In this document: one piece after another, positions 1 to 33,555 of the stretch
Numbering within the stretch: position 1 is the stretch's first letter
Layout: each line of letters begins with the position of its first letter
From: a virus
Virus record (IMG/VR): IMGVR_UViG_3300036985_004066
Coordinates: 1-33,555 of that record
Length of the DNA stretch: 33,555 nucleotides
Strand: one strand, 5' to 3'
Notes under the pieces: generated by a model
Databases searched by the model: none
What the model saw: the letters and a program-made list of their open reading frames with translations, nothing else
What the model was told of the DNA's origin: nothing
Program-made: the position numbers and the translations under genes

Positions 1-144
1 ATCGCGCAGACCATCTCACAGGCTCCTGAGATTCAGGACTATGTGAAGTTCCAAGCAGGCATTCAATACTTGCAAGGTTCCGACACATTTGCCAAGTGGG
101 GTATCCCGCCGACGCTGTTCGGCCTTGCAGATGTTGTCGTTGAG
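1..144. repeat. Left copy of the 144-base terminal overlap
   Basis: Bases 1-144 match 33412-33555 except at position 127 (G here, T at 33538). Both copies lie in the same frame of the major capsid gene, so this is most simply the redundant end of a circular or permuted assembly rather than a physical phage terminus. The mismatch changes one capsid residue (Ala here, Ser in the other copy). Confidence 0.93.
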
Positions 145-420
145 GATGCTGTCAAGATGACCTCAAAAAAAGGCGCAACCGACGCTCGTTCGTATGTCCT
201 CGGAAATGGCGCGTACTTCCTTTCGCGTCCAAGCGGACTCGTTGGAACCGAAGGCGCATCGTCGTTCTCAACGCTTCAGATTTTTGCCTACGAAGACATG
301 ACCGTTGAGCAGTTCAACGATCCCCTCAATCGGCGCATCGAAGGCCGCGTCATCGACAACAGCATCCCCGCTCTCGTTGCGGCTGTCGGTGGATTTGCAA
401 TTCAGAATGTCCTCGCCTGA
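1..420 (+). CDS. Major capsid protein, C-terminal part (gene crosses the contig junction)
   Basis: This is the 3' end of the capsid gene that begins at 32782. Position 1 is codon-aligned with 33412, so joining the ends gives one open frame of about 349 residues ending at the TGA at 418-420. It forms the icosahedral shell. Family evidence is mostly context: it follows protease-scaffold and decoration genes and precedes a DUF1320 adaptor and a strong terminator, the usual slot for a Mu-like capsid protein. The visible C-terminal half is Gly/Ala-rich and mixed alpha/beta, with no membrane segment. An ATG at 43 is internal and should not be taken as the start. The fold was not tested here. Confidence 0.85.
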   Translation: MAQTISQAPEIQDYVKFQAGIQYLQGSDTFAKWGIPPTLFGLADVVVEDAVKMTSKKGATDARSYVLGNGAYFLSRPSGLVGTEGASSFSTLQIFAYEDMTVEQFNDPLNRRIEGRVIDNSIPALVAAVGGFAIQNVLA

Positions 421-443
421 CCCGCGTGATTAGACGGTGGCAA

Positions 444-476
444 GGGGGCGGGGCTTCAAGCCTCGCCCCCCTTTTT
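444..476 (+). terminator. Rho-independent terminator after the capsid gene
   Basis: An 11-bp G/C-rich stem (444-454 with 460-470, one G-T wobble) closes a TTCAA loop and is followed by T5 at 472-476. It sits 24 bases after the capsid stop codon. It probably reduces read-through from the highly expressed capsid unit into the connector and tail genes, whose first start codon is at 493. Confidence 0.9.
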
Positions 477-492
477 ATTCAGGGCAAACACG

Positions 493-981
493 ATGACCAT
501 GTACGCGACCTACGCCGATCTCGAACACGCGCTCGACTCGCAGATCATCGCTCAGTTGTGCGGTGACGCGGGCGTGTCGCTCAACGGTCCTAACCCAATT
601 ACGCAGGCCGCTCTTGAACGCGGTACGGCGGCGGTGCGCTCTTACATTCGTGTGGGAGGCATCTACAGCGAGACAGAGATTGCCGCGCTCGATGCCGCGC
701 ACGATGCCCTGCTTGTGGGCCTTGTGGTCGATCTCGCTACGGAGTTCTTGTTTCAGCGTAGAGGTTCAAAACTCTCGCCTGCCATTGAGCAACGGATCAA
801 GCAAAGTTACTCGTACTGTGAAGGGCTTCGCGATGGAAAAATGCTGTTCGGGGACGCGAGCGCGAATGTCTCCGCAGGAACTCCAGTTGTGACCGCAGTA
901 TCCGCGTCCAACCGAGCGTTCTACGCCTCCGCGTCCAACAGCCCGTTCTTCCCTACGCGCCGAGGATCAGTCGCTCCATGA
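493..981 (+). CDS. Mu gp36-like (DUF1320) head completion/adaptor protein
   Basis: The protein has 162 residues. The N-terminal MYATYADLEHAL stretch is the hallmark start of the DUF1320 family (Mu gp36-like), small mostly helical proteins that sit on the portal ring and join head to tail. The middle is helical (about residues 55-115) and the C-terminus is a Ser/Ala-rich low-complexity tail. Two in-frame ATGs (493 and 499) are possible; no strong ribosome binding site separates them and the first is used here. The stop overlaps the next start by four bases (ATGA), implying translational coupling. Family assignment rests on motif recognition and gene order. Confidence 0.75.
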   Translation: MTMYATYADLEHALDSQIIAQLCGDAGVSLNGPNPITQAALERGTAAVRSYIRVGGIYSETEIAALDAAHDALLVGLVVDLATEFLFQRRGSKLSPAIEQRIKQSYSYCEGLRDGKMLFGDASANVSAGTPVVTAVSASNRAFYASASNSPFFPTRRGSVAP

Positions 982-1628
982 GCAGGTGGTCGAAACAAGT
1001 CCGTCAGGCTCTCGACAATCCTCGGATTGTCAAAGGCATCGCCGCGCTTGCGGGCGTGTGGATGAGCGAGCATATTGAGCAAAACTTCGGTCGGGGCGCG
1101 GGCGGCATCGCCGTCCAACACGCCCCGCTGAAAACCGTCAAGGGCCGCTCATGGTCGAGCAGTAAACCCAAGGACGGGTCAGCTCTTGCGGTAAAGAGAA
1201 TCATCATTGACAAGGACGGAAAGGCTCGAAGCCGAACGATGTACCTCATCGAGAACACCTCGTATCGACAAGGCGGTCAACCGCTCATCGACACGGGGAA
1301 ACTCATCGGATCGCTCGGCGCGAGCGGATTGAAGTCGGGAAACGGAATCCAGATCACGATGCAGGGTCGCAAGTACGGCCTCTATCAGGATCGTGGATTT
1401 AGGACGAAGGGACCAAACTTCATCCCGTTGACCAAGAAAGGCAAGCGCGGTCACGCGACTGGTCGAAACCCAAACGAAGAAGGCCTTGCAAAAGGAAAAG
1501 ATTTTTTGATGGCGTGGCGCGGCGTAACCGTTCCGTCGCGTCCCTTTATCATGCCGACTCGCGATGATTTGCGTCGGCTCGGAACAGACATCTATCTTGG
1601 ACTCAAGTCCATCCTGAAAGGCAAATAG
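978..1628 (+). CDS. Phage virion morphogenesis protein (Mu gpG / P2 gpS-like tail completion)
   Basis: The protein has 216 residues and is basic. It shows the landmarks of the virion morphogenesis family: PLIDTGKLIGSL near residues 97-108, a short beta region ending in YGLYQDRG, and VPSRPFI near the C-terminus. Family members act in head-tail joining or tail completion. The start overlaps the preceding gene (ATGA at 978-981). At about 216 residues it is slightly longer than usual, owing to a Lys/Ser-rich insert around residues 50-85. Confidence 0.75.
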   Translation: MSRWSKQVRQALDNPRIVKGIAALAGVWMSEHIEQNFGRGAGGIAVQHAPLKTVKGRSWSSSKPKDGSALAVKRIIIDKDGKARSRTMYLIENTSYRQGGQPLIDTGKLIGSLGASGLKSGNGIQITMQGRKYGLYQDRGFRTKGPNFIPLTKKGKRGHATGRNPNEEGLAKGKDFLMAWRGVTVPSRPFIMPTRDDLRRLGTDIYLGLKSILKGK

Positions 1629-1629
1629 C

Positions 1630-2121
1630 ATGGCACAAGTAATTTTTGTTGCGGGACCAACAAATGTAAAAATAGACACTACGGGAACTTATGTAGGTCT
1701 GGGATATTCCGACAATGACAACCTCCCGTCAATTCAATTGACCGACCATCACCACGAAGTAAAGACGGTCCAAAGCGGCAATGTCCCTGCGGAAATTGTT
1801 TTGACTGGAACAAGCGCAAGAATATCAATTGCGCTTGTAAAGTTTGATCAAGCCAAGTTGGATCTCCTGCTTGCAAAGCAAAGAAGTATCTACAACGACA
1901 CCGAAGTTGGCAAAGCTCTTGTTGCGTCAAATAGTACTTTTGGTCTTAAAATTGAGTCTGTAACTACGCTGATGGCATACGAGTTTAAGCGGTGTTACTT
2001 GCAAGCAGACGGACAGGGCGACAGTCAATGGGGAAACCGTGAGCGAGTGTTGACGCTTAACATTGCGGCAATTCCTGACGCGGATGGCTTTATTTACATT
2101 TTTACCCCACCTGAAGCATAA
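1630..2121 (+). CDS. Probable major tail (tube) protein
   Basis: The protein has 163 residues, is mostly beta, and has no membrane segment. It lies one base after the morphogenesis gene and just before the frameshifted chaperone pair, which is where siphovirus and myovirus tube genes normally sit. A central HHHEVKTVQSG stretch followed by alternating hydrophobic strands fits the tube-protein beta-sandwich, which polymerises around the tape measure. An AAAGG site about 10 bases upstream supports the ATG at 1630. Codon use here is more A/T-rich than in the neighbours. No family signature was recognised directly, so the call is from context. Confidence 0.6.
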   Translation: MAQVIFVAGPTNVKIDTTGTYVGLGYSDNDNLPSIQLTDHHHEVKTVQSGNVPAEIVLTGTSARISIALVKFDQAKLDLLLAKQRSIYNDTEVGKALVASNSTFGLKIESVTTLMAYEFKRCYLQADGQGDSQWGNRERVLTLNIAAIPDADGFIYIFTPPEA

Positions 2122-2124
2122 CTA

Positions 2125-2388
2125 ATGATTGAACTGACCAACGACAACGACCCGCTTTTGTTTTCCGTTACTCTTCCTATTGGCAATCTTATTTGCCAGT
2201 ACATGGAAGTTGTGGTAACGATTCAGGCGATTTGCCCCACCTCAAGCGAGCCAACTACCGACATGGTGGTGCAGGCGATTAGGAAATCCTCTCGGACTAC
2301 TGAAATTGCCGCAGCGGCAAATGACGAGTGGATTATTTCTGCTTGGCATCGCATGACGCGAGCGTTGGAGGCATCGGGAAAAATCTAA
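2125..2388 (+). CDS. Tail assembly chaperone, short product (lambda gpG-like role)
   Basis: An 87-residue protein located between the tube and tape-measure genes. Its final codons contain the heptamer G GGA AAA at 2376-2382, two codons before the TAA stop. That is the classical layout of a tail chaperone whose ribosomes sometimes slip by -1 into the following frame. The short form would coat the tape measure during tail assembly. Sequence similarity to lambda G was not assessed; the role comes from gene order and the slippery site. Confidence 0.7.
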   Translation: MIELTNDNDPLLFSVTLPIGNLICQYMEVVVTIQAICPTSSEPTTDMVVQAIRKSSRTTEIAAAANDEWIISAWHRMTRALEASGKI

Positions 2389-2642
2389 GGGCAACTGCTC
2401 GTTTCCTCGCGGTCTACGGACGATTGCCCACAGAGTTCACCCCCGAGACAGCAATGGGACTCATGGCAAACATTCCCGCTATCGAGGCCTGCGAAGCACT
2501 CACGCTTGCGCGGGGAATTGCGGTGGCGTTTGGCGACAGTAAAATGTTCGCGTCTTGCGTCTATCAGAGTACTGGCAATGATCAATTAGCACAGCGGCTT
2601 GAGGTTCAGGCGCAGATGCAAAAAGGGCTAAACAATGGCTAG
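2125..2642 (+). CDS. Tail assembly chaperone, -1 frameshift product (gpGT-like)
   Basis: Slippage by -1 on G GGA AAA (2376-2382) re-pairs tRNAs with GGG and AAA and continues at 2382 in the other frame to the TAG at 2640-2642. This gives a fusion of about 172 residues (86 + 86). The downstream half is uninterrupted, helical and lacks a plausible ribosome binding site of its own; an ATG at 2328 in that frame lies upstream of the slip and is not a convincing start. A GGAGG at 2367-2371 could act as an upstream stimulator. The fused form is expected to link chaperone, tape measure and tube. Confidence 0.72.
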
Positions 2643-3093
2643 CGTTTCCGAGATCCTTTATGCCATGCGTGACGATCTCCGCAATTGGATGTCGCAACAG
2701 GGCTACGGCGATGCGGTCTACATTGTTGAGGCTCCCATCGACGAGGTTGTGGGCCAGTACGCAATCCAGATCGTTGCAGGCCCCGACACAGCGGTTCATC
2801 CAAATAGCGGGGTAGGACTCATCCGCACGAATGTGGATCTCGTGGTTTGGTGGCGTGGGTTTTTTGACCCAATGAGCCGAGGGACCGAGCGCATTGCGGG
2901 CGAGCAGGGAATCCAACAGTTTGTTGATTCCTTGCGGCAGTACCTTGTGCAGCGCACCTACACAGGTATGACTATCGCGTTGCTGTTTCGCAACGGTGGA
3001 ACGGTGCAGGCTGTACCCGAGTTGGAGGGGTGGTTGACACTCCGCGATACCTACGACTTTGCCTATGAAATGACTTGGGAGGTAAAGAACTGA
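2635..3093 (+). CDS. Tail protein, possible tail terminator (gpU-like role)
   Basis: The protein has 152 residues. Its ATG overlaps the chaperone extension stop by eight bases and its TGA overlaps the tape-measure ATG by one. The pattern of an N-terminal helix, central strands (VDLVVWWRGF) and a helix (IQQFVDSLRQYL) resembles small tail terminator or completion proteins that stop tube growth, but I recognised no defining motif. The unusual position, between chaperones and tape measure rather than before the tube gene, makes the exact role uncertain. Confidence 0.45.
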   Translation: MASVSEILYAMRDDLRNWMSQQGYGDAVYIVEAPIDEVVGQYAIQIVAGPDTAVHPNSGVGLIRTNVDLVVWWRGFFDPMSRGTERIAGEQGIQQFVDSLRQYLVQRTYTGMTIALLFRNGGTVQAVPELEGWLTLRDTYDFAYEMTWEVKN

Positions 3094-4130
3094 TGGAAGA
3101 TCTCGGAACAATCAGTATCAACATCAAAGACTCGGGTGGCGGAGGATCGTCCGCTTCGGGAAGTATTGGCGGTGGCCTACTTTCGTTGCGCCCTGCCGCG
3201 ATCAATGAGCGGGGGTTAATTCGCATCAATCAGGCGGTCATTCAAATTGCCCAAGCTTCGTTGCAGGGAATGAAACAGGGTGGAGGCGGATTAGGCGTAG
3301 GATCGGCAACCCCGCCGCCGCCGCCCGCAGTTTCGCCGATGCCGCCCGCTACGCAGAGTTTTTGGACGCGGCTCCAATCGAAACTTGGAATGGTAGAAAC
3401 AGGGTCGAGCATCAAGGGCGAATTGGGCGGGTTTCTTCGCAACCCCTCCGCAGGCGGAATGGCGAGCCTGCTTAGTTCCTCCGCCTCAACAGGTAAGGCA
3501 ATTGGAATGCTCGGAGCCGCAGCGGTTCCCGTTGCAGCGGTCCTCGGTGTTGTGTTGATTGGCGCAGTTGCAGGAATCGCGGCCTACAAATTGCTCCAGT
3601 CATCAGCCGAAAAAATCTCACGAAAGTTTGATGAGATCACTCGATTTTCGGGCGCGATGATGTTCGCAAAGGCAAACGAGCGACTGGCTCAATTTACTCG
3701 GCAGGTGGCCGACGCTGCAAAAAACTCCACCGCATATGCCAAGGCGCAATCGTTTGCAACGATGGCCTCGGACGCGCAAGCGGAAACCATGCTGCATTTT
3801 GACGCGGCATCCGCCGAACTTGCAGCGGTGTGGCATCGATTGAGCATCATTGTGTACAAGGCTCTCAAGCCCTTGGCAGAGTTTGCGGAATGGCTTTCAA
3901 AAGCGGTCAATTGGGGGAACGCAATCTTGCTCGCGTTCTCGGCGATTGGAGGGATTGCGGGAATTGCAATCTTTCCCCTTGTCAAAAGCATCTACGACAA
4001 GACCGCTCAGATTCAGCGCAACACGCAACCGCAGCGGGCAAACGCGATCAATGATTGGTTTATGGATGATATTCGGGCGGTTACAGGTAAACAATACGAC
4101 ACTCTCGGAGGCCGAAGGAGGATCCCATGA
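3093..4130 (+). CDS. Tape measure-like tail protein (short)
   Basis: The protein has 345 residues. Start ATG 3093 is chosen because GGGAGGT (3077-3083) lies nine bases upstream, better than a TTG at 3075. Residues 12-100 are Gly/Ser/Pro-rich and flexible, including a run of five prolines. A strongly hydrophobic Ala/Val stretch follows near residues 135-165, then helical, Ala-rich sequence with a second hydrophobic patch. This matches tape measure proteins, which set tail length and carry membrane-active segments. The length would imply an unusually short tail by the standard residue-to-length scaling. Position after the chaperones supports the call. Confidence 0.6.
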   Translation: MEDLGTISINIKDSGGGGSSASGSIGGGLLSLRPAAINERGLIRINQAVIQIAQASLQGMKQGGGGLGVGSATPPPPPAVSPMPPATQSFWTRLQSKLGMVETGSSIKGELGGFLRNPSAGGMASLLSSSASTGKAIGMLGAAAVPVAAVLGVVLIGAVAGIAAYKLLQSSAEKISRKFDEITRFSGAMMFAKANERLAQFTRQVADAAKNSTAYAKAQSFATMASDAQAETMLHFDAASAELAAVWHRLSIIVYKALKPLAEFAEWLSKAVNWGNAILLAFSAIGGIAGIAIFPLVKSIYDKTAQIQRNTQPQRANAINDWFMDDIRAVTGKQYDTLGGRRRIP

Positions 4131-6016
4131 CTGCCCCGTGTGAACTTATTGTCAAACGATTTGGAGCGGGGATTAGCCCGTTTACCTTTACAAATGTAAA
4201 CATTGAGAACTACTCGACCGAGCCGTGGCTCGCCGACGATCAATCCACTCCATCGGGATCCAAGGTCAGCGTTTCAGGAACCTGCATGGTGTCCCTTGAG
4301 GCATGGTCCTCAATCCGCGACACCTTGGGACTGGAGGCTTCGCGACTTGAGTACGCGACGATGGAAAACGGCGCGGCAAACTATTTGATCAACATGACTT
4401 CCGCAACAAGCGCGATTGGGGGGCCGTGGCTGAAATTGACTGCAACGCAGGTGATTGGCGGCGGTGTCGCGCTCATCCGATTTGATTTGAACGATACAAC
4501 GACCATCTGCGACATTCCCGTCATCAGTCATGTGTGGACGCAGCGGATGACTGTGGACGCGACAGGACGATTGACGCGAAACATCAATGGCACACTCCGA
4601 GCCGCCCGAAACGCTACGGCATCGGATGACCAATTGCCCGCTCGCGATTCTGCTACATGGAACACCGCACAGCCCTACGCGGATATGTTCCGCCGAGCGA
4701 TCCTGCCTGATGTTCCTGCACGAGGATGGCGTAGGGAGTCGCAGGAGTTCGCCTACGACTCAGTAGGCACAGGACTGCTCTATCAGATCATTGACAAGCA
4801 GTACGCCTACGACCTGCCTGACGGGGTGCGTGTAGGCGATATGGAGTTCACCTACGAGCGCACGGTGCAGGACGCAGGAATTGCAAACTGTCGCGTGGTG
4901 GTTGAACTGGAGGGCGATATGAGTCTGATGACGCTGTCAAACAGCGCACCGTCAGGGAATCGTCGGCTAGTCGAGGCGGCGGTAGCCCTCAGCAAAGCCC
5001 GCATCGACGCGAGTTACCCGTTTTGCATCATTACAAGAATGGCTATCACCGAGCGAAATATTCTCTCGGGATTTTCGATTCGATTTGAACTTGACTCTCA
5101 GGTATTCCCGAGCAACGAAAACGGCGTGAGCGTCCTAGCTCCGATTGCACGGATGGTTGGGCAGCGGTTCTCAATTACAAGAACCAACAACACGCGCACA
5201 ATGGATCCGTATGGTGCGGCTACCCCCACCAATCATGGATCCTGCGGAGCAAATCCATCGGCCTTTTCCGTGTACTCAATGGTTCCACATTACATCGGTA
5301 ATGTGCTGTCGGGCATGAACTGCGATGGAGAGGATGTCGCGCTCCCGTATGCGTCCATCCTGACCCACGAAGGAACTCCCGATACTGGCGCAATTACCAT
5401 TGCGGTTTGCACGACTGATGACGATGGTGTCGCGGAAATGAACGAGGCGTTTGAGGACGGCCTACATTTCAGCGAAATGGAGCAACCCGAAAACGCGGGC
5501 GGCGGCGTTCAAATCGTGTCGCATTCGATTTCAACTACGAACTGCCGCTACGACTCAGGCCTTGTGCGAATGGCTCCCATGTACATCGCGGCGGCAGAAC
5601 TTGTGCTGCAAACTCAGCGTCCTCGCGTTTTTGTGACCGAGCGAGTCGAAATTGCCCGCGCTAACACCGCTCCTGACAAGTTGATGCGACCGCTTCCCGT
5701 AGACGCGATGCTTGTTAGCGATGATTGGAATGTGTCGTTCGGCAAGTTCGATCAGCAGGGAACGCGAATGTTTGTCGGCGTGTACGAACGGACTTTTTCG
5801 ATGTACGACAACGGAACAACATCGGGTGGATATTTCACCGATGCAACTGCCTACGCGGGGAGCGTGAGAGGATGGGCAGCACCAAACAGCATTATTCAGC
5901 CCTCAATTTCTCCAGTTGCAACGGCAGGTTCGCAGGTACTTGCAAGCAGCGTGTTTACCGCTAACCCTGAAGCCACTAACAATTACGGTGTTGCCGCCGA
6001 ATCTTTTGTGACATGA
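4127..6016 (+). CDS. Tail-tip/baseplate structural protein, function not recognised
   Basis: The protein has 629 residues, is predicted mostly beta, and has no signal peptide or membrane segment. It is translationally coupled on both sides through ATGA overlaps (4127-4130 and 6013-6016), so it is part of one tail-tip block with the tape measure and the next gene. Size and place fit a distal tail or baseplate component. I see no catalytic motif, no collagen-like repeat and no peptidase signature. Alternatives are a second large tube-like or hub protein. Confidence 0.55.
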   Translation: MTAPCELIVKRFGAGISPFTFTNVNIENYSTEPWLADDQSTPSGSKVSVSGTCMVSLEAWSSIRDTLGLEASRLEYATMENGAANYLINMTSATSAIGGPWLKLTATQVIGGGVALIRFDLNDTTTICDIPVISHVWTQRMTVDATGRLTRNINGTLRAARNATASDDQLPARDSATWNTAQPYADMFRRAILPDVPARGWRRESQEFAYDSVGTGLLYQIIDKQYAYDLPDGVRVGDMEFTYERTVQDAGIANCRVVVELEGDMSLMTLSNSAPSGNRRLVEAAVALSKARIDASYPFCIITRMAITERNILSGFSIRFELDSQVFPSNENGVSVLAPIARMVGQRFSITRTNNTRTMDPYGAATPTNHGSCGANPSAFSVYSMVPHYIGNVLSGMNCDGEDVALPYASILTHEGTPDTGAITIAVCTTDDDGVAEMNEAFEDGLHFSEMEQPENAGGGVQIVSHSISTTNCRYDSGLVRMAPMYIAAAELVLQTQRPRVFVTERVEIARANTAPDKLMRPLPVDAMLVSDDWNVSFGKFDQQGTRMFVGVYERTFSMYDNGTTSGGYFTDATAYAGSVRGWAAPNSIIQPSISPVATAGSQVLASSVFTANPEATNNYGVAAESFVT

Positions 6017-7881
6017 TTGAGGCATATTTCACCACTTCCTCGGCGACGATAATTCCCGTCCTCATCCCTGATGATCACATCATGGAAGTTGCGGAAATGC
6101 TTGAGATGAATGTCAGGGACCTGTTCTGCATTGATATTCAGGGTGGTGCGTCAAGACACACGAGCATTCGATGCCTTGTGTCTCAGGCATTAATCGTTGC
6201 GCTGTATGAAAGCAGCGGGGCGCATGGCGAAGCGTCGGCGACATTTTCTTGGCGAGAAAGTTCTCTCGTAGCAGTTAAAACGATTACTGTCACGCTGCTT
6301 CCGCCTAAACCGCTTTTTACAATCTTTGAGCATGGTGGAGTTTTTGCGGTAGAGGCCGTTGATGTGCGCTACTGGTGGAAACGCTCTTTCCCTTTTTCCC
6401 TTATTGAGTCCCCCGTATTCGGACCCTTGTTTTCGTCGGATGGACGATGGCGAACTGGCGGGGCTGATTCCGAAACTGAATTAGTTGATTTGCTGTCCGA
6501 ACTCAGAGATAGGCTACCCATTGGGACTTTTTCCCTATCGGGTTACGCGCCCAACGCCCTGCTCAAAAATCGGCTCGCTGATTACTCGTTTACCCCCGAG
6601 TGCAGCGTTGCGCTAGCAATAGACATCATCCTGTCCCTGACGGGGTATGTGATGATATGGACTACAGGGGGGTATCTTGTCAAGGAAATACTTGGCAATC
6701 AAGTCATCTTAAACGATTGGATGACACAAAACAAACGAGCCTTTGCGGGGGGAACTGAGTCGCAAAGTATTTTTCCAACCCCAATGACTGATGAGCTGAT
6801 AGAACTATGGAGTTTAATTCCAAATGCTCAGGTGAATCGAATGCCTGAGTTTGTGGATATCTCGCACCCGTTTCGGGCTGTTGAGGGAAAAACCTACTAC
6901 AACAACGATCCAACGAGCGCGTCCCAAAACTTCCTCAAGTTTCAGCAATACAAGGAGTTTGGAACAACCTACGACATAGACACGCAGCAACCGCGCAACC
7001 CAAATGGAGCCTTGATTCTTAAAGAGCCTCGCGCCCTGATTGCGGCGGCAAGTATCCCGTGGGATCCAACTGCCCCGACAACTAGCACTCTAAACTCACC
7101 AACGCCGCCTGCGTTTGACTGGATTACATACGGGACTGCTGTAAAAAACCTGTTAAAACTACGATGCGGTATGACCATTGGAACAACGGTGTGGATGGGG
7201 TGGCCAACCTTGCCTAACGGGCCGTTTCGAGGGACAACCATGCGGTTCTCGCTTGGTCGAAAATCGGCATCGTTTACTGGGTCAAAAGATGAGGGCAAAC
7301 GAAGCCTTGTCCCAATTACCACGACGATTTGCGATGACAAGGATTGGATTTTTGGTCCCGATGGGTTGTCGGTAAACCACCCGAGTGAACTGGTGATGAG
7401 CAAGGGCTTGGCTCACGCTCGGCGGCTTGCGAACGGAGTGTTGCAACTTGATGTCGCGCCCCCAAATTGCCGCATATTTCCTGCCAAGATCACGGGATCT
7501 CAGCGCATGGAAAACTCGGGAAACGAGTACTGGAAGTTTTTCTACACCTTTGAAGAGTGTGAGCCGAATCCACTTGACCCGTTCTACCCGCACTTTGTTG
7601 CGCTCGGATCGTTCAAACGCGAGGCCACTACTGCCCGCAACATGATCGAGAACCCCAACATCTATGTTGCATTGGGGAACCCCGATAATTTCATCTCGGT
7701 TGGAGTTTCGCAGGCGGACTATCCCGACGCAGTCATTGACATCATTCCGATTTGCAACGGTGCAATCGTGATGATGTGCGAGCAATTTATGACAACCTAC
7801 ATTGGTAGCGGCAGTCTTCCGTATGATCAACAGTATTGGTTCAGCGTCCCGAACGCGGTATCCGTAGTCTGCGCTGTCTGA
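6013..7881 (+). CDS. Tail-tip/baseplate hub-like protein, function not recognised
   Basis: The protein has 622 residues, starting in an ATGA overlap with the preceding gene. It is rich in aromatic residues and strands, with no membrane segment. Size, position between tape measure and fibre genes, and coupling to another 630-residue protein fit a hub or central tail-tip component. The first third is visibly more A/T-rich than its neighbours, which could reflect module exchange. No lytic-enzyme motif was recognised, although such domains are often carried on hub proteins. Confidence 0.5.
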   Translation: MIEAYFTTSSATIIPVLIPDDHIMEVAEMLEMNVRDLFCIDIQGGASRHTSIRCLVSQALIVALYESSGAHGEASATFSWRESSLVAVKTITVTLLPPKPLFTIFEHGGVFAVEAVDVRYWWKRSFPFSLIESPVFGPLFSSDGRWRTGGADSETELVDLLSELRDRLPIGTFSLSGYAPNALLKNRLADYSFTPECSVALAIDIILSLTGYVMIWTTGGYLVKEILGNQVILNDWMTQNKRAFAGGTESQSIFPTPMTDELIELWSLIPNAQVNRMPEFVDISHPFRAVEGKTYYNNDPTSASQNFLKFQQYKEFGTTYDIDTQQPRNPNGALILKEPRALIAAASIPWDPTAPTTSTLNSPTPPAFDWITYGTAVKNLLKLRCGMTIGTTVWMGWPTLPNGPFRGTTMRFSLGRKSASFTGSKDEGKRSLVPITTTICDDKDWIFGPDGLSVNHPSELVMSKGLAHARRLANGVLQLDVAPPNCRIFPAKITGSQRMENSGNEYWKFFYTFEECEPNPLDPFYPHFVALGSFKREATTARNMIENPNIYVALGNPDNFISVGVSQADYPDAVIDIIPICNGAIVMMCEQFMTTYIGSGSLPYDQQYWFSVPNAVSVVCAV

Positions 7882-7890
7882 GGATTAAAC

Positions 7891-8232
7891 ATGAGCAAGT
7901 GGAACATCATCTTCGCAAAAGGCCGCACCTATCAACAGACGATCACGCTTGATGGAGTTGCGGATATTGCATCTGCAACAGGTTGGTCTGTGCATTGCGC
8001 GATGCCAAACGAGACTACATTTCTTGAGGCGACCACCGCAAACGGCCTGCTAATTGCAGGAGCGACATCAAACGAAAAAGTGATGATCATTCCTGCCGCA
8101 ACCACCGCAAACTTTGAAACGGGGAACGGTCGGTTTGATTTCTTTGTTGAGTGGTCAGGAGGGGTCAAGCGACCCTATTACCTCGGCGGAGGATTGCAGG
8201 TGCTGCCGTATGTCGGTGAGGTGACTCCATGA
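7891..8232 (+). CDS. Small tail/fibre-associated beta protein
   Basis: The protein has 113 residues with GAGGA seven bases before the ATG. The pattern of short alternating strands (GRTYQQTITLDG near residues 11-22; RFDFFVEWSGG near 85-95) suggests a small beta-sandwich, such as those that attach fibres to the tail tip. It overlaps the fibre gene by four bases (ATGA at 8229-8232), consistent with making a partner of the fibre. No named family was recognised. Confidence 0.55.
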   Translation: MSKWNIIFAKGRTYQQTITLDGVADIASATGWSVHCAMPNETTFLEATTANGLLIAGATSNEKVMIIPAATTANFETGNGRFDFFVEWSGGVKRPYYLGGGLQVLPYVGEVTP

Positions 8233-9926
8233 CAAGCATTGTCGTGACAAACCCCTCTACGACCGTCGTGGTGTCAGAGACTGAGGTCACGATCACGGTC
8301 ACCGACTCAGGTGTTGTGCTGTCGGTCGCGCAGGGTCAAGCGGGGATCGGTGTGCCAAGCGGGGGTTTGACTGGCGAAGTTTTGATGAAAGCGTCAAACG
8401 CCAATTACGACACCGAGTGGGGGTTGTCTGATTATTTTTGGTCATCTCCATCAACTCAGATTTTGAGTTTTAACGGCATCGAAGACCCCGCAAGCGTGTT
8501 GTCGTATGTGCCGCTGCATCACAATTTCTCAACCACTTATGGATCGTGGGTTGGAAGCGATGCGCCAAACACCGTAGAACTTACTCCCGCTGCAATTGGC
8601 GGCTCGGTTACCTATGTAAACGACACCTGCGTGTTGTCCACAAACCCAACCGCTACCGTAGGAAACTCCCGCGCCGAAATGCGAAGTGAAAAGCCTAACA
8701 ACGGACCTTCTGAAAGCGCGGCAACCGTTAATTTCTTTGACCATTATTGGCACTTCAAAGCCAATGTGCAGGTTACGGCGTACTTGGCTGCTACTCAGTA
8801 TGTTGTTGGTTTTTACCGAACTCACATGGGACCAGTAATTGACAATATGGTCGCGTTTGAGCAACGCTCAGGAAACTGGTGGGTTGTTGTAGTTTTTGAG
8901 GGAACTGAATACTTTACTTATGACACGGGCGTTTCCGTGACACAACAATGCGAGCTTGAAATGTTGCATCGTGGATTCGGTGAGGTTGCAATTTTCTTTG
9001 TAAACGGAGTACCCCTAATCCTTGCAGGGTTGTTGCCCTTTGAAGACTACATCTTAACTCCTGAGGATTTAGCGTCTCCTCCCCTGCTGATGCATCAAGG
9101 GGTGGCAGTTAGAGACAACAACACGCCACAAACTGTTATTTCTAGCATTACTATTCACAGTATGATCTCTAAGAGAACTCAGAACATCGCCTATCTTTTA
9201 GGTGATTGTCAGGGCGTGGGAACTGCAAACACGGTCAACAAAATCGTCAACAAGTCAATTGAACAAGGAACGCCATCCGAGAATGATTTCCTGATTTATG
9301 TGGGAGCTCATTGGACCCACAGTCCCGCAGGTAACTATCTCGACCTTGATGGACTTGGCGATGTAGTCATTGCATCGCCCATTGAGCGGCAGAACCTCCA
9401 GTACGACGGGACGAACTGGGTAAACCGCAAGGACTCGTTCTACAGCACTACCTCCTCGGATCGAGCCTTGTCCTCGATTAACACGGCGCAGAATGTGTTC
9501 CCGACAACGAGCGACACCATTGCGCTCGATGCCAACTCGGTGTGGCTGGTTGAGGGTTCCTATGTCATTGCGTCTGGTGCTGTCACTCACACGACCGCTA
9601 TTGGTTTCTCAGAGTTTGGAAACGGGAGTTGTCACTTTACGACCATGTCGGCGGGCGTTGGTGCGTATGGAACGGTAGTGCGAGCGCAGGACACCGTTAC
9701 ATTTGACAATGCTATTGGCGGAGCGGTCAACGCAGCAACAACAACCGCTCTCTTGGCGGTCACATTTTCAGGACGAATTACCGTTGTAGATGCCACAAAC
9801 TTTTCTCCAACCGTTAGGTTTTCTGTTTCTCCAACGGGAACTAATGCGGTCAAAGCAGGATCGTGGATCAAGCTCACGCGACTGTGGACAGGAACGAGTA
9901 CCGCAGCGGATTCGGGATGGACATGA
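8229..9926 (+). CDS. Tail fibre / receptor-binding protein
   Basis: The protein has 565 residues. The N-terminal part (residues 1-40) consists of short Val/Thr strands typical of a fibre attachment region. It is followed by GVPSGGLTGEVLMKASN and YDTEWG near residues 42-66, a variant of the Gly-rich 'GGTxGQVLxKxSxxDYDxxW' motif common in fibre proteins of environmental phages. The rest is Thr/Ser/Asn-rich beta sequence, as expected for a trimeric receptor-binding distal domain. It is the last large tail gene before the membrane-protein cassette. Host receptor specificity cannot be inferred. Confidence 0.75.
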   Translation: MTSIVVTNPSTTVVVSETEVTITVTDSGVVLSVAQGQAGIGVPSGGLTGEVLMKASNANYDTEWGLSDYFWSSPSTQILSFNGIEDPASVLSYVPLHHNFSTTYGSWVGSDAPNTVELTPAAIGGSVTYVNDTCVLSTNPTATVGNSRAEMRSEKPNNGPSESAATVNFFDHYWHFKANVQVTAYLAATQYVVGFYRTHMGPVIDNMVAFEQRSGNWWVVVVFEGTEYFTYDTGVSVTQQCELEMLHRGFGEVAIFFVNGVPLILAGLLPFEDYILTPEDLASPPLLMHQGVAVRDNNTPQTVISSITIHSMISKRTQNIAYLLGDCQGVGTANTVNKIVNKSIEQGTPSENDFLIYVGAHWTHSPAGNYLDLDGLGDVVIASPIERQNLQYDGTNWVNRKDSFYSTTSSDRALSSINTAQNVFPTTSDTIALDANSVWLVEGSYVIASGAVTHTTAIGFSEFGNGSCHFTTMSAGVGAYGTVVRAQDTVTFDNAIGGAVNAATTTALLAVTFSGRITVVDATNFSPTVRFSVSPTGTNAVKAGSWIKLTRLWTGTSTAADSGWT

Positions 9927-9941
9927 CCAAAAAGGCGACCT

Positions 9942-10121
9942 ATGACGATTGAGCAGTTTGGCACTATCATCGCGCCCATTGCCGCAATCGTTGGCGCGAC
10001 GGCGTGGCTCCACGCAAGCCTAGCCGCATTGCGCGAGCAGATTGCGGGAATGCGTCGTGACATCGATCACCTCAACGCTGAGGTGAATCGGATCAGAGAT
10101 CAAAAAAGGAACCAACCATGA
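9942..10121 (+). CDS. Small membrane-anchored coiled-coil protein of the lysis-like cassette
   Basis: A 59-residue gene. The sequence has one N-terminal hydrophobic helix (about residues 6-22) followed by a charged amphipathic helix (about 24-56) with heptad-like spacing. AAGG lies about eight bases before the ATG. The TGA overlaps the ATG of the holin-like gene (10118-10121). The layout resembles inner-membrane spanin or haemolysin XhlA-type accessory proteins next to holins. The function is inferred from topology and neighbours only. Confidence 0.65.
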   Translation: MTIEQFGTIIAPIAAIVGATAWLHASLAALREQIAGMRRDIDHLNAEVNRIRDQKRNQP

Positions 10122-10318
10122 AAACCTCTTGGAAAACTAGCGTTGCAGGACTCGGAGCCATCCTCGTTGCAGTCGGAGTTGCTATCACCGCAATGACCGA
10201 CAATGACCCAACGACAACCCCTGACTGGGGAATTGTTTTCGCGGCAGTCCTTGCGGGGGTCGGCCTGTTTTTTGCCCGTGACAACAATGTATCGAGCGAA
10301 TCGGCAGGCGCAAAATGA
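10118..10318 (+). CDS. Holin-like small membrane protein
   Basis: The protein has 66 residues with two hydrophobic segments (about residues 8-26 and 37-53) separated by an acidic, Pro/Thr-rich turn. It has a charged N-terminus and a short hydrophilic C-terminus (ARDNNVSSESAGAK). AAAGGA precedes the ATG at good spacing. Two-segment topology, tiny size and a position between other small membrane proteins fit a holin that permeabilises the inner membrane. No endolysin gene accompanies it, so a non-lytic role, such as membrane anchoring, is not excluded. Confidence 0.55.
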   Translation: MKTSWKTSVAGLGAILVAVGVAITAMTDNDPTTTPDWGIVFAAVLAGVGLFFARDNNVSSESAGAK

Positions 10319-10677
10319 ACGACACCTACGACGATTTTATGGACGAGAACGCTCCACAATGTTCGACAAAATCCTCTCCACCATCGCGCTCGCGCTTATC
10401 GACTACCTCCTCAAGCGAATTGAGCGTGGTTCGGTTGCAACTGACGCTGATCGTGATGTCAACGGTCTGCGTCTTGGCGGTGATCGTATTCGCGATTGGA
10501 TGCAATCGAACGGTGCTAGTTCCCGAGTCAAGCCCGATCCGAGTAGGACCATCGACACGAGGACAGATTTACACCCTGATTGATGGTGAGTGGCAATTGT
10601 CGGCAGAGCAATTGACTCTGCCTGAGGGTTGGTGGGTTGTACCTCCGAGTTTCGTGGATCCACAACCCGACCGCTAA
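10315..10677 (+). CDS. Lipoprotein-like single-span protein (o-spanin-like candidate)
   Basis: The frame is 120 codons long from the ATG at 10315, which overlaps the holin stop (ATGA). The first ~36 residues are Ser-rich and may not be translated; in-frame GTG 10426 or ATG 10456 would give a compact protein. The informative part is a hydrophobic stretch ending in VFAIGC (lipobox-like), then a polar periplasmic-type region with GEWQLS and LPEGWWVVPP. Small phage lipoproteins of this design occur in lysis cassettes. The region 10360-10583 also encodes a second plausible protein in another frame. The stop shares one base with the next ATG (TAATG). Confidence 0.55.
   Translation: MNDTYDDFMDENAPQCSTKSSPPSRSRLSTTSSSELSVVRLQLTLIVMSTVCVLAVIVFAIGCNRTVLVPESSPIRVGPSTRGQIYTLIDGEWQLSAEQLTLPEGWWVVPPSFVDPQPDR
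10360..10583 (+). CDS. Small protein nested out of frame inside the lipoprotein-like gene
   Basis: A 74-residue frame starting MFDKILSTIALALIDYLL. It has an N-terminal amphipathic or hydrophobic helix, then a charged region with DRDVNGLRLGGDRIRDWMQ, which looks like an ordinary small phage protein rather than random sequence. It lies entirely within 10315-10677 but in a different frame. The binding site before 10360 is weak, so expression may depend on coupling to the holin gene. Nested frames in lysis cassettes are known (Rz/Rz1). Whether both frames are used here is unproven. Confidence 0.45.
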
Positions 10678-12596
10678 TGAGTAGTACCACGACATTTGCT
10701 GCTTGCTGTTGCGGGGATGGGTTGTACTACGCAGACAAATGTCCTGAGTATTTTGGAAACATATGCTGCTTTGACGGTTGCGAAACCGCGCCTGCAAGAC
10801 TCATCTTTTGCCCTGATTACTTAGCGTCGCTAGGTATTCCTGTGCCACCACCGTCTAACATTTGCTACATCTTTGCCTACGAATGCTGCGCGTATGTGCT
10901 TGGACCATTTGCTGATCTACCGTGTCCTCCGCCATTCCCCGTGTACCCCGTCAACGCAGGGACGCTCGTTGCGGTGTTCCCCGCCAACAACGAGCCGTGC
11001 TGCCGACCTAACGGGATTGTGAAACTGCCAGTCGGAACAATTGGGTTGCTGTCTTGCCCTGAGTGCGTGACCGTTGAGAACCCCAACGGGTACATCATCT
11101 TTAACAACGCGCAGCCGTGTCACGAGTTCATAGCGAACTGCTATGACGGGTGCGACCAGTACAACCTCACGAAGTACACCGAAATCACGACATTCATTTC
11201 GATTTGCGTCAATACCGCAGGAGTGCCGTGGTTTGTGCGTTGCAACAATGGCCCCCCCGAGGGATTTGATCGGGTGTCAAAAAAGATGTCGCAGTTCGTC
11301 GGGCCATGTCAATGCCCTGAGTCAAATAACGGAGTGCCTGACACCGAGCCGTGTCCGCCGTTTATCAGTAGTTGCCCTAACGAGAGGCGACAACATTGGA
11401 CGGGGTTTTACGATTGCACGGACTGCCCCCCGTTTGTGCAACTGGCGTGTTGCGGGGAAACCTCCCCGTGCTTTTACGATCCAACCTCATGTAACGGAAC
11501 GCCTGACCCCTACAAGACTTTTGAAATCACCACTTGTTACTCGGTAAACAACTGCATTGAGCCTAATACGGAGGATCAGGAATATCACATTGAGGATGTA
11601 ATACTCCTCAAAATCCCTGAGTGCGTCCCCCTGCTATACGGGATTGATCCAACTAATCAAGCGGCCTTGGAAGCGTGGATTGAGGATGTTTTTATCCAGT
11701 TCACCCTAGTGGAGGCCGAAAGTTGTTGGGACGGGATTACCACCGTCCGCATGATGATCTGCGGGCTAACCATTGACATCGTGTCGGGTACAGCCGAACA
11801 CATCGTGGACAAAATCAACAAGCGTATTGGCGGCATGGTTCAAGCCGAGGTCATCACGCCGTGGTCGCAGTTCTTTTGGTTTGGAACTCGGCAGTCGTGC
11901 TTGGTTTGCGGAGAAATTGGTCCCAACTCATATTGCTTCCGACCTCCACACATTGAAGGCGACGAACTTGAGGTTGGGGATATTGAGTACACCGCAGGAA
12001 TAGTTAGGGTGAAACTCCGAGGCAGATCCAAGCGCAAAAGCGTATGCGTAGCGGTCACAATGAACTCGTATGAAAACTGCCAAGGGGCAGGATTACCTCA
12101 ACCATACGCGACAGTTAGCGCGGCAATTTCCGCCAAGGGAGAGTATCCCTTTGAATTACAATGTCTTTCGATCCCCGAGTATGCGTCGGGGATGCGCTAT
12201 GACCTGATGAGCATTGAACAGCCACTCACAGTTACCCAAATCTGTATGCCAAACATCGCTGCTCAGGTAGTGCTTTGCCCTGAAGAAGAGGGGTATCCCC
12301 TTGAGGACATCATCGTTTCAGGCGTGGTTGTCACACGCGGGTATCGGTCGGTGTGTCCCTCAATGCCCGAGTCGAGAACTGGGTGTCGCTGCTACCCGTT
12401 TGACTACAATCCTGCTCCCTGTTGCCCCGAAGATAGCACCGAACAGGAATGCATTGATTGGGAGTTAGCGCATCCGCTGCCTGTTCCCTGCACAGGGCCG
12501 CCTTTCAACCCGCCTAACTTTCAGGATGTAGACGAGTACTGCTATGCGTCGGTCAGCGGGATCAACATCCAACCCTGCACGGAAGGTCCCCTATGA
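10677..12596 (+). CDS. Cysteine-rich late protein of unknown function
   Basis: The protein has 639 residues from the ATG at 10677, which overlaps the upstream stop as TAATG. I count about 53 cysteines (roughly 8%), densest in the first 330 residues, many as CC, CCC or CxxC, together with many prolines and aromatic residues. There is no signal peptide or membrane segment. A less cysteine-rich central region (about residues 335-480) looks like a mixed alpha/beta domain; the ends are loop-rich. Such composition suggests disulfide-stabilised or metal-binding modules on a virion surface protein. It is coupled by ATGA to another cysteine-containing gene. No family was recognised. Confidence 0.8.
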   Translation: MSSTTTFAACCCGDGLYYADKCPEYFGNICCFDGCETAPARLIFCPDYLASLGIPVPPPSNICYIFAYECCAYVLGPFADLPCPPPFPVYPVNAGTLVAVFPANNEPCCRPNGIVKLPVGTIGLLSCPECVTVENPNGYIIFNNAQPCHEFIANCYDGCDQYNLTKYTEITTFISICVNTAGVPWFVRCNNGPPEGFDRVSKKMSQFVGPCQCPESNNGVPDTEPCPPFISSCPNERRQHWTGFYDCTDCPPFVQLACCGETSPCFYDPTSCNGTPDPYKTFEITTCYSVNNCIEPNTEDQEYHIEDVILLKIPECVPLLYGIDPTNQAALEAWIEDVFIQFTLVEAESCWDGITTVRMMICGLTIDIVSGTAEHIVDKINKRIGGMVQAEVITPWSQFFWFGTRQSCLVCGEIGPNSYCFRPPHIEGDELEVGDIEYTAGIVRVKLRGRSKRKSVCVAVTMNSYENCQGAGLPQPYATVSAAISAKGEYPFELQCLSIPEYASGMRYDLMSIEQPLTVTQICMPNIAAQVVLCPEEEGYPLEDIIVSGVVVTRGYRSVCPSMPESRTGCRCYPFDYNPAPCCPEDSTEQECIDWELAHPLPVPCTGPPFNPPNFQDVDEYCYASVSGINIQPCTEGPL

Positions 12597-13000
12597 CGCT
12601 TGGGTACATTCAAGTCGCTCCAACAGTAAGCCTGCCAATCATTGACTGCAAAAGTTGGCGGGTCATTCATGGCAAAGCCGACTGCCGAGAGGGTCACAAC
12701 CTTGCCCTGTGCGAATCCTGCGAGTTCCGTGTATCGAGGGAAGGAAACATGACCGATCCTCCGTTGCTTGGTAGAGGCTCGTCGCCTCCTCGTGTGACGC
12801 GCCCGCGAACGGGATCGGATCAAGCTCTACCCGCGAGTGCGGATCCTCCACGAGCCAGATGGCGCGGCGTAGGCGATGTCATAGCGGCGGCGACAAACGC
12901 GGTCGGCATAAAGTCGTGCGGAGGCTGCAAGTCGCGGCAGGCAAAACTAAACGCTCTGCTACCGTTTAGCGGCTCGGACCCAACCCCTCCTGTGGGATAA
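12593..13000 (+). CDS. Small cysteine-motif protein, late operon
   Basis: A 135-residue frame coupled to the cysteine-rich gene by ATGA. Residues 19-43 contain four cysteines (C19, C31, C40, C43) resembling a zinc or disulfide knuckle. After a Pro/Arg-rich linker, residues ~88-125 hold RWRGVGDVIAAATNAVGIK followed by SCGGCKSRQAKLNALLPF, a C-terminal motif I associate with small phage proteins of unknown function. An internal in-frame ATG at 12749 has a good AAGGA just upstream, so a shorter second product carrying only the C-terminal motif may be made. Confidence 0.65.
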   Translation: MTLGYIQVAPTVSLPIIDCKSWRVIHGKADCREGHNLALCESCEFRVSREGNMTDPPLLGRGSSPPRVTRPRTGSDQALPASADPPRARWRGVGDVIAAATNAVGIKSCGGCKSRQAKLNALLPFSGSDPTPPVG

Positions 13001-13003
13001 ACG

Positions 13004-13240
13004 ATGCAGGCAAAATCAAAAATCCCGCAGGTTGAAACTACTGATTTCCTCACCGATTGGCTAACGACTGGGCAAGTCGCTCGCCGTCTTGGCGTGAGCG
13101 CGAGAACTGTCGCGCAGTACATTGATTCGGGTCGGTTGCTTGGGATGCGGTTGCCAATGTCTAAGGCTCGCAGAGTCGCGCCCGAAGCGTTGCGCGAGTT
13201 CTGCAAGCGTGAGGGATTTGACCGTGCTAGAGGCGCGTGA
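13004..13240 (+). CDS. Excisionase/MerR-like helix-turn-helix DNA-binding protein
   Basis: The protein has 78 residues. LTTGQVARRLGVSARTVAQYIDSGRLLGMR (about residues 20-49) is a textbook winged HTH_17/MerR-type motif: tgqvA..LGvs..tV..yi.sGrL.g.r. Such proteins act as excisionases or small transcription regulators. No integrase is present, so regulation, for example of the leftward promoters, is the likelier role. It starts four bases after the previous stop and is the penultimate rightward gene. Confidence 0.8.
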   Translation: MQAKSKIPQVETTDFLTDWLTTGQVARRLGVSARTVAQYIDSGRLLGMRLPMSKARRVAPEALREFCKREGFDRARGA

Positions 13241-13424
13241 CGCAGCGCAGGAGGAGCGCGAGCGCGTTGCATTGACGATCACGCTCGGCGCAATTCGGAT
13301 GTTGCTGTGGGAGCCGCAGGCGGAATCAGGGGTCGGCGATGCGTATCGCAAACTCCTGACACACGCGGAGGGTGTCGTGCGCGATGAAATCCTGCCGCGC
13401 TACCAAATAAACGACCCCCGCTAA
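13224..13424 (+). CDS. Small protein of unknown function, last gene of the rightward arm
   Basis: A 66-residue product is obtained from GTG 13224, chosen because GAGGG (13211-13215) lies eight bases upstream; GTG 13209 in the same frame is possible but lacks a site. It overlaps the HTH gene by 17 bases. The protein is helical and acidic (EARDAAQEERERVALTITLG near the N-terminus), with no membrane segment or known motif. The end of its frame lies inside the hairpin that terminates the opposing operon. Confidence 0.5.
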   Translation: MLEARDAAQEERERVALTITLGAIRMLLWEPQAESGVGDAYRKLLTHAEGVVRDEILPRYQINDPR

Positions 13425-13442
13425 TCGGCATAGCAGGGGTCG
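13405..13442 (-). terminator. Rho-independent terminator for the leftmost leftward unit
   Basis: Read leftward, an 11-bp stem (13442-13432 with 13422-13412, one U-G wobble) and a nine-base loop are followed by TTTATTT. On the plus strand the same stem has a C-A mismatch and no T tract, so the signal is oriented leftward. It separates two converging operons. Confidence 0.7.
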
Positions 13443-13495
13443 CAAAGGGAGATAGGCAGTTGGGGGGATCCCTGTTCAAGGGGAACCATACAAGT

Positions 13496-13765
13496 TTAGT
13501 CTAGCTCGATGGGCATACCCCGCATAAAACTTGGAATGTCGTTCTCAACGCGGTAGTGACGATTCAACAAGTCAAGGTACTGATCCTGAAACTGTGGGTA
13601 GTAGCGTCCGTGCGTCGAAATGATGCGCCCCGCGTGCTTGCGGTGGCTGTCGGCGAGATCCCGCTTCCCGTCGATCAGCGCAGCCGACCAAACCGTCAGG
13701 GAGTTGACGAGCGCGTCACAGACAAAGTCGGCCTCAAAGGATGGGTTGCTACGAGTGTTCGGCAT
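13496..13765 (-). CDS. Small protein of unknown function, leftward unit three
   Basis: The protein has 89 residues. Its ATG shares one base with the stop of the upstream gene (TAATG), so it is coupled to it. It is mostly helical with aromatic residues in the middle (HGRYYPQFQDQYLDLLNRHY near residues 52-71). There is no signal peptide, membrane segment or recognised motif. It is the last gene before the leftward terminator. Confidence 0.65.
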   Translation of the reverse strand: MPNTRSNPSFEADFVCDALVNSLTVWSAALIDGKRDLADSHRKHAGRIISTHGRYYPQFQDQYLDLLNRHYRVENDIPSFMRGMPIELD

Positions 13766-14031
13766 TAGAGTGCCTCCGAAGTTTGGTTGTAGGTCGGGCG
13801 CGATGACGCAAGGCGCAAAGCGAATCCATACTGCTCATAGAGCGTGAACTTCTGGTCGGAGGTGATGAGGCCAATGTCGGCTGCAAAATCAATCTCAATC
13901 TGTGCGGATGCTCGCATATCGCGAGACACCGAATCGTTTGCGCGGTCGCAGATTGCGTTGAGTTTATCTTGGATGCTGTCCATCGCGGCGGTTTGAAGAG
14001 TGCGAGTAGTTTTGCGGGGAGCGTTTGTCAT
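13765..14031 (-). CDS. Small protein of unknown function, leftward unit three
   Basis: The protein has 88 residues: a basic N-terminus rich in Thr/Arg (about residues 1-15) followed by a helical acidic body. The ATG at 14031 has only a weak GAGA site upstream. A perfect six-bp hairpin (14046-14060) lies between it and the upstream gene and may affect processing or initiation. No known family was recognised. The Thr/Lys/Arg-rich start resembles that of the gene upstream, hinting at a shared targeting or a related origin. Confidence 0.65.
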   Translation of the reverse strand: MTNAPRKTTRTLQTAAMDSIQDKLNAICDRANDSVSRDMRASAQIEIDFAADIGLITSDQKFTLYEQYGFALRLASSRPTYNQTSEAL

Positions 14032-14045
14032 GGTGTCTCAATTCT

Positions 14046-14060
14046 GCGGCATCGTGCCGC
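14046..14060. other. Intergenic hairpin GCGGCA-TCG-TGCCGC
   Basis: A perfect six-bp inverted repeat with a three-base loop lies in the 36-base gap between 14068 and 14031 of the leftward operon. It has no T tract, so it is not a terminator. It could mark an RNA processing or stability site, or modulate the ribosome site of the downstream gene. Confidence 0.4.
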
Positions 14061-14067
14061 GTGTGAT

Positions 14068-14355
14068 TTAGTGAACAATGATTCCAAAAACTTTTGCAAT
14101 ATCCATAATTGTGGAAATGGAGGTGCAGTCGCCGTCGTGAAACCCTTTAAGGTGAACGAGGTCTTTTTTGAGATTCTCAGCCTTTACTCGATCAAACTTC
14201 ACAAGCGGGGCAACCAAATTGATGCAGTTGTCGATCAGAGAATCGGCCTCGTTTTTTGGAGTTTCGGTCTGAAGAGTGTTTACATAAACAATAAAGGCGT
14301 TGGCAAAGTTGGCAGAGGCGATTTTTTTTGCGGAGGTAGTGGTTGTTTTTGTCAT
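14068..14355 (-). CDS. First gene of leftward unit three, unknown function
   Basis: A 95-residue protein from ATG 14355, chosen because AAGGA lies eight bases upstream and because a longer frame would start upstream of the predicted promoter. The N-terminus is Thr/Lys-rich (MTKTTTTSAKK); the rest is helical with FDRVKAENLKKDLVHLKGFHDGD. No membrane segment or known motif was seen. It is driven by the cassette promoter at 14376-14429 and follows directly after another unit's terminator. Confidence 0.65.
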   Translation of the reverse strand: MTKTTTTSAKKIASANFANAFIVYVNTLQTETPKNEADSLIDNCINLVAPLVKFDRVKAENLKKDLVHLKGFHDGDCTSISTIMDIAKVFGIIVH

Positions 14356-14375
14356 GGTCAGATTCCTTCGGTTGG

Positions 14376-14429
14376 GTCGAGAGACATTCTCGACAAGATA
14401 AATATACCCTACTAATCGGTAGGGGTCAA
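14376..14429 (-). promoter_or_regulatory. Leftward promoter cassette, copy 1 (operator in spacer, hairpin at +1)
   Basis: Read leftward: -35 TTGACC (14429-14424), a 17-base spacer containing CCTACCGATTAGTAGG, -10 TATATT (14406-14401), six bases, then a 7-bp hairpin GTCGAGA-ATGTC-TCTCGAC (14394-14376) that begins where +1 is expected. The same arrangement and spacing recur at 16062-16114 and 19219-19273. Confidence 0.85.
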
Positions 14430-14439
14430 GCAATAGCAT

Positions 14440-14470
14440 CAAAAAAAAGAAAAAGCCCCGACTTCGGGGC
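14440..14470 (-). terminator. Rho-independent terminator after gp157-like gene
   Basis: Read leftward: GCCCCG-AAGT-CGGGGC (14470-14455) followed by TTTTTCTTTTTTTT. It is a strong terminator ending the bet/gp157 unit, placed about 10 bases upstream of the -35 box of the next promoter. Confidence 0.93.
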
Positions 14471-14499
14471 GCATGGGTTATTTGAGACTGGGGGGGAAA

Positions 14500-15009
14500 T
14501 CACTTGAGGTTCAAGCGTGTCCCCCTCTCTCCGAGCGCGGCTCCGCTCACCACCTCGCCCGCTTCGAGAGCCGAGCGAATCGCAACCTTGTCGATAGTGA
14601 TTGTGACCGTGGGAACCCGAAACTGCTCAGGTAACTCCGACTCGTCGCTGATAATGATCGGAGTTGCCCCGCCGTTTTTTACGACCGACAGGGAGAATCG
14701 AGCGGTTTGAATCTTGGGCTGACCCGTTTCCCGCATGGCAGTCATCACCGCCAGTCGGAGTCGTGTCGCGAGCGATTCATCGTCCTGCGCGAGTTTTTTC
14801 ATGCGGGCGGACTCCTCGGCCCGTCCCGCCGCTCGTGTCTCGCAGGAGCGAATGAGCGCAGCGTAATCGTCCACCTTCGCGTCAAACGACTCAATGAGTG
14901 CGCTCGTGTGTTCCGCAATGGCCGCAGCCGCCTCGTCGGAGGCGTGGCCAAAAATGTCGAATGCTTCCGTCAGGGATTTCAATTGTTCCGTAATGGTGTA
15001 GAGGCTCAT
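14500..15009 (-). CDS. Siphovirus Gp157-family protein
   Basis: The protein has 169 residues. The N-terminal LYTITEQLKSLTEAFD, the coiled middle ('AARAEESARMKKLAQ'-like), the Met-rich segment LRLAVMTAMRETGQPKIQTARFSLSVVKNG and the C-terminal strand-rich part ending AALGERGTRLNLK are the usual order of the Sipho_Gp157 family (PF05565). These proteins sit beside single-strand annealing proteins and are thought to aid phage recombination or replication. It is directly downstream of bet in the same unit (27-base gap) and immediately before a terminator. The ribosome site is weak (AAGAAG), so coupling is possible. Confidence 0.82.
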   Translation of the reverse strand: MSLYTITEQLKSLTEAFDIFGHASDEAAAAIAEHTSALIESFDAKVDDYAALIRSCETRAAGRAEESARMKKLAQDDESLATRLRLAVMTAMRETGQPKIQTARFSLSVVKNGGATPIIISDESELPEQFRVPTVTITIDKVAIRSALEAGEVVSGAALGERGTRLNLK

Positions 15010-15036
15010 GTTTGCTTCTTAGGGTTAGGTGTTAGT

Positions 15037-16044
15037 TCAAAAAGGGAGGTCATCGTCATTGATCTTTGCGGCGGCAAGAATCTCCTTGCGCCGAGGCGGC
15101 TCGCGGATCAAAGTCGCCTCGTAAAAGCCAACATCGTTCCACCTCCAAGTCATTTCGATGGGTGTGTCGGCGGACACCCCTTGCGCTCGCGTTGGGGTCG
15201 CAGACACCCAAGCTTGCCCATGCACGGGGTGAATACACAGCATCGCGTAACCGTCTCCGCGCTCAACGATTTTTTCCACCCTGATCACATCGGTTCCCGT
15301 CAATGGCCAGTTCTGCATCGCCTTTGCCTTGGGCTTCGCGACCACCGTGACAGCGGGCTTTGCGTCAACTGCCTTGACCGCAGGATCCGCAGAAAACATC
15401 GACGGGTCATGCTTCCCGCTCGACTTGACTGGCGGGGGCAAAATAAATCCGTCGGTGCGCGTTGAAACTTCAACGGGTGCAACCGCCGCAGGTTCCGCCT
15501 GCGACATTTCCTCGCTCGTGTACAAGCCCGACAACTCCGCAGGGAAGGATTTGCGGAGCGCAAGAGCCTCGCTGCATTTTGCAATCATCAGGCTCGGCAT
15601 CTTTGCCCACATCGTGGACACCCCATGCTTGTTGGTTTGCACATATTCGCGCCACAGGGCAACCGCGTACAGCGGTGCGGTAAATCCCTGCCGCATCACG
15701 CCTACGCGAGCCGCAGTCGGTGGAGCGGTGTCGAGCCACACATCCACCCATTTTCCGTCGGGACCGCACCAATACGGCCCGTCTTGCCCTGCGTACTCTC
15801 CTGATCGTTGCGCGACGAGTCGCGCACCATCAATTGAAATCTGCGTCTGCATGATGTTGCGATTCTCGCGAGAGTCCCACCGTTGAATCGCGTAAATCTG
15901 CCGAGCAAACGGGTCTAGTCCTGTTCGGTCACATATCGCAGAAAACAACCTCAGTTCATCCGCGTTGCAACCCTTGGCGATTGTGCGCGAAATCAAATCA
16001 ATCTGCTCGTGAGACAGTCCTGTCTTGTGCGTGACGATATCCAT
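15037..16044 (-). CDS. bet: Phage recombination protein Bet (Red-beta/RecT superfamily) with SSB-like acidic tip
   Basis: A 335-residue protein from ATG 16044 (AAGGA upstream; longer starts lie in the promoter). Residues 25-180 carry the Bet signature: [70 protein letters not shown] and [26 protein letters not shown]. Bet anneals complementary single strands during recombination-dependent replication. Residues ~190-245 are a Pro/Ala/Lys linker. Residues 246-320 form an extra small domain not needed in typical Bet (about 260 residues). The chain ends DDDLPF, closely like the DDDIPF tip of bacterial SSB. No partner exonuclease is seen. Confidence 0.93.
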
Positions 16045-16061
16045 TGCGTTCCTTTTGTTTG

Positions 16062-16114
16062 GTCGGGGTAATTCCCGACGGTCCAAATGTATCCTACATG
16101 GTCATAGGATGCAA
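16062..16114 (-). promoter_or_regulatory. Leftward promoter cassette, copy 2, drives bet-gp157
   Basis: Read leftward: -35 TTGCAT (16114-16109), a 17-base spacer with CCTATGACCATGTAGG, -10 TACATT (16091-16086), six bases, then hairpin GTCGGG-AATTAC-CCCGAC (16079-16062). The -35 box and spacer overlap the last codons and the TAG stop of the upstream TGT-like gene. Confidence 0.83.
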
Positions 16115-16717
16115 ATCAGTAGGACAAAACAGAAGTTTTTCAGGCAATCGACTGCGCTCAATAGCCTCAAGCATATGGTCATACCGCGAAACGCCCGTCC
16201 CGTCACAAGTGTCCGCGCCAAGCGAATCGAACCAGTTGAACCTTTTTGCGGTGTTTACTCGCCCGATGTGGATGTGTTTTTCCATGATTTTTCCCGCCCT
16301 CACTAGATCGGCAACGGCGGAACTGTCTTTCCACGGATCGACTCCGCCAATAAACAAGCATTGAAACTCGTCCCACGGAATGTCTAGATCCTCAATTCCG
16401 TTCTGTGCAACCAACGCAACGGGAACGCCCGTTGGAATCCATAGTGATCGGCGTTTGAACAGTTCAAGCGTTAGGCGAGCCGCGCCGACAATGTCGGGAC
16501 AAGTAACGAACAGGCAACGAGCCATTGAGGGTTCCTCTCGCGCAACCAATCTCCGAAATGCGGCAGCATTAAATCGCGAAAACGCGCCATTGTCGATAGC
16601 AAACTCACCACCCCAATTCGCATAGCGGGTAAGAGGGGTCAGCAATTGCCCCCGAACTAACTCTGATGCGTTTTTGCGCTCAACCTCTTTTGGTGTCTTG
16701 TCGATCAGATAACGCAT
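16094..16717 (-). CDS. TGT/DpdA-like TIM-barrel protein (queuine tRNA-ribosyltransferase-like)
   Basis: The protein has 207 residues, with AAGGA seven bases before the ATG. Motifs in order are [11 protein letters not shown] (about 39-49), [18 protein letters not shown] (69-86), [19 protein letters not shown] (99-117), [11 protein letters not shown] (119-129), [13 protein letters not shown] (147-159) and [12 protein letters not shown] (166-177). These resemble compact phage proteins related to queuine tRNA-ribosyltransferase and DpdA, which swap guanine for a 7-deazaguanine in nucleic acid. If active, it would modify phage DNA against restriction. No queC/D/E or folE genes are present, so precursor must come from the host. 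The substrate is uncertain. It overlaps RusA by 13 bases. Confidence 0.55.
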
Positions 16718-17163
16718 TTTTGTTCCTTGATCGTGATCCGTTTAGGTATTTCAAAAACGGAAACAACCGCGCCCTGCGGCTCGCCATCAAGACACCACCG
16801 ACGCTCTACCGAGAGTTTTCCCACCTGTCGGTCGTTGCGGTACGCGATTCCTGCAAGGGCATCACACACGGCTCTCGCGAGTTTGTCGCAATCGGCGTAG
16901 CGCGGGAGGACTGGCGCAGATTTGCGGAGAAACCCGCTCGTGGTGAAGTGCGAGGCGGGCCGCGCCCACCTCGCAACTATCCTGACTTCGACATCCTCCT
17001 CATACATCCTCACGCGAGCGGCAACCGCAGAGGCCGCAATGACGGCTCTCCACGGCATAACGCGCTTAGATGCCTCCACCATGATGGTGCGTCCTGAGCG
17101 AAGCTTGACGAGGTTTTTTGACCCCTGTGGCGCGGGAACCCCGTGCGCGAAAAACTCACACAC
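16705..17163 (-). CDS. rusA: RusA-type Holliday junction resolvase
   Basis: A 152-residue protein from GTG 17163. This start is chosen over ATG 17226 because GGAGG (17175-17171) sits seven bases upstream, the protein then begins with the typical RusA strand (CEFFAHGVPAPQGSK), and the length matches the family. C-terminal YADCDKLARAVCDALAGIAYRNDRQV holds the metal-binding acidic pattern (D91, D93, D101, D111). RusA cleaves four-way junctions symmetrically, here probably resolving Bet-generated recombination intermediates before packaging. GTGTGTGA overlaps the upstream stop by eight bases. Confidence 0.87.
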   Translation of the reverse strand: MCEFFAHGVPAPQGSKNLVKLRSGRTIMVEASKRVMPWRAVIAASAVAARVRMYEEDVEVRIVARWARPASHFTTSGFLRKSAPVLPRYADCDKLARAVCDALAGIAYRNDRQVGKLSVERRWCLDGEPQGAVVSVFEIPKRITIKEQKCVI

Positions 17164-17506
17164 CCTTGAGCCTCCACACACGAATGATCCTGCCGTGAGT
17201 TGAAACTCGGGCGGACTTTTGGACATCTCCAGTCCAAACGAACTCCTTTCGGAATACGGATCCCGCTGCGTTTCCGAGGTCTGAGTAATCCAATCCCCGC
17301 TCCGCCATTCGGCGAGCGACACAATCGCTCGTGACGCAGCCCCGCAGGAGACACACAGCGCGAGCGTGAGCCTTGGCAATTGCGAGTAGAGACATTCGTG
17401 CTGCGCTGCTTGACGCGAGCGCAAGCCCCTCCTCCATGCGTCGGTCGGCCTCTGCAAAATCAAACAGCGTCCGAAGGTTTGCGCCCCTGTTAAACGACTG
17501 TTTCAA
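17156..17506 (-). CDS. Possible winged-helix-like phage protein
   Basis: A 116-residue protein from a TTG at 17506, which has a near-perfect AGGAGGTGA site immediately upstream (17510-17517). Residues ~25-80 are helical with SDCVARRMAERGLDYSDLGNAAGSVFRKEFV, then STHGRIIRVWRLKG at the C-terminus. This helix-helix-wing arrangement, ending in a HGRxxRVW motif, is common in phage proteins next to resolvases and may bind DNA. It overlaps the CsrA-like gene by 17 bases and RusA by eight. The call is by pattern only. Confidence 0.6.
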   Translation of the reverse strand: MKQSFNRGANLRTLFDFAEADRRMEEGLALASSSAARMSLLAIAKAHARAVCLLRGCVTSDCVARRMAERGLDYSDLGNAAGSVFRKEFVWTGDVQKSARVSTHGRIIRVWRLKGV

Positions 17507-17717
17507 CGGTCACCTCCTCTCGATTTGGCTCGCGCCGAACGGAAACCTTTCGGGGCGCGTAGATGTGGACCCCCGTCCGACGCTTGTTGATTGGGCGAAG
17601 CTGAACGGTAATTGTGCCGTCGGTCGTGTGGAAAATCAGATGCTCGCGATCCGAGTTCATTGTCATCACCACGCAGGTGATGTCCATCATGTTTCGATTT
17701 GGGTTTTGCGTGGTCAT
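17490..17717 (-). CDS. CsrA-like RNA-binding protein candidate
   Basis: The protein has 75 residues, with GAGGA before the ATG. Residues ~36-64, ITVQLRPINKRRTGVHIYAP then RKVSVRRE, align without gaps to the conserved half of CsrA/RsmA ([20 protein letters not shown] then KEVSVHREE), including the AP turn and the VSVxRE strand with the RNA-contacting Arg. The LTRR start of CsrA is not conserved and the N-terminus is extended by about 25 residues. CsrA binds GGA motifs in hairpins to control translation or stability. If functional it could act on host or phage leaders. Alternative: an unrelated small beta protein. Confidence 0.5.
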   Translation of the reverse strand: MTTQNPNRNMMDITCVVMTMNSDREHLIFHTTDGTITVQLRPINKRRTGVHIYAPRKVSVRREPNREEVTVETVV

Positions 17718-17965
17718 TCTTTTTCCTCGGACTCAAAACAATCCCAACCGCGCAATTGAGCCTCTTCCAACGACTCGCTTGCTGAACCGCTTGACGAGGA
17801 ACATCGGCAGGCTAACCGCCGCGCTTCGTCGCGTCCTTTGTGCAGTTGTAGCAACCCCTCCTGCATTTCTCTGATCTTGTCAATAAGGGGAACCATCGTG
17901 CTGCTTTTCAGTCCCAACATATATCCCATTTGCCGAATCTGCATTGCCAGTTCATCTGCGGTCAT
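17714..17965 (-). CDS. Small helical protein of unknown function
   Basis: An 83-residue protein from ATG 17965, preceded by AAAGGA; an extended frame to 18010 lacks a site. The N-terminal 50 residues form helices (MTADELAMQIRQMGYMLGL). A Cys/Ser-rich stretch follows (RLACRCSSSSGSASESLEE), then an acidic end. Four-base ATGA overlaps on both sides place it in the coupled leftward operon. No known domain was recognised. Confidence 0.65.
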   Translation of the reverse strand: MTADELAMQIRQMGYMLGLKSSTMVPLIDKIREMQEGLLQLHKGRDEARRLACRCSSSSGSASESLEEAQLRGWDCFESEEKE

Positions 17966-18321
17966 GCGTTGTCCTTTGGTTGGTAGTCCGTCACAAGTTT
18001 GACCGCCCACGCAGGCGCGTCGGTGTCATTTCCGAAATGGTCAGGAGGCCCGACAATTGCGACATCGCCAACGATGAGGTCATCTTCGGAAATACCTGCG
18101 TACAGGTGCGCGATCCGATTAGCAATGGGATTGAGTGGCAAGCCTAAACGCTTGCCGTCCTCGTTCAGATACATGATGGCCAGTCCATCGGAATGCTTGA
18201 GATACAAATGCTCGATGTACCCGCCGACGATGTCGGTGAGTGACTCATAGCCGTTGCTTGTTTGCGTGACTGGGTTAGTTTCAACCTTGATCACGACCAT
18301 TGTGTTTGTGCTGTCGCTCAT
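17962..18321 (-). CDS. DUF3846 domain protein
   Basis: The protein has 119 residues. LTDIVGGYIEHLYL, then MYLNEDGKRLGLPLNPIANRIA, then DDLIVGDVAIVG follow the order of the DUF3846 family: a VgGyiE strand, NEegk..gLp.N..A helix, and ivGdvvivG. Members are small proteins common in phage early regions; function unknown. It starts in an ATGA overlap with the upstream gene and ends in one with the downstream gene. Acidic, no membrane segment. Confidence 0.75.
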   Translation of the reverse strand: MSDSTNTMVVIKVETNPVTQTSNGYESLTDIVGGYIEHLYLKHSDGLAIMYLNEDGKRLGLPLNPIANRIAHLYAGISEDDLIVGDVAIVGPPDHFGNDTDAPAWAVKLVTDYQPKDNA

Positions 18322-18713
18322 TCGTAGTGCCTCGATCCGTTGTTGATTTTTTCGGGAAGTGTGTCGGTTACAATGACGCGGTACGAGTCGGGTCCGCCGA
18401 CCTCGGGAAGCCTGTCAACATCCTCGTTGCGAGCCTCTGCTGCATCGCACGAACGCAGGCACATGAGGTTGAACTCCTCGACTGCCCTGCTAGATTCACA
18501 CGCAGCAAGACGCTTCACCGATTCGGCTGCGTCCCACGCAGCCTCCTCTGAGCCGAACTCCGCGTAGCGCAATAGCGTTGTGTCGTATCCGTACCACCCG
18601 CCCTCCTCGGGTCCGCCGTAATACTGCTCGCGCAGCATCAGGCAAACGAAGAACTTGGTTGGGGTTTTTACGCGGCTCAAGAGAACAGAATCGAATGCTT
18701 CAGAAATATCCAT
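18318..18713 (-). CDS. Conserved-type phage early protein, unknown function
   Basis: The protein has 131 residues, with AAAGGA eight bases before the ATG. The central FVCLMLREQYYGGPEEGGWYGYDTTLLRYAEF (about 22-53) is a pattern I recognise from small early proteins of diverse phages; the end (PDSYRVIVTDTLPEKINNGSRHYE) matches that type too. No enzymatic motif is visible. It is coupled to DUF3846 by ATGA. A 63-base gap with a hairpin separates it from the operon's first gene. Confidence 0.65.
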   Translation of the reverse strand: MDISEAFDSVLLSRVKTPTKFFVCLMLREQYYGGPEEGGWYGYDTTLLRYAEFGSEEAAWDAAESVKRLAACESSRAVEEFNLMCLRSCDAAEARNEDVDRLPEVGGPDSYRVIVTDTLPEKINNGSRHYE

Positions 18714-18738
18714 GATGAGTTTCCTTTGAATGACAGCA

Positions 18739-18763
18739 GGGGCGAGGCTTACAGCCCCGCCCC
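18739..18763. other. G/C-rich intergenic hairpin in the leftward operon
   Basis: GGGGCG-A-GGC pairs with GCC-C-CGCCCC around a TTACA loop, with one mismatch. It lies between the first two genes of leftward unit one. No T tract follows in the direction of transcription, so it is more likely an mRNA processing or stability element than a terminator. Confidence 0.4.
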
Positions 18764-18776
18764 CGTGTCGTAGTGG

Positions 18777-19196
18777 TTAGGTTGATGTGACGGCGGTGTA
18801 ATCTTCAAGTCGTGCGGACGGGTACGGGATGCCAACAATGCGACACTCTGAGCCGCGCTCAAGGTCCCCGAGTGTTTGCAGTAATTTTTGTCCACTCGCG
18901 TTTGTCCACCAAACGCCGTAATGTTTTCGGCCTCTGTAAGTTCCGTTGACTACGCCGCGAAACGCTTGTTGACAAGCAAACGGTAGGCCCGTGTTCATGG
19001 AATAAGAGATCCGCTCGTCGCTCGTAATTTCCACCACGCGCAGGATGACAGCATCATCAATCAGATCGAGGTAGTGACTACGGCGAGCGTTGTCCCACGC
19101 GAGGCTCGCGGCCATTGCCGCGTTTTTTGCCTCGGTAACTGCATCCCATGCGGCCTTGCGGGCCGTCCCAACTTTGACAAGTTCTCTCAGATTCAT
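18777..19196 (-). CDS. First gene of leftward unit one, unknown function
   Basis: The protein has 139 residues, with GAAGGGA eight bases before the ATG. The N-terminal 45 residues are a long Ala-rich helix (coiled-coil-like: KAAWDAVTEAKNAAMAASLAWDNARR). The rest is mixed, with aromatic GRKHYGVWWTNASGQKLL near residues 88-105. As the first gene behind the cassette promoter it is probably expressed early and could be a host-takeover factor, but nothing in the sequence states its function. Confidence 0.65.
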   Translation of the reverse strand: MNLRELVKVGTARKAAWDAVTEAKNAAMAASLAWDNARRSHYLDLIDDAVILRVVEITSDERISYSMNTGLPFACQQAFRGVVNGTYRGRKHYGVWWTNASGQKLLQTLGDLERGSECRIVGIPYPSARLEDYTAVTST

Positions 19197-19218
19197 AGAC
19201 GAAATCCCTTCGTTGTTA

Positions 19219-19273
19219 GGTCGGGAGACATTCCCGACCCCTGAAATATACCCTACCTAATCGCAGGATGCAA
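19219..19273 (-). promoter_or_regulatory. Leftward promoter cassette, copy 3, drives the eight-gene early unit
   Basis: Read leftward: -35 TTGCAT (19273-19268), a 17-base spacer with CCTGCGATTAGGTAGG, -10 TATATT (19250-19245), six bases, then an eight-bp hairpin GGTCGGGA-ATGTC-TCCCGACC (19239-19219). The inner stem base at 19238 falls at the expected +1. Spacing is identical to the other two copies. Confidence 0.87.
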
Positions 19274-19311
19274 CCCAAAAGACTTTGACCCGCAAAAATA
19301 ATTCGATCCCG

Positions 19312-19357
19312 AAAAAGAAAAACCGACCTTGACGGCGCGGGGCGGGTCAAAGTCGGT
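19312..19357 (-). terminator. Leftward rho-independent terminator upstream of promoter copy 3
   Basis: Read leftward: ACCGACTTTGAC (19357-19346), a 12-base loop, GTCAAGGTCGGT (19333-19322), then TTTTTCTTTTT. The 12-bp stem has one mismatch. No clear gene precedes it, so it may end a short untranslated RNA or shield the early promoter from leftward read-through. Confidence 0.75.
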
Positions 19358-19822
19358 ACGCTGTGCGCGGTAGTCGCCTTTCCCGTTCGAGGGGGCAACT
19401 ACCACACATCTCTCAGCGTGAGCAGCATACCACGCCTTACACGCCGTCTGTCGGCAACCGCTGCACCTCCGCACGAGGGTCTGTATCGTGGCTTTGGCGC
19501 GACACTCCCGTGTCGCTTGTCGTGGATCCTGACCCTACTCCACGCCTCGGTGCTTGCACCGTGCGCTCTTGCATCACAGCAGCGGACTAGCCAGTCGAAA
19601 TGGTGAAAGTGATGCCGAGGAACCTGCTACGCGACCGTGCGGCTGTTCCCATGACCTCCTTGCACGGGGTCATGGTGTCCCCGCTCGCTCCCATGTGACT
19701 ATCACCCTGCGTTTACGATTGCTCAAGCTGGTATGCGCGAACCCCCGAAGCCCCTACAGGGCAAGCGGGGGGAGCAGCAAAAGACACTCGATTTCTCAAC
19801 TGCCAAAAAACTCTCAAATCTC

Positions 19823-19851
19823 TTGACCTTTACCCTGCGCGAAAGTAGAGT
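19823..19851 (+). promoter_or_regulatory. Rightward sigma70-type promoter giving a leaderless mRNA
   Basis: TTGACC (19823-19828), a 17-base spacer, TAGAGT (19846-19851). The expected +1, about seven bases beyond the -10 box, coincides with the A of the ATG at 19859, and no Shine-Dalgarno sequence precedes that codon. Confidence 0.65.
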
Positions 19852-19858
19852 ACTTACG

Positions 19859-20116
19859 ATGAAACCCTCAAAAATCAACAGCCCTGCCGATTGGAAAGCC
19901 GCGATGCGAAGGCAACTAGCGAAACACGGCGTGAGCCGATACTCGTTTATCCGCAAGGTTTGCGAAGCTGAAATATGCGCGGTACACACGGCAGAATGCC
20001 TGCTCGCCGACAGCAAAACCGTGACTGGACAGCGTTCGCCATCGTTTGGGATGGCGATTGCGATGGCAAAACTGGCGGGATTTGAGTTCGTGATGATCCC
20101 AAAAAAGTCTCCCTAA
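19859..20116 (+). CDS. Small HTH-like regulator candidate (leaderless)
   Basis: An 85-residue protein from ATG 19859; a frame open from 19733 has no site and precedes the predicted promoter. VSRYSFIRKV, HTAECLLADSKTVTGQR and PSFGMAIAMAKLAGFEFVMIP suggest a compact helical, XRE-like DNA-binding fold with the family-typical 'R.PSf..a...A...G.e....P' ending. It is the first rightward gene and lies opposite the leftward early promoter, the usual place of a switch regulator. Lambda cI from PRM is a known leaderless parallel. The HTH call is by pattern, not by alignment. Confidence 0.55.
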   Translation: MKPSKINSPADWKAAMRRQLAKHGVSRYSFIRKVCEAEICAVHTAECLLADSKTVTGQRSPSFGMAIAMAKLAGFEFVMIPKKSP

Positions 20117-20128
20117 TTGAGTTACTGA

Positions 20129-20893
20129 ATGTCCGACCCCTTACTCCTTGTCGAAGCAATGCGTGTTGCAAGCCATCTCAAGAGGGCGTTGTTTTCGACC
20201 GTTGTCGAATCGCCCACGCTGCACCACCACTACACGACTCCCATGCTGTGGGAGAAAACAAACCTGTTCTACGAGGCCGACGAGTTCATTCGCCACCACG
20301 GATACAGCGCGTTGTTTTTTGGCGACCCGTACCCAACGATGGACATCGACGGGTACTCGTATTGGAGCAACGGGAACCGAGAACTCGCGGGAACCAGTAT
20401 CCGCCGCGAGGCCAAAAATTACGAGGAGGTCGATCCATGCTTCGCGCCCTCTCCCGAGTTTGAAGAGACGGTCAATGCGCGGGTGTCCAAGATTATCCGA
20501 GGACGGGTCTTGCAGGTCGGAATCCCTGACAGCGGGTGCATTCTTGATCATTTTAGGATTCCCGCCGCGTCATACACTTGTATCGACACGCGGGCTATGG
20601 CTATTCAACAGGCGCAGTTTGATTACGGAGCCTATGACGGATGTTTCATTCGGACTTCGTTTGAGGATCACTACCGAGACGGCTACGACACGATTCTTGC
20701 GCTCTTTGGGTGCGCGGATCAGATTGGGATGGAACTTGTAAACCGAATCCCGTTCATGCTTCGCAGGGGGGGCATTGCGATCCTCATGTTTCACGCCGAC
20801 CGAAACGGTAACGATCAAACGCACGATGACTACGAGCATTTTGTGGTGCGAAGTTGGTACGACTTGTCTGCCAAAGAGCGGGGGGTCGGATGA
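20129..20893 (+). CDS. Class I SAM-dependent methyltransferase-like protein
   Basis: The protein has 254 residues. The C-terminal half has the Rossmann-type landmarks: motif I VLQVGIPDSG (127-136), acidic strand-2 end YTCIDTR (149-155, D153), a motif IV-like YDTILALFG (186-194) and LRRGGIAILMFH (211-222). The N-terminal 110 residues are aromatic-rich and probably form substrate-recognition or accessory structure. The substrate is unknown; DNA is plausible because it is coupled by ATGA to a DNA cytosine methyltransferase. Motif I lacks the usual GxGxG, so an inactive or divergent enzyme is possible. The ribosome site is weak. Confidence 0.6.
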   Translation: MSDPLLLVEAMRVASHLKRALFSTVVESPTLHHHYTTPMLWEKTNLFYEADEFIRHHGYSALFFGDPYPTMDIDGYSYWSNGNRELAGTSIRREAKNYEEVDPCFAPSPEFEETVNARVSKIIRGRVLQVGIPDSGCILDHFRIPAASYTCIDTRAMAIQQAQFDYGAYDGCFIRTSFEDHYRDGYDTILALFGCADQIGMELVNRIPFMLRRGGIAILMFHADRNGNDQTHDDYEHFVVRSWYDLSAKERGVG

Positions 20894-22557
20894 ATAAAAA
20901 TCAGCCTAGCGTCGGGTCGATGTTCGCAGGAATTGGAGGTTTTGACCTCGGATTTGAGCGAGCAGGGTTTCGTGTTGCATGGTGCATTGAGTTCAACAAA
21001 CACGCACAAGCTGTATTGCGGAAACGATTTCCACTCGCCAAGATTTACGGCGACATTCGCGAAGTTGATCCATTGACGCTTGAGAGCGTTGATGTGATCT
21101 GCGGCGGATTCCCATGTCAGGATGTTTCGGTCGCAGGTAAACGCGCAGGCCTCGCAGGAGGCAGAACAGGACTATTCTTTGACGCAATTCGCATTGTTCG
21201 ACAACTACAACCTCGATTGCTTATTCTTGAAAATGTCGTTGGAATGCTCTCAAGCAATAATGGACTCGACTTCGCCGCCGTCCTGCGTGAAGTGGGAGAA
21301 GGCTGGAATTGTGAGGAGGTCGCGTGGCGAGTTTTGGACAGTCAGTATTTCGGAGTGGCCCAACGACGCAATCGTGTGTTTATTGTCGGAGGTGTTGCAG
21401 CAGGACACGCCGAGAAAATACTTGCTTTCGGAGAAAGCGTGTGCAGGAATCCTCCACCGCGCCGAAAGGCGGGGCAGGACGCTGCCGCCGATCCTCAAGC
21501 AAGCTCTACAGCAAGTTGCAGGGGTTACGGGGGAAGTAGTCAGTCCGTCAGCGACACCGTGACGAGCAAAAGGCACAAGGGCAGCGGCGGTCCTGCGGGC
21601 AGCGAGTGCGGGCTGTTCGTTGCTGAGATTCCAATGTATCAAGAGGTAGTTGGCCCGCTGTTGGCAGTTGATTACAAGGGCATCAACAACCAGTATGTTC
21701 ACGCGGAAAAGGTGATTGTCACGCCTAATACTCTTTCGCCTGTTGCCGCTGCGTTTCGTAAATCACGACGCGCACAAAGCAGCACCGACTGCGAGACTTG
21801 GGTTGATGATGGCCTCGCCAATACTCTGAACGGATTTGACACAGGAGACACGCGCACAACTCACGCTGTTTGTGCAATTCCAATCCATGATCAAGCAACT
21901 CGTTGGGCAGGGAAAAACGGAGAAAAATCCGATGGCAAGGGAAACGGGTTTGGTATTGGAAAAGATGGCGATCCATCGCCAACGCTGACACAGGGCGACA
22001 AACACGCGGTTGCCGTCATTCCTTTTTGTATCAATATGGGTGGAGATAGAGGTGGTGCTAGTGTTTCAAGGGGCAATATGAGTTACACATTGACAACAAA
22101 TGAACCTCACGCGGTTGGCATATTTCCTATCGATCTCCGTAATGCAACACGCAACGCCGATAAACTTGACGCGCAAAACCGTCAAGGCTGCGGTATCGGG
22201 AACGAGGGTGATCCATCGCCTACGCTGCTTGGGCATCACACGCCCACAGTAGCTCTAACTGCCCGCGAATCAGGGCAAGGCTATTGGATGCAGGACAGTA
22301 TTTCGGGAACCCTGCGAGCCGAAGGAGAGAATCGGCCAAGCAGGCCAAGCAATGTTATCTGTAACACCTCAATGGTTGTCCGCCGCCTCACCCCTGTTGA
22401 ATGCGAACGATTACAGGGATTTCCCGATGGATGGACAGACATTGGGACGGCTGAAAAGCCTACAAGCGATGGAAACAGATACAAACAATTAGGGAACGCG
22501 GTCACAGTCAATGTTGCTGAGTGGCTAGCTAGACGGGCTATGGATTGTCTACAATGA
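20890..22557 (+). CDS. DNA (cytosine-5) methyltransferase
   Basis: A 555-residue protein from ATG 20890 (ATGA overlap). Motifs: FAGIGGFDLGFERAG (12-26, SAM), GGFPCQDVS (72-80, nucleophile C76), LILENVVG (111-118), QRRNRVFIVG (158-167), and C-terminal RRLTPVECERLQGFPDGW and QLGNAVTVNV (motifs IX/X). The target-recognition region (~187-495) is about 300 residues long and made of degenerate repeats of the form 'g.gd.sPTLt....HaVav', as seen in several phage enzymes, which may allow multiple specificities. It modifies phage DNA, probably for protection from host restriction. No cognate nuclease is present. Confidence 0.95.
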   Translation: MNKNQPSVGSMFAGIGGFDLGFERAGFRVAWCIEFNKHAQAVLRKRFPLAKIYGDIREVDPLTLESVDVICGGFPCQDVSVAGKRAGLAGGRTGLFFDAIRIVRQLQPRLLILENVVGMLSSNNGLDFAAVLREVGEGWNCEEVAWRVLDSQYFGVAQRRNRVFIVGGVAAGHAEKILAFGESVCRNPPPRRKAGQDAAADPQASSTASCRGYGGSSQSVSDTVTSKRHKGSGGPAGSECGLFVAEIPMYQEVVGPLLAVDYKGINNQYVHAEKVIVTPNTLSPVAAAFRKSRRAQSSTDCETWVDDGLANTLNGFDTGDTRTTHAVCAIPIHDQATRWAGKNGEKSDGKGNGFGIGKDGDPSPTLTQGDKHAVAVIPFCINMGGDRGGASVSRGNMSYTLTTNEPHAVGIFPIDLRNATRNADKLDAQNRQGCGIGNEGDPSPTLLGHHTPTVALTARESGQGYWMQDSISGTLRAEGENRPSRPSNVICNTSMVVRRLTPVECERLQGFPDGWTDIGTAEKPTSDGNRYKQLGNAVTVNVAEWLARRAMDCLQ

Positions 22558-23036
22558 CTAAGGCTGTGAAGAAGACCACCCCGCTGCCCGCCAAACCCTC
22601 TAAGCCCCGAGGGGTAGGGGCAGGGTCTAAGCTTAAACCCCGAAACCTCATCAAGGTTCCCGCCAGTTCAACAGACAAACCGCCGTCGCAACTCGCCTTA
22701 GACCTTGCAGACCCACACCGCAAGCGCGGGACATACCTGCTACTCCAACGAGCCATCCGAATTGCGATGGATGTCCCCTATGACGCGATGGTGCTTGCCT
22801 GCCAGACCGCGATTCAAGATCTAGCTTCAGCCGATGACCGCACCCGATCCCGCGCTCGCGAGTTCCTGTTTCGCGCTCAGGATTCAGGAGTTGGAGCCGC
22901 TCTCGGACTGGATCGAATGATGCGGCTCGATGATGGAACCGCGACAGAGAATGTCGCTATAGCCTCAATTACCCCCGACGCGCTTGCCGCTGTGGTGCAA
23001 ACGCTTCGGCAGTCCACGCAGGGACTCGCAGGATGA
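22554..23036 (+). CDS. Probable small terminase subunit
   Basis: A 160-residue protein from ATG 22554, in an ATGA overlap with the methyltransferase, and itself overlapping the large terminase start by four bases. The N-terminal 55 residues are basic and Pro/Lys-rich (DNA-contact-like). The remainder is helical (RGTYLLLQRAIRIAMDVPYDAM near residues 57-78), ending in a Thr/Ala-rich tail. Position, size and composition fit a DNA-recognising small terminase. No classical HTH is obvious, so the assignment depends on context. Confidence 0.55.
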   Translation: MTKAVKKTTPLPAKPSKPRGVGAGSKLKPRNLIKVPASSTDKPPSQLALDLADPHRKRGTYLLLQRAIRIAMDVPYDAMVLACQTAIQDLASADDRTRSRAREFLFRAQDSGVGAALGLDRMMRLDDGTATENVAIASITPDALAAVVQTLRQSTQGLAG

Positions 23037-24484
23037 CCCCACAACAGGCGATCCTAAAGGCGAGGGCAAACCCTCTCGCTTTTATCGCGCTCGCTATGGG
23101 CCGTCCTATTGGGCCTATCCACGCCCGCCTCGTGTCCTACCTGCTTGATGATCGGGACTGTTACGCCGAATTACCTCGCGGACATGGCAAAACGACCACG
23201 GGGGCGTTGACGATCTCGTGGCTGCTTGGACACTACCCCTCGATCCGCGTCAAGATCCTCGGATCCACCGATGTTGAATCAGCAAAAACCGCCAGTATGA
23301 TCCGAGAGATCATTGAAACCGACCGCTACCGAGCGGTGTTCCCGAACACCCGAATCCGCGCTGCGGACACCTCAAAAACGAGGTGGCGACTCGAAGGCGC
23401 ACGAATGGGAGCGCGTGACGCGACCCTTGAGTCAATGGGAATCATGGGTCGAGCGGGTGGGCGATTTGACCTGCTATGGACGGATGACATCAGCGACCTG
23501 CGTAACGCTGTGTTGATCCCTGCCGAGCGTGACAAAGTGAAGGATGCCTATAACAGCAATTGGATGCCAATGCGCGATATCGCAGCGGAGGACGCGGTAT
23601 TTCGTCCTCGCGTGTGGAACACGGCAACCCCCTACCACACCAACGACATCACGGGCGACCTTCGCAGGATTCACACCGAGGCAGGAACCATCCTGCGTTT
23701 GCCTTGCACCACGAACGGAGGCGAGCGGATTAGCCCGTGGCCCGAGGTCTTTTCTCACGAGCAATTGCAAGCGCAGTACGAGCGCATGGGAGCGATGGCA
23801 TACGCCCGAGCCTACGAACTCGTCCCGCTCTCGTCCGACTTGCTGATCTATCGGCCTGAATGGTTTGCGTACTACCGCCCGTCGGAACTACCAAAGCAAA
23901 CCCGCACCGTCGCGGCAATTGACTGGGGATACGGAAAATCGGAACAAAGCCGATCAAATCCCGATTACAGCGTGTGCATAGTGGGAGAGGTGGACGATCA
24001 GCGGAGGTTGTTCCTAACCGATGTCCTGCGGGTGCGCGAGCCGTTTCCCGTGTTTGCCAAGATGGCCGCGAGCCTGCTTGAGCGGCGCGGCGTGTCCGTA
24101 GTCCTCGCGGAAGCGAACGGGCCACAGCGAGGGATTTTTGACCAGTTCGGAACGATCACTCGGTTCCCGATGGTTGCCGTTGAACGCCATAGCGACAAGC
24201 ATCTGCGAGCCGCAGGATCACAGCCATTCGTTCAGGGCGGCAAGTTGTTTTTTCCTACCGATCACAACGGCACAATCCTTCCTGCGTTCCAATGCGTGAC
24301 GGACGAAATGACCGCGTTCCCCGCCGCCGCGCACGATGACACGGTCGATGTCGTAGTTGACCTCTGCGCGGAAGCAACTCGCGGATCGTTAACAATGTCG
24401 GACAGGTCGAAATCTAGAATCCGCGCACCCGAAGCGGAGAAGCTGTTTGGCAAGACCTCAACTCGCAAGCCCTTCTTCGCGTGA
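23033..24484 (+). CDS. terL: Large terminase subunit (packaging ATPase/nuclease)
   Basis: The protein has 483 residues. Walker A ELPRGHGKTT (46-55), Walker B FDLLWTDD (145-152), a coupling motif around NTATPYH, and an RNase H-like nuclease with AIDWGYG (D297), LAEANG (E360) and AHDDTVDVVVD (D435/D436). It pumps DNA through the portal and cuts it at headful or site-specific ends. It overlaps the small-subunit gene (ATGA). Normally the portal gene follows directly; here a 3.9-kb unusual gene intervenes. Length is typical for Mu gp28-like and related TerL. Confidence 0.95.
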   Translation: MTPQQAILKARANPLAFIALAMGRPIGPIHARLVSYLLDDRDCYAELPRGHGKTTTGALTISWLLGHYPSIRVKILGSTDVESAKTASMIREIIETDRYRAVFPNTRIRAADTSKTRWRLEGARMGARDATLESMGIMGRAGGRFDLLWTDDISDLRNAVLIPAERDKVKDAYNSNWMPMRDIAAEDAVFRPRVWNTATPYHTNDITGDLRRIHTEAGTILRLPCTTNGGERISPWPEVFSHEQLQAQYERMGAMAYARAYELVPLSSDLLIYRPEWFAYYRPSELPKQTRTVAAIDWGYGKSEQSRSNPDYSVCIVGEVDDQRRLFLTDVLRVREPFPVFAKMAASLLERRGVSVVLAEANGPQRGIFDQFGTITRFPMVAVERHSDKHLRAAGSQPFVQGGKLFFPTDHNGTILPAFQCVTDEMTAFPAAAHDDTVDVVVDLCAEATRGSLTMSDRSKSRIRAPEAEKLFGKTSTRKPFFA

Positions 24485-24613
24485 TACCATGCACCGACCA
24501 TGTGCAGCAACCAAACCCACTCGTTTGCTCGCGCCATCGAAAAATAGTTTGTGGGTCTACGAGAGGTTTCCTACAGCAAAACCAAGCACGGCTTTCGTTT
24601 TTTTTCTTAACCC

Positions 24614-27600
24614 ATGTGTACAAACAAAAACAACTTCGCAGCGCGTGGAACCCAAACCAAACTTTTTTCGGGCGTGACAGAAATCCCCGCTAATCAAGTC
24701 CAGAATGTGTCGGATGTGCAGTTTTTCAGACTGTTCCCACAAAGGGTTGACGGGTACACGACGCAGTCGGGAACCAAAAAAGAACCTCTGCTTGACAACA
24801 CAATGTGGTCGCAGTCTAAGTGGCGCGAGGTGTACAAGAATCAGGCCCTTGGCGCGTTGGACCCGAACCGAAAGTGGGGGCAGAAGGAAGCCGAAGAGGT
24901 GACCTCTATCGGTGTGGATTCGTGGGTTGAGCGCAAAATGCAGGATTTGCTCAACAACGGTGTCTCGTCCGCGAGATATTTGATTGTTCGCGGCTCACCG
25001 CCGCAACCAATTGACCGCGTTATTCGATGGCAGCAAACAGAAAAGCCGACCATCTGCGGATCGAAGTGCCGAAGCGCGAAGGGTCCGAATTGCGACTGTA
25101 TATGCGAAGGCAAGTTTCATGGCTCGGGATCTGTTTTTGCACGATCAAAGGATTCAATCACAATGACCCCCAAAAAATCACCGCATTCGCGCTTTGCTCG
25201 CAGTAGCGCAAGCACAAAAGCCTTGCACACAATCTACAACTACCTTGAGGTAGTGCGTACTGAGTGGGGTGAAGATCGTGGCATCGAGGCGGGCCGCGAA
25301 TTGCAAAAGGCCGCAAAGGCCATCGCCGCCGATCCATCGTCGCAGGACATCGCGGCAGAAATCGCGCAACTGGTGCGCGTTGCAACCACCGACAAGAGTT
25401 ACGACAAGCGTGACCGTGCGCTTGACGATCTTGAATCCATCATCAATCAAGCGCAGTCGCAACACGCACGGCGCAAAGGAAAAACATCAATGGCTCGAAT
25501 CTCCTTGGCAGATGTAAACAAAAAGGTTGCTGAGTATGCAGCAACTGGAGCAAGTGCTAAAGCCGTAAGTGATTACAAGCGGCGTTTGCTTGCCGAATAC
25601 CGATCACAGGACGATGTGTATATCTCCTTGTCAGATGTGAACAAAAAGGTTGCTGAGTATGCAGCAACTGGAGCAAGTGCTAGTGCCGTAAGTGCTTTCA
25701 AAGCCGATTTGCTTGTTCAATACCGAGGATCAAACGAAGGTTTTTCCCGCACTCGCAAAGGAAAAACATCAATGGCACAAGCAGATTTCAAGGTTGGTGA
25801 CAAAGTTCATCTTGGATTTGCCTCGAAAGGGGCAGTAGGATTTGATGGAGTTATCACAAAAATTGATAGCGAAACGGTGTACATTCAAAGCCCTGAGATT
25901 GGTCAATATGGCCCACGAACTTTTAAGGGTCCAGTCAGATTCCTCAGTCATGGGTTCGCGGGATATTACACAGAGCATTCCCGCAGCGGCGTGAAATCGC
26001 TGATGCAAAAAGAGTATGTGTTGTGGGGAGTTCCCGAAGGAGAGACTGATCAACTCCACGCCAAGGTGCTGTCCACGCAAGCCAAGACCCCAAGCGAGAT
26101 GGATGAGATCAAACGACGCGCAAGCGCAGCGGGTTGGCACTCGTTCCGCGTTCAAATCCTTGACCCCGACAAGCCAACACGAATGTTTTCCCGCAGCGGC
26201 TCAAGGTCGCGCATGGGATCAGGCGACCCGTACATGGAAAACAAGGATGTCAAGGTTCGCAAAGGCGTGCGTAGCGACACCGTTGCGTTTGTCGGTCAAA
26301 ACGGAGGCGGCGGGGATTTTTACGCAGGCTTAGAAATCCGCCCACACAGCGGCAATAGGTTTGACAATCAACTCTTGTGGATGAAGCACAGTTACGCCAC
26401 CGCCGCCGCTGCCGAGCGTTCAGCAATCAAGAAGTTTGACGATCATGTCGCAAGAGGAGGATATTCCCGCAACGGCGCAAAGGCAACCTTTGAAGCAGGC
26501 GACAGTTTCATGGTCGAGGGCTATGTCGGCGAAATGATCACAGGAGGACGCTCCGCTCGCACAATGGAGGAGGCAGAGCATTACGCCAACGCGATGCTTG
26601 CAATGATCAAGCGCAACGCAGGAGGCAAGCCCGTGAAGGTTGAGATCCAAGAGATTAAGGCGTACAGCCCACAAGGAGTAATCAAGACTATGCACTCTCG
26701 CGGCAAATCTGAAATCTCAACGCGCTTCGGTTCCATCGCAAGCAAGCTCGGATTCCTCCCCGACTCAATCACCGAGTCCAACGGTGTTGCCACTCTCAAG
26801 TTCGCGCAGGCTGATGGCAGCGCGGGACGATGCGCGTTTGCGATGATTCGCCCGTTGACTGGGATTGTCGGATCGGATCGTGTTACCGCGACCGACACCG
26901 AAGTGCGAGTGCAGTTCGCTCGACGCGATCCCACCAAAAGTGGTGTCTCCCTTGACCCATACACCACCGAACAGGGAATTGAGTTACGCGACGGCACAAT
27001 GGTTGATGCCAAGCGTGTCAACGGACGGTGGTCGATTCCGTCACTTCCTGAAGTGGGTGGAAGTAGAACATTCCAGAGCCTCGTAGATATGGTCACCGCG
27101 TGGGAGGGTAGATCTACAGCCTCTCGCAGCGGCGGCAAGGCTACCTTTGGTAGCGATGTCATCCTTGAAGACATTGGCGAAGATCAGGTCCGTGCAACCG
27201 CTCGTGTTGAGGGACGATCCGCAGGCAGTTTTGACGGCCCACGAAGCCAGTCCGCACAACTGCTTTTGAAGGCTCTCAAAATTGCAGGTCAGGGTCACGA
27301 AGTTTCGTCAGGCGTGTACGACATGACTCACATCACGCTGAACGATGCGGCTAAACGAGCAATGCCAAAAAGCGCGATGATGTCTCGCGGCGGCAAGGCT
27401 GAGTTTGCGATGGAGGTGGGGGACACCGTTAAGGTCAAGCAAGGTGGCAAGACCGTGAGCGGGAAAATCATCAAACTTCCAAACGCAACCGACCTTGAAA
27501 ACGGTCAGTACTTGATTGAGTTGCCAAACCAACTTTACAACGATGGCCGAGTTACTCGGGAACTGGTTCCCGCTAATCGGATACTGATGTCTCGCGCTCG

Positions 27601-28474
27601 CTTCGGTCAGGAAAACCAACAAATCGCTGACGGCGTAGCGCAACTACTCTCGGTGCTTGGCTTACCGAGGATGGCGGAAGGGGCGAAGATGACAACCGAC
27701 GCGGACACGCTCAGGCGGTACATCAATGTCGCTCGCAGGCGGATTAGGGGATCCGATCAATCCGACCGATTCAACACCTTGGCTGACAAGCTTGAGCGGA
27801 TGCTGATGTCTCGCGGCGGCGGCAAGGCGGAGTTTGGTGAAATCGGGTCAGGCGGCTCGTATGTCTCAAACGCGCTACACCACATCAGCAACGACATCGC
27901 TCGCGGCGACAAGGATATGGCCAAGGCGATGATGCGAAAGCTTGCAGAGCGAATCGGCAAGGAATCACACACAGACGCTGAGTGGCATCAGTACCTGTCG
28001 CTCGCTCGGTCTTTGGGGTTCAGCGACAACGCTGTTGCAGGATTTAGTCGCGGCGATGAAAAGTCGGAATCGCTCAAAAAATTGCTCTCGCAGAATGTCT
28101 CCCGAAGCAACCTTGCTCAGATGGAAAAAGTCGTTGACACGGCGATTACCTACGCAAAAAAAGTTGGAGACGATGAGTTGTTAGATCTTGCGGAAGAGAC
28201 TGGCATTGAGTGTTCCGCGTTGCGGTCAAGAGCCTCCCGCTTAGGCACAAAGACACGGTTTGAAATGGACCAAACAACTCATCGACACCTGATGACTTGG
28301 ATTGACAACCAACTTGGAAACCGAGCAGGCAGCGCGGGCTACATCGCCGACAAAATGATCGGGACATTCAACGATGATCCTGAGCATTGGGAGAATCAGG
28401 GATGGAGCAAGGTTTTCTCGGCCGCAGGTTTATCGAGCGCAGACCTCAACAACCCTAAAAAGGGTTGGGACTGA
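24614..28474 (+). CDS. 1286-residue multi-module protein with repeated [F/Y/H/M]SR linkers (putative phage polyprotein)
   Basis: A head domain (1-175) ends with a Cys knuckle (KCRSAKGPNCDCICEGKFHG). It is followed by a chain of small modules bounded by F/Y/H/M-S/A-R at residues 175-177, 191-196, 285-287, 377-379, 455-457, 525-527, 617-619, 694-696, 768-770, 836-838, 923-925, 992-994, 1065-1067, 1144-1146 and 1207-1209. Spacers are mostly 63-92 residues. Many linkers read SRxGxKAxF. Two modules (295-335, 336-376) are tandem copies; those at 388-445 and 930-980 look SH3/KOW-like. No catalytic motif or membrane segment was seen. The gene lies between terminase and portal. The start is uncertain because 24614 lacks a ribosome site; in-frame ATGs with AAAGGA sites occur at 25163, 25490 and 25772. 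Alternative: a structural protein with flexible linkers. Confidence 0.75.
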   Translation: MCTNKNNFAARGTQTKLFSGVTEIPANQVQNVSDVQFFRLFPQRVDGYTTQSGTKKEPLLDNTMWSQSKWREVYKNQALGALDPNRKWGQKEAEEVTSIGVDSWVERKMQDLLNNGVSSARYLIVRGSPPQPIDRVIRWQQTEKPTICGSKCRSAKGPNCDCICEGKFHGSGSVFARSKDSITMTPKKSPHSRFARSSASTKALHTIYNYLEVVRTEWGEDRGIEAGRELQKAAKAIAADPSSQDIAAEIAQLVRVATTDKSYDKRDRALDDLESIINQAQSQHARRKGKTSMARISLADVNKKVAEYAATGASAKAVSDYKRRLLAEYRSQDDVYISLSDVNKKVAEYAATGASASAVSAFKADLLVQYRGSNEGFSRTRKGKTSMAQADFKVGDKVHLGFASKGAVGFDGVITKIDSETVYIQSPEIGQYGPRTFKGPVRFLSHGFAGYYTEHSRSGVKSLMQKEYVLWGVPEGETDQLHAKVLSTQAKTPSEMDEIKRRASAAGWHSFRVQILDPDKPTRMFSRSGSRSRMGSGDPYMENKDVKVRKGVRSDTVAFVGQNGGGGDFYAGLEIRPHSGNRFDNQLLWMKHSYATAAAAERSAIKKFDDHVARGGYSRNGAKATFEAGDSFMVEGYVGEMITGGRSARTMEEAEHYANAMLAMIKRNAGGKPVKVEIQEIKAYSPQGVIKTMHSRGKSEISTRFGSIASKLGFLPDSITESNGVATLKFAQADGSAGRCAFAMIRPLTGIVGSDRVTATDTEVRVQFARRDPTKSGVSLDPYTTEQGIELRDGTMVDAKRVNGRWSIPSLPEVGGSRTFQSLVDMVTAWEGRSTASRSGGKATFGSDVILEDIGEDQVRATARVEGRSAGSFDGPRSQSAQLLLKALKIAGQGHEVSSGVYDMTHITLNDAAKRAMPKSAMMSRGGKAEFAMEVGDTVKVKQGGKTVSGKIIKLPNATDLENGQYLIELPNQLYNDGRVTRELVPANRILMSRARFGQENQQIADGVAQLLSVLGLPRMAEGAKMTTDADTLRRYINVARRRIRGSDQSDRFNTLADKLERMLMSRGGGKAEFGEIGSGGSYVSNALHHISNDIARGDKDMAKAMMRKLAERIGKESHTDAEWHQYLSLARSLGFSDNAVAGFSRGDEKSESLKKLLSQNVSRSNLAQMEKVVDTAITYAKKVGDDELLDLAEETGIECSALRSRASRLGTKTRFEMDQTTHRHLMTWIDNQLGNRAGSAGYIADKMIGTFNDDPEHWENQGWSKVFSAAGLSSADLNNPKKGWD
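25472..25776 (+). repeat. Direct repeats around duplicated module, each with an in-frame ribosome-site-like ATG
   Basis: A 23-base stretch (CGCAAAGGAAAA then ACATCAATGGC) occurs at 25472-25494 and 25754-25776. Between them two tandem units of 123 bases (25499-25621 and 25622-25744) encode near-identical 41-residue segments beginning ISL(A/S)DVNKKVAEYAATGASA. Both 23-base repeats place AAAGGA eight bases before an in-frame ATG. The arrangement shows recent duplication inside the module chain. Confidence 0.9.
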
Positions 28475-28480
28475 TCACGC

Positions 28481-29965
28481 ATGGCCGATCTCAAAGACCC
28501 TAATCCCCTTGTCAACGGCCTAACCCCCGAGGCGCGTCCACGCAAGCCGCTACCCGCGCCTGTTGACCGTGGGCAAACCGCTCCGCTTGCAACCTCGGTT
28601 GAAGTTCAACGGTCATTCTTTACGACAGCCGACAAACTCCTGCGAAACAGCAGCCTCGCGTACAGGCTGAACCCGCAGTATCAACAGATGATGCGGGCAG
28701 ACGCGGACATTGAGGGTGTCCTGCGCTCATTGCAGGTCACGCTCGCGAGCCTCGAATGGGGTGTTGTATGCGAGGATAAGACCGACGAAAAGGGAGTCGA
28801 ACTCGCCAGTCGTGTCCGAAGGGTGTTTGCGGAGATGCCGCGCCGAAGTGACTTTGTTCGAGCCATGCACGAAGCGGTTTGGTACGGGAATGCTGCCTGC
28901 AATCTCGTATACGAAAAGGACAAGCGGCTCGGCTTCAAGGTTAAGGAGTGGTATCCGTTCCACCCCGATACGCTCGCCTACGACCAACGAGGCAACCTCG
29001 CAATGCGCGTCGGCTCGGAATACTCCGCGCACGGATCATCGCAACAGAACATCGGATTTGACGCTCGCGTTCACATCTTCAATGAAGAGGAACGGCAGGC
29101 GGTCATCCTTCACCGCGTGTTCATCAACGCGCCTGACTTCAACGACCCCTCCTCAAGCGAGTCGATCTATCGCGGTGTCGGAGCGCGTGATGTCTGTTGG
29201 TTTATGTGGCTCGCGAAGCAGGAGATCCTGCAAGATGCCATCACCTACGCCGAACGCTATGCGATGGGCATTCGCATTGGTCGCTACCCGCTCGGGCAAG
29301 ATCAGGGCCGCGAGATGATGGAGAATGTCCTCGCAAACCTCACCAACGACAACTCGGTGTTGCTTCCGATGAGCGGAACCGACAAGCTATACGATGTCGA
29401 AATCCTTGAGCCGAACGCAGGACGAGCAACGGTTTTTCTTGAACTGGTGAACTGGTTCAGCGGGAAGATCAAAGAGAGCATCGTCGGTCAGAACTTGTCC
29501 TCAGAGTCAGGCGGAACGGGTATGGGATCGGGGGTCGCGTCACTCCACGCCGACACTCTTTCTCGCATCATCCGCTACCACGCCGACGCGCTCGCAGACT
29601 CAATGACATTCGACTTTGTTCGGGTCGTAGCCCAAATGCTTGGCGCGTCAGCCGATGAGGCGGCCTGCCTGCGATTTGAGTTTGCTCCCGAGCGACCCGA
29701 TCCCAAAGAGCGGCTTGAAGCCATCAAATCATTCGTCGAACTTGGCGGCAAGGTGTCAGTCCGCGAGGTGCGCGACCTCCTCGGATTGTCAGAGCCACAG
29801 GCGGATGAACCAACCCTCGGAGGGTCTGCGAGCGTTGCCGCTGCGAACGCAGATTCTCCGCAGGATCAAATCGCAGGATGGCTCAAAGAGTCTCCTGCGC
29901 CCGCCGAAGGGGAGAAGCCCGCCGACGGCGCACCTCAAGCCTTTTCGCGGCGATCATGGTGGTGA
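28481..29965 (+). CDS. Portal protein, Mu gp29-like (DUF935 family)
   Basis: The protein has 494 residues, starting six bases after the multi-module gene. The pattern TTADKLLRNSSLAYRLNPQYQQMMRADADIEGVLRSLQVTLASLEWGV near the N-terminus, the central WYPFHPDTLAYDQRGNLAM, and the helical SGTDKLYDVEILEPNAGRATVFLELVNWFSGKIKESIVGQ belong to the DUF935/Mu gp29 portal family. It forms the dodecameric DNA channel and docks the terminase. The C-terminus is Ala/Pro-rich and ends QAFSRRSWW, carrying the same FSR tripeptide as the neighbouring polyprotein linkers. Confidence 0.87.
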   Translation: MADLKDPNPLVNGLTPEARPRKPLPAPVDRGQTAPLATSVEVQRSFFTTADKLLRNSSLAYRLNPQYQQMMRADADIEGVLRSLQVTLASLEWGVVCEDKTDEKGVELASRVRRVFAEMPRRSDFVRAMHEAVWYGNAACNLVYEKDKRLGFKVKEWYPFHPDTLAYDQRGNLAMRVGSEYSAHGSSQQNIGFDARVHIFNEEERQAVILHRVFINAPDFNDPSSSESIYRGVGARDVCWFMWLAKQEILQDAITYAERYAMGIRIGRYPLGQDQGREMMENVLANLTNDNSVLLPMSGTDKLYDVEILEPNAGRATVFLELVNWFSGKIKESIVGQNLSSESGGTGMGSGVASLHADTLSRIIRYHADALADSMTFDFVRVVAQMLGASADEAACLRFEFAPERPDPKERLEAIKSFVELGGKVSVREVRDLLGLSEPQADEPTLGGSASVAAANADSPQDQIAGWLKESPAPAEGEKPADGAPQAFSRRSWW

Positions 29966-31110
29966 GTGGACCATCACAGACGGATAGCGGGTGGACCGCC
30001 CTCGTCGCATATGGCGAGGATTCGTACCGCCGTGCCATTGCGGCACAGGTTGAGGGCAAGGATCCCACCGAGTACTGGGAAGCGTGGAAAACAGCGACTG
30101 CCGCCCTACTGCTTGCCTCATGGGCCGCAGGTGCGTTGACTTCAGCCCGTGCGTCGGGTGTTCCTCTCCCCGCGATTGCCCCACCGTCTGCGACATTTGC
30201 CCGCGACATTGACACGCTTCGATACGAACCGCCGTCGCGAACCGAGATCTCAAGCATCACGATGCAGTTTGCGGGTGGACCCGCCCGCGAGGTCATTGAG
30301 CGTTTCATCCGATTGCTGCCTCTAACCCGAGAGAAGTGGGAGTCGCTGATTGCTCACGCGCTCCAGTCCGCAGGAGAGGTACGGGATGACGAAGCCGCAA
30401 ACGCGCTGTCCCGAATCATGGTTCGATCACCCGACCTTGCAGACCTGATTCGGGGAAAGGCGCAAGCTCGGGTTGAGGAACTGCCCCCTAACGCCTCTGA
30501 CGAAGTCAAAAAGAGGCGCAATCCCGCCGTACAGGCGGCGGTGCAAGGGTCATTTTTTGTCACGGGTATGACGATGCAGCAGGTTGAAACCTCAAAAAAC
30601 ATCCTTGCCGCAGCGATTCGGGGGGATGTCACCGTGTCGGTGGCGGGAAAAAAGGTTGAGGAAATGGGGGTGGGAGATTTTGTCGCGCACACGATCCTTG
30701 AAACCGCCACCAATCTCACCGAGGCTCGACTCGAAACGGTCTACCGAACAAACATCAACCGAGCGCAGTCGCAGGGTCGCCTAGACATTTGCCGAGATGA
30801 CCTTGTCAAGAAGTTTGTCCCGTTGATGCGCTTCCGATCAACCAAGGATCCAAGGACCCGAGACACGCATCGGGCGTTCAACGGGTACATCGCTACCGTT
30901 GATCAGATTGATCAAATGGGGATCCCGACTCCGCTCGGGTTCAACTGTCGATGCTCGTGGACACCTATCCCGATTTCCACAGCCGTAAACGAGGGGCTGT
31001 GCGACGAAGACGGGAATCCTGATTTCACGGCGATCAAGGTGAAAAACGGGGATCGGCAGGCGTTGGTTGATAATGGGACGATCCCTGATGCAGGGTTTAT
31101 TTCAGGGTGA
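29956..31110 (+). CDS. Minor head protein, Mu gp30/F-like (SPP1 gp7 family)
   Basis: A 384-residue protein from ATG 29956, overlapping the portal stop by 10 bases; GTG 29962 (GTGA overlap) is an equal alternative. The C-terminal hallmark is visible: LETVYRTNINRAQSQGR, MRFRSTKDPRTRDTHRAFNG, then GIPTPLGFNCRCSWTPI, the family's R-x-x-x-R, D-x-R-T and GFNCRC elements. The N-terminal 120 residues are Ala-rich helical. These proteins are packaged in low copy near the portal and may be ejected with DNA. Order portal-F-protease follows Mu. Confidence 0.87.
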   Translation: MVVSGPSQTDSGWTALVAYGEDSYRRAIAAQVEGKDPTEYWEAWKTATAALLLASWAAGALTSARASGVPLPAIAPPSATFARDIDTLRYEPPSRTEISSITMQFAGGPAREVIERFIRLLPLTREKWESLIAHALQSAGEVRDDEAANALSRIMVRSPDLADLIRGKAQARVEELPPNASDEVKKRRNPAVQAAVQGSFFVTGMTMQQVETSKNILAAAIRGDVTVSVAGKKVEEMGVGDFVAHTILETATNLTEARLETVYRTNINRAQSQGRLDICRDDLVKKFVPLMRFRSTKDPRTRDTHRAFNGYIATVDQIDQMGIPTPLGFNCRCSWTPIPISTAVNEGLCDEDGNPDFTAIKVKNGDRQALVDNGTIPDAGFISG

Positions 31111-31128
31111 TACGATACCGCTAGCAGC

Positions 31129-32325
31129 ATGACCACTCCATCGCACAAGATCACCGATGACGGCGACAAGGTTGTAATACACAACCTTGAAGTTTTTTGC
31201 GCGTATGACGCAAAGATCGACGGAGACAACGATGACGAGCTGAAAAAGTTTGACAACGACCGCGTCCGCAAAATTGTCGTTGCGACCCGCCAGTACATGG
31301 CCAAGGGATCATTTCCGCGCCTTGTGGTAATGCATGAGCGTGACGGAAACGAGCCAAAATCAAGCGTGGGTCGATTCACTCAAGTGAAGTACGAGGAACG
31401 CAACGGTGTAGCCTACATTGTTGGCGACTGCGAGGTTGAGCGAAGCGTGTTTAACAAACTGCTTGCCACCAACGCATTTCCGCGCCGATCAGCCGAGATT
31501 TGGCAGGATCACAATCACCTCTCGGAAGTCGCGTTGCTTGGGCGCGAAACCCCACGCCGCCCGCTTCCTGACACTCATTTTGTTCGCACAGGCGAACTCG
31601 TGACATTTAGCCGACCGCTTCGCTTTGACATGGGAACTGTCGGCGGAGGACTCTCCACATTTGTTCCCACTACAAAGGAAAAATACAACATGAACGATGA
31701 CAACGACCTGCGCGGCGAACTTGACGCGCTGAAGGCCTCGATGGACGAAATCGACGCAAAGTTTAAGAAGCGTTTTGAGGCCGATGACTCGACCGATGAA
31801 AAGGATGAAATGTCAGCCGATGACATGATTCAACAGCAGTTCGCGGAAAACGAAGAGGACGAAATGTTTTCGCACAACGAGGGCGAAGACGAAACCGAGG
31901 AAGAAACCGAAGAGGTATTTCCTGCTTCGCGCTACAGCCGTCCCCGTGAGGGTGGAGACTTCATCGCGATGCGCCGAGAAAACACGCGGATGTCGCGTGA
32001 ACTCAATGCGATGCGCTCCGAACTGGCCCGCGAAAAGTTCAGTCGCGAACTTGACGCAATGGAAACTGAGGGGTATCGCATTCCCGCAGACCGTCGCCCG
32101 CGCCTCATCGCTGAACTCGCAGCGAGCCGCAACCCGTCCGACCTCATCGACACTTGGCGCGACCTATTTGCTCGCGATCCCGTGGGCATCCGTATCGACA
32201 TGAGTCGATCCGCGCTGCCAAAGTCCGATCTCGATCCCCGTCAAGTTTCAGACATGGTCCGCGAGTTCGCGGGCCGTCCTGAAGAGTTCACCAAAGCCAT
32301 CAATTCCCGCATCTCGAAGCGGTAA
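31129..32325 (+). CDS. Mu I-like prohead protease with C-terminal scaffold region
   Basis: The protein has 398 residues. Residues 20-155 resemble phage prohead protease domains: VVMHE with H69, VGDCEVERSVFNKLL, then FPRRSAEIW (S121) and VALLGRETPRRPLPD; H69 and S121 are the likely catalytic pair. Residues ~188-398 are charged and coiled, with a very acidic block (217-263), typical of scaffold. Tripeptides FSR (160-162, 304-306), YSR (269-271) and MSR (288-290, 358-360) are possible self-cleavage sites. It shapes the procapsid and is then degraded. An in-frame scaffold-only start lies at 31690. Confidence 0.82.
   Translation: MTTPSHKITDDGDKVVIHNLEVFCAYDAKIDGDNDDELKKFDNDRVRKIVVATRQYMAKGSFPRLVVMHERDGNEPKSSVGRFTQVKYEERNGVAYIVGDCEVERSVFNKLLATNAFPRRSAEIWQDHNHLSEVALLGRETPRRPLPDTHFVRTGELVTFSRPLRFDMGTVGGGLSTFVPTTKEKYNMNDDNDLRGELDALKASMDEIDAKFKKRFEADDSTDEKDEMSADDMIQQQFAENEEDEMFSHNEGEDETEEETEEVFPASRYSRPREGGDFIAMRRENTRMSRELNAMRSELAREKFSRELDAMETEGYRIPADRRPRLIAELAASRNPSDLIDTWRDLFARDPVGIRIDMSRSALPKSDLDPRQVSDMVREFAGRPEEFTKAINSRISKR
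31690..32325 (+). CDS. In-frame internal scaffold product (Mu gpZ-like) within the protease gene
   Basis: ATG 31690, codon 188 of the protease gene, is preceded by AAAGGA at about 10 bases, a better site than the one before the full-length start. It begins MNDDNDLRGELDALKAS, exactly where the acidic coiled scaffold region starts, giving 211 residues. Mu I/Z and lambda C/Nu3 use the same nested design to make excess scaffold over protease. Expression is inferred, not shown. Confidence 0.6.
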   Translation: MNDDNDLRGELDALKASMDEIDAKFKKRFEADDSTDEKDEMSADDMIQQQFAENEEDEMFSHNEGEDETEEETEEVFPASRYSRPREGGDFIAMRRENTRMSRELNAMRSELAREKFSRELDAMETEGYRIPADRRPRLIAELAASRNPSDLIDTWRDLFARDPVGIRIDMSRSALPKSDLDPRQVSDMVREFAGRPEEFTKAINSRISKR

Positions 32326-32342
32326 CACAAAGGAAACCAAAA

Positions 32343-32744
32343 ATGTCTGACATGGGATTCACCCCACTTCTCACCGCAAGCGGCACAATTGCGCCGTTTC
32401 GCCTCGTCACTCTTTCAGGTGCGTTCACGGGCGCAGCATCAAACGCAATCACGGAATACGCCCTTGGCGTAACCGACGGAAGCGTCAACGCCTACAACGG
32501 CACAAACCACGCCGTCTCGGGTGGAGTAATCACGCTTCAGCCGTCCAACACCGTTGAAGTGGAGGTCGGCACAGGCGGTTGCACCGCAGGAGATTTCCTG
32601 ATGTGCGTTGCGTCTTCGGGCGGAACTGTGACTATCGCGGCAGGCGCGACCGCAAAATCCAGTTACATGGCTTTGCAAACGGGATCCGCAGGAGAAATCA
32701 TTCGTGCATTCCGCTTTGGCTATCGCGGCCCGATCTTTGCGTAA
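32343..32744 (+). CDS. Head decoration-type protein (DUF2190-like)
   Basis: The protein has 133 residues, with AAAGGA before the ATG. It is a small Gly/Ala/Thr-rich beta protein with FRLVTLSGAF, YALGVTDGSVNAYNG and VEVEVGTGGCTAGDFLM, the strand-turn pattern of small capsid decoration or stabilising proteins. It lies directly upstream of the capsid gene. There is no signal peptide despite the polar, Ser/Thr-rich character. Its role would be to bind mature capsid vertices or hexamer centres. The family call is tentative; the structural role is well supported by position. Confidence 0.7.
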   Translation: MSDMGFTPLLTASGTIAPFRLVTLSGAFTGAASNAITEYALGVTDGSVNAYNGTNHAVSGGVITLQPSNTVEVEVGTGGCTAGDFLMCVASSGGTVTIAAGATAKSSYMALQTGSAGEIIRAFRFGYRGPIFA

Positions 32745-32781
32745 TTGACCAAACCCCTTCCCTCAAGAAAGAGGATTTCAA

Positions 32782-33555
32782 ATGGCATATACAGTTGTGG
32801 GTGGTGGTCTTTCGACCTACATCCCGTCCACCAATGACCTCGCGACAGGTGCGCTCCAAGTGGAGTTCACGCGCTCGGTCAACAGTTTCGCTCTCTCGCG
32901 CTACGCGCAACTCGTTCCAACCACAAAAATGACGGGGTTTTACCTGCGTCAAGACAACGCGGACAATGTCCGCGTGACCGATGTGAATGAGTTCGCGTGG
33001 CCTCTCGGCAACGACCGCCCTACGGGCAAACAAAACGCATTTGATTTTGTCCAGTACACGACGGCCCGATTCGGCTTTCCGTTCTACATCCCGCAGGAGT
33101 CTGCTGCTCAGGCCTCGTGGGATGTCGTGGCACAACACGCTCGCTCCAAGGCGCAATTGGCGATGACTCGTCGCAGCATGGCGGCATCGTCGGTTCTCAC
33201 GACTGTCGGAAACTGGGGTACGAACTACACTACCGCAGCGGGTTCTAACGGACCTTCGGGTAGCGGTTATACCGCAACAGGAACATGGTCGAACTCGTCC
33301 ACCGCTGACCGATTCATCCAAAAATCAATTCAGCAAGCGATGCGCTTGGTGTCGTTGAGTTCGGGTGGCGCGGTTAACCCTAATCAGTTGATCCTCGTGA
33401 TTTCGCCAACCATCGCGCAGACCATCTCACAGGCTCCTGAGATTCAGGACTATGTGAAGTTCCAAGCAGGCATTCAATACTTGCAAGGTTCCGACACATT
33501 TGCCAAGTGGGGTATCCCGCCGACGCTGTTCGGCCTTTCAGATGTTGTCGTTGAG
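32782..33555 (+). CDS. Major capsid protein, N-terminal part (continues at position 1)
   Basis: The gene starts at ATG 32782 with GAGGA seven bases upstream and runs off the contig end after 258 codons. The frame continues at 145 through the 144-base overlap (33412 equals position 1), for about 349 residues in total. The N-terminal region includes STYIPSTNDLATGALQVEFTR and a Phe/Tyr-rich stretch near residues 90-105; no long scaffold-like delta domain is visible, in line with a separate scaffold upstream. Strong ribosome site, preceding decoration gene and following terminator fit the most abundant virion protein. Confidence 0.87.
   Translation, partial: MAYTVVGGGLSTYIPSTNDLATGALQVEFTRSVNSFALSRYAQLVPTTKMTGFYLRQDNADNVRVTDVNEFAWPLGNDRPTGKQNAFDFVQYTTARFGFPFYIPQESAAQASWDVVAQHARSKAQLAMTRRSMAASSVLTTVGNWGTNYTTAAGSNGPSGSGYTATGTWSNSSTADRFIQKSIQQAMRLVSLSSGGAVNPNQLILVISPTIAQTISQAPEIQDYVKFQAGIQYLQGSDTFAKWGIPPTLFGLSDVVVE
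33412..33555. repeat. Right copy of the 144-base terminal overlap
   Basis: This copy equals 1-144 except T at 33538 for G at 127. See the left copy; together they show that the contig closes on itself within the capsid gene. Confidence 0.93.

Follow-up and report, generated by a model that had tools for sequence, protein, structure and literature searches.

The array ORF and its surroundings

The window, by which we mean the whole 33,555-nucleotide stretch of viral DNA that was analysed, carries an uninterrupted ORF of 1286 aa. The original prediction had placed this ORF at 24614-28474, in a slot between the terminase and portal genes, and both its coordinates and its position stand. The flanking genes are recognised as a terminase large subunit and a Mu-type portal, and two more head genes follow. 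The second of these is assigned from its fold; its model had no PDB match, and the protein had no Pfam match.

23033..24484, + strand: terminase large subunit (TerL; phrog_38, 7e-59)
24614..28474, + strand: cassette-array ORF, 1286 aa; relatives L001, L003, L006, L008, L009, L012-L015
28481..29965, + strand: portal, Mu type (PF06074, 5.5e-47)
29878..31110, + strand: MuF head protein (PF04233, 2.7e-13)
31129..32325, + strand: head maturation protease with a scaffold-like C-terminal part (BFVD fold match to capsid maturation protease, 9.8e-7)

In related phages, arrays likewise lie in the head cluster, either between TerL and the portal or after MuF, and a second array is often found after MuF. 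The ORF in the window begins with a conserved N-terminal domain, for which we found 19 distinct homologous stretches among the fetched loci, and continues with about 14 mutually unrelated modules on S-R-x-G-x-K linkers. The modules themselves had been predicted in about this number; residues 1-196, which had been counted among them, are instead the conserved domain.

24614..25201, + strand: conserved N-terminal domain, residues 1-196, motif CxxxC..GPxCDCxCxGxxHG (alignment A1/A2)
25202..25471, + strand: module 1, helical; without homolog found
25487..25750, + strand: module 2, internal tandem duplication ISL[AS]DVNKKVAEYAATGAS; without homolog found
25751..25984, + strand: module 3 (KVGDKVHLGF); homologs in arrays of L002, L125, L035, L074
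25976..26005, + strand: linker HSRSGVKSLM, profile score 15.8
25985..26194, + strand: module 4 (QKEYVLWGVPEGETD); 7 homologs, identity 67-93%
26186..26215, + strand: linker FSRSGSRSRM, profile score 11.9
26195..26470, + strand: module 5 (GSGDPYMENKD); homologs in L012, L030, L102
26462..26491, + strand: linker YSRNGAKATF, profile score 23.1
26471..26701, + strand: module 6 (GDSFMVEGYVG), predicted beta-beta-alpha-beta-beta domain; 13 homologs
26702..26923, + strand: module 7 (EISTRFGSIASKLGF); homologs in L005, L002
26924..27124, + strand: module 8 (RDPTKSGVSLDPYTTE); 4 homologs
27119..27148, + strand: linker ASRSGGKATF, profile score 20.8
27125..27382, + strand: module 9 (GSDVILEDIGEDQ); homologs in L005, L016
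27383..27595, + strand: module 10 (AMEVGDTVKVKQGG); without homolog found
27596..27814, + strand: module 11 (ENQQIADGVAQLLSVLG); homologs in L002, L005, L042
27806..27835, + strand: linker MSRGGGKAEF, profile score 19.4
27815..28051, + strand: module 12 (EIGSGGSYVSNALHH); homolog in L042
28052..28237, + strand: module 13 (DEKSESLKKLLSQN); 5 homologs
28232..28261, + strand: linker ASRLGTKTRF, profile score 12.7
28238..28471, + strand: module 14, C-terminal (EMDQTTHRHLMTWID); 9 homologs

Degenerate junctions, such as GKTSMA and MSRARF, also occur in the window array.

The linker is conserved largely as DNA

The recurrence of S-R linkers, and their likeness at the DNA level, had been noticed in the window alone; both are borne out, the likeness in the relatives as well. 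The motif [FYHM]SR occurs 10 times in the window ORF against a mean of 0.93 expected, a count that none of 5000 residue shuffles reached, and for the longer motif [FYHMA][SA]R-x(0,3)-K[AST]-x-[FM] there are 7 matches where 0.017 would be expected. A linker profile derived mostly from phages other than the window phage has 6 sites in the ORF and 0 elsewhere in the six frames of the window.

Across the family, the linker has a consensus of about 27 bp, TCC CGC CCC GGC GCG AAG GCG NNN TTT/ATG, with the peptide SRPGAKAx[F/M]; the version in the window is S-R-[GSN]-G-x-K. Synonymous codons are far more uniform in linkers than elsewhere in the same ORFs (for proline, CCC has a frequency of.92 vs.28), and the ratio of synonymous to nonsynonymous changes is 184:249 in linkers and 1262:539 in modules. 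Judged by these counts, the modules are under purifying selection, while the uniformity of the linkers is one of DNA sequence. All 353 of the 353 close linkers are in frame 0, and all are direct copies, with 0 antisense. The linker does differ among phages: the codon after CGC may be CCC, ACG, GCT or AGC, and the residue after R may be P, T, A, S or G. Its R, G and K are also conserved as amino acids, which suggests that the linker peptide itself matters for something.

Unbiased counts at the candidate start site are F 166, M 93 and H 14. We therefore rejected an internal translation start at every linker, the site being a start codon only sometimes; where M stands, it may have been left over from genes that were captured. 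The portal C-terminal sequence FSRRSWW, considered as a common processing site, was likewise rejected, since it is not conserved in relatives.

Modules are exchanged at the linker

From this large array family of uncultivated phages we collected about 100 distinct linker ORFs and about 140 module families. In the set of 542 modules, which fall into about 137 families, nearly every occurrence has a new context. There are 68 pairs of modules with at least 80% nucleotide identity whose neighbours are unrelated on both sides, the maximum being 100% identity over 225 bp. Nucleotide identity drops from about 95% to background inside the linker, as seen at 125 junctions on the left side of modules and 86 on the right. 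Every array ORF remains open, and the N- and C-terminal caps are fixed in place across arrays (conserved N-caps MSNTRKEIAARLG...).

In one contig, G015, two haplotypes about 95% identical to each other differ in their arrays by a single 237-bp in-frame module. No cultured relative was found, and all relatives are metagenomic contigs, in which a chimera assembled at repeats could look like a single exchange. Identical arrays of 4, 6 and 10 modules were, however, found again in separate records (L002/L003, L046/L086 and L030/L146). Phage pairs whose portals are 95-98% identical have a mean of 17% of array modules in common, and 23 of the 38 pairs have none, an estimate for which identical ORFs were kept in the dataset. 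These comparisons show that gain, loss and exchange involve whole cassettes, with the breaks falling within the linker and the reading frame preserved. Such swapping at the linker by far outpaces change in the remainder of the genome.

Modules as autonomous proteins

That the modules are small independent units, as had been proposed, is supported by two observations: 12 of the 15 segments of the window array have counterparts in arrays of other phages, and isolated phages carry one module of the L012 array as an entire gene of its own. A search for modules as free-standing genes had been suggested with the original prediction. L012 is the only array with such a match; no module of the window, L014, L079 or L009 arrays was found in isolated phages. 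Structure prediction, which covers a single module (module 6), gave a compact beta-beta-alpha-beta-beta fold with a pLDDT of 88, preceded by a linker modelled as disordered and with low confidence. On this model, the linkers would not be buried in one continuous fold.

The module 6 fold had no significant PDB match, and a search of the array modules against known structures gave no match. Pfam, NCBIfam and PADLOC recognised no domain in any array scanned, the only matches being to PHROGs of unknown function, and no module matches known anti-defence or enzyme families. We found no description of such in-frame cassette arrays in the literature. The view that no described family has this design thus held up in domain, structure and literature searches.

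A probable hypervariable cassette array and its proposed ejected cargo

We think it probable that this locus holds a hypervariable array of in-frame cassettes, exchanged at the linker, and that its product, made in the head operon, is ejected as host-takeover or counter-defence cargo. Each cassette would encode a whole small protein, about 60-100 aa long, and be flanked by the linker, and the product would be a beads-on-a-string protein from the head operon. The array adjoins the portal, MuF and head protease genes, which suggests that it encodes variable cargo inside the head that is then ejected into the host, and two genomes have a head protease fused to a module of one type. The array protein would enter the prohead and leave with the ejected DNA, its modules providing proteins for host takeover or counter-defence in a combination that can change; the linkers are perhaps cut by the adjacent head protease. 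Module swapping probably keeps this anti-host set fresh.

Exchange at the linker would be carried out, through homologous recombination or annealing, by the phage's own protein of RecT/Bet or Erf type. Annealing recombinases of both types are found in these phages, and they probably drive the exchange. The window itself encodes the following candidates and associated functions.

14500..15009, - strand: Mu Gam-like DNA-end protection protein (phrog_253, 1.6e-28)
15037..16086, - strand: RecT/Bet-like single-strand annealing protein, putative recombinase behind exchange at the linker (phrog_2780, 2.6e-65)
16705..17463, - strand: RusA-like Holliday junction resolvase (phrog_140, 1.8e-16)

Redbeta requires 23-27 bp of identity (PMC3945230); the coding repeat that would drive exchange is about as long as the shortest stretch over which phage annealing proteins can pair DNA.

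The original prediction read the chain as a polyprotein or a beads-on-a-string protein. The autonomous small domains stand, but the shuffled modules, the identity breaks inside the linker and the uniformity of linkers as DNA argue that this is not simply a polyprotein, and that the linkers are recombination seams. A classical polyprotein, with linkers as protease sites under protein-level selection and modules released separately, is a possibility to which we give limited weight. It would fit the autonomous modules, the disordered linker before module 6, the conserved R, G and K, and the presence in the same operon of a head protease, recognised by fold. In two genomes (G010 and G012), the scaffold part of that protease has a linker-like motif, which also points this way, but these are the only two matches outside arrays, and equally weak ones arise in shuffled proteins. 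Moreover, synonymous changes do not dominate linker variation as a protein-level site would require, the residue after the linker R differs between phages, and a protease site alone leaves the DNA-level uniformity and the breakpoints unexplained. Processing is compatible with the cassette array as an added step. If the chain is instead an uncut structural or scaffold protein, its modules neutrally exchanged spacers or head interior, then the head-operon position, the repeated architecture and the G010 and G012 scaffold motif are accounted for; this seems unlikely, because the unrelated modules are under purifying selection (1262:539) despite being fully replaceable, and because array length varies widely; of a structural protein one would also expect a repeated fold to be retained.

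Short uniform sites and exact unit exchange could also reflect site-specific recombination of the integron or shufflon kind, with the linker as recombinase site. We regard this as improbable: the linker differs between phages, no copy is inverted, and no dedicated recombinase was identified among the annotated genes beside the array in ten genomes. Mis-joining of short-read assemblies at the repeated linker might be suspected from metagenomic contigs with repeats of about 27 bp, and from G015, whose contig ends are the two haplotypes. It is very improbable as a general explanation, given the open ORFs, the fixed caps, the arrays recurring in separate records and reads longer than the repeats.

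A fuller version of the cassette-array reading is offered tentatively: an expandable, linker-bounded array in the head operon would capture whole small genes without loss of frame, trade them by annealing, and have them co-translated and packaged; the head protease would then cleave the chain at the linkers, and the pieces would be ejected as a multi-protein arsenal that can change. If true, the linker would be at once a recombination seam and a processing or packaging signal. The arrays give viruses a route to join unrelated small genes in one frame and exchange them like beads with the frame unbroken, and they hold a reservoir of about 140 uncharacterised small protein families. These families combine purifying selection with a turnover above that of core genes, the pattern that conflict between host and virus would be expected to produce. 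Questions are opened about injected internal proteins, the processing of arrays by head proteases and the speed of protein swapping.

Comparison with known systems

Phage polyvalent proteins (Iyer et al. 2017, PMC5512222) resemble the arrays in being very large, multidomain and mosaic, encoded near portal and MuF genes and proposed to be injected. As described in the main text of that paper, where the word 'linker' is absent, their domains are known and largely enzymatic and there is no mention of a recurring linker or a cassette seam, whereas no such domain is recognised in the arrays. A precedent for head cargo is provided by the T4 internal head proteins (IPI, IPII, IPIII and Alt, with capsid-targeting sequences), which are also small proteins from the head cluster, with a short conserved peptide on unrelated variable bodies and a gene set that differs between close relatives (PMC9026906). 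The T4 proteins are separate genes with a single N-terminal signal cut at L/I-x-E, whereas the array is one continuous ORF with a linker, conserved as DNA, between all modules; packaging is here suggested by the neighbouring genes.

Integron gene cassettes, like array units, are gained, lost and reordered at a short common site. Integron cassettes, however, remain distinct genes and come with an integrase and structured attC sites; array units are fused in one ORF, and the site they have in common is part of the coding sequence and not a structured one. In shufflons (R64) and the p15B Min system, as in the arrays, short repeats in a coding region yield protein variants. There, a site-specific recombinase inverts segments and so changes one C-terminus, whereas the arrays have 353 direct linker copies and 0 antisense, and many modules coexist.

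Linker pattern of the window ORF

Translation of the window gives an uninterrupted ORF of 1286 aa at 24614-28474, placed between the gene for the terminase large subunit (TerL) and a Mu-type portal; the genes for the head protein MuF and then the head protease/scaffold follow. The original prediction read this ORF as a putative polyprotein of small modules on [FYHM]SR linkers. The linker pattern is real, beyond chance: [FYHM]SR occurs 10 times, compared with 0.93 in shuffles (0 of 5000 shuffles reach 10), and an extended linker motif occurs 7 times where 0.017 are expected from shuffles. A 10-residue linker profile found six sites in the ORF and none in the rest of the window. The modular reading was right as well, with homologs of 12 of the 15 window segments present in arrays of other phages. 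What did not hold is that the locus is simply a polyprotein; its main property is that of a recombining in-frame cassette array. We know of no described system that joins whole small genes in a single frame by a coding linker at which they recombine, and literature searches returned no description of one.

Arrays in other phages

We gathered relatives by searching with the whole window protein, and then with its N-terminal domain alone, which retrieved arrays 930-1300 aa in length on further viral contigs; searches for cultured relatives found none. Nearly all arrays open with MC[x]N..., then have a CxxxC..GPxCDCxCxGxxHG domain and, after it, modules of 60-100 aa joined by the linker. Often the middle varies between fixed ends, for example MSNTRKEIAARLGFAA as N-cap and KIRTLIAEGKPQDQAVAIALDMKRRGEL as C-cap. 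Because a DNA pattern for RPGAKAxF gave at least 120 matching stretches in viral contigs, the family is larger than our sample. Among the matches listed, 103 distinct linker ORFs yielded 542 modules, which form about 137 single-linkage families (66 singletons) or, for internal modules only, 145 greedy clusters, the exact number of families varying with clustering method. In many phages a second array follows directly after MuF; in several genomes (loci L158, L162 and L165) a protein of family f17, 170-630 aa long, lies between this second array and the protease gene. Small free-standing proteins from unrelated viral contigs and from one Nocardia contig (loci L018-L029) contain the CxxxC..GPxCDCxCxGxxHG motif too.

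Exchange of cassettes

Modules reappear in other arrays in changed order and with changed neighbours. Pairing modules at ≥80% nucleotide identity across ≥85% of module length, we found 68 pairs with unrelated modules on both sides, some of them 100% identical. Identity averages about 0.95 within the shared module; across 125 left junctions it drops to about 0.25 no more than 9 nt upstream of the SR codons, and across 86 right junctions it does so once about 24 nt of the next linker are passed. Since the drop falls inside the linker, the breakpoints are in the linker.

Among phages whose portals are 95-98% identical, the arrays upstream of the portal have a mean of 17% of modules in common (none in 23 of 38 pairs); in the four pairs with portals >98% identical the figure is 96%. 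Contig G015 has overlapping ends that represent two haplotypes of a single locus (95.4% identity across 1.8 kb); they differ by exactly one module, which has 237 bp (79 codons) and a linker on either side. The public record of this contig (L161/L162) therefore joins two strains.

Cassettes can be whole captured genes, because residues ~597-712 of the array L012 match a complete free-standing gene, from start Met to last residue, in Agrobacterium phage Milano and Rhizobium phages. Window module 6 is predicted to fold as a compact domain of beta-beta-alpha-beta-beta topology (pLDDT 88), its linker end being disordered; no significant match was found in the PDB. Sequence searches of Pfam, NCBIfam, PADLOC and PDB returned nothing on module function.

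Constraint on the linker

Codon usage, scanned with Arg set to CGN and third bases free, is far more uniform in linkers than elsewhere in the same ORFs: Pro CCC.92 versus.28, Ser TCC.79 versus.21, Gly GGC.94 versus.45 and Arg CGC.91 versus.42. We then counted substitutions in 353 linkers picked by DNA distance only (≤4 mismatches), all 353 of them direct and in frame 0. Differences between homologous modules are 1262 synonymous versus 539 nonsynonymous, so modules evolve as functional proteins; set against this, the 184 synonymous versus 249 nonsynonymous codon differences from the linker consensus indicate that what is preserved in the linker is largely its DNA sequence. The linker R, K and G codons rarely change amino acid (5, 1 and 12 nonsynonymous of 353, respectively), and thus the peptide is also constrained; an exposed joint, a packaging signal and a cleavage site are candidate roles.

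In some phages the linkers share a variant of their own (ACG in locus L003, GCT in L015, AGC/GGC in the window), with a small overall excess of identity within arrays (0.896) over that between arrays (0.868). Such variants are easier to reconcile with exchange driven by homology than with a single fixed recombinase site. Genes for a RecT/Bet-like annealing protein (2.6e-65), a Gam-like protein and a RusA-like resolvase are present in the window, and genome G006 has one for an Erf-like annealing protein; these proteins may catalyze the exchange. Redbeta requires 23-27 bp of identity versus 31-34 for RecA (PMC3945230), and the linker length matches the Redbeta minimum.

Setting and possible role

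In the ten near-complete genomes examined, the array lies within the head-morphogenesis cluster. In G013 and G015 the head protease carries, fused to its N-terminus, a phrog_2859-like module of a kind present in arrays; in Vibrio phage 1.214.O such a module belongs to a protein whose gene lies between those for MuF and the major capsid protein (MCP). The window protease is a predicted one, identified by fold matches to viral models, namely capsid maturation proteases (9.8e-7) and several prohead proteases; it had no match among sequence families or solved structures.

By analogy with the T4 internal proteins (PMC9026906) and phage polyvalent proteins (PMC5512222), the array product most likely acts as a variable cargo inside the head that is delivered into the host. 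Packaging of the product, its ejection and cleavage, and a part in counter-defence are putative. Fast module replacement together with purifying selection on modules is the pattern that host-virus conflict would produce.

In two genomes, the linker-like motifs ASRPGKADTF and YARPGAADTF lie in the scaffold region of the protease, between an acidic stretch and a coiled coil (L157:856-2193 in G012; L165:6544-7722 in G010). In the relatives examined, VGGGLST[FY][IV]P[ST]T or a close variant is common to the protease/scaffold protein (window 31129-32325, residues ~170-182) and the MCP N-terminus, and may mark a cleavage or binding site that both proteins share.

Other features of the window

The MCP gene runs off both window ends (1-420 and ~32770-33555), which overlap, with IAQTISQAPEIQDYVKFQAG at each and small differences; the contig is therefore probably a complete, circularly permuted genome. 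The C5 DNA methylase at 20854-22557 is long (567 aa) and conserved at both ends, with a ~150-aa middle that matches few families.
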